A DNA stretch of 64,000 nt from Microbacterium esteraromaticum. Its GTDB lineage: Bacteria; Actinomycetota; Actinomycetes; Actinomycetales; Microbacteriaceae. Shown one piece after another: positions 1 to 64,000 of this stretch. Location: the NCBI RefSeq assembly GCF_900163815.1, contig NZ_FUKO01000023.1, forward strand, positions 62,001 through 126,000, written 5' to 3'. Within the stretch, counting starts at the first letter, position 1. Each line of letters begins with the position of its first letter. A model generated the notes under the pieces. The model saw only the letters and a program-made list of their open reading frames with translations. It was not told where the DNA came from and made no database searches. A program made the position numbers and the translations under genes.

Positions 1-1
1 C

Positions 2-220
2 GTGACCGACATCGACGCCGAGGAAGCCCTCACCGGATCGATCCCGACGATCGTCACCGGCGAGGCGGAGGACGAGCTGGTGCCGGTCCCGGTTCCCGGA
101 TACAGCGCGGCGCCGGTGCTGCCGGTCACGGAGCTCCTCGCGGAGTCCACTGCGGAGTCGCATCCGGGTGAGCCGCACCCGGGTGAGCCGCACCTGGGTG
201 AACCGCCCAGCCGCGACTGA
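2..220 (+). CDS. C-terminal tail of a truncated hypothetical protein (enters from outside the window)
   Basis: Open reading frame running in from the left window edge and ending at TGA 218-220; the GTG at position 2 is probably an internal codon. The visible 72 residues are acidic and Pro-rich with no recognisable domain, ending in three tandem PHPGE-type units encoded by imperfect 15-base repeats around 161-205. The gene is convergent with a carboxypeptidase 3' end. Its last 45 codons are duplicated at 15294-15429. Low-complexity tails of this kind occur on membrane proteins such as the YihY family, but nothing seen here proves that. Confidence 0.6.
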   Translation: MTDIDAEEALTGSIPTIVTGEAEDELVPVPVPGYSAAPVLPVTELLAESTAESHPGEPHPGEPHLGEPPSRD

Positions 221-226
221 TCGCAC

Positions 227-257
227 GAGCGCTCGCTCCCTCCGGGGGCGGGCGCTC
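227..257. terminator. Hairpin between convergent 3' ends (left copy)
   Basis: Arms 227-239 and 245-257 pair over 13 positions, counting three G-U pairs, around a 5-nt loop, just after the stop at 220 and beside the carboxypeptidase stop at 263. No U-run follows, as is common in GC-rich actinobacteria. In the second copy (15436-15466) the sequence changes keep pairing, which supports a working stem. Confidence 0.55.
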
Positions 258-262
258 TCGCG

Positions 263-414
263 TCAGCCCTGGAGACCGAAGAGCTCGAGCGGGTGCGTGA
301 GCCGCCACCAGGCGCTCGGGGCAGGGATCTCGTCAGCGAGCGAAACCGATGTCTGGGCCTCGTTGATCGGCCCCTGAGCGCTGAGCGTGCCGACCTTCGC
401 GCCGGCGGCGGTCT
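263..414 (-). pseudogene. 3' remnant of a D-Ala-D-Ala carboxypeptidase gene
   Basis: The minus-strand frame encodes the last 50 residues of the carboxypeptidase found intact at 15472-17025, with the same C-terminal LTHPLELFGLQG and two conservative substitutions. The SxxK, SxN and KTG regions are absent, so it cannot be an enzyme. Homology stops at 414, inside the codons for Thr-Ala-Ala-Gly. It is a by-product of whatever placed the island here. Confidence 0.88.
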
Positions 415-690
415 CTCCTCCGAGGTCGCACCCGACGCGACCCCGACCAAGTGGCGCTTCCTTTCTCGGAACCGGGTCATCGCGGCCACCGCCGCCGCGA
501 CCATCGTGATCGAGAGCGGATGGCGCTCGGGCACGCACAACATCGCAGACCACGCCGCATCTCTCGGACGCGGCCTCGGCACAGATCACCAGCGCTGCCT
601 CAACCGGATGCCACCGCCTGCTCCGCAAGACGACGCACAGGCCCGTCACCACCGCCAACGAAGCCCATGAACTCCGCGGCCCGCTGACAC
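415..690 (+). pseudogene. dprA: Decayed internal fragment of dprA (DNA processing protein A)
   Basis: The frame from 416 reads SSEVAPDATPTKWRFLSRNR, then VIAATAAATIVIESGWRSG and NIADHAASLGRGLGT, the RFxxRNR...E(A/S)GWRSG core of the DprA Rossmann fold that loads RecA on transforming DNA. After Thr at 581-583 the frame breaks: ITSAASTGCHRLLR, the next DprA motif, continues from 585 in another frame, and the usual VPG residues between are missing (a deletion near 584, about 11 bases against the family pattern). No N-terminal part or start is present. It begins exactly where the left repeat ends. Confidence 0.8.
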
Positions 691-826
691 AAGCGCCAGC
701 GCACCGCCCGCACCGGCGGGGCACTCGCCGGTGTCCACCCACCTGCAAAAAGGATGCATTCTCGCTCGACAAGGCAGATTCCTATACCGTGGCAGGTCAC
801 ATATAAACCGTCCAAAGTCCCGTAGT

Positions 827-865
827 GGCTGGTCGGGGTCGGGTCGACCCGACATCGGACCAGCC
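827..865. terminator. Nested inverted repeat downstream of the intracellular GH31 gene
   Basis: A perfect 16-bp palindrome, GTCGGGTCGACCCGAC, lies at 838-853, enclosed by GGCTGGTC (827-834) and GACCAGCC (858-865). It sits about 100 bp past the stop of the minus-strand GH31 gene and could end that transcript; an operator role is also possible. The rest of 691-968 shows nothing recognisable as a gene. Confidence 0.4.
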
Positions 866-968
866 GGGCAGATCCCACGAAAGGTACTCTGCTCACTTAC
901 CAGAGCATCAGCCTCCTCAGATCTGCGGTGGCGGCACCGCTCTCGTACGGATGGAACCGCACCTGGCT

Positions 969-3212
969 TCACCTCAGAGGTGTGAGGATGGGTGCCAGAC
1001 CCTGCCAGGACTCATCTCGGACGAAAACGGGAATGGAAGTCCGCTCGGACACGTCCACCGATACCGCTCGACCGCCAGCAATCTGTTCGCCAGTGCGAGC
1101 CTCGACCCAACAACCAGCGGGCAGGTAGACCGACCACTCGCGAGCGCCCGGCTCGAGTACGGGGGCCACAAGGACATCGGGGCCGAGCATCCACTGGAGC
1201 GGATGCTCCCACACGGCCGGATCGGCCGGGTAATCAAAATACAGCGGTCGCATCAGTGGCGCCGACGACTCAACGGCATACGCGGCCGCGTCGGTCAAAT
1301 ATGGCACGAGACGTTCCCGCAGTTGCACGAGGGCCCGAACATCCCTGATAACCGCGTTGTCTCCCGTCAGCTCCGCGATGTTCCACGGTGTGCGGTCGTT
1401 GGAAGGTGACCGGTGGTGGTTGAACTCGGAATGGTATTGCATGATCGGCACGAAGACACTCGCAGCCATCGCCCGGACATACAGCTCTGCGTCGGGGATC
1501 GGACCGGAGAAGCCCGCGATATCCCACCCCCAGTAGACGATTCCGCAGGAGGCCGCCGAGAGCCCGGCGAGCATCGACCAGCGGAAAGCCTCCCATGTGG
1601 AGTTCTCGTCTCCCGCCCAGAACGCGCCGTGAGCGGGTGAGCCCGTGAATCCGGCGCGGCTGAAAGTCACCGGCGCCTTGTCCGACGATTCGAGAAGCTG
1701 TCCGTAGGCGGCGGCGTAGGCGACGGGGAACCGGTTGTTGGACTGGTCGCCGGACGAACCGTCGAGGTAGACGAGGTCCTCGCCCCACGCGTGCTCGCCG
1801 CCGTCGGTCTTGAAGCCGTCGATACCCACTTCGTCGACGAGGTAGCGCCGCTTCTCGGTCCACCACGCGGCGGCACGCTCGTCGGTGAGGTCGGGCATGA
1901 GCGAGAGGGGGAACCACCAGCCGCGGTTCCGATACGGGCGGAGCGTGCCATCCGGTGCCTTCTCCCGGATGACCACGTCTTCCGCGAGCGCGGCACGTGC
2001 GTCGGCTGCGGCTTGCCCGGTCGGATGCGGGCGGAGCTTGAGCAGTGGGATCTGCCACAGGTGCACGCGCACGTCGTGCTCGTGCAGTGCGTCGACCATG
2101 CCCTTGGGGTCGGGCCACGCACCGCCAGCGGGGAACGTGAAGTCGGCAAGGCGCATCGGACCGCCGTCCTCACGTACGGTGTACTGCGCGTCGCGGAAGA
2201 TCGTGAAGCTCTTCTCGTCGCTCCATGCTTCGATCACGACGTTCCGCACTGGGATGTCGTGCTCGCGATGGAGTGCCATCTGCCGCTCGACTTCGGCCTG
2301 TGTATTCCACTCGTTGCCGCTGGCCCAGAGCCCGAACACCCACTCCGGAAGCACGCGCGGACGCCCTGTCTCTGCGAGGAACGCATCGAGCACAGACGTG
2401 GGGTCGCCCGAGTACAGGGCGAGGGAGAGGGCTTGCGGGTTGCCGGAAGCCGCGTCAACCTCTGCCTCGATCACGAGCCGGTTGGGGTGCCGCTCGCCTA
2501 CGTCGAACCAGACGCGTCGCGAGGTGCGCACATGGAAGCCCCAGCCCCGACCACCAACGACGTGGGCGAACGGCATGGGCAGGTAGGTGCGTCGATGCGC
2601 CCCCTGACTCTTATACTGCTCGAACACGACGGAGTCGAGGCGCGTGCCACGGTGGTCCAGTGCGTCGTAACGCTCACCGAATCCCGTGACGTGCTCCCCC
2701 GGGGCGAGCGGAAGGGCAAACCGTAAGCGATGGATCCGCTCACCGTCGTCGAGAACCTCGACTGTGCCAGCCATGACGGGGACGGCAGTCCCGTCCACCG
2801 CAAGCGCCGCGGGATCCGCGGCGCGCCAGGCGGCGACCCGCGTCTCGAACCAGCGGGTGCGGGAGACACGGTCGGAACCGGCTGCGGCAAAGCGGTAACG
2901 CATGATGCTGCCAGCGGTCGGAGTCTCGAACGCCACCTGCCATCCGCCCGCGGTCCGCGCAGTGCGCGCCTGCGCCGAAGCGAGGTGTCCCCCATCGACA
3001 TCTTGCCCGCGCGACGACCTGACGACGCGCTCGAGCGGCAGGGTCGTCACGTCACCGTCGTCTACCCGAAGCTGGAGCACCACCGCGTCGACGTCGCCGG
3101 AAGTCCTGACACCGAGTCGGAGGGGAGCACCGGCGACAGGTTGGACGGGACTGCGCTGCTCGGTGTCGTCGGAGTACGGGTGCCCGGACCCGGAAGGGCG
3201 GTGACGGATCAT
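969..3212 (-). CDS. Intracellular GH31 alpha-glucosidase-type enzyme
   Basis: 747 residues, no signal peptide, so cytoplasmic. A GH31 N-terminal beta domain contains GFGERYDALDHRG, and a TIM barrel follows; the likely nucleophile is Asp470 in GFKTDGGE and the acid/base Asp535 in FWAGDENST. The start is ATG 3212, which overlaps the TGA of the upstream GH15 gene as ATGA and has GGAG about 8 bases upstream; the frame stays open upstream but inside that gene. It belongs to the same subfamily as the secreted enzyme at 8864 (shared NEWNTQAEV, WSDE and DAQYT blocks), not the KTDFGE alpha-xylosidases. Last gene of the importer operon, so it probably hydrolyses imported alpha-glucan oligosaccharides. 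Exact linkage specificity cannot be read. Confidence 0.85.
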   Translation of the reverse strand: MIRHRPSGSGHPYSDDTEQRSPVQPVAGAPLRLGVRTSGDVDAVVLQLRVDDGDVTTLPLERVVRSSRGQDVDGGHLASAQARTARTAGGWQVAFETPTAGSIMRYRFAAAGSDRVSRTRWFETRVAAWRAADPAALAVDGTAVPVMAGTVEVLDDGERIHRLRFALPLAPGEHVTGFGERYDALDHRGTRLDSVVFEQYKSQGAHRRTYLPMPFAHVVGGRGWGFHVRTSRRVWFDVGERHPNRLVIEAEVDAASGNPQALSLALYSGDPTSVLDAFLAETGRPRVLPEWVFGLWASGNEWNTQAEVERQMALHREHDIPVRNVVIEAWSDEKSFTIFRDAQYTVREDGGPMRLADFTFPAGGAWPDPKGMVDALHEHDVRVHLWQIPLLKLRPHPTGQAAADARAALAEDVVIREKAPDGTLRPYRNRGWWFPLSLMPDLTDERAAAWWTEKRRYLVDEVGIDGFKTDGGEHAWGEDLVYLDGSSGDQSNNRFPVAYAAAYGQLLESSDKAPVTFSRAGFTGSPAHGAFWAGDENSTWEAFRWSMLAGLSAASCGIVYWGWDIAGFSGPIPDAELYVRAMAASVFVPIMQYHSEFNHHRSPSNDRTPWNIAELTGDNAVIRDVRALVQLRERLVPYLTDAAAYAVESSAPLMRPLYFDYPADPAVWEHPLQWMLGPDVLVAPVLEPGAREWSVYLPAGCWVEARTGEQIAGGRAVSVDVSERTSIPVFVRDESWQGLAPILTPLR

Positions 3213-4333
3213 GCTGCCAGCTCCGTTCCATCGACTCCGAGTTCGGTGGCCAGGCGCAGCACCATCGCGTGACTCCACAGCAGAGGCGTCGCGACTGGTC
3301 CCCAACGCTCCAGCCATTCCTCTCGATACTCGGGGGCGAGGAGGTACCCGGCGACCTGTTCCGGCAGCATGCCGGTGTCAGTGGCAGTGCACGCGGCCCA
3401 TTCCAGCAGACGCTGGGCTTCGTCTCGCTCCCCGGCCGCGGCATAGGCCAACCCGAGGAAGCACGACAGGAGTGGCCAGCGGCCGCCGCCGAAGAACGTG
3501 TCGGCGCGGAAGCGGTACACGCCCCCGTCGACCTCCAGCTGCTCCGACACCGCGTGAAGGGTTCCCGCGGCCAGTGCAGAGCTGGCGTCGATCACACCGA
3601 GCGGCGCGATGAGCGCGCTGAGACTGCCGTCCACAGCGTCCGAACCGATCCATTTCACGAGGTGGCCATCGACGACAGCGTCGCGAGTGAGGCGGGCGCG
3701 TACCTCGGCTGCTCCCGCTCGGGCGCGCTCAGCACGCTCACCCGTCACCAGTCCGGACTCCGCCGCTTCGCGCAGGCCCGCTGCGATACAGCCGAGTGTC
3801 GATCCGTGGACGGCTTCGTCATGCTCCTCCCACCAGTCGTAGCATGGGCGCTCCCACGAGCTCAAGAGGTAGTCGACTGCGAGTGCGGCGGCGTCGGCCC
3901 ATCGTGCCGGGTCAATGCCGTGTCGCTCGGAGTGGGTGGCTGCGGCCCACAGCCACGTACCGTAGCCGTCGAGCTGGAAATCCCACCAGTCGTCCAATCC
4001 CAGGGCACCGTCGAACGTGAAGCGAGCTGGCAGCATCTGCTCGTCTGGGAGCGGGGTGCCCGCGTCGGCGGCTTCGACGATGTCGCGGATGCGGTCGGCA
4101 TAGCGGGTGAGGACCATTGCGCACCAGTCGTGGAACGCCGAGGCGGAGGCCACCTCCCCCGCAGCGGAGGCGCTGTCGGCGATGAACGAGCCGTCGCGGA
4201 ACCAGCAGTAGCCACGGTACGCCGAGAACGACGGTGAGGCGGGGTAGGCGCCGTTGGGCTCCTGCAGCGAGGTGATGACGGTGCGAGAGCGGTCGAGGAG
4301 CGCGTCGAGGGCGACGCGGGGTGTGGTGGTCAT
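3209..4333 (-). CDS. GH15 family glucoamylase-like protein, intracellular
   Basis: 374 residues, an alpha/alpha-barrel glucoamylase catalytic domain. Seen: YRGYCWFRDGSF (residues 39-50), the CYDWWEEHDEAVHGST block with the probable general acid Glu169 or Glu170, the MLPEQ motif with the probable general base Glu325, and the C-terminal PLLWSHA typical of GH15. No signal peptide. The start at ATG 4333 (MTTTPRV) is preferred because the longer frame runs back into the binding-protein gene. Overlaps the GH31 gene by 4 bases, so translation is coupled. It should release glucose from non-reducing ends of imported oligosaccharides; trehalose or dextran-type activity is also known in the family. Confidence 0.85.
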   Translation of the reverse strand: MTTTPRVALDALLDRSRTVITSLQEPNGAYPASPSFSAYRGYCWFRDGSFIADSASAAGEVASASAFHDWCAMVLTRYADRIRDIVEAADAGTPLPDEQMLPARFTFDGALGLDDWWDFQLDGYGTWLWAAATHSERHGIDPARWADAAALAVDYLLSSWERPCYDWWEEHDEAVHGSTLGCIAAGLREAAESGLVTGERAERARAGAAEVRARLTRDAVVDGHLVKWIGSDAVDGSLSALIAPLGVIDASSALAAGTLHAVSEQLEVDGGVYRFRADTFFGGGRWPLLSCFLGLAYAAAGERDEAQRLLEWAACTATDTGMLPEQVAGYLLAPEYREEWLERWGPVATPLLWSHAMVLRLATELGVDGTELAA

Positions 4334-4367
4334 GAGTCCGTTCAATCCATTTCGGGGAGAGTCACGA

Positions 4368-4398
4368 TGGCCGGGGGGGAGTGCTCCCGCCCCGGCCA
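4368..4398 (-). terminator. Stem-loop between binding-protein gene and GH15 gene
   Basis: Arms 4368-4380 (TGGCCGGGGGGGA) and 4385-4398 (TCCCGCCCCGGCCA) form a GC-rich stem of about 13 bp with one bulge, between the stop of the solute-binding protein gene and the GH15 start. Such stems commonly protect the upstream binding-protein message or partly terminate, giving more binding protein than downstream enzymes; that role is inferred. Confidence 0.6.
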
Positions 4399-4409
4399 GT
4401 AAGCGGATG

Positions 4410-5654
4410 TCAGCCGAGGAGAGGCGCGATGCGCTTCTCGGCGTCGGCGAGGGCATCTTCGACGGTCTTGCGGCCCGCGGCCGCTTCAGTCAGCTCCTCA
4501 GTGACGATGTCCTGCATCTGGGCCTGGCCGTCGCCGATGGAAGGAGCGAGTGCCACCTCGTCGAGCGAGTCGAACACGGCCTGACGGTTGGTCGGCGGAG
4601 TGATGTCGAGGTAGGCGGACAGTGCAGCCTCGTCAGCGATCGGTGGGAGCTCCCATCCGGCAGTCAGACGCGTGTCGACAGTGGTCTTAGAGCTCGTCAG
4701 GAACTCGGCGAACTTCGTGGCTGCGTCCTTGTGCTTGGTGCCCGCTGAGACACCGACGGCGTTGGAGAACATCGCACTCGCGTGCTGCGCGTCACCGGGT
4801 TCAACGGCGATATCCCACGTGATACCGGCGTCAGCGAGACCGCCGAACATCCAGATGCCGCTGTGCCACATCGCAAGCTTGCCATCGGCGAAAAGCCCAC
4901 TGTCAAAGTCAGGTGTTCCAGCCCCCTGCTCGGCGGTTGGCATCGTCGTGCCGCTCTTGCTTACCAGCCACTCGGCGGCCGCGATTCCCTCAGGGCTGTT
5001 GAACCCGAGCGAGCCGTCCGCCTTGAGGAACTCTCCACCGGCCTGCGCGACGGCCTTGTAGAACTCGTGATACGAGATCGGCTGGTAATCACCCCACACC
5101 CCCGCGCCTACGTCGGTGAGCTTCTCGGCGGCGGCTTTCTCATCGGCCCAGGTCCAGTCGGCGGTGGGGTAGTCGAGACCGGCCGCATCGAACAGGTTGG
5201 AGTTGTAGAACAGGACGACGTTGGAGAACGAGCTCGGGAGCGCATACTGTGTGCCATCGGTGGCGTACGCCTCCGCGAGCGACGCCTGATACACGCTCGC
5301 ATCCACACCCTCAAGTTGCGCGAGCACACCGCTCTGCTGGTAGGCGGCGTAGTTCGCGAATTCGATATCGAACACGTCAGCGACCGTCCCACCGGCAAGG
5401 TCGGTCTGCAGTGCCGTGAAGTAGTCGGCGTAGGGCAGCGTTTTCACCTCAACCGTGATGCCCTTGTTCTCCTTCTCGAAGGCATCGACGATCGCCTCGA
5501 GATTCTTCTCATTACCGCCGGCCGAGATGAAATTGGAGTACGTGATCGTCACGTCATCCTCCACAGTGGGGTTGGTGGGTCCGGCGCAACCTGCGAGGGC
5601 GAGCCCGGTAACGGCGAAGATGCCGATCCCGGTGAGGGGTGCTGTGCGATTCAT
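4410..5654 (-). CDS. Carbohydrate ABC transporter solute-binding lipoprotein
   Basis: 414 residues, type 1 extracellular binding protein. A signal peptide ends in the lipobox LAGC with Cys23, so it is lipid-anchored outside the membrane. SNFISAGGNEKNLEAIVDAFE and the LFYNSNLFDAAGLDYP segment are typical of the oligosaccharide-binding MalE/UgpB group. The gene follows two permease genes and precedes two glycosidase genes, so the ligand is probably an alpha-glucan oligosaccharide; a cyclic tetraglucose or panose is suggested by analogy with the Listeria pathway, not shown here. Confidence 0.9.
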   Translation of the reverse strand: MNRTAPLTGIGIFAVTGLALAGCAGPTNPTVEDDVTITYSNFISAGGNEKNLEAIVDAFEKENKGITVEVKTLPYADYFTALQTDLAGGTVADVFDIEFANYAAYQQSGVLAQLEGVDASVYQASLAEAYATDGTQYALPSSFSNVVLFYNSNLFDAAGLDYPTADWTWADEKAAAEKLTDVGAGVWGDYQPISYHEFYKAVAQAGGEFLKADGSLGFNSPEGIAAAEWLVSKSGTTMPTAEQGAGTPDFDSGLFADGKLAMWHSGIWMFGGLADAGITWDIAVEPGDAQHASAMFSNAVGVSAGTKHKDAATKFAEFLTSSKTTVDTRLTAGWELPPIADEAALSAYLDITPPTNRQAVFDSLDEVALAPSIGDGQAQMQDIVTEELTEAAAGRKTVEDALADAEKRIAPLLG

Positions 5655-5699
5655 GGGATATCTCCTTCGATACGGTGTGCGAGGTGAGGTAGTGCGGGT

Positions 5700-6515
5700 T
5701 TACTTGATGCCGCTGGAGGCCACGCCTTGGATGACGTAGCGCTGAGCGAACAGATAGATGGCGAGCATGGGGAGGATACTGACGACGGAGCCCGCCATCA
5801 TCACATCCCACTGCGTCGTGTACTGCCCCTGGAGCCCGGCCAGCGCCAGCGGCAGCGTCTTGAGCTCAGCCGAACGCAGGATGATGAGCGGCCAGAGGAA
5901 ACCGTTCCAGCTGTTCATGAACGAGAACACCGCGAGTGTCGCGAGAGCCGGCCCCACGAGCGGAAGGACGACCGTACCGAAGATACGGAAGTGGCCGGCG
6001 CCGTCGAGCGTGGCCGCCTCGTCGAGCTCGCGCGGCACGCCGTTCATGGCCTGGCGGAGCAGGAACACGCCGAACGCGCTAGCGACCCCCGGAAGCAGGA
6101 CGCCGAGATACGTGTCGACGAGACCGAGATCGCGCATCTGAACGAACAGCGGCACGATGAGCACCTGAATGGGGATCATCATCGTCGCGAGGTACACCGC
6201 GAACACTGCTCCGCGGCCGCGAAACGGGAGACGGCTGAAAGCATAGGCGGCCATCGAGCTGGTAATCAGCTGGAAAACCGCGGTAGCTGCGGCGAGCCCC
6301 AGCGAGTTTACGATTATCCGAGCAAACGGTAGCTCGGAAAACAGCGTCTGGTAGGCCGAGAATGACGGCTGATCAGGGATGAGCTGAGGGGTCGCGTCGA
6401 GTCCGGCACCAGACGAGAATGACGTGGACAGCGTCCACAAGAACGGGAAGAACATCACGATGGCGCCGAGGATCAGAACCGTGGTGAGCAGAGCGCGCTG
6501 GGTCTTCTCACGCAT
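5700..6515 (-). CDS. Carbohydrate ABC transporter permease, MalG type
   Basis: 271 residues with six predicted membrane segments, starting MREKTQRALLTTVLIL. The cytoplasmic EAA loop is visible as LDEAATLDGAGHFRIFGTVVLPL, the contact with the ATPase. The start overlaps the end of the partner permease by 8 bases. No ATPase is encoded in the cluster, so a shared MsiK-type ATPase elsewhere is needed. Confidence 0.9.
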   Translation of the reverse strand: MREKTQRALLTTVLILGAIVMFFPFLWTLSTSFSSGAGLDATPQLIPDQPSFSAYQTLFSELPFARIIVNSLGLAAATAVFQLITSSMAAYAFSRLPFRGRGAVFAVYLATMMIPIQVLIVPLFVQMRDLGLVDTYLGVLLPGVASAFGVFLLRQAMNGVPRELDEAATLDGAGHFRIFGTVVLPLVGPALATLAVFSFMNSWNGFLWPLIILRSAELKTLPLALAGLQGQYTTQWDVMMAGSVVSILPMLAIYLFAQRYVIQGVASSGIK

Positions 6516-7455
6516 AGGTCACCCACCTCTTCTGACCGACGATCTGGACTACCGTGACACCGAGGACCAGGACAAACAGCATCCACGACAGGGCTGACGC
6601 CTCCCCGGCGGCGCCGTAGCGGAAGGTCAGATCGTAAATCTGCTGCACGACAACCGTGCTCGACCCCGCCGGTCCGCCGCCGGTCATGGCGTAGACCTGG
6701 TCGAAGACCTGGAAGCCGTTGATGAGGGAGATCACGACGACGAAGAACGTCGAGGGCGACAGCAGCGGGAGGGTCACGTTGAACAGGCGCCGCCACGGCC
6801 CCGCACCGTCGACCTTCGCTGCCTCGTACATCTCTTGCGGGATGGACTGGAGACCCGCGAGCAGGATGATCATAACGAAGCCGAGGTCCTTCCACGCTGA
6901 GGCGAGGATGATCGATGGCATCGACCATGCGGGGTCCGCCCACCACCCGGGTCCGTCGATGCCGAACACTGCGAGGGTCGCGTTGACGATTCCGACTGAC
7001 GGGTTGAGCAGCCAGCGCCATACGAGGGCAACCACGATCCAGCTCGTCACGACGGGGAGGAAATACACGCCCCGCAGAATGTTGCGACCGCGCAGCCGCA
7101 CGTTGAGAGCAAGCGCGAGGGCGACTCCGCCGACGTACACGAGGGGCAGATAGCCGACGAGGTAGTAGAGGGTGTTGAGGAACGCCCGCTGCGTCGTTGG
7201 ATCCTGCACGAGGTGCACGTAGTTGTCGAAGCCCACCCATTTCATAGGCGCGAGCAGGTTCCACTCGTGCAGGCTCGTCCACAGCGCGCCGAACATGGGG
7301 TAGACCGTGAAGAGCGCGAGCGGGACTGCACTCGGCAGCAGGAAGGCGAGCACAGTGAGGGCATAGCGCATGCGACGTCGGGGGCGGCGGACGGGCGGGG
7401 CCTGGGCTGGCTCGCGCCCGACGTCGGTCGGCAGGGGCCGGACCGCGAGGGTCAT
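6508..7455 (-). CDS. Carbohydrate ABC transporter permease, MalF type
   Basis: 315 residues; a basic N-terminal tail (RRPRRRMRYALTV) is followed by six membrane helices and an EAA loop reading YEAAKVDGAGPWRRLFNVTLP. ATG 7455 overlaps the TGA of the ROK gene by 4 bases, so regulator and importer are translationally coupled and the importer is probably transcribed from the ROK promoter. Forms the channel with the MalG-type subunit at 5700. Confidence 0.9.
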   Translation of the reverse strand: MTLAVRPLPTDVGREPAQAPPVRRPRRRMRYALTVLAFLLPSAVPLALFTVYPMFGALWTSLHEWNLLAPMKWVGFDNYVHLVQDPTTQRAFLNTLYYLVGYLPLVYVGGVALALALNVRLRGRNILRGVYFLPVVTSWIVVALVWRWLLNPSVGIVNATLAVFGIDGPGWWADPAWSMPSIILASAWKDLGFVMIILLAGLQSIPQEMYEAAKVDGAGPWRRLFNVTLPLLSPSTFFVVVISLINGFQVFDQVYAMTGGGPAGSSTVVVQQIYDLTFRYGAAGEASALSWMLFVLVLGVTVVQIVGQKRWVTYA

Positions 7456-8681
7456 TTCGCGCCGCCGCTCTCACCGGGAGCGACCGAACGCGCCACGCCG
7501 AGTCGCTCGCGCACGAGGCGTCCCTGCTCACCGGAGCGTCCCTGGTCGTCGAACGGTGTCGAGAGCACGAGCGAGGCCGCTCCCTGCGCCCAGCGGTCAT
7601 CTTGCCAGGTCTCGACCGCGACCGGAACGGCGCGGTTGCGCGGGATGAGACCGGCACGGAACGCCGGCTCGAACCCGAACGACCAGTGCCGCCACGACTC
7701 GACGCCTTCGCCAAGGATGATCACGATCTCCGGATCGAGGACGTTCACGACGCCGGCGAGCACCCGACCAAGCAGGTGCCCCGCGTGCGAGAAGAGCTGC
7801 TGGGCACCGCAGTCGCCCGCATCCGCGAGGGAGCGGAGCACCGCGATACCGGCGTCGCGACCGATGACGCGCTGTTCGCGCGCGCGATGGACGAGGGCCT
7901 CCTGACTCACCAGGGCTTCGAGACAGCCGTGACCTCCGCACTGACAGAGGGGACCGTCCTCCTCCACCGGCACGTGCCCGATCTCGCCCGCGCCGCCGCT
8001 TCGTCCCAGCAGCACACGACCGTCCGCCACCAGCCCGGCACCGACACCCGTGCCGATCGTCAGGACCAGGACGTTCTCGTGGCCGCGGGCCTGGCCGTGC
8101 AGGGCCTCGGCGATCGCAAGCGCGTTGACGTTGTTCTCGACGAGCACAGGGAGGTCGAGCTCACGGCGGAGGGCTTCCCCCAGGGGCACGCGCTGCCAGC
8201 CGAGCTGCGTCGAGTCGACCGTGCCGACCGCCTGCTCCTCGACGTTGCCGGGCACCCCGACGCCGACGCCGAGGAGGGGCGCACCGTCTCCCCCGCCGAT
8301 GAAGGCGCGGAGCCTCTCAGCCAGGCGCGTGGTGGCGGTGCCCGAGGCGGCGTCGAAGGGCTCGGTCGCGGAGCGGACGACGGTTCCGTCGATCCCGACC
8401 TCCACGACGGTGATGTGGTCGGCGACAACCTTGACGCCGATCGCTCGCCCGGCGTCGGCCACGAGTCCGAGCAGTCGCGCGGGGCGTCCGCCGCTGGAAG
8501 GACTGTGGTCGAGCTCGACGAGCAGTCCGTCAGCGATCAGCTGACGCGTGTGCTGAGTGATGAGGGCGGGCGAGACATCAAGCTCCCTCGCGAGGTCGGC
8601 ACGCGAGGTGGGGCCGCTGCCGCCGATGAAGGCGAGCACGGCCGATCGGGTGACATCGGCGCGGGCGGAAGAAGACGGCAC
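7452..8681 (-). CDS. ROK family transcriptional regulator of the glucan island
   Basis: 409 residues. The N-terminal winged helix-turn-helix reads SRADLARELDVSPALITQHT; the ROK sugar-sensing domain has GVGVPGNVEE, the DIVVS-like ENNVNALAIAE part and the zinc-binding CQCGGHGCLE. Start GTG 8681 is placed by AAAGGGG six bases upstream. First gene of the importer-glycosidase operon and divergent from the secreted enzymes. Twin inverted sites at both gene starts suggest it represses both directions until an inducing sugar binds. Confidence 0.9.
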   Translation of the reverse strand: MPSSSARADVTRSAVLAFIGGSGPTSRADLARELDVSPALITQHTRQLIADGLLVELDHSPSSGGRPARLLGLVADAGRAIGVKVVADHITVVEVGIDGTVVRSATEPFDAASGTATTRLAERLRAFIGGGDGAPLLGVGVGVPGNVEEQAVGTVDSTQLGWQRVPLGEALRRELDLPVLVENNVNALAIAEALHGQARGHENVLVLTIGTGVGAGLVADGRVLLGRSGGAGEIGHVPVEEDGPLCQCGGHGCLEALVSQEALVHRAREQRVIGRDAGIAVLRSLADAGDCGAQQLFSHAGHLLGRVLAGVVNVLDPEIVIILGEGVESWRHWSFGFEPAFRAGLIPRNRAVPVAVETWQDDRWAQGAASLVLSTPFDDQGRSGEQGRLVRERLGVARSVAPGESGGAK

Positions 8682-8682
8682 G

Positions 8683-8707
8683 TGAACCCCTTTGTTTAGG
8701 TCTGAAT
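8683..8707 (-). promoter_or_regulatory. Probable ROK operator in the leader of the ROK/importer operon
   Basis: Read on the minus strand this 25-base segment matches 8838-8862 on the plus strand at 22 of 25 positions, in inverted orientation. The core TTTAGGTCTGAA is close to the dyad TTCAG-N2-CTGAA. It ends in the ribosome-binding site of the ROK gene. Operator function is inferred from the duplication and position. Confidence 0.65.
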
Positions 8708-8837
8708 GAACGTTAGGACACGACGCGCGCGGACGTCAACTGGAACTTCACCGACGAGCCCGAAAGCCACGCACCAAATATCGGTTTCATGGAAAGGGTT
8801 GATCTTGGACTCATGGATAGTCCACACTCTCCACTAT

Positions 8838-8862
8838 ATTCAGACCTGAACAAAGAGGTTCC
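8838..8862 (+). promoter_or_regulatory. Probable ROK operator in the leader of the secreted GH31 gene
   Basis: Contains TTCAGACCTGAA, a TTCAG-N2-CTGAA dyad, and runs into AGAGG, the ribosome-binding site five bases before ATG 8864. A possible -10 hexamer TATATT (8835-8840) touches its left edge. Binding of a repressor here would block both transcription start and translation. Confidence 0.65.
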
Positions 8863-8863
8863 C

Positions 8864-11737
8864 ATGTCTTCTGCTGCACGGACTCTTCCCTCCGCGGGTC
8901 CCCGCCGCGCGATCGTGCTCGCCGCGGGTGTCGTGATGGCCCTCGTCATCGCCCTTCTCGCAGCGACGCCGGCACACGCGAACACGCTGGACGGGGTGTG
9001 GCACAACCCCTACGGCAATGATGAGCTGTACGCCACACAGCCCACCGAACGATCGCCGCGCGACCCTATGGCGGGTGAGAACGTCACCGTCCGCGCCACC
9101 ACCTGGCCCATCGCCTCGGGGCAGTCGGTCTGGGTCACATGGAGCGTCAACGGCGTCGCCCAGACTCCGCGCGGCGCGAGCTGGGACTACAACTCCGGCA
9201 ACAACACCTACTGGAAGATCGATCTCGGCTCCTTCGCCCGCGGCGATGACGTCGAGTACACGGTGCACGCCGACGTCAACGGCGGCGTGCAGCGCGACAT
9301 CGGCCCGTTCTCGTTCGCGACCACCTCGTGGAGTACCGTCACCGATGTCACGAACGTGATCGACAACGGCACCTCGGTCGACATCGTGACAGGAGACAGC
9401 GCCGGCGACTTCACCCCGAAGGTGCGCTTCGCCTTCCCGCGCCTGGACGGCTACGACGTGCAGATCGCACCGAACGGATCAGGCCTGAACCTCAGCGGTC
9501 TCACGAGCTACAGTGTCACGAACGGCGCATCGCAGGTGACCATCGCCACGAGCCAGCTCGTGCTCAAGATCGACAAGAGCCCGTACCGCCTGTCGGTCTA
9601 CAAGGGCGACGGAACCACGCTGATCACCCGCCAGTACGACCCAGCGCAGTTCCGCAACATCGGATGGGCGAGCGATGGCAGCTCCACCGTGACCAAGATC
9701 GAGGACCACTTCCTGAGCCCCGCCGGCGAGCGATTCGAGGGCTTCGGCGAGCGCTACGACCGGCTCGACCACCGCGGCACCGACGTGCACAACTACGTTT
9801 ACAACCAGTACCAGGATCAGGGCACCTCCCGTCGCACCTACTACTCGGTGCCGTACTTCGCCAACTCCGCCGGCTACGGCGTGCACGTGCCGAGCACCCG
9901 GTACGCGATCTTCAACCTGGCGACCTACCGCTCCGACATGGCCGGCTTCACCGTCGACACCGGCGGCGCCCTGAACTCGACCATGACCTACCAGTTCTTC
10001 ACCGGCGACCAGACGGCCATGCTCGACGACCTCACCGCCGAGACCGGCCGACCACTCCTCCCGCCCAAGTGGGCCTTCGGTCTCTGGGGCTCGGCGAACG
10101 AGTGGAACACGCAGGCCGAGGTCGACACGTGGCTGAACCAGGTGGACTCTTCCGGCATCCCGCACAGCGCGCTCGTCCTCGAGCAATGGAGCGACGAGGC
10201 CACGTTCTACCTCTGGAAAGACGCGCAGTACACGCCCACCTCGGGGAGCGGCTCCCTCGACTACGCCGACCTCACCTTCCCTTCGGGCGGCGCATGGAGC
10301 AACCCGAAGCAGATGATCCAGGACGCCCACGACCAGAACATCAAGGTCATCCTGTGGCAGATCCCGGTGCTCAAGGAGAACTTCACCTCCAACCCCTCCA
10401 CCGCCCCGCAGCAGCACCTCAACGACAAGGCCTACGCTGCGGCGCAGAACTTCCTCGTGAAGGACGGCGACGGCCAGCCGTACCGCATCCCGACCGGCCA
10501 GTGGTTCGGTGACAGCACGGTGCCCGACTTCACGAGCACAGCCGCCACCGACTGGTGGATGAGCAAACGCGCATACCTGCTCGACGACCTCGGCGTCGAC
10601 GGCTTCAAGACCGACGGCAGCGAGGCCCTGTTCGGACGCGACCTCCAGGCGGCCGACGGCCGCCGAGGCGACGAGATGCACAACGCCTATCCGAACGAGT
10701 ACACCCGCGCCTACAACGACTTCGTGCAGCAGAAGACCGGCGGCGACGGCACGATTTTCAGCCGCGCCGGCACCTCCGGGGGCCAGAGCCAGTCCATCTT
10801 CTGGGCGGGCGACCAGTCGTCGACGTTCGGCGCCTTCCAGGAGGCGGTGCGGGCGGGTCAGAGCGCCGGGCAGTCGGGCGTTCCATTCTGGGCGTGGGAC
10901 CTCGCCGGCTTCACCGGCTCGTTCCCCAGCTCCGAGCTCTACCTCCGCTCCGCGTCGCAGGCGACCTTCTCGCCGATCATGCAGTACCACTCCGAGAAAG
11001 CCGACCCCACGCCCTCCGAGGCGCGCACGCCCTGGAACGTGCAGGCGCGCACCGGCGACACGAGCGTCGTGCCGACGTTCACCAAGTTCGCGAACGTCCG
11101 GATGAACCTCGTGCCCTACCTCTACACCGAGGCCGACGACAGCGCCTCGACGGGCGTGCCGATGATGCGGGCGATGAGCCTCGCATTCCCCGGCGACGCG
11201 ACGGCGGCGACCTACGACCAGCAGTACCTGTTCGGCTCGCAGCTGCTGGTCGCCCCGATCACGACCCAGGGGCAGACGGTCAAGGACGTCTACCTGCCCT
11301 CGGGCGAGTGGTACGACTTCTGGAACGGCGGACGCGCGATCGGCAACGGCGTGAAGCAGTACTACGCCGGGAAGGACACGATCCCCGTCTACGCCCGGGC
11401 CGGAGCGGTCATTCCGCTCAACCTGAACGACGCGTACCAGCTGGGCGGCACGATCGGCAACGACGTCGAGACCTACGACAACCTCGTGTTCCGGATCTAC
11501 CCGTTGGCGTCGAGCACATACGACTACTTCGAGGACTCGGCCGACGCGCACCGCACCATCTCGGTCACGTCCGACCGCGTGGCGCGCACCGTATCGGTCT
11601 CCGCTCCGGCGCTGACCACCGCGGCGACCTACCAGGTCTCGGGTACGAAGCCCACGGGTGTCTCGGTGGCCGGTTCGGCGCTCACCGAGGTGAGCTCGGT
11701 GTCGGCGCTTGCCTCGGCGAGCACCGGCTGGTTCTAG
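8864..11737 (+). CDS. Secreted GH31 enzyme, 6-alpha-glucosyltransferase (CtsZ)-like, cut short by a stop codon
   Basis: 957 residues up to TAG 11735-11737. Start ATG 8864 is chosen because it has AGAGG five bases upstream and opens a signal peptide (cleavage after AHA, about residue 39); an upstream in-frame ATG at 8789 would bury it. Order: signal, Fn3-like N domain, GH31 beta domain with GFGERYDRLDHRG, TIM barrel with nucleophile Asp584 (GFKTDGSE) and acid/base Asp650 (FWAGDQSS), C-terminal beta domains. It resembles the family that includes the secreted 6-alpha-glucosyltransferases of cycloalternan makers; simple alpha-glucosidase is the alternative. The stop falls inside STGWF-stop-DSVQQLTY, where the frame continues into a carbohydrate-binding module. 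Confidence 0.75.
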   Translation: MSSAARTLPSAGPRRAIVLAAGVVMALVIALLAATPAHANTLDGVWHNPYGNDELYATQPTERSPRDPMAGENVTVRATTWPIASGQSVWVTWSVNGVAQTPRGASWDYNSGNNTYWKIDLGSFARGDDVEYTVHADVNGGVQRDIGPFSFATTSWSTVTDVTNVIDNGTSVDIVTGDSAGDFTPKVRFAFPRLDGYDVQIAPNGSGLNLSGLTSYSVTNGASQVTIATSQLVLKIDKSPYRLSVYKGDGTTLITRQYDPAQFRNIGWASDGSSTVTKIEDHFLSPAGERFEGFGERYDRLDHRGTDVHNYVYNQYQDQGTSRRTYYSVPYFANSAGYGVHVPSTRYAIFNLATYRSDMAGFTVDTGGALNSTMTYQFFTGDQTAMLDDLTAETGRPLLPPKWAFGLWGSANEWNTQAEVDTWLNQVDSSGIPHSALVLEQWSDEATFYLWKDAQYTPTSGSGSLDYADLTFPSGGAWSNPKQMIQDAHDQNIKVILWQIPVLKENFTSNPSTAPQQHLNDKAYAAAQNFLVKDGDGQPYRIPTGQWFGDSTVPDFTSTAATDWWMSKRAYLLDDLGVDGFKTDGSEALFGRDLQAADGRRGDEMHNAYPNEYTRAYNDFVQQKTGGDGTIFSRAGTSGGQSQSIFWAGDQSSTFGAFQEAVRAGQSAGQSGVPFWAWDLAGFTGSFPSSELYLRSASQATFSPIMQYHSEKADPTPSEARTPWNVQARTGDTSVVPTFTKFANVRMNLVPYLYTEADDSASTGVPMMRAMSLAFPGDATAATYDQQYLFGSQLLVAPITTQGQTVKDVYLPSGEWYDFWNGGRAIGNGVKQYYAGKDTIPVYARAGAVIPLNLNDAYQLGGTIGNDVETYDNLVFRIYPLASSTYDYFEDSADAHRTISVTSDRVARTVSVSAPALTTAATYQVSGTKPTGVSVAGSALTEVSSVSALASASTGWF

Positions 11738-12199
11738 GATTCGGTGCAGCAGCTGACCTACGTGAAGGTGGGAGCGAGCACCTCCGCCCGTACGATCGCC
11801 CTGAGCGGGGTGGACAAGGCTGCCTACGAGGCCGAGTTCGCCGCACAGACCGGCGTGAGCACCAACACCGACCACCCCGGCTACACCGGGTCTGGCTTCG
11901 TGGACGGGTTCGCCTCGAGTGGCGACGCCGTGCAGTTTGACGTGTGGGTCGAGGCGAACGCGACGCACCAGCTTCGCTTCCGCTACGGCAACGGCGCGTC
12001 CGCCTCGGCCGTGCGCACCGTCCGCGTCGATGGAACGTCCATCGATACGGTCACCCTGCCCTCGACCGGCTCCTGGAGCACCTGGGGCACGGCGTCGATC
12101 AGCGCGAGCCTCACTCCCGGCCGCCATACCGTCCGCATCGAGTATGCGAGCAGCGACACGGGCGGCATCAACCTCGACAACCTCGTGCTCGCACGCTGA
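11738..12199 (+). pseudogene. CBM35/CBM6-type carbohydrate-binding module severed from the GH31 gene
   Basis: In the same frame as the gene ending at 11737, this stretch encodes about 153 residues: a linker, then a beta-sandwich module with YEAEFA, TGSGFVDGF, QFDVWV, HTVRIEY and INLDNLVL, typical of CBM35/CBM6. One base separates TAG from TAC (Tyr), which would restore GWFYDSVQQLTY and a 1,111-residue protein. A GTG at 11744 has no convincing ribosome-binding site, so separate translation is unlikely. Either a recent loss of glucan binding, readthrough, or a sequencing error. Confidence 0.8.
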
Positions 12200-12223
12200 G
12201 CCGGAATCGTGGAGAGACCCCTT

Positions 12224-15124
12224 ATGAATACTGTGACAACGCGTCGCCGCGTCGCGACGCTCGCTATCGCGTCGATTGTGGCGGCCTTCCTGACCACGCT
12301 GAATGGGTGGATAGATGCTGAGTCCGCGACAGCAGCGCCATTGGGTGTGCAGCGTGCCCAGTTCACCTCCGGCTCGAGTTACCTCGTGGTCGAGGTGCTC
12401 GATGACGACCTGGTGCACTTTGAGGTGGCCGGAAGCGGCACGTCGCCGGGAACGTCGACGGCGCTGTTCACGACGCCGCAGATCGCCAGGACGAACTACC
12501 CTGGGCCCGAGACCTATTCGCGCAGCGGCGGCACGATCCAGACGGCGGGGCTACGGCTCGAGGTCAACACGTCGACGCTGTGCGTGACCGCGACCGACAT
12601 CACACGCACGCCGAACCTCGTGCTGCAGACGACCTGCCCGGTCGACCTCACGCAGGCGTGGAAGGGCCTGAACATCACGAAGTCGTCGATGGAGAACGCC
12701 TACGGTCTCGGCCAGCAGTTCTTCACGGGTGCGAGCGCCGACGGTGACTGGGTGGGGCGCGTCCGCTTCCCCGGCGGCACGTACGGCAACGCGATGGTCT
12801 ACGACGCCGAGAACGGCCCGGTGGGAAACACGCAGATCCCGGTGCTGTTCGCCCTGGGTGACGACAACGCCAACTACGGCCTGTTCGTCGACCAGCTCTA
12901 TAAGCAGGAGTGGAACCTGACAGGCGATCCGTGGACGATGCGCACGTGGGGCGACCAGGTGCGGTGGTACCTGATGTCGGGGCCGGACCTGCCGGATCTG
13001 CGCGAGGACTACATGGAGCTCACCGGCACGCCGCCGGTGCCCCCGAAGAAGGCGTTCGGGCTGTGGGTGTCGGAGTTCGGCTACGACGACTGGTCAGAGC
13101 TCGACGACACCATCTCCGGTCTGCGCGCAGCCGACTTCCCTGTGGACGGCGCCATGCTCGACGTCCAGTGGTTCGGGGGCGTCGACGCCGACTCCGACGA
13201 CACCCGCATGGGCACCCTCGACTGGGACACGACGAACTTCCCGAACCCGGCGTCGAAGATCGCCGCGCTCAAGGCGGACGGCGTCGGCATCATCCCGATC
13301 GAGGAGTCGTACGTCGGCAAGAACCTGCCGGAGCACGCCGACATGGCCGCCGACGGATACCTCGTGCGCTCTGGGTGCTCCACCTGCACACCGGCCTACC
13401 TCACGGGCAACCCGTGGTGGGGCAAGGGCGGGATGATCGACTGGACGCAGCCCGCCGCCGGCGCCACCTGGCACGACGAACAGCGCCAGCACCTCTTAGA
13501 CGAGGGCGTGACCGGGCACTGGCTCGACCTTGGCGAGCCCGAGATGTACGACACGAACGACTGGACCGCAGGAGTGATCCCCGGCAAGCACGCGCACGCC
13601 GACTACCACAACGCCTACAACCTCCTGTGGGCAAAGAGCATCGCCGACGGCTACGACCGCAATGACGAGGACGCCCGCCCGTTCCTGCTCTCGCGGGCTG
13701 CAGCCGGCGGCATCCAGCGATACGGCACGGCCATGTGGTCGGCCGACATCGGCTCGACGATGAAGGCCCTCGCCTCGCAGCAAAACACCCAGATGCACAT
13801 GTCGATGTCGGGCATCGACTACTACGGCTCCGATGTCGGAGGCTTCCGCCGCGAGATGCTCGACGTCGACGCCGACGAACTCTACACTCAGTGGTTCGCA
13901 GACAGCGCCTGGTTCGACACTCCCCTGCGTCCACACACCGAGAACCTCTGCAACTGCCTGGAGACCACGCCCGACGCGATCGGCGACGTCGACAGCAACC
14001 GTGCGAACCTCATGCGCCGCTACGAGAACGCGCCCTACACGTACTCACTCGCGCACCGCGCGAACCGATACGGCGAACCACTGGCACCGCCGCTCGTGTA
14101 CTACTACCAGAACGATGACAACGTGCGGGAAATGGGTCACCAGAAGATGCTGGGCCGCGATCTGATGGTGGCGATCGTGGCGGGATCCGGCGAGCGGGAG
14201 CGCGACGTGTACCTGCCGGCGGGCGACTGGATTGACATCCACACGAACGAGCGCATCTCGAGCACGGGTCAGTGGATCTCCGATGTGCCACTGTGGCGCA
14301 ATGGAGTGTTCACCCTCCCCGCCTATGCCCGAGCGGGTGCGATCATCCCGCAGGCGTACGTCGATGCCGAGACGAAGGACATCACGGGTCTACGCTCGGA
14401 CTCAACCGTGCACAACGACCAGATCACGACCGTCTACGCCGACGGCAACGCGTCCAGCTTCACGCTGTACGAGGACGACGGCGCCAGCACGGCCTACCAG
14501 AGCGGCGCGGTGCGCACGACGGAGATCAGCCAGTCGATGACCGGGAGCGTCGCCACCGTCACGGTGGGTGCGGCCTCGGGCACGTACACCGGCGCCCCGT
14601 CATCACGCCCGACGGTCGTCAAGCTCGTCACCGACGACACACAGGCCGCCTCGGTGACTCTCAACGGCAGCACCCTCACCGAGCACGCCAACAAAGCCGC
14701 CTTCGACGCCGCGAGCAGCGGCTGGTACAACGCGGGCGGCAACATCGTGATCGCCAAGGCGGCCAGCAGGTCGGCCGGCACCGCGAAGGCCTTCGCCTTC
14801 ACGTTGGGCGAAGACCCCGTATGGGCAACCTTCGCGTGCGAGTCCGCGACGACCACCGTCGGCCAGTCGGTCTACGTCGTGGGCAACATCCCGCAACTGG
14901 GCAACTGGTCGCCGGCAAGCGCAATCAAGCTCAATCCGAGTGCATATCCCACCTGGACCGGCGAGATCGAGAATCTTCCGCCCTCGAGCGGGATCGAGTG
15001 GAAGTGCATCAAACGGCAAGAGGCAGGCAATCCGAATACGGCCGATGCATGGGAGCCGGGAGGCAACAACGTGCTGAACACTCCACCATCGGGTTCCGCC
15101 GGGATCACGACAGGCGCGTTCTAG
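12224..15124 (+). CDS. Secreted GH31 enzyme with CBM20, 3-alpha-isomaltosyltransferase (CtsY/cycloalternan-forming)-like
   Basis: 966 residues. ATG 12224 follows GGAGAG by seven bases and opens a signal peptide (cleavage near residue 37). Blocks: N-terminal beta domain, TIM barrel with LDVQWFGG, IPIEESYVGKNLPEH, nucleophile Asp435 in GHWLDLGEPEMYD, acid/base Asp508 in MWSADIGS, then GSDVGGFRRE, C-terminal beta domains, and a starch-binding CBM20 at about 866-966 (VYVVGNIPQLGNW). The ESY, LDLGEPEMYD and GIDYYGSDVGGF blocks match my memory of cycloalternan-forming transferases, a group with activity unlike plain glucosidases. It lies 24 bp after the CBM35 fragment and is probably in the same transcript. 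Transferase rather than hydrolase activity is an inference. Confidence 0.72.
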   Translation: MNTVTTRRRVATLAIASIVAAFLTTLNGWIDAESATAAPLGVQRAQFTSGSSYLVVEVLDDDLVHFEVAGSGTSPGTSTALFTTPQIARTNYPGPETYSRSGGTIQTAGLRLEVNTSTLCVTATDITRTPNLVLQTTCPVDLTQAWKGLNITKSSMENAYGLGQQFFTGASADGDWVGRVRFPGGTYGNAMVYDAENGPVGNTQIPVLFALGDDNANYGLFVDQLYKQEWNLTGDPWTMRTWGDQVRWYLMSGPDLPDLREDYMELTGTPPVPPKKAFGLWVSEFGYDDWSELDDTISGLRAADFPVDGAMLDVQWFGGVDADSDDTRMGTLDWDTTNFPNPASKIAALKADGVGIIPIEESYVGKNLPEHADMAADGYLVRSGCSTCTPAYLTGNPWWGKGGMIDWTQPAAGATWHDEQRQHLLDEGVTGHWLDLGEPEMYDTNDWTAGVIPGKHAHADYHNAYNLLWAKSIADGYDRNDEDARPFLLSRAAAGGIQRYGTAMWSADIGSTMKALASQQNTQMHMSMSGIDYYGSDVGGFRREMLDVDADELYTQWFADSAWFDTPLRPHTENLCNCLETTPDAIGDVDSNRANLMRRYENAPYTYSLAHRANRYGEPLAPPLVYYYQNDDNVREMGHQKMLGRDLMVAIVAGSGERERDVYLPAGDWIDIHTNERISSTGQWISDVPLWRNGVFTLPAYARAGAIIPQAYVDAETKDITGLRSDSTVHNDQITTVYADGNASSFTLYEDDGASTAYQSGAVRTTEISQSMTGSVATVTVGAASGTYTGAPSSRPTVVKLVTDDTQAASVTLNGSTLTEHANKAAFDAASSGWYNAGGNIVIAKAASRSAGTAKAFAFTLGEDPVWATFACESATTTVGQSVYVVGNIPQLGNWSPASAIKLNPSAYPTWTGEIENLPPSSGIEWKCIKRQEAGNPNTADAWEPGGNNVLNTPPSGSAGITTGAF

Positions 15125-15293
15125 ATTCTGCTCTGTATGCCGTTGAGGACGATAGTGACGACTATGAGGTCTGCGGCATCGTCGTGTCGCGCGGCAGGCT
15201 GGCAGGGCTGTTGGTTGATTTTTGAACGAACAGTCAACACCTGTGATTCTGATGGAGAAGACAGGGACTGTGCTCGATATCTCTCGTAGGAGA
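15125..15293. other. Non-coding right end of the island
   Basis: 169 bp with no supported gene. It holds a small hairpin CTCTC-gtag-GAGAG (15281-15294) whose right arm overlaps the first base of the right repeat, and a loose GTTGA/TCAAC inverted pair near 15215-15238. No attachment-site-like duplication other than the 330-bp repeat was seen. Confidence 0.5.
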
Positions 15294-15429
15294 GGTTCCG
15301 GTTCCCGGCTACAGCGCGGCGCCCGTGCTGCCGGTCACCGAGCTCCTCGCGGAGTCGGCGGCGGAGTCGCATTCTGCGGAGCCGCACCCGGGCGTGCCGC
15401 ATCCGGGTGAACGGGGCAGCCGCGGCTGA
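15294..15429 (+). pseudogene. Orphan 3' end of the hypothetical gene seen at 2-220
   Basis: Encodes VPVPGYSAAPVLPVTELLAE and a tail ending SRG before TGA 15427-15429, matching the C-terminus of the window's first gene but lacking any upstream part; 5' of it is island DNA. The tail has diverged in its PHPGE units. Confidence 0.8.
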
Positions 15430-15435
15430 TCGCAC

Positions 15436-15466
15436 GAGCGCTCGCTCCCTCCCGGGGCGGGCGTTC
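15436..15466. terminator. Hairpin between convergent 3' ends (right copy)
   Basis: Counterpart of 227-257. The base that differs in the arm becomes a G-U pair and the other change lies in the loop, so the stem is kept. It stands between the orphan tail and the stop of the carboxypeptidase gene at 15472. Confidence 0.55.
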
Positions 15467-15471
15467 TCGCG

Positions 15472-17025
15472 TCAGCCCTGGAGACCGAAGAGCTCGAGCG
15501 GGTGGGTGAGCCGCCACCAGGCGCTCGGGGCAGGGACCTCGTCGGCGAGCGAAACCGATGTCTGGGCATCGTTGATCGGCCCCTGAGCGCTGAGCGTGCC
15601 GACCTTCGCGCCGGCGGCGGTCTGGTCTGTAAAAGTGAAGTCGACGGTGGCGGTGGCATCCGCACCATTCCACAGCGTCACGCTGGTGTCAGCATCCGTC
15701 ACGATCGCGACGCGGTCGCCCCACTCCGTGGTGACATGCCCAGTCGCGGTGCCCTGGGGCACAGACACCGGCTGAGCCGTGAGCGAGCTCTCGACGCCGG
15801 CGAGCAGCTGCCTCGTCACCGCGAGACGATCCTGATCGCTGTCCTGGCCGAGAACCGCGGTGAACAGTCGCACCGTGGTCTCGCCGATCTGCACATCCTT
15901 GGCCGTGAGCAGGTGCCATTTCAAGAGGGTGCCGGTCTTCACGCCGATGACACCTTCGTCATCGAGCATCCGGTTCGTGTTCGTGACCGTACCGACCCCG
16001 GGAATCTCCGCGGAGTGCGTGCCGACGATCTCCGCGAACACGGGATTGCGCATGGCCAGCTCTGCCAATTGGATGAGCGCCGGCGGGGCAGCGACGTTGC
16101 CCTCATCGAAGCCTGACGGCGACACCAGCGAGATTCCGGTGATCCCATGATCGCGGAGCCATCTCTCCGACGCCTCGGCAAACGCTCGATCTGATCCCCA
16201 TAGCTCGTCGGAGAGCCGGTCGATGTAGTTGTTCGCCGACCCGAGCAGCACTCCCTGCAGCATCTGATATTCGGTCAGGCTGCCGCCCACAGGCACATCC
16301 AGTGCCGATTGGTTCGAACTGCGGTAGCTCCAGTAGTCGCGGTTGTCCTGAGCGGTGAATGCGAAGCTCGGGCCCTGCTCGCCGACCTTCAGCGGCAACT
16401 TGTCTAGCACCATCAGCGTCGAGACGACTTTGGTGATGCTCGCGATCTCGGCGCGATCCGTGCTCGAGGCCAGTGGCGCGAAACCCTGCACGGTCACGGC
16501 CGCGCTGCCGGTGGTCGGCCAGGCGGCGGTGGCCACAGGTGCCGGTTCGATCGTGACCTCGGCCGTCTGCACGGTCGGGGCGACGGCATCCAGCGGCCAG
16601 AGCAGAGTGGTGGCGGCATACGACGCGCACAGTGCCGCGACGATCCCGATCGGAACCAGTACCCGCGGTCGCCGCCAGCCGGGAGTCAGACGAGCGCCGG
16701 CGAAAAGAGCGGGCGCGGGCGTTGCCCGGGGGTCGGATGCTGCCGCAACGACACTCGGATCGAGCCAGGTCAGCGCCGTGGGCGGGCGCTCTTCATCCGA
16801 CCACTCGGCAATCGGCGGCGTTGTCCTCGCCGGGGCCGCGCGCTCAGCTGTCCCTGGATCCGCATCCGCATCGGTAGCCGGATCTGCGTCCCACTCGCGT
16901 CCTTCGATCGTGTCGACGGCTGTCGACTCGCTCGTCGTGGCGTCCGTCGTCGTCGACCGTGATCGCGCGCGCTCACGGCGGGCACGGCGCGAGGCTGGAG
17001 GCGCCGAATCGGAGGAGGGAGTCAC
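15472..17025 (-). CDS. D-alanyl-D-alanine carboxypeptidase (low-molecular-weight penicillin-binding protein, S11-like)
   Basis: 517 residues. A long acidic, cytoplasmic N-terminal region (about 1-118) precedes one membrane anchor (about 120-143). The extracytoplasmic serine peptidase domain shows the three PBP motifs: S196-ITK199, S263-A-N265 and K363-TG. It trims the terminal D-Ala of peptidoglycan stem peptides. The N-terminal extension is longer than in enterobacterial homologues but common in actinobacteria. This is the intact version of the gene whose last 50 codons are duplicated at 263-414. Confidence 0.88.
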   Translation of the reverse strand: MTPSSDSAPPASRRARRERARSRSTTTDATTSESTAVDTIEGREWDADPATDADADPGTAERAAPARTTPPIAEWSDEERPPTALTWLDPSVVAAASDPRATPAPALFAGARLTPGWRRPRVLVPIGIVAALCASYAATTLLWPLDAVAPTVQTAEVTIEPAPVATAAWPTTGSAAVTVQGFAPLASSTDRAEIASITKVVSTLMVLDKLPLKVGEQGPSFAFTAQDNRDYWSYRSSNQSALDVPVGGSLTEYQMLQGVLLGSANNYIDRLSDELWGSDRAFAEASERWLRDHGITGISLVSPSGFDEGNVAAPPALIQLAELAMRNPVFAEIVGTHSAEIPGVGTVTNTNRMLDDEGVIGVKTGTLLKWHLLTAKDVQIGETTVRLFTAVLGQDSDQDRLAVTRQLLAGVESSLTAQPVSVPQGTATGHVTTEWGDRVAIVTDADTSVTLWNGADATATVDFTFTDQTAAGAKVGTLSAQGPINDAQTSVSLADEVPAPSAWWRLTHPLELFGLQG

Positions 17026-17120
17026 CCGCCTACGCTATCGAATCCAGACGCATCCGGTGGCAGCATCCGTCCCGCGGCGTCCGCCAGATTTTCTGCGGCG
17101 ACCCGGCTAAGATTGACCGC

Positions 17121-17211
17121 ATCACCACGGGAGTCCGGATAGCCGGGCTGAGAGGAAGCGAAAAGCGCTTCGACCGTCGAACCTGATCTGGATAATGCCA
17201 GCGCAGGGAGG
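17121..17211 (+). promoter_or_regulatory. TPP riboswitch (THI element)
   Basis: Shows the conserved thiamine pyrophosphate aptamer blocks in order: CACGGGAGTCCGG, CCGGGCTGAGAGG, then ACCGTCGAACCTGATCTGG and ATAATGCCAGCGCAGGGAGG. The closing helix runs into GGAGGAG, the ribosome-binding site of the gene starting at 17219, so TPP binding should block translation initiation. The ATG at 17195 lies inside the aptamer and is not the start. Confidence 0.95.
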
Positions 17212-17218
17212 AGCTCAC

Positions 17219-17860
17219 ATGAGTACGTCTACATCCACGCCCACCCCCGTCTCGACCGGGGTCGCGCACAATCCCTGGCGCTGGCGCGTCGTCGATATCG
17301 TCGTCGCCGCTGTGCTCGGCGTCGCGATCGGTCTCGTCTTCTGGGGCTGGAACGCTATCGGCGGCGCCTGGTTCGGCGCGGCCGACGCAGTCACCCCCGG
17401 CCTGGGCGGCATCGCCGTGGGCATCTGGCTGATCGGCGGTGTCATCGGTGGTCTTGTGATCCGCAAGCCCGGCGCCGCGCTCGTCGTCGAGCTCGTCGCC
17501 GCGATCGTCTCGGCGCTCATCGGAAACGTCTGGGGCGTCTCGACCGTGCTCTCCGGCATCGTGCAGGGCCTGGGTGCCGAACTCATCTTCGCGCTGTTCT
17601 TCTACCGTCGGTTCGGCATCGTCGTGGCTGCTCTCGCGGGCATCGGCGCGGCGGCCGCGGCGTGGGTCTTCGAGCTGTTCTACGGCAGCACCCCGAACAT
17701 CCTCAAAACCTTCGAATACAACTCGATCTACCTGGTCACCCTGGTGATCTCGGGCGCGATCCTCGCCGGCGTCGTGGGCTGGCTGCTCGTGCGCGCGCTC
17801 GCCGTCACGGGCGCGCTCAGTCGATTCGCTGCCGGACGAGAACTCGTCCGAGAGGTCTGA
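17219..17860 (+). CDS. ykoE: Thiamine/hydroxymethylpyrimidine ECF transporter S component, YkoE family
   Basis: 213 residues, five to six hydrophobic segments, beginning after a short Thr/Ser-rich leader. WRVVDIVVAAVLGVAIGLVFWGWN and the GNVWG motif fit YkoE, the substrate-binding membrane subunit of the Bacillus-type YkoEDCB vitamin B1 salvage transporter. The TPP riboswitch directly upstream and the following ATPase and T-component genes fix the role. No separate YkoB-like kinase or binding protein gene follows. Confidence 0.9.
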   Translation: MSTSTSTPTPVSTGVAHNPWRWRVVDIVVAAVLGVAIGLVFWGWNAIGGAWFGAADAVTPGLGGIAVGIWLIGGVIGGLVIRKPGAALVVELVAAIVSALIGNVWGVSTVLSGIVQGLGAELIFALFFYRRFGIVVAALAGIGAAAAAWVFELFYGSTPNILKTFEYNSIYLVTLVISGAILAGVVGWLLVRALAVTGALSRFAAGRELVREV

Positions 17861-17862
17861 GT

Positions 17863-19332
17863 ATGACCGCTGCCAGCCCGGCCCGCGTCACTGCCGCGGG
17901 CTGGGGATGGCGCTACGCCGGTCGGCGCCTTCCCGCGGTGAGCGACGTCTCGTTCACGATCGAACCGGGGGAGCGGGTGCTGCTGCTCGGAGCTTCGGGT
18001 GCGGGCAAGTCCACTCTGCTCGCGGGGCTCGCCGGGGTGCTCGGCGACGCCGACGAGGGCGAGCGGACCGGATCGCTGCTCATCGACGGTGCGGCTCCCG
18101 AGTCGCAGCGGGGTCGTACGGGACTCGTGCTGCAGGATCCGGATGCCGGGATCATCCTCTCCAAGGTCGGCGACGATGTGGCCTTCGGGTGCGAGAACCT
18201 CGGGGTTCCGGCATCCGATATTCCGCACCGGGTCGCCGAAGCGATGGAAGCCGTCGGACTCGATGTGCCGCCGCGGCGCCCGACGAAGGCCCTGTCGGGC
18301 GGACAGAAGCAACGGCTCGTGCTGGCGGGCGTGCTCGCCATGCGGCCGGGGCTGCTGCTGCTGGACGAGCCGACGGCGAACCTCGACCCGGACGGCGTCG
18401 CCGAGGTGCGCGCGAGTGTGGAGCGCGTCGTCGAGTCCACCGGAGCCACGCTGGTCGTCGTCGAGCATCGCACGCCGGTGTGGGTCGACCTCATGAGCCG
18501 CGTCATCGTGCTCGCCGCCGACGGCGGGCTCCTGGCTGACGGATCCCCGGCGCAGGTGTTCGCCGAGCACGGCCGAACGCTTGCCGATGCCGGCGTCTGG
18601 GTGCCCGATCAGGACGTCGAGCTGCCGATGCTTCCGATGGCGGATGCTGTCGATGCATCCGCGCCGATCCTCTCAGCCGAGAGTCTGGCGATCAGCCGCG
18701 ACCGGCGCACCGCCGTGCAGTCCGGGCTGGATGTGACAGTGCCGCGCGGTGCCGCGACCGTCATCACCGGACCCAACGGCATCGGCAAGTCGACGCTCGC
18801 GTTGACGCTCGCGGGTCTCATCCCCGAACAGGCCGGCGAAGTCGTCTCGGCGCCGAGCCTCGCCGGCAAGAACGGGCGCCGCCCCTTCCGCTGGGCGTCG
18901 CGCGAGCTGCTGACCCGCATCGGCACAGTGTTTCAAGAACCCGAGCATCAGTTCCTCGCGCAGACTCTGCGCGATGAGCTGGCGATCGGGCCGAAGGCGC
19001 TCGGGTGGGACGACGCGCGCACCGAAGCCGTCGTGGACGGGCTGCTCGAGCGTCTGGGGCTGTCTGCGCTGGCGCTCGCCAACCCCTTCACGCTGTCGGG
19101 AGGTCAGAAGCGGCGGCTCTCGGTGGCGACCGTGCTCGCAGCATCCCCCGAAGTGATCGTGCTCGACGAACCCACCTTCGGACAGGACCGGCGCGGCTGG
19201 ATCTCGCTCGTCGCGCTGCTGCAGGAAGAGATCGCGCGCGGCCGTTCGGTCGTCGCGGTCACGCACGACGCCGGCGTCGTCGAGCACCTCGGCGGTCATC
19301 GCATCGCTCTGGCACAGGTGGATGCCGCATGA
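17863..19332 (+). CDS. ykoD: Energy-coupling ABC ATPase with two nucleotide-binding domains, YkoD type
   Basis: 489 residues, a tandem ATPase. Domain 1 has Walker A GASGAGKST (43-51), signature LSGGQKQR and LLLDEPTANLD; domain 2 has GPNGIGKST (about 305) and LSGGQKRR with VLDEPTFGQD. The start ATG 17863 lies two bases after the YkoE stop, giving tight coupling. It powers thiamine-precursor uptake with the S and T components. The fused ATPase replaces the EcfA/EcfA' pair of other ECF systems. Confidence 0.92.
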   Translation: MTAASPARVTAAGWGWRYAGRRLPAVSDVSFTIEPGERVLLLGASGAGKSTLLAGLAGVLGDADEGERTGSLLIDGAAPESQRGRTGLVLQDPDAGIILSKVGDDVAFGCENLGVPASDIPHRVAEAMEAVGLDVPPRRPTKALSGGQKQRLVLAGVLAMRPGLLLLDEPTANLDPDGVAEVRASVERVVESTGATLVVVEHRTPVWVDLMSRVIVLAADGGLLADGSPAQVFAEHGRTLADAGVWVPDQDVELPMLPMADAVDASAPILSAESLAISRDRRTAVQSGLDVTVPRGAATVITGPNGIGKSTLALTLAGLIPEQAGEVVSAPSLAGKNGRRPFRWASRELLTRIGTVFQEPEHQFLAQTLRDELAIGPKALGWDDARTEAVVDGLLERLGLSALALANPFTLSGGQKRRLSVATVLAASPEVIVLDEPTFGQDRRGWISLVALLQEEIARGRSVVAVTHDAGVVEHLGGHRIALAQVDAA

Positions 19333-20108
19333 CTGACCTCGATATCGAACGCCGCACGTGGCTGAGCGGTGTGAACCCCGTCACCAAAATCGTGCTCGCG
19401 CTGCTGCTGTCGATTCCGCTGTTCGCGTCGATCGACGTCGTCAGCGCGCTGACCGCCATCGCATTGCAGTTGCTGTGCCTGCCGCTCACTGGTCTGCGGT
19501 TGATCACGGTCCTCAAGCGCCTGCTGCCGCTGCTGGTCTTCGCGCCGATCGCCGGAATCAGCATGCTGCTCTACGCCGAGCCCGCCGGCCGCATCTACTT
19601 CAGCTTCGCCTTCGCCACGATCAGCGACGATTCGATCGCGCTGGCACTCGCAGTGGGGGTGCGCGTGCTGGCGCTCGGAGTGCCGACGATTCTGCTATTC
19701 GGCCGCACCGACCCCACCGAGGTCTCCGACGCGCTGGCGCAGGTGGCGAAGCTGCCGAGTCGCTTCGTGCTCGGCATCCTCGCCGGCACTCGGATGCTCG
19801 GGCTCTTCCTCGATGACTGGCGCACCATGGGTCTCGCCCGAAGGGCTCGCGGCGTCGGCGACACGGGGGTATTCCGCCGATTCTTCTCGATGGCGTTCGT
19901 TCTGCTCGTCTTCGCCGTGCGGCGGGGCAGCAAGCTGGCGATGGCGATGGAGGCACGCGGTTTTGGCTCCGACATCCCTCGCACATGGGCGCGCCCGTCA
20001 CGGCTGCACGCGCGCGATGCGGTGGCGCTGCTCGGCGGAGCCACGATCATGGCCCTCGCGCTCACCGCGGCCGTGCTCGCCGGCACCTTCCGCTTCGTCT
20101 GGACCTGA
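19329..20108 (+). CDS. ykoC: Energy-coupling factor transmembrane (T) component, YkoC type
   Basis: 259 residues with several membrane segments and the cytoplasmic ARxxRG-type coupling motif ARRARGVGD, and a second MEARGFG motif, which contact the ATPases. ATG 19329 overlaps the TGA of the ATPase gene (ATGA). Completes the riboswitch-controlled transporter; a T component dedicated to one S component is usual for Yko systems. Confidence 0.9.
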   Translation: MTDLDIERRTWLSGVNPVTKIVLALLLSIPLFASIDVVSALTAIALQLLCLPLTGLRLITVLKRLLPLLVFAPIAGISMLLYAEPAGRIYFSFAFATISDDSIALALAVGVRVLALGVPTILLFGRTDPTEVSDALAQVAKLPSRFVLGILAGTRMLGLFLDDWRTMGLARRARGVGDTGVFRRFFSMAFVLLVFAVRRGSKLAMAMEARGFGSDIPRTWARPSRLHARDAVALLGGATIMALALTAAVLAGTFRFVWT

Positions 20109-20131
20109 CCCGACCTGCTCCGCTTGTCGGC

Positions 20132-20494
20132 TCAGCTCAGGCGAGACCGCAGCACGTCGGCGAGCACGACCGCGTGGTTGTGCTCGGTGTTGTGCAGTGC
20201 GTAGACCAGTGTGACGACCGGATGCTGCGCGAGCTCGGCGACCAGCTGATCGAGCGCCTCGGCGCTCTCGTGCGCCAGCTGCTGTCGATAGCGCTCGGCG
20301 TTGATCTCGAAATCAGCATCCGGAGCCGCGTGCCAGTCATGGCGCAACTCCGTGCTCGGAGCGATGTCCTTCGCCCACAGGTCTATCGCCGCCTTCTCCT
20401 TCGAGACGCCGCGCGGCCACAGCCGATCGATCAGCACGCGGAACCCGTCCTCCGCTGAGGCGATTTCGTAGGCTCGCTTCCGACGCAGGTCCAT
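20132..20494 (-). CDS. DUF488 family protein
   Basis: 120 residues. DGFRVLIDRLWPRGVSKEKA and LRHDWHAAPD followed by VTLVYALHNTEHNHAVVL are the DUF488 signature (short form). The function of the family is not established. Start ATG 20494 is the first Met with family homology. Convergent with the T-component gene, with only 23 bp between. Confidence 0.85.
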   Translation of the reverse strand: MDLRRKRAYEIASAEDGFRVLIDRLWPRGVSKEKAAIDLWAKDIAPSTELRHDWHAAPDADFEINAERYRQQLAHESAEALDQLVAELAQHPVVTLVYALHNTEHNHAVVLADVLRSRLS

Positions 20495-20561
20495 GCCCTC
20501 AGCATCGCACCGCGGAGGATCTTCCCGCCAGGCCCCGGGAGGGGGCTCGCGATCCCTGCGG

Positions 20562-20801
20562 TCAGTCGCGGGCGGCGATGTCACTGGGGGCCGCGGGGAC
20601 CGCGCCCGGCCAGTCGCCGAGGCGCTCCAGATTGCTCTCTCCCTGATCCTTGGAGGGAGACACCGACACCGGCACCGAGCTGAATCCGCGCTCGGTCGTG
20701 GCGGCATCCGACGTCCATCCGGCGCTCGCTGCCGCTGCGGCGACGTCGAAGGTGGTGCCCTCCGGCACGCGCACCCGGATGTCGATGGTCGCGTTCGGCA
20801 T
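20562..20801 (-). CDS. Hypothetical protein, possibly a truncated 3' fragment
   Basis: A 79-residue frame, TIDIRVRVPEGTTFDVAAAAA onward, with plausible coding bias and 5' sequence open upstream without an obvious start (LLREGYMPNATID). I do not recognise it. The open frame upstream of the Met suggests the beginning of a longer gene was lost. It lies 67 bp before the DUF488 gene on the same strand. Confidence 0.35.
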   Translation of the reverse strand: MPNATIDIRVRVPEGTTFDVAAAAASAGWTSDAATTERGFSSVPVSVSPSKDQGESNLERLGDWPGAVPAAPSDIAARD

Positions 20802-21095
20802 GTACCCCTCGCGCAGCAGACGTGGTGAGCCAGCGGCTAACGGCCATATTTGATCATGTCCTAGATGGGGCGTTGCATGCTGTGTCAGATGCGAGTCGTC
20901 TCTGCATGGATCCTAGTTCGCGCCGGTGCGGGGTGCGCAATGGGCAGGTCTGCCCTAATCTGGGCGCAGTCCTGCATGCAGACCCATGGGAGACTCAGGC
21001 TCACGTATGCTGGAACTCAGTCGCAATCATCGGTCGGCGTGAGCAGCCTTCAAGCTGGATCACCGTCAGACTGGAGCCGTTCGAAGGAGAACTCG
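20802..21095. other. 294-bp intergenic region without a supported gene
   Basis: Lower GC than its surroundings and rich in short inverted words, for example CATGCAGACCCATG. It should contain the promoter of the dehydrogenase pair at 21096, but no clear -35/-10 pair could be picked. No RNA gene was recognised. Confidence 0.4.
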
Positions 21096-21857
21096 ATGCA
21101 GATCACGGGACAGAGCGCCCTCATCACCGGTGGCGCCAGCGGACTCGGCCTCGCCACCGCTCGCCGACTCGCCGCTTCCGGCGCGAAGGTCACGATCGTC
21201 GACCTGCCGAACTCTTCCGGTGCGGAACGTGCGGCTGAGCTCGGTGGCATCTTCGCCGCGGCCGATGTCACCAGTGCCGAAGAGGTCGCCGCGGCCGTGG
21301 CATCCGCTCAGGCTGTTGCGCCGCTGCGCGTCGTCGTGAACTGCGCGGGTATCGCCCCGCCCGCCAAAGTGCTGAATCGCGACGGCAGCCCCGCCGACCT
21401 CGTCGCGTTCGAGCGCGTCGTGCGCATCAACCTCGTCGGCACCTTCAACGTCACATCACAGGCATCGGCGATCATGGCGCAGAACGAGCCGACCGAGGGC
21501 GGGGATCGCGGCGTGATCGTCAACACCGCCAGCGTCGCGGCCTTCGACGGGCAGATCGGACAGCCCGCCTATTCCGCGTCGAAGGGCGGCGTGCACGCGA
21601 TGACACTGCCGATCGCCCGCGAGCTGGCTCGCTACGGCATCCGCGTGTGCACCATCGCCCCCGGCATCATGGAGACCCCCATGCTCGCCGGTCTGCCCGA
21701 AGCGGCGCAGGAATCGCTCGGCCAGCAGGTGCCGTACCCCTCGCGCCTGGGCCGACCCGATGAGTATGCGGGGCTCGTCGAGCACATCGTCGCGAACGGC
21801 TACCTCAACGGCGAGACCATCCGCCTCGACGGTGCCATCCGGATGGCCCCGAAGTAA
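21096..21857 (+). CDS. Short-chain dehydrogenase, 3-hydroxyacyl-CoA dehydrogenase type 2-like
   Basis: 253 residues. NAD-binding ITGGASGLG at the N-terminus, NCAG block, active site NTASVAA...YSASKGG, and PGIMETPML, which resemble HSD17B10-type 3-hydroxyacyl-CoA dehydrogenases. Start ATG 21096 has GAAGGAGAA upstream; the frame is open further 5' but lacks homology. Followed 44 bp later by another dehydrogenase, probably one operon for acyl-CoA or steroid-like substrates. Confidence 0.85.
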
Positions 21858-21901
21858 ACCGCCCCTCGGGAACCGCATCCGTGAAAGTCTAAGGAGAACC
21901 C

Positions 21902-22732
21902 ATGTCACTTGCAGGAAAGACCATCCTGATGTCAGGCGGCAGCCGTGGCATCGGCCTCGCCATCGCTCTGCGGGCGGCGGCCGATGGAGCGAACATCGCG
22001 ATGCTCGCCAAGACCGATACCCCGCATCCGAAGCTCGAGGGCACGGTGCACACCGCCGCCGACGCGATCCGCGCCGCGGGCGGGCAGGCGCTGCCGATCG
22101 TGGGCGACGTGCGCGAGGACAGCGACATCACCGAGGCGGTGATGAAGGTGCAGGGCGAGTTCGGCGGCGTCGACATCGTCATCAACAACGCCAGCGTCAT
22201 CGACCTCTCACGCTCCCTCGACCTGGGGGCGAAGAAGTACGACCTCATGCAGGACGTCAACGTCCGCGGCACATTCATGCTGTCGCGCGCGGCGGTCCCG
22301 CTGCTGAAGGAATCGTCGAACCCGCACATCCTGTCGCTGTCGCCGCCGCTGAACATCTCGCCGAAGTGGCTCGGCGCGCACACCGGGTACACGCTCGCGA
22401 AGTACGGCATGACGATGGTCACGCTGGGGCTGGCGGCAGAGTTCGCGGATGCCGGGATCGCCGCCAACACGCTCTGGCCGCGCACGACGATCGCGACCGC
22501 CGCGGTGCAGAACCTGCTCGGTGGCGACCGCGTGATGGCCGCCAGCCGCACGCCCGAGATCTATGCGGATGCGGCGTACGCCGTGATCAGTCAGTCGGCG
22601 AGCCAGCGCACGGGGCAGACGCTGATCGTGGAGGACGTGCTGGAAGAGGCCGGAGTCACGGACTTCTCGAAGTACGCCGCGGTTCCCGGTACGCCGGATG
22701 ACCGGCTGTTCCCGGACATCTTCCTGGACTGA
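21902..22732 (+). CDS. Short-chain dehydrogenase, HSDL2-like
   Basis: 276 residues. SGGSRGIGLAIALRAAADGAN is the dinucleotide site; KTDTPHPKLEGTVHTAA and the LSLSPPLN...YTLAKYGMT active-site region are distinctive for the hydroxysteroid dehydrogenase-like 2 (HSDL2) group. AAGGAGAACCC precedes ATG 21902. Substrate unknown; lies with the 3-hydroxyacyl-CoA dehydrogenase-like gene, so a lipid role is likely. Confidence 0.85.
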   Translation: MSLAGKTILMSGGSRGIGLAIALRAAADGANIAMLAKTDTPHPKLEGTVHTAADAIRAAGGQALPIVGDVREDSDITEAVMKVQGEFGGVDIVINNASVIDLSRSLDLGAKKYDLMQDVNVRGTFMLSRAAVPLLKESSNPHILSLSPPLNISPKWLGAHTGYTLAKYGMTMVTLGLAAEFADAGIAANTLWPRTTIATAAVQNLLGGDRVMAASRTPEIYADAAYAVISQSASQRTGQTLIVEDVLEEAGVTDFSKYAAVPGTPDDRLFPDIFLD

Positions 22733-22744
22733 GGCCGCGCCCAA

Positions 22745-22832
22745 CCGTACGGATGCAGGGAGTTTGAACGCCTGGCGAGAGAAACACGGGCGTGTTCGCC
22801 TGCGAGCGTACATTTTCCCTGCATCCGTGCGG
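22745..22832. repeat. Nested inverted repeat between convergent genes
   Basis: Outer arms 22745-22761 (CCGTACGGATGCAGGGA) and 22816-22832 match at 16 of 17 positions. Inside are AACACG/CGTGTT and GGCGA/TTCGCC pairs, so the 88 bp can fold into a long bent hairpin. It sits between the HSDL2-like gene and the aldolase gene and could terminate both; its size exceeds a usual terminator. Confidence 0.6.
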
Positions 22833-22855
22833 GGAGCGGGGCGCGGAGACGGGCG

Positions 22856-23494
22856 TCAGCCCCGAACGGTCGCCAGTGCAGCCGCGAACCGCGCCGCGCG
22901 CGCCTCGAGATCAGCCCAGTCGGATGCTGCGATCGATGCCGAGTTCGCCAGGTCGCCGCCTGCACCCACCGCGACCGCACCAGCGGCGAACCAGTCGGCG
23001 AGGTTGTCGGGCTTCACGCCACCGGTGGGCATGAGCGGAGCATCCGGGAACGGTCCGCGCAGCGCACCCAGGAACGCGGGGCCGCCGAGCGACGCGGGGA
23101 AGATCTTCACGACATCGACGCCCAGGTCGAGCGCGACCATGACCTCCGTCGGCGTCAAAGCGCCGGTCATGACGACGCGGCCGGTATCGAGCATCGTGCG
23201 AGTCAGGTCGGGGAGCGTGCCGGGGCTGACCAGGAACTCCGCGCCGGCGTCGGCTGCGGCTGCGGCCTGCGCTGCGGTGGTCACGGTGCCCGCGCCGATG
23301 TGCGCGCGCTCGCCATGGCGGGCGATCAGCTCGCGGATCACCGCTGGCGCGTCAGGAGTGGAGTAGGTGACCTCGACGCCGGTGATGCCACCGCGGATGA
23401 TCGCGTCAGCAGCATCCAGCGCAGCCTCGGGCGACGGCGCACGCAGCACGGCGAGCACGCCTGCGGCGCGGGTACGGGTGAGGCGGTCGGTCAT
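22856..23494 (-). CDS. eda: 2-keto-3-deoxy-6-phosphogluconate (KDPG) aldolase
   Basis: 212 residues, a class I aldolase barrel. The Schiff-base lysine is K130 in DVVKIFPAS and the catalytic glutamate E41 in GVEVTYSTP; PTGGV binds phosphate. Start at MTDRL (23494) because GGAG lies six bases upstream; the alternative ATG at 23506 lacks one. It cleaves KDPG, or KDPGal, to pyruvate and a triose phosphate. It stands alone, with a perfect GntR-type palindrome upstream. Confidence 0.9.
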   Translation of the reverse strand: MTDRLTRTRAAGVLAVLRAPSPEAALDAADAIIRGGITGVEVTYSTPDAPAVIRELIARHGERAHIGAGTVTTAAQAAAAADAGAEFLVSPGTLPDLTRTMLDTGRVVMTGALTPTEVMVALDLGVDVVKIFPASLGGPAFLGALRGPFPDAPLMPTGGVKPDNLADWFAAGAVAVGAGGDLANSASIAASDWADLEARAARFAAALATVRG

Positions 23495-23534
23495 GAAGGA
23501 CTCCATTCGTCAGCCCCATTGTGCTCCTGACAAC

Positions 23535-23548
23535 TTGTAATTACAAGC
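23535..23548. promoter_or_regulatory. Candidate FadR-type GntR operator CTTGTAATTACAAG
   Basis: Perfect 14-bp palindrome 40 bp before the aldolase start and 47 bp before rlmN. The TTGTA-N2-TACAA form recurs at 61369-61380. Most likely controls the aldolase; the cognate regulator is not identified. Confidence 0.6.
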
Positions 23549-23594
23549 TGGGCCTCCAGCGCCTTCCCTGTCGTGCTCCCGTACCCTGGAGTAC

Positions 23595-24839
23595 ATGACC
23601 GAGACTTCTCCTGCGCGCCCCGCGAACACCGGCGTGCGTCAGACGCGCCCGCGCACCGAGGGCTGGACGCAGAAGAAGGATGCCGAAGGCCGCCCGCTGC
23701 TGCAGTTCGCCAGCCCCAAGCGCGGCAAGCCGCCGGTGCACCTGGCCGACATGACGCCCCCCGAGCGCGTCGAGAAGGTCAAGGAGCTGGGCCTGCCCGG
23801 CTTCCGCGCGAAGCAGCTGTCGACGCACTACTTCACGCACTACACCTCCGACCCCGCCGAGATGACCGACCTCCCCGCCGCGCAGCGCGAAGAGCTCGTC
23901 GCCGGGATGCTGCCGCCGCTGCTGACCGAAGTGCGACAGCTGAAGACCGACCGCGGCGACACGATCAAATTCCTGTGGCGCCTGCACGACGGGGCTCTCG
24001 TCGAATCGGTGCTCATGCGCTACCCGGGCCGCATCACGCTGTGCGTGTCGAGCCAGGCCGGCTGCGGCATGAACTGCCCGTTCTGTGCCACCGGCCAGGC
24101 GGGCTTGACCCGCAACATGTCCACCGCCGAGATCATCGAGCAGATCGTGCGCGCCAACCGCCTGATCGCTGAAGGCGGCCTGGGCGGCAAGAAGTCCGAC
24201 GACCACTCCATGGAGCGCGTCAGCAACATCGTCTTCATGGGCATGGGCGAACCGCTCGCGAACTACAAGCGGGTTATGGATGCTGTGCGCATCATGGTCG
24301 CCGATCAGCCGAACGGGCTCGGCATGAGCGCCCGCGGCATCACGGTATCGACGGTCGGTCTCGTCCCCGCCATCCGGAAGCTCTCCGACGAGGGCATCCC
24401 CGTCACGTTCGCCCTCTCGCTGCACGCCCCGGACGATCACCTGCGTGACGAGCTCATTCCGGTGAACTCGAAGTGGAAGGTCGATGAGGCGCTGGATGCT
24501 GCCCGCGAGTACTACGAGAAGACCGGGCGCCGCGTCTCGATCGAGTACGCGCTGATCAAGGACATGAACGACCACGGCTGGCGTGCCGATCTGCTGGCCG
24601 AGAAGCTCAACGAGCGCGGCCGAGGCTGGGTGCACGTCAACCCGATCCCGCTGAACCCGACGCCGGAGTCGGTGTGGACCGCCTCCACCCGCGAGGTGAC
24701 GAACGAGTTCGTGCGCCGCCTCAACGACGCGGGCATTCCGACGACACTGCGCGACACCCGCGGCAAGGAGATCGACGGGGCCTGCGGCCAGCTGGTCGCC
24801 ACGACCGAAGACGAGGCCGCTGCCGCACAGCTCGGCTGA
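23595..24839 (+). CDS. rlmN: Dual-specificity 23S rRNA A2503 / tRNA A37 C2-methyltransferase RlmN
   Basis: 414 residues, radical SAM enzyme. The cluster motif CGMNCPFC gives C157, C161 and C164; MGMGEP and SLHAP follow, and the C-terminal [15 protein letters not shown] holds the methyl-carrying cysteine. It adds a C2 methyl group to A2503 of 23S rRNA by a mechanism in which a cysteine is transiently methylated. N-terminal 40 residues are an actinobacterial extension. Confidence 0.96.
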
Positions 24840-24902
24840 AGCTGAGAGCGCTTGCAGGCATCTTCCGGGAGTCCCACAGCAGGAGTTTTCTAACCTGGTG
24901 GG

Positions 24903-26432
24903 ATGTCTTATTCCGCGCATCGCCCTGGCCAGATGGATTCCCAGGGGCGCATCTCGTTCGAAACCGACGGCCCTGGCGGCACGGTGACTGACGACGACCT
25001 CGACTTTCTGCGGACCTTCGAGCCGACCGGCAGCGAGTCTCCCGATGTGCCGGAGCCGGCCCCGGTGACCGAAACCGCACCGACGCCCGCACCCGTCGTC
25101 GAGCGCGAGCCCGCGCAGGAGGCGCCCGCAGCATCCGCCCGTCCCGCACCGCGGCTGCCCCGACCGAAGCGCCAGCGGCCGCCACGCGCACCGGGCTCCC
25201 GGTTGCGCACGATCGCCATCCTCGGCGGTGCTGACGGCCCGATTCTCGACCGCGTGCCCGGTGAGACGCCGCGGTTCGTGCAGATGTTCTTCGTGCTGCT
25301 GGGCACCGCGCTGGTCTCCGCGATCTCGATGCTATTCGCGCTGACCACCGGCGTGCAGGTCGCGATCTGGGTCGCCATCCCGCTCGCGCTCGTGTGGGCG
25401 GCGATCATCTTCAACCTCGACCGCTTCCTCACCTCGACCATGACCTCCACGCGCAGCGTGTGGAAGATGCTCAGCCTCGCGCTGCCCCGTGTCGCGATGG
25501 CGATGCTGATCGGCTTCCTGGTCGCCGAGCCGCTCGTGCTGCAGGTGTTCCACAACGACATCGCTCGCGAAGTAGCATCCACCAACATCACCCAGTCGCA
25601 GTCCGATCAGGACGCCCTCGACCAGGGACCGGAGAAACTGGCGCTGGATGCCGCATCCGAGCGCGTCGCCGCTCTCGAGAACCAGGCCGCAACCGGCGTC
25701 GTGGCGGGCACAGACTCGGGCTCCGCCTCGACCACGGCGGCGCAGTCGACGGTCGACGATCTCACCGGAAAGATGGCCGATCAGCAGAAGGTCATCGATT
25801 CCGCGCGCGCGCTGTACCAGTGCGAGCTCACCGGAGAGGGCGTCGGCGAGGTGCCCGGCTGCACCGGCGTGAACGGACAGGGTTCGAGTTCGGATGCCGC
25901 GAAGGCGCAGCTCGCGCAGGCGCAGCAGACCTACGACGGGCTGGCCGAGCAGCTGCGCGGTGCCAACGACGACCTGTCGGCTGCGGATTCCGAGGCGAAG
26001 CAGAACACCTCGGCATCGGAGACCGCCAACCGCCAGCAGGCGAAGGACCAGCTGCCGGCCGCGAACAAGAGCTACGATCAGGCGCTCGCCGCCTACAACG
26101 CGCGGGCGGATTCCGTCGCGCAGGGCAATGCTGGCGCCGTCGGACTGCTCAGCCAGATCACCGGGCTCAACCGGCTGGCTGCGAAGGAGCCCACGATCCT
26201 GTGGGCGCACTGGCTGATCGCGGCGCTGTTCTTCATGATCGAGCTGCTGCCGGTGCTCGTGAAGGTGCTCACCAGCTGGGGCGAGCCGTCGCTGTACGAG
26301 AAGACCGCCGCGATCCGCAAGCAGGTCGACCTCGATCGGGTTACCGCGGAGGGCTTCCGAGATCGTGCGGCGATCGTCACCGGAGCGGATGCTGCACCGC
26401 CTGGGGCGCCGGCTGCGACAGCATCCGCCTGA
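24903..26432 (+). CDS. DUF4407 domain membrane protein
   Basis: 509 residues. An acidic, Pro/Ala-rich cytoplasmic leader (1-95) is followed by two hydrophobic segments (about 123-170), a third near 190-217, a long Ala/Gln/Asp-rich and probably coiled-coil loop (about 218-430), and a last helix (about 437-461). IFNLDRFLTSTM is the family's conserved spot. Function of DUF4407 proteins is not established. Stands alone, 64 bp after rlmN. Confidence 0.85.
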   Translation: MSYSAHRPGQMDSQGRISFETDGPGGTVTDDDLDFLRTFEPTGSESPDVPEPAPVTETAPTPAPVVEREPAQEAPAASARPAPRLPRPKRQRPPRAPGSRLRTIAILGGADGPILDRVPGETPRFVQMFFVLLGTALVSAISMLFALTTGVQVAIWVAIPLALVWAAIIFNLDRFLTSTMTSTRSVWKMLSLALPRVAMAMLIGFLVAEPLVLQVFHNDIAREVASTNITQSQSDQDALDQGPEKLALDAASERVAALENQAATGVVAGTDSGSASTTAAQSTVDDLTGKMADQQKVIDSARALYQCELTGEGVGEVPGCTGVNGQGSSSDAAKAQLAQAQQTYDGLAEQLRGANDDLSAADSEAKQNTSASETANRQQAKDQLPAANKSYDQALAAYNARADSVAQGNAGAVGLLSQITGLNRLAAKEPTILWAHWLIAALFFMIELLPVLVKVLTSWGEPSLYEKTAAIRKQVDLDRVTAEGFRDRAAIVTGADAAPPGAPAATASA

Positions 26433-26474
26433 CGATTCCGAGCCGGGTGGCGCACGGCGCAGTAGCGTGGACGC

Positions 26475-27488
26475 ATGGTCAACTATCGCTATCTCGGAAA
26501 CAGCGGCCTCAAGGTCTCGGAGATCACCTACGGCAACTGGGTGACGCACGCTTCGCAGGTCGATGACGGCGCCGCCGTCTCCACCGTGCACGCCGCGCTG
26601 GATGCCGGAATCACCACGTTCGACACCGCAGACACCTACGCCAACACGGCTGCGGAGGTCGTGCTGGGCAAGGCTCTCGCCGGTCAGCGGCGCGCGAGCC
26701 TGGAGATCTTCACGAAGGTGTACTTCCCGACCGGACCGAAGGGCCCGAACGACACGGGACTCAGCCGCAAGCACATCATGGAGTCGATCAACGGCTCGCT
26801 GGAGCGTCTCGGCACCGACTACGTCGACCTGTACCAGGCGCACCGCTACGACCACGAGACTCCGCTCGAGGAGACCATGCAGGCGTTCGCCGATGTGGTC
26901 CGTCAGGGCAAGGCGCTCTACATCGGCGTCTCGGAGTGGACGGCCGAGCAGCTGCGCGCGGGGCACGCGCTGTCGAAGCAGCTGGGCTTCCAGCTGATTT
27001 CGAACCAACCGCAGTACTCGATGCTGCACCGGGTCATCGAGGGAAAGGTCGTGCCCGCGTCGGAAGAGCTCGGCATCTCGCAGATCGTGTGGTCGCCGAT
27101 GGCGCAGGGCGTGCTCAGCGGCAAGTACCTTCCTGGTCAGGACGTTCCTGCGGGTTCGCGTGCGACCGATCCGAACTCCGGCGCGCACTTCATCGAAGGC
27201 CTGCTGCGCGATGACATCCTCACCGCCGTGCAGCGGTTGAAGCCGATCGCCGCTGCTGCCGACCTCACGATGCCGCAGCTCGCGATCGCCTGGGTGCTGC
27301 AGAATCCGAACGTCGCCGCGGCTCTGGTCGGCGCTTCGCGACCCGAGCAGCTCGCCGACACGGTGAAGGCCTCGGGCGTGACGCTGGAAGACGATGTCAT
27401 GGACGCGATCGACGCCGCGCTCAAGGGCGTCGTCAACGACGACCCCGAGCACACCTATTCGGTTTCGCCGAAGGAGCGCGTGGCCTGA
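26475..27488 (+). CDS. Aldo/keto reductase, AKR6/Kv-beta-like
   Basis: 337 residues. YRYLGNSGLKVSEITYGNW start, catalytic Asp/Tyr in DTADTYAN, Lys in EIFTKVYFP, QYSM and SPMAQGVLSGKY match the potassium-channel beta/YghZ type of NADPH aldo/keto reductases. Substrate unknown. Convergent with the next ABC operon, separated by a dispersed palindrome. Confidence 0.88.
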   Translation: MVNYRYLGNSGLKVSEITYGNWVTHASQVDDGAAVSTVHAALDAGITTFDTADTYANTAAEVVLGKALAGQRRASLEIFTKVYFPTGPKGPNDTGLSRKHIMESINGSLERLGTDYVDLYQAHRYDHETPLEETMQAFADVVRQGKALYIGVSEWTAEQLRAGHALSKQLGFQLISNQPQYSMLHRVIEGKVVPASEELGISQIVWSPMAQGVLSGKYLPGQDVPAGSRATDPNSGAHFIEGLLRDDILTAVQRLKPIAAAADLTMPQLAIAWVLQNPNVAAALVGASRPEQLADTVKASGVTLEDDVMDAIDAALKGVVNDDPEHTYSVSPKERVA

Positions 27489-27513
27489 CCCCAGGCGGCG
27501 ATCCGCTCATTCA

Positions 27514-27564
27514 GGTCGCAATTTCTCCCGCTGCACCGCGAGGTGAGCGGGAGAAGTTGCGACT
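27514..27564. repeat. Dispersed palindromic element, copy A
   Basis: Arms 27515-27532 and 27546-27563 pair over 18 positions with one mismatch; unit sequence GGTCGCAATTTCTCCCG. It lies between two convergent genes. Matches the elements at 32898, 55226 and 56368. Confidence 0.8.
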
Positions 27565-27586
27565 GGAGCTGGACAAGGTGCGCGGG

Positions 27587-28495
27587 TTACTCCTTGACGG
27601 CGCCGGCGGTCAGACCCTGAACGATCCAGCGGCTCGCGAGGGCGAACATCAGCATCGTCGGCAGAATCGTCAGCACGGCCGCTGCCGACATCGAGCCCCA
27701 GTCGATGTTGAACGTCGAGATGAAGCCGTTCAGCGCGGACGGCACCGTGCGGTTCGCATCGGTGTTCATCAGCACCACCGAGAGGAACAGCTCGTTCCAG
27801 CAGTTCACGAAGTTGAAGATGAACGCGGCGATGATGCCAGGAGTCATCACCGGCACGAGAACCCGGAACAGGGCGCCCAGACGCGAGCATCCGTCGATCA
27901 TCGCCGCCTCTTCGAGGGCGTCGGGGACGTTCTCGAAGAAGCCGCGCAGCATGACGGTCGAGAACGGGATGCAGATCGCGATGTACACCAGGATGAGGCC
28001 TGGCTTGGTGTCCACCAGACCCAGATCGCTCATCATCGAGTACAGCGGCCCCAGCGCGATGAACGCGGGGATCATCTGCGTCAGCAGGAATGCGATCAAC
28101 ACCGGGCCCTTGCCGCGGAATTCGAATCGCGCGATCACGTAGGCGCTGAGCAGCGCGATCAGCGTTGCCACGGCGCCCGCGGTAAGCGCAACCAGAGCTG
28201 AGTTGCCTAGGAAGACGCCGAAAGAGCTCTTCTCGAACAGGCTGACGTAGTTCTCCAGAGAGGGCTGGCTGGGCCAGTACTCGATCGGATAGGTGTTGAC
28301 CGTGCCCGGCGCCTTGAACGAGGTCAGCGCGATCCAGTACAGCGGGAACAGCGTGATGATCAGCCAGAGCGCGAGTCCGACGACCCGCACCACCCCGCCG
28401 ACGGTGACCTTGCGCGGGCCGCGGGGAGCAGATGCTGGGCTCGGCACGGTCATCGCGCGGGTGGAGGTCGCCGCCTCAGCAGTCAGAGCGCTCAT
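27587..28495 (-). CDS. Carbohydrate ABC transporter permease, MalG type
   Basis: 302 residues, six membrane helices after a charged N-terminal leader. EAA loop reads LEEAAMIDGCSRLGALFRVLVPV. Last gene of the aminotransferase operon; ATG 28495 overlaps the partner permease stop by 4 bases. The substrate is unknown. Confidence 0.9.
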   Translation of the reverse strand: MSALTAEAATSTRAMTVPSPASAPRGPRKVTVGGVVRVVGLALWLIITLFPLYWIALTSFKAPGTVNTYPIEYWPSQPSLENYVSLFEKSSFGVFLGNSALVALTAGAVATLIALLSAYVIARFEFRGKGPVLIAFLLTQMIPAFIALGPLYSMMSDLGLVDTKPGLILVYIAICIPFSTVMLRGFFENVPDALEEAAMIDGCSRLGALFRVLVPVMTPGIIAAFIFNFVNCWNELFLSVVLMNTDANRTVPSALNGFISTFNIDWGSMSAAAVLTILPTMLMFALASRWIVQGLTAGAVKE

Positions 28496-29427
28496 TTCTG
28501 CACCTTCCTCATCACCATCAGGTAGAACGCGCAGAACACGAAGAGGAACGCGACGACGATGAGGCCAATCGCACTCGCGATGCCGTAGTTGCCCTGCTGG
28601 GTGTAATCGATCATCCAGGTCGTGATGATGTGCGTCTGGCTGGCCGGGCCGCCTCGGGTCATTGCCCAGATCACGTCGGGGAAGTTGAAGATCCAGATCA
28701 CGCGCAGCAGGACCGTCAGGAAGAGCGTCATGGAGATGTACGGGATGATGATCGAGAACAGCTGACGAGCCTTGCCGGCGCCGTCCAGGCTGGCGGCCTC
28801 GAGCATGTCATCCGGTACGGACTGCAGCGCGGCGAGGATCATGATCGCGAAGAAGGTCACGCCGTACCAGATGTTCGCAACGATCACCGCGAACATCGCC
28901 AGTTTCGGATCGGCCAGCCAGGGCAGCGGCTGCGAGATCATCCCGACCTTCATCAGCAGGTCGTTGATCACTCCGAACTCGGCGTTGAACATCCAGCGGA
29001 ACAGCATCCCGATCAGGAATCCCGACACCGCCCACGGGAAGAACACCAGCGCCTGGTAGAGCCCGCGGAAGCGGAACTTCTTGCGCAGCGCGAGCGCGAT
29101 CAGAAAGCCGATCACCAGCTGCGGCACGAGAGAGCCGACCACCCAGAGCACCGAATTCCACGCGATCGTGGGGAATGCGGGGTTCTGGAACACGGCGATG
29201 AAGTTGTCGAAGCCGACCCAGGGCGTGGACGTCAGGTCCCACAGGTTCCAGTCGTGAAATGCCATGCGCGCACCCTGCAGCATGGGGAAGTACGTGAACC
29301 AGCACACGAAGACTATGGCCGGCAGCATGAATGCCAGCAGGGTCCACGCGTGTCGTGCACGGAAGGGGCGCCGGGAGGCCGCGCCGGCAGAGCCGACGAA
29401 GCCTCCCGAACGTGTGGGACGAGCCAC
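28492..29427 (-). CDS. Carbohydrate ABC transporter permease, MalF type
   Basis: 311 residues, six membrane helices; EAA loop LEAASLDGAGKARQLFSIIIPY. Begins two bases after the binding-protein stop. Partner of the subunit at 27587. No ATPase gene nearby, so a shared ATPase is needed. Confidence 0.9.
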   Translation of the reverse strand: MARPTRSGGFVGSAGAASRRPFRARHAWTLLAFMLPAIVFVCWFTYFPMLQGARMAFHDWNLWDLTSTPWVGFDNFIAVFQNPAFPTIAWNSVLWVVGSLVPQLVIGFLIALALRKKFRFRGLYQALVFFPWAVSGFLIGMLFRWMFNAEFGVINDLLMKVGMISQPLPWLADPKLAMFAVIVANIWYGVTFFAIMILAALQSVPDDMLEAASLDGAGKARQLFSIIIPYISMTLFLTVLLRVIWIFNFPDVIWAMTRGGPASQTHIITTWMIDYTQQGNYGIASAIGLIVVAFLFVFCAFYLMVMRKVQK

Positions 29428-29429
29428 GG

Positions 29430-30740
29430 TCAGCCCTTCTCCGAAGCGTACTTCTCCGTCCAGAACTCGTCCCAGGACTTCAGCAGGTCACTGGTGGACA
29501 TGTTGCCCAGCAGCACCTTCTGCACGTCCTGATCGGACTTCTGGATCCACTCGGTCCACCAGCTGACACCGCGCGGCTGGCGCACATTGACGTAGGTGTC
29601 CGGGTTCTCGGTCATGGTGACATAGCTGGTCCAGGGGCCGGTCTTGTAGAACTCATCGTCCGAGGCGGACGCGATGATCGGTACCAGGCTGTTGGCCTGC
29701 GCGAACTTCGTGGCAGGCTCCTTGGAGGAGAGGAATTCGACGAGCTTGACGGCCGCCTCCTTGCTCTCGCTCTTCTCGGCGACGCCCCAGCCGGCGACGG
29801 CCAGCGGCTGCGCGGCCTTGCCGCTCGGGCCGACGAGCAGCGGAGCAGTGTCCCACTGATCAGTGTCGAGCGACGACTCTTGCACGGTCGCGATGACCTC
29901 CGGGTCCTGCAGCAGGAATGCGGTCGATCCGTTGGTGAAGCCCTCGACCATCTCGGGGTAGCCCCACGAGACAGCAGACGGCGGCGATGCCTTCTTGAAC
30001 AGGTCGAAGTAGTCGTCGACGGCCTCCTGCGCCTCGGGCGCCGAGAACATCGTCTTTCCGTCCTTGAGCAGGAATGCGTCATCCGCATTGAGATCATCGA
30101 TCGTGTACGCCTCGATCGCCGCGACGACGTTGCTGTTGGCGTTCTGTCCGCCGCGGAAGGCGTAGCCGTAGATGTTCTTCGACGGGTCCTGGATGGCGGA
30201 GGCCTGCTCAAGCAGGTCCTTCCAGCTGTGCGGCGGGCCGTCAAAACCGGCCTCCTTGACGAGGTCGGTGCGGTAGAACAGTGACAGCCCGTAGAAGCCG
30301 TATGGCACGAAGTAGGTCTTGCCGTCCTCCGCGACGGATGCAGACTGCGCGTTGTCGGTCAGGTCACTCCACCCGTCCCATTTGTCGAGGTCGCTCTTCA
30401 TGTCGTACAGCCAGCCGTTGTTCGCGAACGGCCCGACGGTGATGTCACGCACTTCGAGCACGTCGACGCCCTTGCCGGACTGCAGCATCTGCTGGATCTT
30501 CTGGTCCGCCTGCTCTGTGGGAGGCGAGACGAGATTGACCTTGATCTTCGGGTTGTCGTTCTCGAATTGGGCGAGCAGGTCCTTCAGCAGGTCCGTGCGT
30601 GCGGGGTTGGTCAGACTCTCAACCATCTGGAGTGTGACAGTGCCGTCCGCGGCGGGGCCTCCGCCTGAGGAGCAGCCGGTGAGGGCGAGAGCGGCAACGG
30701 TGCCGATTCCCGCTGCGGCGGTCAAGATCCTGCGCTTCAT
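29430..30740 (-). CDS. Sugar-type ABC transporter solute-binding lipoprotein
   Basis: 436 residues. Start at MKRRILT (30740) has AGAGG six bases upstream; the longer frame would add 34 residues of His-rich non-signal sequence. Lipobox LTGC with Cys23. LVEFLSSKEPATKFAQANSLVP and LFYRTDLVKEAGFDGPPHSW are typical of type 1 binding proteins. The gene sits between an aminotransferase and two permeases, hinting at an amino-containing ligand. Confidence 0.9.
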   Translation of the reverse strand: MKRRILTAAAGIGTVAALALTGCSSGGGPAADGTVTLQMVESLTNPARTDLLKDLLAQFENDNPKIKVNLVSPPTEQADQKIQQMLQSGKGVDVLEVRDITVGPFANNGWLYDMKSDLDKWDGWSDLTDNAQSASVAEDGKTYFVPYGFYGLSLFYRTDLVKEAGFDGPPHSWKDLLEQASAIQDPSKNIYGYAFRGGQNANSNVVAAIEAYTIDDLNADDAFLLKDGKTMFSAPEAQEAVDDYFDLFKKASPPSAVSWGYPEMVEGFTNGSTAFLLQDPEVIATVQESSLDTDQWDTAPLLVGPSGKAAQPLAVAGWGVAEKSESKEAAVKLVEFLSSKEPATKFAQANSLVPIIASASDDEFYKTGPWTSYVTMTENPDTYVNVRQPRGVSWWTEWIQKSDQDVQKVLLGNMSTSDLLKSWDEFWTEKYASEKG

Positions 30741-30772
30741 GAGATGCCTCTCGATATGGGTGGATTTGTTGA

Positions 30773-32014
30773 TCAGATGATGGTGGTGGATGAGTGGATG
30801 CCGGTGCGGATGCCCGCTCGCTGCAAGAGTTGCGGCACGCATCGTTCGACAAACGCGTCGAAGTCCGTGCCTTCGGTGTAGAGGTGTACCGACATGCGGT
30901 AATAGCCGACGCCCTGAAAGCTGGTGAACGCGGTCTCTACGCCGGTCTCATCCAGTAGCTGCATCCGCAACTCGTCAGCATCTTCGCGAGTGGCGCCCAA
31001 GCCTGGGGGGAGGCGTATGAGTCGCATCGACGGGACCGGGGCGGGTAGAGCAGTCAGCGGTTCATCCGTGCTGTACGGGCGCAGTGCGCCAGCAATCGCC
31101 TCGGCCCCGGCATCCGCCATCTCGATCATGGCCTCGCGGGTCGCGGCCCAACCGAACTCGCGCTCGATGAACTCGATTGCAGTGGGAGTGCTGAGGTAGG
31201 TCGTTGCGTCGATCGTTCCCTGGGTGTCGAAGCGCCCCGGGAACGGCTCGGGTGCGCCCCACGAGTCGATGAGAGGCCAGAGATCTTGGCGGTCATCGGC
31301 CTGCGTGACGAGCAACGCCGATCCGCGCGGAGCGCACGGCCACTTGTGCATGTTGCCGAACCACCAGTCGCCGCCGCCAGCGATCGCCGCATTTGGGATC
31401 AGTCCCGGTGCATGTGCGCCGTCGACCAGGGTACGAATTCCATGGTCAGCAGCGGCCTCTGTGATGCGGCGGGTCGGGAATCGGCGTGCCGTCGACGACG
31501 TGATCTGATCGACCACGATGAGTCGCGTGTGATCGGTGCGGGCATCCTCGAAATGCTGAACGGTTTCATCGTCCGTTGCCAGCAGTGGCACCGACACGGT
31601 CTTCACCGTCGCGCCGAAGCGGCGGGCTAGGCGGCGCGCTCCCATCGTGACGGCGCCATAGCCATGGTCGGTGACGAGAATCTCATCACCGACCTTCAAC
31701 TGCAGCGCGTTGTACACAACCGTCGCAGCAGCCGATGCGTTGGGAACGAACGCACTGTCGTCGGCGCGTGCTCCGACGAACGGTGCGGTGCGCTCTCGCG
31801 CCTCGCGCACACGCTCTGCAATTCGAGGGAACCACTCCACTGGGCTGAGATCCGCGCGGCGGCGAAGCGCGTCTTGATGGGCCACGACAGCGGTCGGCAC
31901 CGCTCCGAACGAACCGTGGTTGAGGTGAACGACGGCAGGATCGAGCGGCCACGCATCGCGCGCCCGGGCAAAAGAACTCAGCCGGAGCGGTGCGGGGGAA
32001 CGTGTGGCCGTCAT
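30773..32014 (-). CDS. Class V aminotransferase, isopenicillin-N-epimerase-like
   Basis: 413 residues, PLP enzyme. HLNHGSFGAVP at the N-terminus, VDGAHAPG (PLP-ring Asp) and GNMHKWPCAPRGSALL with the Schiff-base Lys identify the CefD-like branch of class V. Start ATG 32014 is preceded by AGAGGA; the longer frame has none. First gene of an operon with a sugar-type importer and divergent from a FadR-type regulator. True activity may be epimerase, desulfurase-like lyase or aminotransferase; the family name does not settle it. Confidence 0.85.
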   Translation of the reverse strand: MTATRSPAPLRLSSFARARDAWPLDPAVVHLNHGSFGAVPTAVVAHQDALRRRADLSPVEWFPRIAERVREARERTAPFVGARADDSAFVPNASAAATVVYNALQLKVGDEILVTDHGYGAVTMGARRLARRFGATVKTVSVPLLATDDETVQHFEDARTDHTRLIVVDQITSSTARRFPTRRITEAAADHGIRTLVDGAHAPGLIPNAAIAGGGDWWFGNMHKWPCAPRGSALLVTQADDRQDLWPLIDSWGAPEPFPGRFDTQGTIDATTYLSTPTAIEFIEREFGWAATREAMIEMADAGAEAIAGALRPYSTDEPLTALPAPVPSMRLIRLPPGLGATREDADELRMQLLDETGVETAFTSFQGVGYYRMSVHLYTEGTDFDAFVERCVPQLLQRAGIRTGIHSSTTII

Positions 32015-32041
32015 TGGTCCTCTTCTGTCTCTACAGTAAGT

Positions 32042-32053
32042 TGTTGCACAACA
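32042..32053. promoter_or_regulatory. Candidate operator between the regulator and the aminotransferase operon
   Basis: TGTTGCACAACA, a TGTTG-N2-CAACA dyad typical of FadR-subfamily GntR sites, 28 bp before the aminotransferase start. A weaker look-alike (TTGTTATACGAA) lies near 32104. Probably bound by the GntR protein encoded at 32177. Confidence 0.5.
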
Positions 32054-32176
32054 TTGCCACAGATTCCGTTCCAAGGCGAGCTGACGGCGAAAAATCGACA
32101 TAGTTGTTATACGAATTGGCGAGAGGCGTGGCATCCGTCAGACTCGCTGTCAGCACACCGCACCAGGAGGAACAGC

Positions 32177-32872
32177 ATGAGTGCCTTGGACACCGCAGTG
32201 CACGGATTGCGCGCGCTCATCGCGGAAGGCACCTTGCGGCCTGGCGACCGGCTTCCCAGTGAGGGCGAGTTGTGCGAGCGGCTGGGAGTCTCGCGCGGGT
32301 CTTTGCGCGAAGGAATCCGGATGCTTGCGGCACTCGGTGTCCTGGAAACAAGGCACGGCTCGGGCAGCTATGTCAGCGATCTGAACGCGGGGGACCTCAT
32401 CGGCAGCCTTTCGTTGACCGTCGGTCTGTTGCCGCTCGCGTCGATTCTGGAATTGTACGAGCTGCGCAGAGCGCTGGAATCACACGCCGCAGCTCTCGCC
32501 ACAGCGCGCATTGACGATGACTCGCTGGCTGAACTGGAGTCACTGTTGCTCGAGCTCGAGGCCACCGTCGATGATGACGAGCAATCCCGTTTGGACCATC
32601 AGTTCCACATGCGCATCGCCGAGATTGCCGGCAATTCGGCGCTCGCCAGTTTGCTGGCCGTCTTTCGCGCGAGGTCGAGAGCGTATCGGATCTTCCGCAC
32701 CGACGATGCCGGCGAGATCAAACTGCTCTCGGATGCCGGACACCGAGCGATCCTGCGGGGCCTGGATTCGCGCGATCCCATCGCGGCATCGGCCGCAGCC
32801 GCCAGCCACGTCGCTCAGACCGAGTATTGGCTGCGCCGATTGCAGCCGGACGCGATCGGCCTCACCGACTGA
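32177..32872 (+). CDS. GntR family regulator, FadR subfamily (FCD domain)
   Basis: 231 residues. Winged helix LRPGDRLPSEGELCERLGVS with RGSLREGIRMLAALGVLETR, then an FCD ligand domain with metal-type His residues (DHQFHMRIAEIAGN, DAGHRAIL). Start ATG 32177 has AGGAGGAAC. Divergent from the aminotransferase-importer operon, which it probably represses until an organic acid or amino acid binds. Confidence 0.9.
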   Translation: MSALDTAVHGLRALIAEGTLRPGDRLPSEGELCERLGVSRGSLREGIRMLAALGVLETRHGSGSYVSDLNAGDLIGSLSLTVGLLPLASILELYELRRALESHAAALATARIDDDSLAELESLLLELEATVDDDEQSRLDHQFHMRIAEIAGNSALASLLAVFRARSRAYRIFRTDDAGEIKLLSDAGHRAILRGLDSRDPIAASAAAASHVAQTEYWLRRLQPDAIGLTD

Positions 32873-32897
32873 CGATCCTCTGGGCCCTGCTCAACCA

Positions 32898-32948
32898 GGT
32901 CGCAATTTCTCCCGTTCACTTCAGGCTGCAGCGGGAGAAATTGCGACC
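32898..32948. repeat. Dispersed palindromic element, copy B
   Basis: Perfect 17-bp arms GGTCGCAATTTCTCCCG (32898-32914) and its complement (32932-32948), loop of 17 bases. Lies between two convergent genes, the same setting as copy A. Confidence 0.85.
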
Positions 32949-32976
32949 GGAGTTGGCCGGTTGGGAATGACTGGCA

Positions 32977-34356
32977 TCAGAGGGGGCCGAAGACGGCGCC
33001 CGGGTTCATGATGTTGTCGGGGTCGAGAGCGCGCTTGATGCGCAGGTTGAGCTCCAGCACATCGTCGCCGAGATAGTCGGCGAGCCACGGCTGCTTCAAT
33101 CGCCCCACCCCGTGCTCGCCGGTGATCGTGCCGCCCAGCTCCATCGCGAGATCCATCACTTCGCCGAAGGCGCGCTCGGCGCGGGTGCTCTGCACGGCAT
33201 CCTCACGGTCGAAGACGAGCAGCGGGTGCGTGTTGCCATCGCCCGCATGCGCGACGATCGAGATCTCGACGCCGTTGCGCTCGGCGATCTGCGCGACGCC
33301 CTCGACAAGATCACCCAGGTGCGGCAGCGGCACGCCGACGTCTTCCAAAAGCAGCGCGCCGCGGCGTTCGACCGCCGGGATCGCCATGCGCCTGGCCTCG
33401 ATCAGCGCCTCGCTCTCGTCAGGGTCGCTGGTTGCGTAGCATTCGGTCGCACCCGCCGCCTCGCAGAACGCCTCGATCGCGACGATCTGTGCGGCAGCGA
33501 CCGCTTCCGACTCGTCGGACTGCACGAGCAGCATCGCCGCGGCCGTGCGGTCGAGCTCCATCCGCATGACATCCTCGACGGCGTTGATCGCCACCTGATC
33601 CATGAACTCGAGCATCGACGGGCGCATCGCCGCTTTGATGTCGACGACCGCCTGCATAGCGCCGGCAAGTGTAGGGAACATCGCCACCAGCGTCGTCGGC
33701 GGCTGCTGAGCGGGAATCAGCCGCAGCACGATCTCGGTCACGATGCCGAGCGTGCCCTCGCTCCCCACGAACAGCTTCGTCAACGACAGACCTGCGACAT
33801 CCTTCAGCCGCGGTCCACCCAGCTTCACAGCCCGGCCATCGGCGAGCACCACCGTCAATCCGAGCACGTAGTCCGTCGTCACGCCGTACTTCACGCAGCA
33901 CAACCCGCCAGCGTTCGTAGCGACGTTGCCGCCGATCGAGCAGAACTCCTGCGACGACGGGTCGGGCGGATACCAGAGCCCATGTGCGGCGGCGGCGGCC
34001 TTCACCTCGGCGTTGAAGGCGCCCGGCTGCACAACAGCCATCTGCACGGTCGGGTCGATGGCGATTTGGCGCATCCGCTCCAGCGAGATCACGATCGCGC
34101 CGTCCACGGCCGATGACCCACCAGACAGACCGGAGCCGGCCCCTCGAGGCACGATCGCCACGCCCTCGCGGGCGGCGATGCGCACCGCCGCCTGCACGTC
34201 TTCGGTGCTCGCGGCCCGCACGACCGCGAGCGGCGTGCCAGCGTTCGGGTCGTTCGCGCGGTCGTGCCGATAGGCCTCGAGCGAGTCGGCGTGGGTGATA
34301 ACGGCGTCAGCGCCCAACTCGGCGAGCAACGCGTCGATGACGGGGTGGGAGGTCAC
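32977..34356 (-). CDS. glcD: FAD-linked 2-hydroxyacid oxidase/dehydrogenase, GlcD-like
   Basis: 459 residues. PCMH-type FAD domain with VPRGAGSGLSGGS and CSIGGNVATNAGG, and a C-terminal cap with HAGDGNTHPLLVFD and EHGVGRLKQPWL (metal and substrate His). Oxidises glycolate, D-lactate or a related 2-hydroxyacid. No GlcE or GlcF partners, so it acts as a single-subunit enzyme. Followed on the same strand by unrelated genes. Confidence 0.9.
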   Translation of the reverse strand: MTSHPVIDALLAELGADAVITHADSLEAYRHDRANDPNAGTPLAVVRAASTEDVQAAVRIAAREGVAIVPRGAGSGLSGGSSAVDGAIVISLERMRQIAIDPTVQMAVVQPGAFNAEVKAAAAAHGLWYPPDPSSQEFCSIGGNVATNAGGLCCVKYGVTTDYVLGLTVVLADGRAVKLGGPRLKDVAGLSLTKLFVGSEGTLGIVTEIVLRLIPAQQPPTTLVAMFPTLAGAMQAVVDIKAAMRPSMLEFMDQVAINAVEDVMRMELDRTAAAMLLVQSDESEAVAAAQIVAIEAFCEAAGATECYATSDPDESEALIEARRMAIPAVERRGALLLEDVGVPLPHLGDLVEGVAQIAERNGVEISIVAHAGDGNTHPLLVFDREDAVQSTRAERAFGEVMDLAMELGGTITGEHGVGRLKQPWLADYLGDDVLELNLRIKRALDPDNIMNPGAVFGPL

Positions 34357-34377
34357 AGAAGTCCTTGCGTCAGCAGG

Positions 34378-34890
34378 TCAGTCGAGTGTGATGTCGACCT
34401 GGATCTCGGCGGCGAGACGTTCCAGTGCCGCGCGCAGCGCGCCCAGATCGGCGGATGCCGGAACCGTCGCCGTCACGATCGACTCGAACAGCCGGCCACC
34501 GGCCATCGCCGCATCGCGCGTCTCGGTCGTCATGCTCTCGATGCTCAGCGCGTGCGTGTTCAGCACGCCCGAGATCTCGCGGACGATGCCGGGGCGATCG
34601 TTGCCGAGCACAGTGATCGAGAGTCGCTGCGCGTCGTCACGGGGTGCGGCAGCATCCGCCCCTTCGTGCACGGTCACCGTGAGCAGACCATCGAGGCCGC
34701 GCAGCGCCGCCTGCAGCTCGTCGATGTGCTCCGGCACAACGGACACTTCGATCACGCCGGCGAACGTGCCGCCGAGTTCGGCAAGCTGGCTGTTCTCCCA
34801 GTTGCCGCCGTGAGCATCGACGATGTCGGCCACAGCCGAGACCAGTCCGGGGCGATCCGCCCCCGCGACCGTGAGGATGAGCGAGGTCAT
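34378..34890 (-). CDS. Protein with two ACT domains, GcvR-like
   Basis: 170 residues, two ACT-type modules: LTVAGADRPGLVSAVADIV (residues 6-24) and LSITVLGNDRPGIVREIS (about 90-107). Tandem ACT proteins of this size include GcvR, which senses glycine and controls glycine cleavage. Lies 21 bp upstream of the glcD-like gene on the same strand, so a shared glycolate/glycine theme is possible. Confidence 0.85.
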   Translation of the reverse strand: MTSLILTVAGADRPGLVSAVADIVDAHGGNWENSQLAELGGTFAGVIEVSVVPEHIDELQAALRGLDGLLTVTVHEGADAAAPRDDAQRLSITVLGNDRPGIVREISGVLNTHALSIESMTTETRDAAMAGGRLFESIVTATVPASADLGALRAALERLAAEIQVDITLD

Positions 34891-34923
34891 GCGATCAGCG
34901 TAGCCCGGTGCGCGTCGAGCGGG

Positions 34924-35976
34924 TCAGTTCCACGCGCCACCGTCGAGGAATCGCTCCATCCGCTCGCGGTGCGGCGCGAGATCCCAGCCCTGCGCGGCGA
35001 CCCAGTCATCGTCGTAGTAGGTCTGGGCGTAGCGCACGCCGCTGTCGCAGATGAGGGTGACGACGCTGCCGGTCTCGCCCGCATCCCGCATCCGGCTGAT
35101 CAGCTCGAACGCACCGTAGAGGTTGGTGCCCGTCGAACCGCCAGCCCAGTGCAGGGTGCGCTCGCGCAGCAGGCGGATGGCGGCGATCGATGCCGCGTCG
35201 GGAACCTGGATCATCTCGTCGATTACGCTCGGCACGAAAGACGGCTCGACCCGCGGGCGGCCGATGCCTTCGATCATGCTCGGCCTACCTGTGGCGTCTA
35301 GGTCGCCCTTCCACGCCGCGTAAAAGGCCGAGCCCTCCGGGTCGACGACGGCCACTTCGGTGGGGTGCCTGCGGTAGCGCACATAGCGGCCGAAAGTGGC
35401 GCTGGTGCCGCCGGTCCCCGCGCTGACCACGATCCAGCGGGGGATCGGATGCCGTTCCTGCTCCAACTGGCTGAACACGCTCTCGGCGATGTTGTTGTTG
35501 CCGCGCCAGTCGGTGGCGCGCTCGGCGAAGGTGAACTGGTCGAGGTAATGGCCGCTGCAGCCGGCGGAGAGGCGGCGCGCTTCCGGCGAGATCTCATGTG
35601 CGAACTCGACGAAGTGGCAGATGCCTCCGTAGAACTCGATGAGGTCGATCTTCTCCTGGCTGGTCGATTGCGGCACGACCGTGATGAACTTCAACCCCAG
35701 CATCCGCGCGAAATACGCCTCGGATACCGCGGTCGACCCGCTGGAGGATTCCACCAGGGTCGTGTGCTCGCCGATCAGCCCGTTGACGAGCCCGTACAGG
35801 ATGAGCGAGCGGGCGAGACGATGCTTGAGCGAACCGGTGGGGTGCACCGATTCGTCTTTCAAGTACAGGTCGATGCCCCACTCAGCCGGCAGCGGAAAGA
35901 GATGCAGATGCGTGTCGGCCGAGCGGTTGGCGTCGGCTTCGAGCACGCGGATGGCAGAACTGACCCATTCGCTCAT
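34924..35976 (-). CDS. PLP-dependent cysteine synthase family protein, Cds1/CysK2-like
   Basis: 350 residues, fold type II PLP enzyme: Schiff-base Lys in [19 protein letters not shown] substrate loop, [14 protein letters not shown] phosphate loop. The length and DTHLHLFPL start match the actinobacterial L-cysteine desulfhydrase (Cds1)/S-sulfocysteine synthase group rather than CysK (about 310). Start at MSEWVSS (35976); no good ribosome-binding site is visible for it or for the GTG at 36000. Confidence 0.82.
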
Positions 35977-36052
35977 GATTCGAGCGTAGCCGGGTGCCAC
36001 GGCGGATGCTGGGGCGGCCAGCGAAATCAGCGAGCAGAATCAGCCCGCGCAA

Positions 36053-37087
36053 TCAGCCTGCAAACGCGCGCAGGTCGTCTCGCAGCATCATCTGCATCAG
36101 GGCATCCGGTTTGCCGTCTGCCGTGCGCAGCCGCACCCAGCCGCTCCCGGCGTCTTCGACCGTCGGCGTGCCCAGCAGGTCCGAGATTGCGGTGCCATCC
36201 GGCAGGGTTCCCTCTGCGGCCGCCTTCTTGACTGAGGCGATGGTCGCGTCTGGGTCGTCTGTGCGGATGCACAGCGTCTGCGCCGCCGCGTCGCCATCGC
36301 TGAACGGACCCACGCCGACACCCACATCGGAACCGGTGGAGGCCGAGGTCGCCGACAGTACTGCGGCGCTCAACACATCGCCGAGGCATGCCGCGATGCC
36401 GGTGTAGTGCTCGGCGAGAGACGTGCCGTCCATCGATGCCCACTGCTCGACCGTCGTACGCGTTGTGCCGCTGATCGAGGTATCGGCGCCGAGCCATGCC
36501 ACGTTCAACCGGGCGCCGAGTTGCGCGGGGAACTCGTCGCCGGCGAGATCGAGTTCGCCGTCTGCCCGCCGCACGAGCAGTGTGCCATCGCCGAGATCCG
36601 AGCGCTCGCCCGCGGCACCTTCGAACACGGATGCCGGGTCCGCGGCGCCGGTGAAGCGCGACGCCTGGTCGGCCCCGTTGCTGATGGTGATCGCTGTCGC
36701 ACCCGGCGTTCCGGGGGCAGGAAGCATGCCGGCCAGATCATCTGCCACGACGGCGAATACATCCATGCCGAGCAGTGCGCTGGAGCGGAACGTCGGCGTG
36801 GTGCTCAGTTCGCCCATCCAGTCCAGCAGCGACGCGGCGGCGGGGCTGCTCAGATCGCTGAAATAGAAGAGCGTCTTCGCCGCGTCGGATGCCGGGGTCG
36901 CAGCGAGCGCCGCGGCCAGCGAGGTGTCGGCACCCTCTTCACCCGTCGTCTCACCGGCGGTCTGGTCTGTCGGGGCCGACGGCGCAGAGGTCGGTTCCGG
37001 TTCGGTCGGGCTGCATCCGGTCAGTGCGACGACCGCGAGCAAGGGCACACCAAGAAGAGCTGTCTGTCTGAGCATGCCTTTCACCAT
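36053..37087 (-). CDS. Hypothetical lipoprotein
   Basis: 344 residues from ATG 37087 (or 340 from 37075). A signal peptide ends in LTGC (Cys25), followed by a Thr/Glu/Pro-rich linker and a globular domain with SLAAALAATPASDAAKTLFY and LRTADGKPDALMQMM. I recognise no known domain. Probably anchored on the outer face of the membrane. Confidence 0.75.
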   Translation of the reverse strand: MVKGMLRQTALLGVPLLAVVALTGCSPTEPEPTSAPSAPTDQTAGETTGEEGADTSLAAALAATPASDAAKTLFYFSDLSSPAAASLLDWMGELSTTPTFRSSALLGMDVFAVVADDLAGMLPAPGTPGATAITISNGADQASRFTGAADPASVFEGAAGERSDLGDGTLLVRRADGELDLAGDEFPAQLGARLNVAWLGADTSISGTTRTTVEQWASMDGTSLAEHYTGIAACLGDVLSAAVLSATSASTGSDVGVGVGPFSDGDAAAQTLCIRTDDPDATIASVKKAAAEGTLPDGTAISDLLGTPTVEDAGSGWVRLRTADGKPDALMQMMLRDDLRAFAG

Positions 37088-37155
37088 AACCAGACGAATG
37101 GCGGAACCGACCGAAGCGCACGGCGCCGGCCACCCATCCGCTCGGCGATGGCGAG

Positions 37156-37503
37156 TCAGGCGGCGGAGAGGATCCCACCGACGAACGCTGCGACGAGGAT
37201 GAGACCGACGAAGGCCAGCGCGGTGAAGGCGATGCCTCTGCCGATTCGAGGTCCGAGTGGAGAGTGAACCTCGGGCGGCGCCGGCACGAACGTGTTGGGA
37301 GGCATAGCATCCGCCGTCGGCATGCTGACTTCGCGAACCGATTTCGGCGGTGTCTCCGGTGCCGGTGGTTCCGCATCGGGTGCCGCCGTCGAGACGGCAT
37401 CGTAGGCCGTGCTCGGCAGCGGAGGCAGGGAGCCGACCGGCGGGGGAGGGACGACCCGATCCGAACCGTCTGGATCTCGGTCCGAACGGTCGGGAGAGCT
37501 CAT
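37156..37503 (-). CDS. Small single-span membrane protein, hypothetical
   Basis: 115 residues: a Pro/Asp-rich cytoplasmic stretch (1-85) and one C-terminal membrane helix (IAFTALAFVGLILVAAFVGG). No family recognised. ATG 37503 overlaps the GntR gene stop by 4 bases, so it is co-translated with the regulator. Confidence 0.6.
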   Translation of the reverse strand: MSSPDRSDRDPDGSDRVVPPPPVGSLPPLPSTAYDAVSTAAPDAEPPAPETPPKSVREVSMPTADAMPPNTFVPAPPEVHSPLGPRIGRGIAFTALAFVGLILVAAFVGGILSAA

Positions 37504-38294
37504 CGGCTGTGAATCGTCGACGAACCGGCCTCGGTGTGCAGCAGCGATGCCTGCGAGTGCTCGCCGCCGAGCTGGAATTCGAACCGCGAGCGATCGCCCC
37601 GGTGATACGCGAGGAAGAATTCGATGGGGCGACCGGTCTCATCGCGGCTGACGCTGCGCAGTCGCAGCAACGCCGATCCGCTGCTCAACCCCAGCAGCTG
37701 CGCCTGCTCATGCGTGGCGATCGTGGCCTCGGCCGACCGCACGCCCCGCGTGGCGATGATCCCGCGCTCGGCCAGCAGCCGGTACAGCGAGGTGTCGCGC
37801 AGGTCGACGTCGAGGGAATACTGACCGACAGCATCCGGCATCCACGTCGTCGATAATGACCAGGCTTCTTCGTCGACATGCCGCAGTCGCTCGAGGACGA
37901 TCACGGGGTCGCCGATCTCGATCTCCAGAGCGGCGGCGACATCGGCATCCGCCTCGATGCGCTCGTGTCGCAGCACGTCGCTGCGAACGTGACCGCCCCG
38001 GCGCTCGACCTCGTCATACAGGCCGGCCAGGGTGTGCACGAGCGATTCCGCGGTGCGCGGGCGCGCGACGAAGGTGCCCTTGCCCTTTACGCGCTCCACG
38101 AGTCCCTCGTGCTCGAGCTGCGCGAGCGCCTGACGCACGACGGTGCGCGAGATGCCGTACTGCTCGCACAGCCGGTGCTCGCCGGGCAGCGCGTCGCCCG
38201 GTTTCAGCCCGTTCGCCTCGATGCTGTCGATGATCAGCTGACGCAGCTGGTCGTACATCGGTGCCGCTGATCGGCGGTCGATTCCTTCGGTCAT
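37500..38294 (-). CDS. GntR family regulator, HutC subfamily (UTRA domain)
   Basis: 264 residues. Winged helix with LKPGDALPGEHRLCEQYGIS and RTVVRQALAQLEHEGLVERV, KGKGTFVA hinge, then a UTRA sensing domain. Start ATG 38294 follows GGGGGAAT; a GTG at 38297 is the alternative. It lies 23 bp after rbsD and is probably in the rbsK-rbsD operon, sensing a phosphorylated pentose or similar sugar. Confidence 0.9.
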   Translation of the reverse strand: MTEGIDRRSAAPMYDQLRQLIIDSIEANGLKPGDALPGEHRLCEQYGISRTVVRQALAQLEHEGLVERVKGKGTFVARPRTAESLVHTLAGLYDEVERRGGHVRSDVLRHERIEADADVAAALEIEIGDPVIVLERLRHVDEEAWSLSTTWMPDAVGQYSLDVDLRDTSLYRLLAERGIIATRGVRSAEATIATHEQAQLLGLSSGSALLRLRSVSRDETGRPIEFFLAYHRGDRSRFEFQLGGEHSQASLLHTEAGSSTIHSR

Positions 38295-38317
38295 CACATT
38301 CCCCCGATGAGCGGCGT

Positions 38318-38716
38318 TCAGTACGCGACGCCGGCGTGCAGGATCACATTCGCGTAGGGAGTGAACTCCCCGGAGCGCACGAACGCCCGTGCCCCGTGCG
38401 TCTGCTTCTTGAACTCGACGTGCGGCACGAGATCGATCTCGATGCCGGGCAGCCGCTCACGCAGCGCGGCCAGCACGTGCGGGCTCTGCTCGGCCACTTC
38501 GGCCGACACCGTGGCACCCTCGACGACGAGCTCGGCGAGGACCGTGTCGAGCACGTCGAGGAAAGCCGGCGACCCCGGCCGGTAGGCGAGGTCGATCCGC
38601 TCGGCGCCGGGAGGGATGGGTAGCCCCGCATCCGTCACGACGATCAGGTCGGTGTGCCCGGTCTCGCTGATGACCCGCGAGAGTGCGGGGTTGATGGTGG
38701 TGGATGTCTTGCGCAT
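38318..38716 (-). CDS. rbsD: D-ribose pyranase RbsD
   Basis: 132 residues. RVISETGHTDLIVVTDAGLP and PHVEFKKQTHGARAFVRSGE...PYANVIL are diagnostic; the latter holds the catalytic His/Tyr/Asn region. Converts beta-pyranose to beta-furanose ribose for the kinase. 29 bp after rbsK. No rbsABC importer is adjacent. Confidence 0.93.
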   Translation of the reverse strand: MRKTSTTINPALSRVISETGHTDLIVVTDAGLPIPPGAERIDLAYRPGSPAFLDVLDTVLAELVVEGATVSAEVAEQSPHVLAALRERLPGIEIDLVPHVEFKKQTHGARAFVRSGEFTPYANVILHAGVAY

Positions 38717-38745
38717 TGCTGCTCTCCTTCAGCCGTTCGGCTGCT

Positions 38746-39687
38746 TCAGCCTCTGGTTGCCAGCAGCGCGTCGACTTCGGCACGGTGCGGAAGGCTCGGC
38801 GAGGCGCCCTGGCGGGTGACGGTGATCGCGCCGGCGGCGCTCGCGAGTCGGGTGGCGGATGCCAGGTCAGCGCCCTCTGCGAGCGCGGCGCCCAGGTAGC
38901 CGGCGTAGGCGTCGCCAGCGGCGGTGGTGTCGACCGGCTCCATCGGGATCGGGTCGATGAAAGTGGTGCCCTCGGGCGTGACGACGCAGGAGCCCTTCTC
39001 TGCCATCGTGATGACGGCTGCGCCGACGCCCTGGGCGAGGAACCAGTAGCCGGCTCGCTCGGCGGATGCCGCATCCGTCACCTCGATGCCGCTGAGCAAC
39101 GAGGCCTCGGTCTCGTTAGGAGTGACGATGTCGATGTAGCGCCACACCTCGGCATCCAGCGGTGCAGCCGGCGCCGGGTCGAGCACGACCGTCATGCCGT
39201 GTTCGCGGGCGCGGGAGGTGATGTGCAGGGTGAGCGATGCCGGAGTCTCGAGCTGTGTGAGCAGCACCGATGTGGTCGGCGCGAGCGCGGCCAGTGCCGC
39301 GTCGATCTGCTCGGGGTTGAGCTGGGCATTCGCCAGCGGCACCATGACGATGTCGTTCTGCGCCGATGCATCGACGCGGATGTGCGCGATGCCGGTGGGT
39401 CCGGGGACGGTGCGCAGGTGAGTGAGGTCGACGCCGGCGCTGCTGAGGCCATCGACGACGAGGTCGTGGAACAGGTCGTCGCCGACGCAGCCGACGAAGC
39501 TGGTGCGCGCGCCGGCGAGCCCGGCGGCCACGGCCTGATTGGCGCCCTTGCCGCCGAGGAGCAGGGTGAACTGGTCGCCGAGGATGGTCTCGCCGCGTGC
39601 AGGAAGGCGCTGCGAGAAGGTGGTCACGTCGGCTGTCACGCTGCCGACGATGACGACGCCGGTGCGGGCAGGCTGGTGGCTTGTCAT
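38746..39687 (-). CDS. rbsK: Ribokinase RbsK
   Basis: 313 residues, PfkB fold. GGKGANQAVAAGLAGA substrate loop and TTAAGDAYAGYL with the catalytic Asp. Phosphorylates ribose (or deoxyribose) at O5. First gene of the rbsK-rbsD-gntR-small membrane protein group. Confidence 0.92.
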   Translation of the reverse strand: MTSHQPARTGVVIVGSVTADVTTFSQRLPARGETILGDQFTLLLGGKGANQAVAAGLAGARTSFVGCVGDDLFHDLVVDGLSSAGVDLTHLRTVPGPTGIAHIRVDASAQNDIVMVPLANAQLNPEQIDAALAALAPTTSVLLTQLETPASLTLHITSRAREHGMTVVLDPAPAAPLDAEVWRYIDIVTPNETEASLLSGIEVTDAASAERAGYWFLAQGVGAAVITMAEKGSCVVTPEGTTFIDPIPMEPVDTTAAGDAYAGYLGAALAEGADLASATRLASAAGAITVTRQGASPSLPHRAEVDALLATRG

Positions 39688-39720
39688 GGTCTCCCGATCG
39701 TCTTTGACTTAGACGGATGC

Positions 39721-39757
39721 TGTCATTACATTAGCCGCATCCCCACTTGTAACGACA
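39721..39757. promoter_or_regulatory. Inverted operator pair between rbsK and the transaldolase-family gene
   Basis: TGTCATTACA (39721-39730) and TGTAACGACA (39748-39757) are inverted copies with one mismatch, in a 94-bp divergent gap. Such a pair suits the HutC-type regulator encoded downstream of rbsD. Confidence 0.5.
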
Positions 39758-39781
39758 TGTTGGGCGTATGAGGAGACCAGG

Positions 39782-40438
39782 ATGACCGCACCCCGGCTGT
39801 ATGTGGACAGTGCCGATGTCGATCGAGTCGGACGCCTGCTGCGCGCCGGTGTCGTGCATGGTGTGACGACGAACCCGACGATCCTCGAGCGCGGCGGCCG
39901 CACGGCAGGAGAGATTCCGGCGCTGTACGAGCGCTGGGTCGACGAGGGCGCGCACGAGGTGTTCTTCCAGACGTGGGGCGGCGACACGGCGTCATTCCTC
40001 CGCAATGCGGAGGGCATCCGGGCGCTGGGCGACCGCGTCGCGGTGAAGGTGCCTGCCACCGCAGAGGGGTTTGCGGCAGCATCCGCTCTCGTCCGCGACG
40101 GCGCGACTGTGCTCGTGACTGCCGTGTATTCGGTCGCGCAGGCGCTGGCGTGCGCAAGCATCGGCGCGCACTACATCGCCCCGTATCTGGGGCGCATGCG
40201 CGACGCCGGCATGGACGGCGACGCTGTCATCGCTCAGATGCAGGCGATGTGCGAAGGCAGTGCGACGAATGTGCTGGCTGCCAGCCTGCGCTCGCCGGCG
40301 GACGTCGTATCGTTGCGGCTGGCCGGAGTGCCTTACTTCACCGCCGCGCCCGATGTGCTCGACGAGATGCTGTTCCACCCGGTGAGCGACTCGTCAGCCG
40401 TCGAGTTCGATGCCGCGATGGAGCGCCTCAGCAGCTGA
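39782..40438 (+). CDS. Transaldolase-family protein (fructose-6-phosphate aldolase type)
   Basis: 218 residues, short class of the family. LYVDSADVD, GVTTNPTIL, the Schiff-base Lys in VAVKVPAT and YIAPYLGRM are conserved. The size fits TalC/FSA rather than the larger TalB. Could make or cleave fructose 6-phosphate or dihydroxyacetone-type ketoses. Divergent from rbsK and probably co-regulated with it. Confidence 0.88.
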   Translation: MTAPRLYVDSADVDRVGRLLRAGVVHGVTTNPTILERGGRTAGEIPALYERWVDEGAHEVFFQTWGGDTASFLRNAEGIRALGDRVAVKVPATAEGFAAASALVRDGATVLVTAVYSVAQALACASIGAHYIAPYLGRMRDAGMDGDAVIAQMQAMCEGSATNVLAASLRSPADVVSLRLAGVPYFTAAPDVLDEMLFHPVSDSSAVEFDAAMERLSS

Positions 40439-40458
40439 CACCGTTGCCGCAACCGCGT

Positions 40459-41892
40459 TCAGGCGGGCGGAGACGGGATCGCCGAGTCGGACCAAAGCAG
40501 ATGGGTTGCACGGCGGTAACCGGCAAGCGGCTCTGGGCTGTTTCGTGGTGCGAGCTCTTCTCGCGGCGCGGTCCAGCCCGGTAGGGCACCCTTGATCGTC
40601 CCCGCGGCCTGGCGGGCGACGCCCAGCGCCACGTACTCTGCTGGCTCCGGAAACACCAGCGGCATGGAGAACACCTGTGCGGCTACTTCTTGCAGCGAGC
40701 GATAGCGCGCACCGCCACCGACGAAGATCGCGCGTGCCCCGGCCACCCCCGACGCCTCGACGGCCGCGCACGCATCGGCCAGCGAGCACACGACACCCTC
40801 GATCGCCGCGCGCGCGAGGTGGCTGGGAGTCAGGTTATCGAGCGTGATCCCCAGCAGAGTGCCAGTGGCATTTGGCAGATTTGGTGTGCGCTCACCCGAC
40901 AGATACGGCACCATTCTGAGGCCTGACGACGGTCCACGCCTGGCGAGCTCGTCGAACGCGATGGGATCGAGCGCCAGCAACCGCGCGACAGCATCCAGAA
41001 CCAGCGACGCGTTCAGCGTCGCCGCAAGCGGTAGGAATCCCCCCGCCGCGTCGGCGAACCCCGCCACCATTCCCGTCGGGTCATGCACCTGTTCTTGCGA
41101 CACCGCGAACACAGTTCCCGATGTACCGACCGATACGACGATGTCACCCGCCTCGGCACCGATCCCCAGCGCCGCCGCGGCGTTGTCGCCGGCTCCGGCT
41201 GCGAGCAGCGTGCCGGATGGTGTGCAGCCAGCGGCTTGCAACGGGCCGAGCACCTCGGGAAGCAGCGGCACGTGCCCGAGCGTGTCCCGCAGGATATCGG
41301 GACGGTAGCTATTGGACTTCGGATCGAAGTAGGCCGTCCCCGAAGCGTCCGAGCGGTCGGTCACGAGTCGGTCGAGACGCGGGTTCTCGGGCCCGTAGCC
41401 AGCAAGCCGCCAGGTGAGCCAGTCGTGCGGTAGACACACGGCAGCCACGCGCGCCGCGTTCGACCGCTCAGCACGGGCCAGCCATGACAGTTTCGTCGCT
41501 GTGAAAGAGGCGACCGGCACCAGCCCAACATTGTCGACCCACCACTGCCGACCGGCCTGAACGTCCCCGCCGCCGCGCTGCTGCACCAGCGCTTCGGCAT
41601 CCGATGCTGAGCGCGTGTCGTTCCACAACAGCGCGGGCCGCACGACGCGACCGTTGGCGTCGAGTACGACCATGCCGTGCTGTTGACCTCCCACAGATAC
41701 CGCGGCCACGTCATCGATCCCACCCGCTTCGCGGATCGCGCGCTGCAGAGCATTCCACCACTCGTCCGGATCTACCTCGGTGCCGGGTGGGTGTGGGGCT
41801 CGACCCGAGCGCACGACGCGCCCTGTCTCAGCGTCGACGACGAGAAGCTTCGTCGACTGCGTCGAGCTGTCGATTCCCGCTACGAGGGTCAT
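40459..41892 (-). CDS. xylB: Xylulokinase
   Basis: 477 residues, FGGY kinase. AGIDSSTQSTKLLVVD phosphate loop, GGQQHGMVVLD and WNDTRS (catalytic and substrate residues), and the GGGARYRSLQEVAAQVF C-terminal ATP site fit XylB. ATG 41892 overlaps the dehydrogenase stop by 4 bases. In this operon it would phosphorylate D-xylulose made from D-arabinitol or xylitol. Confidence 0.92.
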   Translation of the reverse strand: MTLVAGIDSSTQSTKLLVVDAETGRVVRSGRAPHPPGTEVDPDEWWNALQRAIREAGGIDDVAAVSVGGQQHGMVVLDANGRVVRPALLWNDTRSASDAEALVQQRGGGDVQAGRQWWVDNVGLVPVASFTATKLSWLARAERSNAARVAAVCLPHDWLTWRLAGYGPENPRLDRLVTDRSDASGTAYFDPKSNSYRPDILRDTLGHVPLLPEVLGPLQAAGCTPSGTLLAAGAGDNAAAALGIGAEAGDIVVSVGTSGTVFAVSQEQVHDPTGMVAGFADAAGGFLPLAATLNASLVLDAVARLLALDPIAFDELARRGPSSGLRMVPYLSGERTPNLPNATGTLLGITLDNLTPSHLARAAIEGVVCSLADACAAVEASGVAGARAIFVGGGARYRSLQEVAAQVFSMPLVFPEPAEYVALGVARQAAGTIKGALPGWTAPREELAPRNSPEPLAGYRRATHLLWSDSAIPSPPA

Positions 41893-43361
41893 TCGACGTC
41901 CGTCAGCTCGGCCAGCAGCGCTTTGGATCCGGCAGTATTCAGCACCTGTAACGCGTGCAGGTACGGTTTCGTGAAACCCTCGCGCTCCGCTAGGTCACCG
42001 AACAGCGCCGGATCGCGCACAAACGCGAGTGGATCGTCGTTCGGTGCGGCGGCGGCCATGATTTCATCGCGGCGATCGTCGACGATCTCGATCGGATCGC
42101 CCCGCTCGTCGATTCCGGTTGCGCAACGTGCCCATCCGGCGATCACCGCCGCGGAGCGCGTGACCTCGCCACCGGCGTCCAGACGCTCGGAGATCACCGG
42201 CACGAGCCACTTCGGGATGCGTTCACTCGCCTCGGCGCACAGCCGGGCGATCGTGTCTCTGATCTCGGGGTTGGAGAAGCGACCGATCAATTCATCGCGA
42301 TACTCCGCGAGATCGATCCCCGGCACCGGCTGCAGCGTCGGCGTGCCCTCGTCGAGCATGTACCGGCGCAGCAGATCCTCGATGTGCGGGTCGCGCATCG
42401 CATCGTCGACGAGCTCATATCCACGCAGGCAGCCGAGATGGGCGATGGCCTGGTGCGAGGCGTTGAGCAGACGCAACTTCATCAGCTCGTAGGGCTCGAC
42501 ATCATCGACGACCTGCACGCGGGTCTTTTCATAGGGCGGGCGGCCATCGCTGAAGGAATCTTCGAGCACCCATTGGAAGAATGGCTCGCAGACCACCGGC
42601 CATGCGTCGTCGAGCCCGGTGAGCGCGGCCGTCTCGGCGCGATCCTCATCGGTGGTAGCAGGGGTGATCCGATCGACCATCGAGTTCGGGAAGTGCACGT
42701 GCGCTTCGATCCACTGCGCGAGCTCGGTGTCCTTCGCCCGTGCGAAGGACACCAGCGCTCGGCGCGCGATGCGGCCGTTGTCTTGCAGATTGTCGCAGCT
42801 CATCACAGTGAATGCCGCTGTGCCCGCCGCGCGCCGGACGCGAAGCGCCTCGACTATCAGCCCGAACACCGTCGCCGGTACGGCATCTGCGAGCAGGTCC
42901 GCGGCGATATCGGGGGTGTCGAGCAGGAATTCACCCGTGGTCTGGTTGATGTTGTACCCGCCTTCGGTGACCGTCAGCGACACGATGCGCGTGGACGGCG
43001 CCGTCAGCACCTCGAGCACTGCGTCGGCGCCGTCCTCGGGCACGGTGAGCATACCCAGGATCGACCCGATCACCCGTGCACCGCGTGTGCCGTCGGCGTG
43101 CTTCTCCACGAGGGTGTAGAGACCGTTCTGTGCTGCTAGGGCGGCACGCATGGCGGAGTCCTGCGCGCGCACTCCGAGACCTATGATCGCCCAGTCGGTG
43201 GCGAGCCCCTGGCACAGCAGCTCATCGACCACCAGCGCCTGGTGTGCACGGTGGAACCCGCCGATGCCGAAGTGTGCGATGCCAGCGGTGAGCGCAGAAC
43301 GATCGTACTGCGGTACCGGAATGGCGGCTTCGTGCAGAGTTGTGGACGACAGGCTCGTCAT
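41889..43361 (-). CDS. Mannitol/D-arabinitol dehydrogenase family protein
   Basis: 490 residues, long-chain polyol dehydrogenase. HFGIGGFHRAHQA is the NAD site and KLRLLNASHQAIAHLG carries the catalytic Lys, Asn and His. Size fits the mannitol 2-dehydrogenase/D-arabinitol 4-dehydrogenase/fructuronate reductase group. Coupling to xylulokinase favours D-arabinitol to D-xylulose, as in the Klebsiella dal operon; the PfkB gene upstream allows mannitol to fructose as well. Confidence 0.9.
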   Translation of the reverse strand: MTSLSSTTLHEAAIPVPQYDRSALTAGIAHFGIGGFHRAHQALVVDELLCQGLATDWAIIGLGVRAQDSAMRAALAAQNGLYTLVEKHADGTRGARVIGSILGMLTVPEDGADAVLEVLTAPSTRIVSLTVTEGGYNINQTTGEFLLDTPDIAADLLADAVPATVFGLIVEALRVRRAAGTAAFTVMSCDNLQDNGRIARRALVSFARAKDTELAQWIEAHVHFPNSMVDRITPATTDEDRAETAALTGLDDAWPVVCEPFFQWVLEDSFSDGRPPYEKTRVQVVDDVEPYELMKLRLLNASHQAIAHLGCLRGYELVDDAMRDPHIEDLLRRYMLDEGTPTLQPVPGIDLAEYRDELIGRFSNPEIRDTIARLCAEASERIPKWLVPVISERLDAGGEVTRSAAVIAGWARCATGIDERGDPIEIVDDRRDEIMAAAAPNDDPLAFVRDPALFGDLAEREGFTKPYLHALQVLNTAGSKALLAELTDVE

Positions 43362-43427
43362 GGTGCTCTCTTTTCGCGAGACGGATGCTGAGGATTCTGG
43401 GTCGGTGCAGACGTGCAGACAGAGTCG

Positions 43428-44396
43428 TCACGGCTGCGATGGCTCCGACAATGGTGTGTGCCGCGCGGGTACGCTCACCTGCGCCAGCGGGGCTGTATCG
43501 GGGTCGGTCAGGATTGTCGTCGACTGCGACACGGCGAGGGCCCCCCAGGATGCCGCGGCCGCAGCGGCCTCGTCGAGAGCATCCGCTCCCCGTCGTGCGA
43601 CGCACGCGAGGAACCCCGCCAGTGAAGCGTCGCCGGCTCCCACCGTGTTGGTCATCGTGGGGGCCGCCGCTGATGCGACGCGATAGCCATCTTCGCCCAG
43701 GACGAAGGCGCCGTCAGCGCCCATGCTCACATACACGGTGCGCACGCCGCGATCGCGCAGCTCGGCGGCGGCATCGGCTACGTCGCCGACGGTGTGCAGC
43801 CTGCGCCCTACGGCCTCGGCGAGCTCATGCGTGTTCGGCTTTACGAGATCGACCTGCGCACCGAGGCGCAGAACGCGCTCGAACGCGGCGCCGCTGGAGT
43901 CGATTGCGATCCGCACGCCGGCGCGCGCTGCGGCCTCGAGCAGCGGCTCAAAAGGAACCAGTTCATTCGTGCCCGCGACGTTCGGGATGCTGCCGCACAG
44001 CGCCAGCCAGCCACCGTCGAGCTTGCGCAGTGTCGTCAACCCCGCCTCGATCACGGCCTCCCACTCTGTCAACTCCAAAGGAGTGGCTGGCGCATTGATC
44101 TTGGTAGAAGTGCCGTCAGTCTCGATCACCGAGATGTTCTGTCGGATCTCGCGTCGGATCGGCACCGGCACGAGCACCGGGTCGAGGAGGGCTGTGGGCA
44201 TCTCCACGGGGCCGAGCGGCACTACTGCACGCACGGACACGTCAGTGTGAGCTATCGCGCGCGCCACATTGACACCCTTGCCGCTGAGCTCATGGTGAGA
44301 TTCGGTGGCGCGATTCACCACGCCTAGTGTGACTGATTCGATGCGATACGTGCGGTCGATCGCCGCGGCGGGAGTGATCGTGACGACGCCGATCAT
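43428..44396 (-). CDS. PfkB-family sugar (phosphate) kinase, 1-phosphofructokinase-like
   Basis: 322 residues. TITPAAAIDRTYRIE start and GKGVNVARAIA substrate loop are of the FruK/LacC group; the catalytic Asp is in NTVGAGDASLAG. Phosphorylates a fructose- or tagatose-type substrate. ATG overlaps the DeoR gene stop by 4 bases and 66 bp separate it from the dehydrogenase gene. Confidence 0.87.
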   Translation of the reverse strand: MIGVVTITPAAAIDRTYRIESVTLGVVNRATESHHELSGKGVNVARAIAHTDVSVRAVVPLGPVEMPTALLDPVLVPVPIRREIRQNISVIETDGTSTKINAPATPLELTEWEAVIEAGLTTLRKLDGGWLALCGSIPNVAGTNELVPFEPLLEAAARAGVRIAIDSSGAAFERVLRLGAQVDLVKPNTHELAEAVGRRLHTVGDVADAAAELRDRGVRTVYVSMGADGAFVLGEDGYRVASAAAPTMTNTVGAGDASLAGFLACVARRGADALDEAAAAAASWGALAVSQSTTILTDPDTAPLAQVSVPARHTPLSEPSQP

Positions 44397-45196
44397 GGCG
44401 CGCTCGCTACGATCAACGTCGGCACCGCAGCCAGCGGTGATGACTCGTCGGTCCGTGCTTCGGCATTCGTCACCACGACATCGAAGTCGGTCAGGTGGGC
44501 GAAGACTGTGAAATGAGATGCCGGAATCGATCCCGAGTCGAGAGCCAGCACGCGGGTGTGGGCGCGGCGCAGTGCAGTGCGCAATACTGCAGCATCGGAC
44601 GGACGCGCCATCAGTTCGCCCTGTTCCGTGAATCCGGTGACGAAGACCACCGCGGTGTCGACCATTATGTGCTCGAGCTCAAGCCGCGACCACTCGCCGG
44701 ACTGCTCGCCCGACGACGACACCTCGCCGCCAAGCGAGCGCACCGGAAGGTCGACGAGTGAGCTGAGGCTGATCGCCACATCGAGTCGCGAGACGATCAC
44801 CTCGAGTTTGGAGGCGTCGGCCAGCATCGCCGTGGCCTGTTCGCCTGTGACGTCGCCGCCAAGGAAGACGGCACCCTCATCGGGCAGCTGGTTCGAGATC
44901 TGGTCGACAAGCGCCCGTCCCTCGGGATCAGCCGCGGCAAGAGATGTCACACGGACGGGCACCGCCCCACCGTGTGCTCGAGAGAGCCGCTCTGCCCTCT
45001 CGAGCACACGCAGATCGCGGCGGATGGTCTCTTCCGAGACGCTCAGGCGGTTCGCGAGGTCGGTGACCTGCACGTGGCCGTGGCTCGCGAGCAACTCGAG
45101 GATCACGATGTGGCGCTCGGCGGCACTGGTGCGGGCCGTCGCGATTGTCACGTACGACGAATCGGTGCTCGTCGAGGGGCTGTTGTCATCGTGCAC
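44393..45196 (-). CDS. DeoR family transcriptional regulator (in-operon)
   Basis: 267 residues. Helix-turn-helix VQVTDLANRLSVSEETIRRDL followed by LSRAHGGAVPV, then a DeoR sensor domain (VFLGGDVTGE, VFVTGFTEQGELMA). It overlaps the kinase gene upstream by 11 bases and the PfkB gene downstream by 4. One of two DeoR proteins at this locus; the other is at 50181. Confidence 0.9.
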   Translation of the reverse strand: MHDDNSPSTSTDSSYVTIATARTSAAERHIVILELLASHGHVQVTDLANRLSVSEETIRRDLRVLERAERLSRAHGGAVPVRVTSLAAADPEGRALVDQISNQLPDEGAVFLGGDVTGEQATAMLADASKLEVIVSRLDVAISLSSLVDLPVRSLGGEVSSSGEQSGEWSRLELEHIMVDTAVVFVTGFTEQGELMARPSDAAVLRTALRRAHTRVLALDSGSIPASHFTVFAHLTDFDVVVTNAEARTDESSPLAAVPTLIVASAP

Positions 45197-46673
45197 TGGA
45201 CTGCTCCTTCCACCACGGGACGTTAGCTCTGATCAGCTCGTCGAAGTCCATGCGTTTACGTTGCCAGCGCATGTGGTCAGCATCCGGAAAGATCGGACGG
45301 TCGAGTTGAGCGAGGCTCTGGGCCGCATCCATACTCTCAACCAGGCCGAGGTGCACGGCAGCGAGAGCAGCTGCGCCGAATGCACCCGGTTCGTCCTCGC
45401 AGGCGACGCGTACTGGCCGGCCGAGTACGTCGGCCACGAGCTGCGCGTAGTGCGTGGAGCGCGATATGCCGCCGCCGAGCGCGACGTCACCCGTGAAGTC
45501 GAAGGCTTCGGCGAGCGCCGACAGATGCCAGTGGTGCATGAGTGCGATGCCCTCGAGCACGCCGCGCATGAGATGCTCGGGCCCGTGCCAGGATCGCAGA
45601 CCCGAAATCGTGCCCGACGCTTCCAGCCCGGCGGGCGAGCCGGCGAAGAACGGCAGTACTACAGGGGTCTCGGACTCCGGCGCCAACGCGGCAGAGGCGG
45701 ATATCAGGCGATCCCGATCCTCGGAGTGCTGCGCACCGAGTAGCCGCAGTGCCCAGTCCAGCGTCGGCGAGGCGGTCGACGACGTCGACATCGCGATTCG
45801 CAGATCGGGAGTGATCGACAAGCGTGACTGCCAGCGTGCGTCGACATCGGTGCGGTCGGTAGTCACACCGTTCGTGTTGAAGGAGCCCGCCACGCACGCG
45901 AGCCGGCCGACGCGCAGCGCACCCATTCCGATCGAACTCGCCTGCACGTCGTGCAGGCCGGTTAGCACCGGAACCCCCTCCGGAAGACCGGTCTGCTCCG
46001 CTGCGGTGCGGGTCACACCGCCTACGGGGGCCGCACTGCCCTGTAGTGGCGGCAACAGCCCGCCCAGCCCTCCCACCCCGTAGGCGTCGAGTACTTCCTG
46101 GCTCCACGTCGCGGCATCCACTTCGAGAAACGACGCGGTCGCGTCGGAATAGTCCGTGACGATGTCACCGGTGAGTCGCAAGCGCACCACGTCTTTGCAG
46201 AACACCATCGCCTGGGCAGCATCGATCCACTCCGGTCGGTTTCGCTGCGCCCACAGTAGCAGCGCACCCGGTGAAGACGCGCCGCTGGCCTGACCGGAAC
46301 GCGCCAGGATGACGGCGCTGCGAGCTGGGTCCGCCGCGATCTCGTCCGCCTCGTGCCGGGCTCTGCTGTCCATCGCCGTGATGGCCGGACCTACTCCGCG
46401 GCCGGCGGCATCGACTAGGTGCAAGCCGTCTCCATGACCGCTGACGGCCACGGCTCCGATGCGTGCCGGATCGACCCTGCGCAGCGCTCCGGCGATGGCG
46501 GTGCGCACGGCGTGCCACAGGGCCTCATGACTGCGCTCGGCGTATCCGTCGCCGCTGCGATCGATAGGGCTCACGCTGCGACCGGTCGCAACCGGTCGCA
46601 GCGTTGCGTCGTGCACGACAGCCTTCACGGCGGTCTGTCCCGCGTCGATCCCGAGCACAAGAGGTGCGGACAT
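45186..46673 (-). CDS. FGGY-family carbohydrate kinase (L-xylulose/erythritol kinase-like)
   Basis: 495 residues. LGIDAGQTAVKAVVHD phosphate loop, AVSGHGDGLHLVDAAGRG and GGGISRSTHYAQLVADVLG ATP site. GxGDGL is closer to the YgcE/EryA/LyxK branch than to XylB. Start MSAPLVL (46673) five bases before the permease stop region; the longer frame overlaps that gene. Substrate is probably a ketose or polyol taken up by the importer. Confidence 0.85.
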   Translation of the reverse strand: MSAPLVLGIDAGQTAVKAVVHDATLRPVATGRSVSPIDRSGDGYAERSHEALWHAVRTAIAGALRRVDPARIGAVAVSGHGDGLHLVDAAGRGVGPAITAMDSRARHEADEIAADPARSAVILARSGQASGASSPGALLLWAQRNRPEWIDAAQAMVFCKDVVRLRLTGDIVTDYSDATASFLEVDAATWSQEVLDAYGVGGLGGLLPPLQGSAAPVGGVTRTAAEQTGLPEGVPVLTGLHDVQASSIGMGALRVGRLACVAGSFNTNGVTTDRTDVDARWQSRLSITPDLRIAMSTSSTASPTLDWALRLLGAQHSEDRDRLISASAALAPESETPVVLPFFAGSPAGLEASGTISGLRSWHGPEHLMRGVLEGIALMHHWHLSALAEAFDFTGDVALGGGISRSTHYAQLVADVLGRPVRVACEDEPGAFGAAALAAVHLGLVESMDAAQSLAQLDRPIFPDADHMRWQRKRMDFDELIRANVPWWKEQSSAR

Positions 46674-46678
46674 CGCCA

Positions 46679-47581
46679 CTACTTGATGGCGCCCATGGCG
46701 AGACCCCGCACGAGGCGTTTCTGTGCCAGCCACCCGGCGATCACCACCGGCAGCACCGCAAGCGTGGCCGCCGCAGAGAGGACAGCGAGGAAGCTGCCCC
46801 TGCCGTCGACGAAGCTGCCGAGGAACGGCGGAGTCGTGCGGGCTGTCGTGGAGGTGAGGATCGTCGCCAGGAAGTATTCATTCCACGCGAAGATGAAGCA
46901 GATCAATGCGGCCGCCGCGATGCCGGGGGCGACAATCGGCAGCACCACGCGCACCAGCTCGGTCCAGAAGCCAGCGCCATCGATTTGAGCTGCCTCGATG
47001 ATCTCGAGTGGTACCTCGCTGAAGAACGAGCGCATCATCCACACGGCCAGAGGCAGGTTCATGCCGACATACAAGATCGATAGCGCAGAGATGTTGTCCA
47101 GTGCACCGAAGTTCTGTAGCAGAAGATAGATCGGAATAATCGCCGCGGCGATCGGCATGAACTTCGTGGAGATGAAGAAGAACAGAGCGTCGGTCGAGCG
47201 GATCAGCGGACGCACCGACAGCCCGTAAGCCGCGGGAATTGCCAGAAGGAGAACGATCAGCGTGGACATGACGCTCGCCGTCATCGAGTTGAGCAGATAA
47301 GCGGTGAAACCGCGGTCAAAGACGTCTTGGAAGCGATCGAAGCTCAGCTCGGTGATGAAGGTAGGAGTGGACGTTGCAGCGGCAGCCTCGGATTTGAAAG
47401 CGGTGAAGACCATCCAGGCGACAGGGAAGAAGAAGCCGAGAACGAGGACCCAGGTGATGGTGGTGGTCACAGCGCCGGTGATGCGACGGCGCAGCGGCTT
47501 GCGGCGGCGCATCACCGGCGAGCGGCGTTTCGCAGTCGCGGTGGCGGTCGCGGAAGACCGAGTCATTGTCGCGGCGGACAT
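46679..47581 (-). CDS. Polyol/sugar ABC transporter permease, MalG type
   Basis: 300 residues, six helices after a basic leader. EAA loop IEAAQIDGAGFWTELVRVVLPI. The start overlaps the stop of the partner permease by one base (TGATG type). Part of the polyol operon. Confidence 0.9.
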   Translation of the reverse strand: MSAATMTRSSATATATAKRRSPVMRRRKPLRRRITGAVTTTITWVLVLGFFFPVAWMVFTAFKSEAAAATSTPTFITELSFDRFQDVFDRGFTAYLLNSMTASVMSTLIVLLLAIPAAYGLSVRPLIRSTDALFFFISTKFMPIAAAIIPIYLLLQNFGALDNISALSILYVGMNLPLAVWMMRSFFSEVPLEIIEAAQIDGAGFWTELVRVVLPIVAPGIAAAALICFIFAWNEYFLATILTSTTARTTPPFLGSFVDGRGSFLAVLSAAATLAVLPVVIAGWLAQKRLVRGLAMGAIK

Positions 47582-48531
47582 CAGCGGACTCCTTCTGTGC
47601 GGAAGATTTTGAACAGGGTGCGCAACGCGACGGTCGCCACGATGATCGTGAGGATAACCGTGAGCACGCCGTAGGCGGCGGCTTCACCGACTTCGAGTCC
47701 CACGAATGCACGCTCGTAGAGCAAGTAAGGCAGCGTCTTGGTGCCGCCCGTACCACGAGTCATGATGGCGATGGGATCGAACACCTGCAGCAGCATGATC
47801 GTACCCAGCAGTACGGCCAGCTCGATATAAGTGCGCAGATGCGGCAGGGTCATGAACAGGAACGAACGCACGGGGCCAGCGCCGTCCACCGATGCGGCCT
47901 CAAGCACATCCTGCGGCTGGCTTTGCAGCCCCGCCAGGATGATCAGCATCATGAACGGACTGAACTGCCAGGTGAGCACCATGATGATGGTGACGATGGG
48001 CAGGTCGGTATTCCAAGCGATCGGGGGGATGCCGAGGAGTGAGAACGCCCAGTTGATCATGCCGACGTTCGAGTCGAGCATCGACCACTTCCAGATCAGC
48101 GCCGCCGCGGCGGGCATCATCAGGAACGGGGTGATCAGCAGTGTGCGCGCGATTCCTTGCCCTATGAACCTGCGGTCCAGCAGCATGGCCATCCCCAAAC
48201 CGAGCAGCACCGAGAACAGCACGGCACCGCCTGTTACTAGCACCGTGGCGAGCAGAGACTCCAGGAAAGCGCCATTGCTGAGCACGCGGCCGTAGTTCTC
48301 GAACCCGACAAAGGCCTGATCTCCTGGCCGTTGCAGATTCCACCGCTGCATTGAGTAGTAGATGGTGGCCAGGAACGGAACCTGAGTGATGACGATCGCC
48401 ACGACCAGCGCCGGCCAGACCAGTGCGCGGGCCAGACGCAATGAGCTGCGATCGCGTTGGGTGAGGATCAACTTCTTCTTTCGGCGCCCCTCGGGGGTAG
48501 CCGGCCGCGTGACCAGAGCGGTTGTGGTCAT
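47581..48531 (-). CDS. Polyol/sugar ABC transporter permease, MalF type
   Basis: 316 residues, six helices; EAA loop LEAASVDGAGPVRSFLFMTLPH. QRWNLQRPGDQAFVGFENY resembles SmoF/MtlF of bacterial sorbitol/mannitol importers. Separated from the binding-protein gene by a strong stem-loop. Confidence 0.9.
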   Translation of the reverse strand: MTTTALVTRPATPEGRRKKKLILTQRDRSSLRLARALVWPALVVAIVITQVPFLATIYYSMQRWNLQRPGDQAFVGFENYGRVLSNGAFLESLLATVLVTGGAVLFSVLLGLGMAMLLDRRFIGQGIARTLLITPFLMMPAAAALIWKWSMLDSNVGMINWAFSLLGIPPIAWNTDLPIVTIIMVLTWQFSPFMMLIILAGLQSQPQDVLEAASVDGAGPVRSFLFMTLPHLRTYIELAVLLGTIMLLQVFDPIAIMTRGTGGTKTLPYLLYERAFVGLEVGEAAAYGVLTVILTIIVATVALRTLFKIFRTEGVR

Positions 48532-48565
48532 GTCCAGGTCCTCCTCGACCGCGTGGGACGTATGC

Positions 48566-48592
48566 GGGGAGGCCGGCGTGGCCGGCCTCCCC
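48566..48592 (-). terminator. Perfect stem-loop between binding-protein and permease genes
   Basis: Arms GGGGAGGCCGGC (48566-48577) and its exact complement (48581-48592) with a 3-nt loop: a 12-bp GC stem just after the binding-protein stop. It should slow decay or partly stop transcription so that the binding protein outnumbers the permeases. Confidence 0.75.
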
Positions 48593-48600
48593 GGTTGCTG

Positions 48601-49962
48601 CTACTTCTGCTTCGCTCCGACTTCTTCGGCGAGCTTCTGACCCTTGGCCAGAGCCTGCTCGACGGTGGCGCGGCCGGCGAAGACTTCGGCGATTTCCTGT
48701 GACACCTGGTTGCCCAGGTCCTGGAATTCCGGCACGGTCACGTACTGGATGCCCACCCAGGGCTGGGGGTTGACGCCGGGCTGCTTCGGATTCACCGAGT
48801 TCATGATGTCATTGGTGAGCGAAGCGAAGGCTCCCGCTTCCTCCTGGTACTGCGGCAGCTCGTAGGTCGAACTGCGCGACCCCGGAGGAACGCGACTCCA
48901 GCCGAGCTTCTCGCCGACGAGCGAGATGTACTCCTTGCTGGTGGCCCAGCTTACGAACTCCCAGGCAGCATCCTGCTTCTGTGAGGTCTGCGGAATCGCG
49001 AGGTTCCACGACCAAAGCCAGCCGGACTCATCGGTCTCGACGACTGGCGCGTGGGTGTAGCCGACCTTGCCGGCGACGCCGCTGAGCTCGGGTGACTCGA
49101 TCGAACCCGCTGCCGACGTCGCGTCGTACCACATGGCTGTCTTGCCCTGCGTGAACAGGTTCAGGCACTCGGTGAATCCGGTCGACACCGGGTCGCGCTG
49201 TCCGGCTTCCTTGACGAGATCGGTATAGAACTGCACGGCGTCGGTGAATCCCTCGTCATCGACGGTCGCGTTCCAATCCTCATCGAACCAGCCGCCCCCG
49301 AAGGTCTGAACGACTGTTGTCAGCGGCGCGAACAGCTCGCCCCAACCGGGCTTGCCGCGTAGGCAGATGCCAGCCACGTCATCAGTCTTGACCTTCTTCG
49401 CTGCATCCGCGACCTCCTGCCAGGTGGGGTGATCGCTAAGCGTCACACCTGCGGCAGAGAGTAGTTCCTTGTTGTACATCACGAACGAGCTCTCGCCATA
49501 GAAGGGCACTGCGTAGAGCTTGTCGTCGACGGTCAGAGCCTCGCGCACGGGTGCAAGAATGTCGTCGACATCGTAGCCCTCGGCGTCGGCCGCCTTGTCG
49601 GTGAGGTCTACGAGCCAATCGTTCTGGCCCCAGATCGGCACCTCGTACGAGCCCACGGTCACGATGTCATACTGGCCGCCCTTGGTGGCGACATCCTTCG
49701 TTACGGCGTCACGAAGGTCGTTCTCCTCCATCTGGATGAACTTCACTTTGATATCAGGGTGTGCGTCCTCGAACTCGCCCTTCAACTCCTCCATGTCCTT
49801 CATCTGGGGATTGTTGACGGTAGCGAGCGTGAGCGTGGTGGTGCCGTCCTGGTCGCCGCCGCCAGTGGGGGCGCCTGCGCCTGCGCAGCCGCTGGCCACG
49901 AGACCGGTCACGGAGAGCAGAGCTGCTGAGACGAGAATTCGTCTGTTGCGGGAGAGCTCCAT
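48601..49962 (-). CDS. Polyol/sugar ABC transporter solute-binding lipoprotein
   Basis: 453 residues. Start MELSRNRR (49962) has AAAGGAAG upstream. Lipobox ASGC with Cys26. FYGESSFVMYNKELLSAAGV, LRGKPGWGE and AMWYDATSAAGS are characteristic of SmoE/MtlE-type sorbitol/mannitol binding proteins. First gene of a 9.5-kb minus-strand polyol operon. Confidence 0.9.
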   Translation of the reverse strand: MELSRNRRILVSAALLSVTGLVASGCAGAGAPTGGGDQDGTTTLTLATVNNPQMKDMEELKGEFEDAHPDIKVKFIQMEENDLRDAVTKDVATKGGQYDIVTVGSYEVPIWGQNDWLVDLTDKAADAEGYDVDDILAPVREALTVDDKLYAVPFYGESSFVMYNKELLSAAGVTLSDHPTWQEVADAAKKVKTDDVAGICLRGKPGWGELFAPLTTVVQTFGGGWFDEDWNATVDDEGFTDAVQFYTDLVKEAGQRDPVSTGFTECLNLFTQGKTAMWYDATSAAGSIESPELSGVAGKVGYTHAPVVETDESGWLWSWNLAIPQTSQKQDAAWEFVSWATSKEYISLVGEKLGWSRVPPGSRSSTYELPQYQEEAGAFASLTNDIMNSVNPKQPGVNPQPWVGIQYVTVPEFQDLGNQVSQEIAEVFAGRATVEQALAKGQKLAEEVGAKQK

Positions 49963-50063
49963 GGTCTTCCTTTCATCATTGATCGATCCAGGCACAGACT
50001 TCATCGTTCTGGTTGCGGCCTGAAATGGGGAACACTCGGTGGGTGTGATGCCCAGTTTGGCTC

Positions 50064-50140
50064 GAAACCTTTCGTAATGCAACACTTTCGGGCAGACTGG
50101 AGACGGTAAGCGATGAAATATCGGGCATCTAATCGATAAA
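50064..50140. promoter_or_regulatory. Divergent control region with candidate DeoR sites
   Basis: CTTTCG occurs twice 16 bp apart (50069-50074, 50085-50090), preceded by similar ACC/ACA words, and CGAT-N5-ATCG lies at 50111-50123. Repeated TTTCG words are usual in DeoR operators. The 218-bp gap lies between the polyol importer operon and the second deoR gene. Confidence 0.45.
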
Positions 50141-50180
50141 TTGCAGTCATCGCCGCACGGTGAAACGTCAAAGGAGCCGC

Positions 50181-50948
50181 ATGTACCCCGCTGAACGCCA
50201 GCTGGCCATCCTCGCTGAGGCGCGCTCCGGCGATGGACGAGTCTCGGTCGCTCGGCTCAGTGCACGTCTCGGTGTGACCTCCACGACGATCCGGCGCGAT
50301 CTCGACGACCTTGAGCGAGACGGTGTGCTGCGCCGCCAGCACGGCGGCGCGCAGCTCGTGCGCACCGTACCGTTCGAACCGGCGCTTCTGGTACGCAGGG
50401 CGACGGATGCCGCAGAGCGAGGCCGCATCGCCCAAGCCGTTGTGCAGTTGTTGCCCGACGACGGCGTAGTGCTGCTCGACTCCGGTGCGCTGATGCTGTC
50501 GGTTGCGGAGATCTTTCCCACTGACCGTGACCTTGTCGTCGTGACGAACAACCTGCCGGCTGCTGTCGTTCTGGCAGCACACCCCTGTCTCACGGTCATC
50601 GCACTGCCGGGCCGGGTGCGCAGTCTGACGCAAGCGACGGTAGACGAGCGCGCGCGGGCTCGCCTGGAAGGGCTGAATGTCGACCTCGCGTTGCTCGGCG
50701 CCAACGGCCTCACCTCAGCTGGAGCCACGACGACCATTCCTGCCGAGGCCGCCATCAAGCACCAGATGATCACCACAGCTCGCCGAAGCGTGCTCGCGGT
50801 CACCGCACCGAAGGTGGGCGTCACTTCCTTCTGCCGATTCGCTGACGTCGAAGAGTTCGAACAGATCATCACCGATGACCGCATCACGGAGAACGAGCGC
50901 GACGACCTTGAAGGCGCTGGCATCGAGCTCATGGTCGTCACCGGCTGA
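50181..50948 (+). CDS. DeoR family transcriptional regulator (divergent)
   Basis: 255 residues. RVSVARLSARLGVTSTTIRRDL then LRRQHGGAQLV; sensor domain with LLDSGALMLS and LPGRVRSLTQATV. Start MYPAERQ (50181) because AAAGGAG lies five bases upstream; an earlier ATG at 50160 has none. Divergent from the importer, so the most likely controller of the polyol locus. Confidence 0.9.
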   Translation: MYPAERQLAILAEARSGDGRVSVARLSARLGVTSTTIRRDLDDLERDGVLRRQHGGAQLVRTVPFEPALLVRRATDAAERGRIAQAVVQLLPDDGVVLLDSGALMLSVAEIFPTDRDLVVVTNNLPAAVVLAAHPCLTVIALPGRVRSLTQATVDERARARLEGLNVDLALLGANGLTSAGATTTIPAEAAIKHQMITTARRSVLAVTAPKVGVTSFCRFADVEEFEQIITDDRITENERDDLEGAGIELMVVTG

Positions 50949-51029
50949 CGAGTTTCGAGACGACCGGGACCCGGGGCCGCCCCGCGGGATGAATCGGCCT
51001 GCGACGCCGTGATCGAACAGGAGACAGAG

Positions 51030-52055
51030 ATGACAGAGACCATGCGACGAGTGACTGTTGAAGCAGTAAACACGTTCCGCGTCGACCAGGTGCAGGTTCC
51101 GAAGCCGGCGGCAGGCGAGGTGCAAGTGCGCATGACCGTGGCGGGCGTGTGCGGATCTGACACGCACGCCGCTCACGGCTCGCACCCGTTCGTGCCACTG
51201 CCGTATGCTCCCGGCCACGAGGTGGTCGGAGTGATCAGCGAGGTCGGCCCTGAGGTCGCCGGTTGGCGGGTGGGCGACCGCGTCACCGTGGAGCCGACGC
51301 TTCCGTGCAACGACTGCAAGATGTGTCGCACCGGGCGTAGCAACCTCTGCGAGAACCTGCGCTTTTTTGGCTGCGGGTACGAGCAGGGTGGCATGGCCGA
51401 CTTCTTCACCGTTCCCTCGTCTCGCCTGCACCGCATCCCCGATGACCTCGATGATCTGCAGGCGGTGCTGATCGAACCGCTCTCGACGCCTGTGCACGCG
51501 GTGCGGCTCGCGGGTGACGTCTCAGGCAGCGCCGTGGTGATCATCGGTGCTGGCACGATTGGGCTGCTCGTGCTCGCCGCCGTCAAGCACGCCGGGGCGC
51601 GCGCCGTCGTGATGACCGACATGCTCGAGGCCAAGCGCGACGGTGCGGTGCGGATGGGGGCCGACGCCGCGGTCGACGCCGCTGCTCCCGATGCGGTCGC
51701 CCAAATTCGGGGCTTGCTCGGTGAGAGCGCTGACGTGGTGTTCGACTGCGTGGCCATCCAGCCCACCGTGGACCAGGCGATCGCCTTGGCTGACAAGGCG
51801 GGCACCGTGATGATCGTCGGCGTGCCCGCGAAGGATGTTATCGTGCCGCTGCCGCTCATCCAGGATCACCAGATGCGCATTCAGGGCAGCGCGACCTACC
51901 TGGCGGAGGACTACCAGACCTCGATCGATATCATCCGTGCCGGCGGGGTGCGCGCCGACGACATGATCACGCGGCGCCTGCCGCTCGATGACGTCGCCGA
52001 CGCGTTCCGCCTCTCGAGCGGCGGCGCTGAGGTGAAGGTCGTGGTGCAGGCGTGA
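51030..52055 (+). CDS. Zinc-dependent medium-chain alcohol/polyol dehydrogenase
   Basis: 341 residues. Catalytic zinc Cys in GVCGSDTH and GHEVVG; structural zinc Cys in CNDCKMCRTGRSNLC; dinucleotide site GAGTIGLL. Fits the sorbitol/xylitol/threonine dehydrogenase branch. AGGAGA precedes ATG 51030. 81 bp after the deoR gene, so a two-gene unit producing a ketose from a polyol. Confidence 0.88.
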   Translation: MTETMRRVTVEAVNTFRVDQVQVPKPAAGEVQVRMTVAGVCGSDTHAAHGSHPFVPLPYAPGHEVVGVISEVGPEVAGWRVGDRVTVEPTLPCNDCKMCRTGRSNLCENLRFFGCGYEQGGMADFFTVPSSRLHRIPDDLDDLQAVLIEPLSTPVHAVRLAGDVSGSAVVIIGAGTIGLLVLAAVKHAGARAVVMTDMLEAKRDGAVRMGADAAVDAAAPDAVAQIRGLLGESADVVFDCVAIQPTVDQAIALADKAGTVMIVGVPAKDVIVPLPLIQDHQMRIQGSATYLAEDYQTSIDIIRAGGVRADDMITRRLPLDDVADAFRLSSGGAEVKVVVQA

Positions 52056-52087
52056 CGCAGGTGTGATGAACCGGGGAGTAACGGAAA

Positions 52088-52834
52088 TCAGCCGTTTGGC
52101 TCGGACACACTCCATAGGCTCCACAGCGCGGTGCGGATGCGTCGAGGCTGACGCAACGTACTGACCAGCGCGTGGGCCACATCGGCGGTGTGCAGGAAGT
52201 CGGCGTCCGCCGGGTTCAGATCGCCGAACCGACCTGTCGCCGCAGCGAACGAGGTGTTGACTCCGGCAGGTGCCACCACCGAGACCCGGATGCCCTCATG
52301 ACGCACCTCGCGGTCGAGCGAGGTGGCGAACTGCATCTGCGCAGCTTTAGTCGCGGCATAAATGGCCTCGCCGCCGCCACCGCTGCCGAGACCCGCCACT
52401 GACCCGAGCACGATAACGTCGCCACCGCCGGAGCGCTCGCGGAAGTGACGCAGCGCGGCTCGGCTGAGCCACACGGTGCCCAGGAAGTTCACCTGCGCCA
52501 TCGCCCGCACCTGTGTCTCTTCGGCATCCAGCACTCCGCCGAAGAAGCCGATGCCGGCGTTCGAGATCACGCTGTCGACGCGACCCCATGCGGCGACACC
52601 GGTATGCAACAGTTTCTCGCAAGCATCCGAATCCGCCACATCGGCGACTACCGTGCGCAGGCATTCGTCGCCGTGCTTCGCGCGGAGGCTGTCGAGGCCC
52701 GCTGCCGAGATGTCGCCGGAAACCACCCGTGCACCCGCCTCAAGCAGCTGGCCAACAGTTTCGGCGCCGATACCGGATCCTGCGCCGGTCACTACGACGA
52801 CGGTGTCGGTGAGGTCGCGCAGTTCGGCACTCAT
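52088..52834 (-). CDS. Short-chain dehydrogenase/reductase
   Basis: 248 residues. VTGAGSGIGAETVGQLLEAGA, SNAGIGFFGG and YAATKAAQM active site. General substrate unknown; overlaps the P-loop kinase gene upstream by 4 bases, so the pair is coupled. Convergent with the zinc dehydrogenase. Confidence 0.85.
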   Translation of the reverse strand: MSAELRDLTDTVVVVTGAGSGIGAETVGQLLEAGARVVSGDISAAGLDSLRAKHGDECLRTVVADVADSDACEKLLHTGVAAWGRVDSVISNAGIGFFGGVLDAEETQVRAMAQVNFLGTVWLSRAALRHFRERSGGGDVIVLGSVAGLGSGGGGEAIYAATKAAQMQFATSLDREVRHEGIRVSVVAPAGVNTSFAAATGRFGDLNPADADFLHTADVAHALVSTLRQPRRIRTALWSLWSVSEPNG

Positions 52835-53511
52835 GGGACTTCAGCCTCCGTGCGGGTGTCGTCTCCGAAAGAGACACCGGAGACGACACTGACGATGCGG
52901 TCAGCTCGCGCACGGCCAGCGCGCACCAGCACAGCATTGTGCTCGTCAGTGCCGAGTGCCCACTCTCGAGCGTGATCGCGATCCAGACCGAACTGCGTGT
53001 GTCTCGAGATCAGCCGCTCGTGTCGCAGCCGCTCAGGCGGATCGAGGAACCAGACGGCGTCGAGAGCGGGCCGCACGAGCTCCCACCCGTCGCGGTCGTG
53101 CAGCAGATAGTTCCCCTCAATGATCACGAGCGGGGCTGCGGCTGGAACCTCGACAGCGCTGCAGATCGCATCATCGAGACCGCGATCGAAGCGGGGTGCA
53201 TAGACGGTCGGTGAATCGGGAAGCTGCGCGCGGATGCGATCCAGGATGGCGACGAAGCCGTGCACATCGAAGGTGTGCGGCGCGCCCTTGCGATCACGAA
53301 TGCCGCGCGCGATGACCAAGGCCTCAGCCAGGTGGAAGCCGTCCATTCCGACGAGCACGCTCCCGGAAACGGCGGCCGTGATCGCCTCGGCGATCGTCGT
53401 CTTGCCAGCGCCGGGTGCACCCGTGATCCCGAGCATTCGCATACCGGCGGCAGGCAACGCCTTTGCCGCCGCGATGAGCTCCTGGGGCGTGCATTCCTGT
53501 GCGGCATCCAT
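52831..53511 (-). CDS. P-loop nucleoside/sugar kinase, uridine kinase/phosphoribulokinase superfamily
   Basis: 226 residues. Walker A GITGAPGAGKTT, MDGFHLAE, RKGAPHTFDVHGF and IIEGNYLL. These match the small PRK/UDK-type kinases annotated as nucleoside/nucleotide kinase family and sometimes linked to sugar catabolism. ATG 53511 chosen over a TTG at 53514. 34 bp after the GntR gene. The substrate may be a ketose made by the neighbouring dehydrogenases. Confidence 0.82.
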   Translation of the reverse strand: MDAAQECTPQELIAAAKALPAAGMRMLGITGAPGAGKTTIAEAITAAVSGSVLVGMDGFHLAEALVIARGIRDRKGAPHTFDVHGFVAILDRIRAQLPDSPTVYAPRFDRGLDDAICSAVEVPAAAPLVIIEGNYLLHDRDGWELVRPALDAVWFLDPPERLRHERLISRHTQFGLDRDHAREWALGTDEHNAVLVRAGRARADRIVSVVSGVSFGDDTRTEAEVP

Positions 53512-53544
53512 CAAGTGAGCCTTCCCGAATTGAGCCTCGAGGTC

Positions 53545-54225
53545 TTAGACCGCGGTGGCCTGGCGCAGCCAGCGTTCGACCCCGGCGACATGCGCGGTGG
53601 CGAGCGATGTGGCCAGCGCGGAGTCGTGATCGGCGATCGCCTCCGCGATCGCGCGGTGCTCTGACAGCGTGCGCTCCACTGCGCCCTGCTCGGTGAGCCC
53701 GCGCCATACTCGGGCGCGGATCGTCTGGCTGCCGAGCCCCTCGATGAGGCTCGCCAGATAGCCGTTGCCGGTGAGGCGGACGATCTCGGTGTGGAACCGG
53801 ATGTCATGGGCGACCAGATCATCGATCGACACGGTGCTCTGATCGACCGACCCGATCTCGTCGAGCAGCGCCTGCGCTTCCTCTGCCATTACGTTGCTGG
53901 CGGCCAGGCCAGTGGCCTGGGATTCCAGCATCCGCCGGACAGCGAACAGCTCCAGCAGGGAGTCGTCGTCGTGCATGTCGACGACGAAGCTGATCGCCTC
54001 GAGCAGCAGGTGCGGTTCGAGGCTGGTCACGTACGTCCCGTCGCCGCGGCGCACGTCGAGCACGCGGATCACCTCGAGCGCCTTGACGGCCTCGCGCATC
54101 GAGTTGCGGGACAGCCCGAGACGCTCGGCGAGCTCCTTCTCGGGGGGGAGTCGATCACCGGGACCGAGCTCGCCCGAGACGATCATCTTCTTGATCTTCT
54201 CGATCGCTTCATCAGTGACAGCCAT
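53545..54225 (-). CDS. GntR family regulator, FadR subfamily (FCD domain)
   Basis: 226 residues. LGPGDRLPPEKELAERLGLS plus RNSMREAVKALEVIRVLDVR, then an FCD domain with the metal-site DIRFHTEIVRLTGN and SEHRAIAEAI. Start MAVTDEA (54225). Divergent from fuconolactonase; its own upstream DNA carries CGGATGT (54249-54255), as does the fuconate dehydratase promoter, so it is the best candidate for the fucose regulator. Confidence 0.88.
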   Translation of the reverse strand: MAVTDEAIEKIKKMIVSGELGPGDRLPPEKELAERLGLSRNSMREAVKALEVIRVLDVRRGDGTYVTSLEPHLLLEAISFVVDMHDDDSLLELFAVRRMLESQATGLAASNVMAEEAQALLDEIGSVDQSTVSIDDLVAHDIRFHTEIVRLTGNGYLASLIEGLGSQTIRARVWRGLTEQGAVERTLSEHRAIAEAIADHDSALATSLATAHVAGVERWLRQATAV

Positions 54226-54305
54226 GGCCACATCTTCCCACAATGATCGGATGTCTGCCGACGGGGCTGCCCGGCTTCGCGGAGCGGATGCGGCAGGATG
54301 GGCGC

Positions 54306-55184
54306 ATGCGCGTACTCGACTCTCACCTGCACCTGTGGGATCCGGAAGTTCTCACCTACTCCTGGCTCGAAGGAGCGCTCGACTGGGCGTTCGCCGAGAC
54401 CGAGCTCATCGAAGAGCAGCTTGTGGGTCCGGGTGAAGAAGCGGCGATCTTCGTGCAGGCCGACCCGAGCGAGGGTCAGCAGCTCGATGAGGTGCGCTGG
54501 GTGGATTCGATCGCGCACGCGACAGGGGTTGTCGCCATCGTCGCCGGTGCACGGCTCGACCGCGGTGCTGAGACCGCGGCGCACCTGGCTGCGCTCGCTG
54601 AGCACGAACGGGTGATCGGGGTGCGGCATCTGCTGCAGTCCGAGCCGGACGGCTTCGCGCGGCGGCCGGAGTTCATCGACGGAGCGCGGCTCGTGGCCGC
54701 ACGCGGCTGGACTTTCGACGCCTGTGTCACGACGCATCAAATTCCCGACGTCACGGCACTCGCCGCGGCGGTTCCCGAGCTGTCGATCGTGCTCGATCAC
54801 CTCGGCAAGCCGGTCATCGGCACGGCGGACGCTCCGCTGGAGCCCACCGCCGAATGGTTCGGCGACGTGCGCGAGCTCGCGTCGAGCCCGCAGGTGTTCT
54901 GCAAGCTGTCCGGATTGCCGGCTGAAGCCGGTGGAGTGTGGGCCGATGAGCAGGTCGCTCCCTTCTTGGACAGCGTGGCCGACGCCTTCGGCCCGGATCG
55001 CCTGATGTGGGGCAGCGATTGGCCGGTGTCGTCGATCGATTTCAGTGCTGCGGATGGGGGCGCCTATCTCATCGGCGCCAGGCAGCGGTGGTTCCGCACC
55101 GTCGCCGACTGGGCCGACACGCGGGGTCTGGATGCTGAGCAGATCTTCTGGTCGAATGCGCTGGCGTTCTACGGCATCCGCTGA
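54306..55184 (+). CDS. Amidohydrolase-family lactonase, probable L-fuconolactonase
   Basis: 292 residues. MRVLDSHLHLWDP with the HxH metal pair, GVRHLLQSE, VLDHLGKPVI and WGSDWPVS are typical of the cog3618 lactonases that open L-fucono-1,5-lactone. ATG 54306 opens the domain. It would follow fucose dehydrogenase in the pathway. The other pathway genes lie 1.2-6 kb downstream. Confidence 0.85.
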   Translation: MRVLDSHLHLWDPEVLTYSWLEGALDWAFAETELIEEQLVGPGEEAAIFVQADPSEGQQLDEVRWVDSIAHATGVVAIVAGARLDRGAETAAHLAALAEHERVIGVRHLLQSEPDGFARRPEFIDGARLVAARGWTFDACVTTHQIPDVTALAAAVPELSIVLDHLGKPVIGTADAPLEPTAEWFGDVRELASSPQVFCKLSGLPAEAGGVWADEQVAPFLDSVADAFGPDRLMWGSDWPVSSIDFSAADGGAYLIGARQRWFRTVADWADTRGLDAEQIFWSNALAFYGIR

Positions 55185-55225
55185 CCTGCCTGCGGCATCC
55201 GCCCCGCGTTCGCCAGCCACCACGT

Positions 55226-55325
55226 TCCGGTCGCACTTTGTCCCGCACCAGACGGGTTGCAGCGGCACATATTGCGACCGGAGATCGGCAGTCGACGCAT
55301 GGGGCGGCACGTATTGCGACCGGAG
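55226..55325. repeat. Dispersed palindromic element, degenerate copy C
   Basis: TCCGGTCGCACTTTGTCCCGC opens at 55226 and the complementary ATATTGCGACCGGAG ends at 55282; a further half-copy with GGCGGCACGTATTGCGACC ends at 55325. Same unit as copies A and B with substitutions and an extra right arm. Lies between convergent genes. Confidence 0.65.
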
Positions 55326-55334
55326 CGTCAGCGG

Positions 55335-56300
55335 TCAGGCGCCCAAAGCGCTTCGGATGCGGGAGATCAGCTCGTCCGGACGGTGAAAGAGCGTGCTGGT
55401 CACCTCGATCACCGTCCAGCCGGCTGCGCGCAGCGCCGCGATTCGTTCGACATCGGCGGCGTAGCGCTCGTGATGCAGCGTGCCCTGGTATTCGATCGCG
55501 ACTTTGAGATGCGGGTAGGCGAGGTCCACGCAGCCGAGAAAGCGTCCCTGCTGGTCGTACACGTCGTGGTTCAGGAATGGCTCGGGAAGGCCTGCGAGCA
55601 CAATGCGGCAGCGCAGCATCGATTCTCGAGGAGACCAGGAGTCTTCGCGGATCAGTTCGACCGCTTCACGCAGCCTGGCGATACCGACGCGGCGACCATT
55701 CGCGATCGTCGCATGCAGCTCGGCGATGGTGCTCCATGGAGCCTTGCCGACGTCTTTCCTGCCCGGACCTGCGCGATGTGCGCGGCAGAAATAGTCGCCG
55801 AGGGCGACGAGATCGGTCAGGTCCCAGGCGCCCATCTGCGCCCACGCGATCGCCGGTGACACGGCGACGATACTCCGGTGGCGCAGTCCCGCGGCGTCGG
55901 CTCGGATGCGGTGTCCCTGTACCCCCACGGCGCGCACGAGCGGACCAGTTCCCCTCGTGCTGACATGCACGGGCAGCGATCGCCCGTCGACCGGCTCGCC
56001 CTCGGCGATCACGAGAGGGAGTGGGCCGCCGTACAGCGCGATCGCGCTCTCGTGGCTGAGGAACTGATCCGATTTCAGACGTGGGGCGTACTCCAGGGCG
56101 CGGATGCGACGTTCCGCGCGCTGTCGCTGGAAGGGATCATCGTCTTCGTCCAGGACCCCCTCGCCTGTTGAGCGGACGCCGTGGAACGGGCGATGCAGAT
56201 CGGCGCGGTGGAGGCGTCCGCGGTTGACGCCTGCTGCGGCGGCATCCCGCACGGTGAAGCGCGCACCGAGTGCTGGTGGGAGCGGGCGTGGTCGCGGCAT
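55335..56300 (-). CDS. AbiEi-type winged-helix plus DUF559 endonuclease-fold protein
   Basis: 321 residues. The N-terminal 45 residues (ARFTVRDAAAAGVNRGRLH) look like the AbiEi antitoxin winged helix; residues about 225-318 form a DUF559/Vsr-like PD-(D/E)XK domain with E226, D259 in GCVDLAYP and the E270-Y-Q272 motif. Such single-gene proteins are common in actinobacteria and their role, defence or otherwise, is unproven. No AbiEii toxin gene is adjacent. Confidence 0.8.
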   Translation of the reverse strand: MPRPRPLPPALGARFTVRDAAAAGVNRGRLHRADLHRPFHGVRSTGEGVLDEDDDPFQRQRAERRIRALEYAPRLKSDQFLSHESAIALYGGPLPLVIAEGEPVDGRSLPVHVSTRGTGPLVRAVGVQGHRIRADAAGLRHRSIVAVSPAIAWAQMGAWDLTDLVALGDYFCRAHRAGPGRKDVGKAPWSTIAELHATIANGRRVGIARLREAVELIREDSWSPRESMLRCRIVLAGLPEPFLNHDVYDQQGRFLGCVDLAYPHLKVAIEYQGTLHHERYAADVERIAALRAAGWTVIEVTSTLFHRPDELISRIRSALGA

Positions 56301-56367
56301 CCGCCAACGATGGCATCTTCTTCGTGTCTGCCGATGCGGTTATCCACAGCCCGCCCCGGAGACGCCG

Positions 56368-56392
56368 TTCCGGTCGCAATCCCTCCCGCTGC
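56368..56392. repeat. Dispersed palindromic element, half copy D
   Basis: One arm only: TTCCGGTCGCAATCCCTCCC begins at 56368. The complementary arm is missing. In the 114-bp gap between the AbiEi/DUF559 gene and the next dehydrogenase gene. Confidence 0.6.
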
Positions 56393-56414
56393 GCGGCGCG
56401 GATGCTGAGACGGG

Positions 56415-57167
56415 CTACTCCGAGCGGAGGCGCAGGGCGGCCATGCCGCCGTCGACCTCGATGAACGTGCCGGTGGTCGAACCCGACGCGGGGCTCACCA
56501 GGTACAGCACCGCGGCGGCGACCTCGTCGGGCGACACCAGCCGGCCGTGCGGCTGGCGGGCCTGCAGCGCGGCGCGCTCGGCGGCGGGGTCGGCGGCGGA
56601 ATCGAGCAGTCGCCCGACCCAGGGGGTGTCGGCGGTGCCGGGGTTCACGGCGTTGACGCGGATGCCCTCGCGCAGGTGATCAGCGGCCATCGCGCGGGTG
56701 AGCGACGAGACGGCCCCCTTCGACGCGGAGTACAGCGCCCGCTGCGGCAGCCCGGTGGTCGAGGCGATGGATGCCGTATTGCAGACCGCCGCCGACGGCG
56801 ACTTCCGCAGCCAGGGGAGTGCCGCCGATGTCACCCTGGCGATCCCGGTGACGTTGATCGAGAGCACGCGCGCCCACTCGTCGTCGTCGTTCGCGCTGAC
56901 GTCGCCCTGCGCGCCAATGCCGGCGTTGTTGATGACGATGTCGATGCGCCCGAAGCGCTCCGCGACCCCGGCGACAGCAGCATCGACCGATGCGCGATCC
57001 GAGACGTCAGCGGTGAAGGCGGCGAACCGCTCATCCGCGCCGGTGGTATCGCGGTCGAGCACGCCGATCTGCGCACCCTCGTCGTGCAGCTTCGCGGCGA
57101 TGGCCGCACCGATCCCCGAGGCGCCGCCGGTGACGATCGCGACGAGCCCTTCCATCTGCCCGCTCAC
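56415..57167 (-). CDS. Short-chain dehydrogenase, probable 2-keto-3-deoxy-L-fuconate dehydrogenase
   Basis: 250 residues. VTGGASGIGAAIAAKLHDEGA, NNAGIGAQGDVS and CNTASIASTTGLP...YSASKGA. Start GTG 57167 overlaps the hydrolase stop (GTGA) and has GGGAGG seven bases upstream; a Met four codons later is the alternative. Coupling to the FAH-family hydrolase fits oxidation of 2-keto-3-deoxy-L-fuconate to the 2,4-diketo acid. Confidence 0.85.
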   Translation of the reverse strand: MSGQMEGLVAIVTGGASGIGAAIAAKLHDEGAQIGVLDRDTTGADERFAAFTADVSDRASVDAAVAGVAERFGRIDIVINNAGIGAQGDVSANDDDEWARVLSINVTGIARVTSAALPWLRKSPSAAVCNTASIASTTGLPQRALYSASKGAVSSLTRAMAADHLREGIRVNAVNPGTADTPWVGRLLDSAADPAAERAALQARQPHGRLVSPDEVAAAVLYLVSPASGSTTGTFIEVDGGMAALRLRSE

Positions 57168-58024
57168 TTGGACGCCTCCCATGCGACGAACTCCTGGCGC
57201 TGGTGGCCGAGGCCCTCGATCTCGATATCGACGACATCGCCGGCCTTCAGGTACGGGAACTTCCCGCCGAAGGCGACGCCCTGCGGCGTGCCGGTGAGGA
57301 TGAGGTCACCCGGCTCGAGCGTGACGTACTGCGAGAGGTGGTGCACGATGGTGCGCACGTCGAAGATCATGTCGTTCGTGTTGGAGTCCTGGCGGTCCTC
57401 GCCGTTCACCCAGCTGCGCAGACGCAGGTTGTCGACGTCGACCTCGTCGGGAGTGACGAGCCACGGGCCGGTCGGGTTGAAGCCGAAGGCGATCTTGCCC
57501 TTCGACCACTGGCCGCCGGAGACCTCCATCTGGAACGCCCGCTCGGAGACGTCGTTCGCGACGACGTAGCCCGCGATGTGGGCGTCGGCCTCGTCGGCCG
57601 AGTCGAGATAGGCTGCGCGCTTGCCGATGACGATGCCGAGCTCGACCTCCCAGTCGGTCTTATCGCTGCCCCGGGGGATGGTGACGGTGTCGTTCGGGCC
57701 GATCACGGTGTTCGGCGTCTTCAGGAACAGGATCGGCACGGTGGGCGGCTCAGAACCAGACTCGCGTGCGTGCGCGGCGTAGTTCTGGCCGATGCAGACC
57801 ACGGCGCTGGGACGAGCGATCGGGGCGCCGATGCGCAGGGTGTCGGCGTTCTCCAGCACGGGGAGGGATCCGGCATTCAGCGCGGCCTGAGTGCGCCCGG
57901 CCGGATCGTCGGCGAGAAACTCGCCATTCACATCGGATGTCACGGAACGCAGATCGAACGTGTGGTCTCCGTCGATGACAACCGGAATCTCGCTTCCAGA
58001 CTCGCCAAGGCGCGCGAACTTCAT
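57164..58024 (-). CDS. Fumarylacetoacetate hydrolase family, probable 2,4-diketo-3-deoxy-L-fuconate hydrolase
   Basis: 286 residues. CIGQNYAAHARESG, ExE-type metal site in DWEVELGIVIGK, NDVSERAFQ and LTGTPQGVAFG. The sequence MKFARLGESGSEIPVV matches FAH-family hydrolases found with fuconate dehydratase. AAGGAGAA precedes ATG 58024. Would cleave the diketo acid to pyruvate and L-lactate. Divergent from fuconate dehydratase. Confidence 0.88.
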   Translation of the reverse strand: MKFARLGESGSEIPVVIDGDHTFDLRSVTSDVNGEFLADDPAGRTQAALNAGSLPVLENADTLRIGAPIARPSAVVCIGQNYAAHARESGSEPPTVPILFLKTPNTVIGPNDTVTIPRGSDKTDWEVELGIVIGKRAAYLDSADEADAHIAGYVVANDVSERAFQMEVSGGQWSKGKIAFGFNPTGPWLVTPDEVDVDNLRLRSWVNGEDRQDSNTNDMIFDVRTIVHHLSQYVTLEPGDLILTGTPQGVAFGGKFPYLKAGDVVDIEIEGLGHQRQEFVAWEASK

Positions 58025-58071
58025 GGTTCTCCTTATCGTCGTTGAAGCGGATGCTATCGCAGCGGCCGCCG

Positions 58072-58101
58072 TTGACAGTATAGACATCGGATGTTTACAC
58101 T
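58072..58101 (+). promoter_or_regulatory. Probable fuconate dehydratase promoter with overlapping operator
   Basis: TTGACA (58072-58077) and TACACT (58096-58101) are spaced by 18 bp. GACATCGGATGTTTACAC overlaps the spacer and -10 and shares CGGATGT/GATGTTTA with the palindrome at 61456 and with 54249-54255. A repressor here would block polymerase. Confidence 0.55.
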
Positions 58102-58144
58102 CCAAGTGTCTGCGTCTTATTTTCTGACGCACCGAAGGAGCATA

Positions 58145-59440
58145 GTGAGCCGCATCACCGCGCTGGATACCAGCGACATCCGCTTTCCCACGTCTTTGAG
58201 CCTCGACGGCTCGGATGCCATGAACCCGGATCCGGACTATTCCGCCGCGTACGTGATCGTGCGCACCGACGCCGAAGACGGCATCGAGGGGCACTCCTTC
58301 GTGTTCACGATCGGGCGCGGCAACGATGTGCAGGTCGCAGCGATCGCGGCGCTTGCCGATCACCTCGTGGGTCGCGAACTCGAGCCGCTGCTGGATGACA
58401 TGGGCGGCATCTTCCGCGAGATCATCGGCGACTCGCAGCTGCGCTGGCTCGGCCCGGAGAAGGGCGTCATGCACATGGCCATCGGCGCCGCGATCAATGC
58501 GCTGTGGGACATCAAGGCCAAGCGCGCCGGGCTGCCGCTGTGGCAGCTGCTGGCGCGGATGAGCCCGGAGGAGATCGTCGATCTCGTCGACTTCCGCTAT
58601 CTGACCAACGCGCTCACCCGCGACGAGGCGCTGGAGATCCTGCGCGCCGCCGTGCCTGGTCGTGCCGAACGCGAGCAGGAGCTGCTCGCCACCGGCTACC
58701 CGGGCTACACGACCAGCCCCGGGTGGCTGGGCTACTCCGATGAGAAGCTCGAGCGGCTGGCCCGTGAGGCGATGGCCGACGGCTTCACCCAGATCAAGCT
58801 CAAGGTCGGCGCCGACCTCGACGACGATATCCGCCGCTTCCGCAAGGCCCGCGAGGTCTGCGGACCCGACTTCCCGATCGCGATTGATGCCAACCAGCGC
58901 TGGGAGGTCTCAGAGGCGATCGAATGGGTGAACGCGCTCGCCGAGTTCAACCCCGCCTGGATCGAGGAGCCCACGAGCCCCGACGACATTCTCGGGCATG
59001 CCGAGATCGCGCGCGGCGTCGCACCGATCCGCGTCGCCACCGGCGAGCACGCGCAGAACCGGATGATCTTCAAGCAGCTGCTGCAGGCGAATGCTATCGA
59101 GGTCATGCAGATCGACTCGGTGCGCGTGGCGGGCGTGAACGAGAACATCGCCAACCTGCTGCTGGCCGCGAAGTTCGGTGTTCCGGTGTGCCCGCACGCC
59201 GGCGGTGTCGGTCTGTGCGAGGCCGTGCAGCACCTGTCGATGTTCGACTTCGTCGCCATCACGGGTACCCGCGAAGGCCGTCTGATCGAGTTCGTCGACC
59301 ACCTGCACGAGCACTTCGTCGTTCCCACCGACATTCAGGGCGGCTCCTACATGGCTCCGACCGAGCCGGGCACCAGCATGGAGATGAAGGCCGCGAGCAT
59401 CGCGAAGTTCACCTGGAAGGGACAGCATGTCATCGACTGA
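58145..59440 (+). CDS. L-fuconate dehydratase
   Basis: 431 residues, enolase superfamily (mandelate racemase group). Counting from GTG 58145 (AAGGAG five bases upstream), the KxK pair is K218/K220 in QIKLKVG, metal ligands D248, E274 and E301, and the His/Asp dyad H351 (PHAGG) and D324. As I recall, this numbering equals that of the Xanthomonas enzyme (K220, H351). [19 protein letters not shown] is the diagnostic loop. Dehydrates L-fuconate to 2-keto-3-deoxy-L-fuconate. Confidence 0.93.
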
Positions 59441-60389
59441 GCTGACCATGCCCGCGCTCGGCTACGGCGCCGCGAACGTCGGAAACCTGTTCCGCGAGCT
59501 CAGCGACGACGAAGCGTGGGCGATTCTCGAAGCGGCGTGGAACGCCGGCATCCGCTATTTCGACACGGCTCCGCACTACGGGCTGGGGCTGTCGGAGAAG
59601 CGCCTCGGTGCCTTCCTGCAGACCAAGCCGCGCGACGAGTTCGTGCTGTCGACGAAGGTCGGGCGCCTGCTGCGACCCAACCCGGAGTACGACGGTGGAC
59701 TCGACACCGACAACGACTTCCACGTGCCGAACGACCGGCGCCGCGTGTGGGACTTCAGCGAAGCGGGCATCCGTGCCAGCATCGCCGAGTCGCAGGAGCG
59801 ACTCGGGATCGAGAAGATCGACCTGCTGTACCTGCACGATCCCGAGCGGCACGACCTCGCGCTCGCGCTCGCCGAGGCATTCCCTGCGCTTGAGAAGGTG
59901 CGGACAGAAGGGCTCGTCACGGCCGTGGGGATCGGGGCGATGGCATCGGATGCTCTGGCCCGGGCGGTCCGAGAAGCCGACCTCGACATCATCATGGTCG
60001 CCGGTCGCTACACGCTGCTCGAGCAGCCGGCTGCGGCTGATGTGATCCCTGCGTGCGAGGCACGTGATACCGGAATCGTCGCGGCATCCGTCTTCAACTC
60101 GGGGCTGCTCGCGCAGAGCGAGCCGCGCCGTGATGGACGGTACGAGTACGGTCAGCTTCCGGAGGAGCTGTGGGATCGACTCGTGCGGATCGCGGAGGTC
60201 TGCAAGGAGCACGATGTGCCGCTGCCGGCTGCTGCCATCCAGTTCCCACTGCGGGCAGCATCCGTCCGCGCGGTGGTCGTCGGCGGCAGCCGCCCTGCGC
60301 AGCTGCAGCAGAACGCCGACTATGCGGCGCTGGAGATTCCCGAGGAGCTCTGGGCGAATCTCGCCGCCGAGGCCCTGATCCCCGGCTGA
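59427..60389 (+). CDS. Aldo/keto reductase, probable L-fucose dehydrogenase (D-threo-aldose 1-dehydrogenase)
   Basis: 320 residues. [20 protein letters not shown], catalytic block [17 protein letters not shown] and [10 protein letters not shown] are typical of the AKR group that oxidises L-fucose (also D-arabinose, L-galactose) at C1. The start lies inside the last 14 bases of the dehydratase gene, so both are coupled. Makes L-fucono-lactone, the substrate of the gene at 54306. Confidence 0.9.
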
Positions 60390-60404
60390 TACCGGGGGCA
60401 GGGG

Positions 60405-61280
60405 TCAGTGGCGGTCGATCGTCCGGACAGCGTGCAGGCCGTCGCGGATGAAGCGGTTCGCGTGCGCGGCGAGGTCGTCGGAGTCCTCCCAGAGGTTGCG
60501 CCAGATGCCCAGGGTGTGGCTGAGCTGAGCGCTGACGACGGCCGAGGAGAACGACTCGAAGACGATCGGGCCGTCGTACTGGACGTCATGCAGTGCGCGG
60601 AAGAAGGTGGGGAAGTCGACGGTGCCGGTGCCCAGGTATCCGCGATGGCTCTCGCCGATGTGCACGTAGCCGAGCTTGCCGGCAGCCGCGACATCGTGCA
60701 CCGGCTGGAACAGATCCGACTCCTCGATGTTCATGTGGTACGTGTCCAGATGCACCGAGATGTCGTCGCGGCCGATGCCGTCCACGAACCCGAGCGCGCC
60801 GCGGCCGGTGTTGAAGATGTTCGATTCGTAGCGATTCACGACTTCCAGCGACAAGCGGATGCCGTGGGCCGAAGCCTTCTCGGCAAGGCGCGCGAGCGCC
60901 GCCTGGCTGTTGGCGATACCGCGTTCGGTCGACGGCGCCATGTACTTGCGCATCGCGGAGTAGATGACGCCGCAGAGCATGTCACCGCCCATGACCGCGA
61001 CATGCTCGAGGCAACGCTCGAGAGCGTCCTCTCCTGCGGCAACGACCTTCGAGTCCTCGCTGCTCAGGTCGGTGTCGGCGGTCAAGCCGAGTGAAGATGA
61101 GACAGCGAGATCGTTGTCTGCGAGCATCCGCGCGGCCAGTGCAGAGTCGAACCCCTGCAGATCCATCAGCGGAATCTCGATCAGGTCGAAGCCTGCGTTC
61201 TTCGTGCCTTCGATCGCACGGCGAAGGCCTGGTTCATTGAACTGCCCGGAGAAGACGAGTCCGTGTGCGCCGATCTGCAT
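60405..61280 (-). CDS. Sugar epimerase/isomerase, D-tagatose/D-psicose 3-epimerase-like TIM barrel
   Basis: 291 residues, xylose-isomerase-like barrel. Metal ligands are apparent in LEVVNRYES (Glu), HLDTYHMNIEE (Asp), HIGESHRGYLGTG and IVFESFSS (Glu), the ketose 3-epimerase pattern. ATG 61280 has AAGGAGAG upstream. Its place between fucose genes suggests it handles a 6-deoxyketose or related sugar; substrate not certain. Confidence 0.85.
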   Translation of the reverse strand: MQIGAHGLVFSGQFNEPGLRRAIEGTKNAGFDLIEIPLMDLQGFDSALAARMLADNDLAVSSSLGLTADTDLSSEDSKVVAAGEDALERCLEHVAVMGGDMLCGVIYSAMRKYMAPSTERGIANSQAALARLAEKASAHGIRLSLEVVNRYESNIFNTGRGALGFVDGIGRDDISVHLDTYHMNIEESDLFQPVHDVAAAGKLGYVHIGESHRGYLGTGTVDFPTFFRALHDVQYDGPIVFESFSSAVVSAQLSHTLGIWRNLWEDSDDLAAHANRFIRDGLHAVRTIDRH

Positions 61281-61345
61281 GAATGCTCTCCTTCGAGGGT
61301 GACGCGCGTGTGCGCGAACACGAGACGGAACGCCCCGATATCAAG

Positions 61346-61381
61346 ATGTTATTACAAGTCGGCTACGGTTGTAGTTACAAG
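61346..61381. promoter_or_regulatory. Two candidate GntR operators before the epimerase gene
   Basis: TTGTAGTTACAA (61369-61380), a TTGTA-N2-TACAA dyad, and a weaker TGTTATTACAAG (61348-61359) 21 bp away. Same form as the perfect palindrome at 23535 before the KDPG aldolase gene. Confidence 0.55.
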
Positions 61382-61455
61382 TCTGTACATCGGGCTGCTG
61401 GTTGGTTACATTTATCTACAACTTGCGCCGAACGCGTCGCAGGCGCACAATTGAT

Positions 61456-61473
61456 CCGATGTTTAAACATCGG
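61456..61473. promoter_or_regulatory. Perfect 18-bp palindrome before the fucose importer genes
   Basis: CCGATGTTTAAACATCGG, 41 bp before the ATPase start. Shares GATGTTTA with the fuconate dehydratase promoter region at 58090. A strong operator candidate for a GntR or LacI repressor. Confidence 0.7.
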
Positions 61474-61513
61474 TTCGCCGAAAGCAATAACCTTCGAGGG
61501 AGTAGGTGCTGGC

Positions 61514-63016
<1,503 letters not shown>

Positions 63017-63020
<4 letters not shown>

Positions 63021-64000
63021 GCAACCCACAGCAATCCGGTTCGACCACCACGGTCGTCCAGCAGGCGGTCTCGGAGAACACCGACAAGCGCGACGTCAGC
63101 GGGATGCTGAAGCGTCAGCTGCAGCAGTCGCTCGCCTTCGGCACCCTCGTCGTCCTCGTGCTGATCTTCTCGATCGCGAGCCCCAACTTCTTCACCTTCA
63201 GCAACATCGCCTCGGTGCTGCTGTCGACCGCGGTGATCGGCATCCTCGCCCTCGGCACCACCTTCGTGATCATCACCGGCGGCATCGACCTGTCGCTCGG
63301 TACCGGCATGGCGCTGTGCGCCGTGATGACCGGCGTGTTCATCACGAACATGGGGCTGCCCATCTGGGTCGGCGTTCTCGGCGGCATCGCGACGGGTGTG
63401 CTCATGGGCCTCGTCAACGGCGTGAACGTCACGTACCTTCGCCTTCCCCCGTTCATCGCCACGCTGGCGATGATGATGATCGCCGGCGGTCTCGCCCTCG
63501 TCATCTCGGGAGTCGCCCCGATCTACTTCTCGACGTCGGCGCCGAGCTTCAAGCTCATCGCGCTCGGAACGATCATCCCCGGCATCCCGAACGCCGTGCT
63601 GGTCACCGCTCTGCTCGCCATCATCGCCTTCGTCGTGCTGTCGCGGACGCTGCTGGGCCGGTACACCTTCGCGATCGGGTCGAACGAAGAGGCCACCCGC
63701 CTCTCGGGCGTCAACACGCGCCGCTGGACGATCTTCGTCTACATGCTCTCCGGTGCCTTCACCGGAGTCGCGGGCATCATCATCGCCTCGCGGCTCGACT
63801 CCGCTCAGCCGCAGATCGGCATGGGCTACGAGCTGCAGGCCATCGCCGCCGTCATCATCGGCGGCACCTCGCTGCTCGGCGGCCGCGGCTCGATCATCGG
63901 CACCGTGATCGGTGCGCTGATCATGAGCGTGCTCGTCAACGGTCTCAGCATCCTGTCGATCAAGACCGAATGGCGCGACATCGTCATCGGAATCGTCGTC
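63017..64000 (+). CDS. Sugar ABC importer permease, RbsC type (runs past the window end)
   Basis: 328 codons visible without a stop. ATG 63017 overlaps the ATPase stop as ATGA. GTTFVIITGGIDLSLGTGM and the EAA-like IGSNEEATRLSGVNTRRW motif, and IGGTSLLGGRGSIIGTVIGA, are diagnostic of CUT2 permeases. About eight to ten helices. With the ATPase it would import a monosaccharide, by context L-fucose; a periplasmic-type binding protein gene is expected downstream. Confidence 0.92.

Follow-up and report, generated by a model that had tools for sequence, protein, structure and literature searches.

Gene sets for converting starch to a four-glucose ring, importing the ring and degrading it are of a known kind. 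Listeria monocytogenes keeps the making genes of its cycloalternan pathway apart from the importing ones, the two sets lying presumably in the Lmo2444-2446 region and the Lmo0181 operon. A ctsUVWXYZ cluster in Arthrobacter globiformis A19 reportedly links ctsY and ctsZ and also includes transporter genes. For Kribbella flavida, a GH15 isomaltose glucohydrolase has been described, and the paper cited for it deals with the breakdown of this ring, there called cyclobis-(1-6)-alpha-nigerosyl. The cyclic maltosyl-maltose pathway of A. globiformis M6 follows a make-import-degrade logic for a cyclic tetrasaccharide (PMC7676653).

Here we analyse a 64,000-nucleotide window of Microbacterium esteraromaticum, a soil bacterium, taken from a 3.37-Mb draft assembly of 50 contigs (positions 62001-126000 of its contig). 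The closest named relatives belong to Microbacterium. The locus within it is most likely a complete cycloalternan make/import/degrade island. We give a probability of roughly 0.86 to the reading, based on sequence comparison, that two secreted GH31 enzymes (genes starting at 12224 and 8864) would make the ring, that an ABC importer would take it up, that an intracellular GH31 (969) and a GH15 would break it down under the control of a ROK protein, and that the forming enzyme is cut short. The gene order is as originally predicted: the minus strand carries, from 8681 down to 969, genes for a ROK protein, two ABC permeases, a binding protein, a GH15 and a GH31, and two plus-strand GH31 genes are arranged divergently opposite this operon.

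The limits first proposed for the locus (415-15293) coincide exactly with the DNA enclosed by a 330-bp direct repeat, whose copies (85-414 and 15294-15623) are 92% alike. In the left copy lie the 3' part of an ABC exporter gene (its stop at 220, plus strand) and the last codons of a truncated DacB-like gene (minus strand). The right copy holds a truncated end of the exporter gene, and the intact gene for a DacB-like D-Ala-D-Ala carboxypeptidase (15472-17025, minus strand), which flanks the island, has its 3' end there. At the left edge is a DprA (DNA_processg_A) gene fragment (415-669, plus strand). Among 29 loci of relatives, 11 have the two island-flanking genes side by side. We detected no integrase among the scanned island proteins. 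The roughly 14-kb island was probably placed horizontally.

The gene at 8864 (8864-11737, plus strand) encodes a secreted GH31 of the cycloalternan-forming CtsY/Lmo2446 type and ends at an in-frame TAG, so that its C-terminus is cut. The best solved relative of the protein is by a wide margin Lmo2446 (E 2.6e-296), one solved entry of which bears the name cycloalternan-forming enzyme; identity to the product of the Listeria forming-enzyme gene is 46% over 946 aa, and an Lmo2446-like_N domain is present. In the GH31 tree the protein and Lmo2446 form one clade (support 94, not starred). A grouping with plain alpha-glucosidases or xylosidases, which had been named beforehand as counting against the prediction, is not what we see for this enzyme; by score it is far from solved plain alpha-glucosidases, the tree itself containing no characterised one. 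As an identity for either secreted enzyme, a YicI-type GH31 alpha-xylosidase was considered and rejected, both lying apart from the two YicI-type rows in the tree. The aspartates presumed to be catalytic, as in GH31 enzymes generally, are invariant in both, over sets of 23 and 21 aligned sequences. The domain PF22681 was tried as a phylum-wide marker of forming enzymes and discarded: it was found in 4/396 genomes, with three weak matches (one below the curated cut-off) at loci whose GH31 fits the breakdown enzyme better. The whole forming-enzyme protein was therefore used for searches.

The original prediction had the two secreted enzymes the other way round, with 8864 as CtsZ-like and 12224 as cycloalternan-forming. 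The latter gene (12224-15124, plus strand) encodes a secreted GH31 with a C-terminal CBM20, and among solved proteins its closest relatives are other GH31 enzymes at E 4e-60 and weaker, led by 6jr6, which we take to be the dextranase FjDex31A, and 4b9y, a 4-alpha-glucosyltransferase; by score it is near no solved plain alpha-glucosidase. Signal peptides were recognized by eye in both secreted proteins, as predicted, whereas a carbohydrate-binding module, predicted for both, is present only in the 12224 protein as the sequence stands. The 12224 type forms its own clade in the GH31 tree. Identity to Lmo2444, the Listeria GH31 adjoining Lmo2446, is 25.7%, and other Listeria GH31 proteins are at least as close; a single clade of the two gave an AU p of 0.147, which neither supports nor rejects orthology. 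A structure model of the 12224 protein, built with 22 relatives, was poor overall (mean pLDDT 58).

We consider the 12224 enzyme a candidate 6-alpha-glucosyltransferase (CtsZ), a role that rests on linkage. A 12224-type gene follows the 8864-type gene in 39/39 actinobacterial loci, these having been found with 8864. The full-length type (searched at E up to 1e-60, with the two best candidates scored per genome) is present in every genome with a forming enzyme and in no other, which amounts to 8 of the 295 genomes from the genus and 6 of the 394 from the class.

The sugar-binding lipoprotein (4410-5654, minus strand) is of Lmo0181 type, scoring 293 bits with 5f7v and 76 bits with the next best, so that the ABC importer has a binding protein of the cycloalternan type; permeases resembling MalG/UgpE (5700-6515) and MalF/UgpA (6508-7455) are encoded beside it, also on the minus strand. 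The intracellular GH31 (969-3317, minus strand; real start probably 3212) has an AIMA-like_N domain and is of the 1,3-alpha-isomaltosidase type, predicted from its sequence matches to cut the 1,3 bonds of the ring. It matches 5x3i, presumably the Kribbella enzyme (E 2.5e-250), and 5f7s (4.9e-230); proteins of these two entries score E 7e-229 or better, and all others follow from 8e-128. The GH15 (3209-4456, minus strand) likewise matches an isomaltose-splitting enzyme, the isomaltose glucohydrolase 5z3a (E 2e-115). At E 1e-5 it matches five sequences, which represent a single 405-aa protein in different versions; two carry the name isomaltose glucohydrolase. A GH15 in place of a GH13 had been put forward as a variation on the known scheme, but the K. 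flavida enzyme makes this an already known arrangement and not a new one.

In the proposed pathway, the CBM20-bearing GH31 (12224) would act outside the cell, transferring the glucosyl groups of maltodextrin to position 6 of the non-reducing end to give an isomaltosyl end. The 8864 GH31 would then move isomaltosyl groups to position 3 and close the four-glucose ring, as is known for its family. After uptake via the Lmo0181-type lipoprotein and the two permeases, the 969 GH31 would release isomaltose inside the cell by cutting the 1,3 bonds, and the GH15 would split it to glucose. Via the two operators, the ROK protein most likely acts as repressor of both operons.

That this is a cycloalternan pathway, as first proposed, agrees with the forming enzyme, binding protein, isomaltosidase-type GH31 and isomaltose glucohydrolase each matching best a solved protein of that pathway. 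Alternatively, the island could serve uptake and breakdown of foreign branched or alternating alpha-glucans (alternan, isomaltosyl-1,3 oligosaccharides), its secreted enzymes trimming these without any ring being made. CBM20 and CBM35 domains bind polymers, a dextranase and a 4-alpha-glucosyltransferase are the best solved relatives of 12224, and the importer, often present where the secreted pair is absent, must be of use without makers. However, the 8864 enzyme shares a clade with a named cycloalternan-forming protein, the binding protein is far closer to Lmo0181 than to maltodextrin binders, and the full-length secreted pair is found jointly or not at all; we regard this alternative as quite improbable. 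Rather unlikely, too, is that the 12224 enzyme is an ordinary extracellular alpha-glucosidase or a 4-alpha-glucosyltransferase, which would leave the island in need of another source of isomaltosyl ends. Its identity of only about 26% to the Listeria partner and the presence of 4b9y among its best solved relatives speak for this, whereas its pairing with the forming enzyme in every locus and genome (39/39, 8/8 and 6/6) speaks against it, as does the CtsZ of A. globiformis, which we take to be of about the same length (965 aa) and encoded by a gene linked to ctsY.

The ROK-family repressor has a winged-helix domain (7452-8681, minus strand). A palindromic operator with the pattern TTYAGNNCTRAAYRAA, for which no match is expected by chance, lies in the leader of its operon (8691-8710), and a second operator lies in the leader of the 8864 gene (8839-8854, plus strand). 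In the whole genome the pattern has only three (overlapping) matches at two places, which are the leaders of the divergent operons, and read backwards it has none in the 3.37 Mb. ROK binding at both operators is predicted from their position. Speaking against it, only 18 of the 81 ROK leaders in the loci compared have the looser form of the motif.

The TAG at 11735-11737 ends the 8864 gene ahead of a CBM35/CBM6 domain, and the same frame continues to 12199; the remainder (11738-12199, plus strand) encodes the end of a C-terminal beta domain and the CBM35/CBM6 domain. In 39/39 relatives this position is a tryptophan. A structure model of the enzyme read through the TAG was poor overall (mean pLDDT 63), and we used only its well-scored C-terminal part (residues 901 to 990, block means 89-94), in which residue 958 falls inside the strand 955-959 and the strands 964-969 and 976-981 lie behind it. 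As sequenced, the protein therefore lacks its CBM and two strands, and the strain may not produce cycloalternan. The forming enzyme being cut short by a probably recent nonsense codon, the making step is probably impaired, with import and breakdown intact.

A sequencing or assembly error in an otherwise ordinary maker is less probable than a real stop but deserves consideration. The draft has 50 contigs, the other three forming-enzyme breaks among the compared loci likewise come each from a single assembly, and selective constraint on the stretch after the TAG (dN/dS 0.25 in comparison with either of two relatives) is like that among intact sequences (0.23 between those two and 0.18 for another intact pair). 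A real recent nonsense change would, however, give the identical pattern of constraint, and consensus errors seldom occur in assemblies. Breaks are also concentrated in the forming enzyme, at 4 of 46 maker loci against none of 46 for the partner (Fisher p 0.12) and against 8/549 for all other genes pooled (p 0.01), those eight not having been individually inspected. Readthrough of the TAG to give short and long forms would agree with the open and constrained frame behind it, but no relative (0/39) has a stop at that site and the 12224 gene itself terminates with TAG at its conserved C-terminus, which makes this most improbable. An ARAGORN scan, which covered the window to the right of the left flank, found no tRNA.

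The original prediction held that the sugar could be used only by its maker. In the same genus sample, however, the complete system is rarer than import and breakdown without the forming enzyme: among 295 Microbacterium genomes, 22 have the breakdown GH31 but lack the forming enzyme (takers), against 8 makers, so the sugar may not be private. Twenty of the 22 carry the whole import-and-breakdown module. At least eight switches between maker and taker states are found on the tree, and two takers hold fossils of lost making genes, one adjoining an IS21-type gene. We tentatively suggest, at somewhat short of even odds, that cycloalternan is a public good in actinobacterial communities, in which makers repeatedly become takers by loss of the secreted pair, often the forming enzyme first, while importer and breakdown are kept; the strain in the window would stand at the onset of this process via its nonsense codon. 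The nearest Microbacterium makers and takers have the same repressor and operator in common. No account of makers and takers appears among the literature matches listed (the best 40 of 47 in one case). The locus offers a compact, naturally occurring model for a "privatised" source of carbon, in which secreted enzymes turn starch into a ring that few others can use; given the counts of takers, the state switches and the fossils, ordinary soil strains allow a direct test of whether such sugars remain private. Further loci of this sort could be found and named with the help of the operator pair and of the strict pairing of the two enzymes.

Compared with the described systems, the island shares with the M6 pathway the make-import-degrade logic and a cyclic tetrasaccharide, and differs from it in that M6 uses GH13 enzymes, other linkages and one secreted enzyme (PMC7676653). 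With the Listeria pathway it has in common the forming enzyme (46%), the binding protein, the permeases, a ROK protein and a GH31 of the breakdown type. The Microbacterium island brings together the making and importing genes that Listeria keeps apart, and has a GH15 where the Listeria operon ends in an annotated alpha-glucosidase; the Listeria partner GH31 is a distant type relative to 12224. The reported CtsZ of A. globiformis A19 is said to be similar in length to the 12224 enzyme. The K. flavida cyclobis-(1-6)-alpha-nigerosyl enzymes, an isomaltosidase GH31 and an isomaltose glucohydrolase GH15, are the closest solved relatives of 969 and the GH15. In the enzymes and loci compared, no difference between that system and the island was found, and two Kribbella loci have the same eight genes.

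The assembly behind the window comprises 3.37 Mb in 50 contigs (the window being C48:62001-126000), and Microbacterium strains are its closest named relatives. The minus strand encodes, from 8681 down to 969, a ROK repressor, two ABC permeases, a binding lipoprotein, one GH15 and one GH31 enzyme. On the plus strand, two secreted GH31 genes start at 8864 and 12224 (signal peptides judged by eye). The top solved relative of the 8864 protein is Lmo2446 (E about 1e-296, versus 1e-139 for the next other enzyme), one structure entry of which bears the name cycloalternan-forming enzyme, and a tree built from 33 GH31 proteins groups the 8864 type with Lmo2446 in a single clade (support 94, not starred). 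The original prediction, which considered 8864 CtsZ-like and 12224 the forming enzyme, thus had the two roles reversed. For the binding protein, Lmo0181 scores 293 bits and the runner-up 76 bits. The GH31 protein encoded at 969 carries an AIMA-like_N domain, and the solved entries nearest to it are 5x3i and 5f7s, which we take to be the Kribbella isomaltosidase and the Trueperella degrading enzyme. Its matches also include 5I0G, beside 5f7s, with equal length and almost equal score. PMC9061262 gives the name Trueperella degrading enzyme to 5I0G. Five sequences matched the GH15 protein, all versions of one protein, and two of the five are named isomaltose glucohydrolase; PMC12446779 assigns entry 5Z3A to Kribbella flavida. 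Elsewhere in the window, 40459-50085 probably forms a polyol operon, with genes for a mannitol dehydrogenase, an FGGY carbohydrate kinase and a solute-binding protein, and a 529-aa frame at 36053-37642, for which Pfam gives no match at E 0.001, may be a meaningless antisense frame.

The 12224 protein combines a GH31 domain with a CBM20. Its top-scoring solved relatives are 6jr6, presumably the dextranase FjDex31A, and 4b9y, a 4-alpha-glucosyltransferase. Its identity to three Listeria GH31 proteins, among them Lmo2444, the partner of Lmo2446, is about 26% in each case; a clade of 12224 and Lmo2444 is absent from the tree but is not rejected either (AU p 0.147). Linkage to the forming enzyme makes 12224 a candidate 6-alpha-glucosyltransferase. 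A gene of this type lies immediately behind the forming enzyme gene in all 39 actinobacterial loci, 37 of which have all six import and breakdown genes at least partly present. The two exceptions are L021, truncated where the locus ends, and L024, whose six genes are on another contig if it belongs to the same genome as L160 and L161. The remaining loci of the relatives search, L043 and L044, are distant Bacteroidota GH31 genes. Searched for on its own, the full-length 12224 type occurs in 8 of 295 Microbacterium and 6 of 394 class genomes, exactly those with the forming enzyme; a ninth genus genome, G253, matches only the last part of the protein.

Compared with the maker relatives L032 and L004, the window is similar only over approximately 979-15124 (87-91%), and within the fetched flanks no likeness was found outside this stretch. 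A 330-bp direct repeat (92%; 85-414 and 15294-15623) frames the island exactly and covers the ends at which an ABC exporter gene and a DacB-like gene converge. Of 29 Microbacterium DacB loci examined, 11 have these two genes as convergent neighbours whose aligned ends are 63-419 bases apart, and this is the unoccupied arrangement. In 17 of the 29, a search of the flank as fetched did not find the exporter, and one further match (31%) was taken as a paralogue. A dprA gene fragment (Pfam DNA_processg_A, E 2e-14) lies at 415-669, on the left edge of the island.

Two leaders carry the palindrome TTYAGNNCTRAAYRAA: that of the ROK operon at 8691-8710, where both strands match, and that of the 8864 gene at 8839-8854. 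Besides these three matches there is no other in the window, where none is expected by chance, or in the whole genome, which has no match to the pattern read backwards. We infer that the ROK protein binds these palindromes. Of 81 loci in which a ROK gene was matched, 18, including takers, have a looser form at most 250 bases from that gene, so most distant relatives lack the exact motif; the loci of this comparison hold 23 looser sites in 1.78 million bases.

A search of 295 Microbacterium genomes with the forming enzyme as query yields the enzyme in eight (at least 79% identity) and only a 39-43% match in 22. All 22 places were fetched, and 20 have the complete six-gene module; the other two are a 4-kb contig carrying two genes of the module and a place with part of a breakdown GH31 only. 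The query matches 25 of 394 class genomes, six with the forming enzyme (all six also with a breakdown-type match) and 19 without it. One of the 19, G224, also belongs to the genus sample; the other 18 were freshly fetched, and 17 have all six genes. L138 (genome G1003) has the module without the GH15, and there the query's match reads through two TGA codons. Two class makers carry the making pair and the six-gene module at separate places. In another phylum, a Deinococcus sp. KNUC1210 plasmid has the ROK, permease, binding protein, GH15 and GH31 genes in the same order, and the annotation of the 26-kb stretch shows no making pair.

On a FastTree tree of 83 loci (45 makers and 38 takers; four further loci, each with three genes or fewer, were dropped), the maker or taker state changes at least 8 times, versus 27.7 in shuffles; the proportions on this tree are not frequencies, because maker loci were partly gathered via the forming enzyme itself. 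Two losses of the making genes are visible among takers. L112 (genome G253), sister to the maker L126 (98%), retains the leader of the forming enzyme, its operator slightly altered, traces of the enzyme's first codons and approximately the last 159 residues of the partner; between the remnants lie two genes, one for an IS21-type IstB and one with a Mu-type transposase domain (L176, 5303-9992). L119 and L121 cluster with the maker L127, and L121 holds a fossil of partner residues 751-818. Many other takers may never have had the making genes. Alternatively, takers may live on isomaltosyl-1,3 sugars from alternan rather than on neighbours' rings.

In the window itself, a TAG at 11735-11737 interrupts the frame that starts at 8864. 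The frame stays open beyond it to 12199, covering a CBM35/CBM6 domain, and all 39 relatives have tryptophan at this position. In a structure model of low confidence overall (but with block means of 89-94 in the domain around this position), the position would lie inside a strand that is followed by two further strands and the CBM. This organism uses TAG as a normal stop, since the 12224 gene ends with it. Behind the TAG, dN/dS is 0.25 for the window gene against each of two close relatives, similar to 0.23 between those two, both intact, and 0.18 in another intact pair (0.07-0.08 ahead of the TAG); the stop is therefore recent, or an assembly error. The match changes frame midway in three other forming-enzyme genes, L129 (12603-15936), L037 (10001-13197) and L038 (10001-13230), which are further broken or wrongly assembled copies. 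The forming enzyme is thus broken in 4 of 46 maker loci versus none for the partner (Fisher p 0.12). As L129 is a Microbacterium, two of the eight makers of the genus sample have a broken forming enzyme as assembled. The other six genes give a rough 8 breaks in 503 across makers and takers, single stops within a match that were counted without individual inspection and could represent natural gene ends; comparing the forming enzyme with all other genes together gives p 0.01. Any of the four breaks may be an assembly error.

The literature found by our search did not include the pattern of makers and takers with its fossils, the pair of operators or the forming-enzyme breaks. The system itself is of a known kind: earlier descriptions exist of the pathway, the forming enzyme, the binding protein and the GH15 variation. 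Work on Listeria, Kribbella and Arthrobacter globiformis is reportedly part of this prior description of the pathway and its components.
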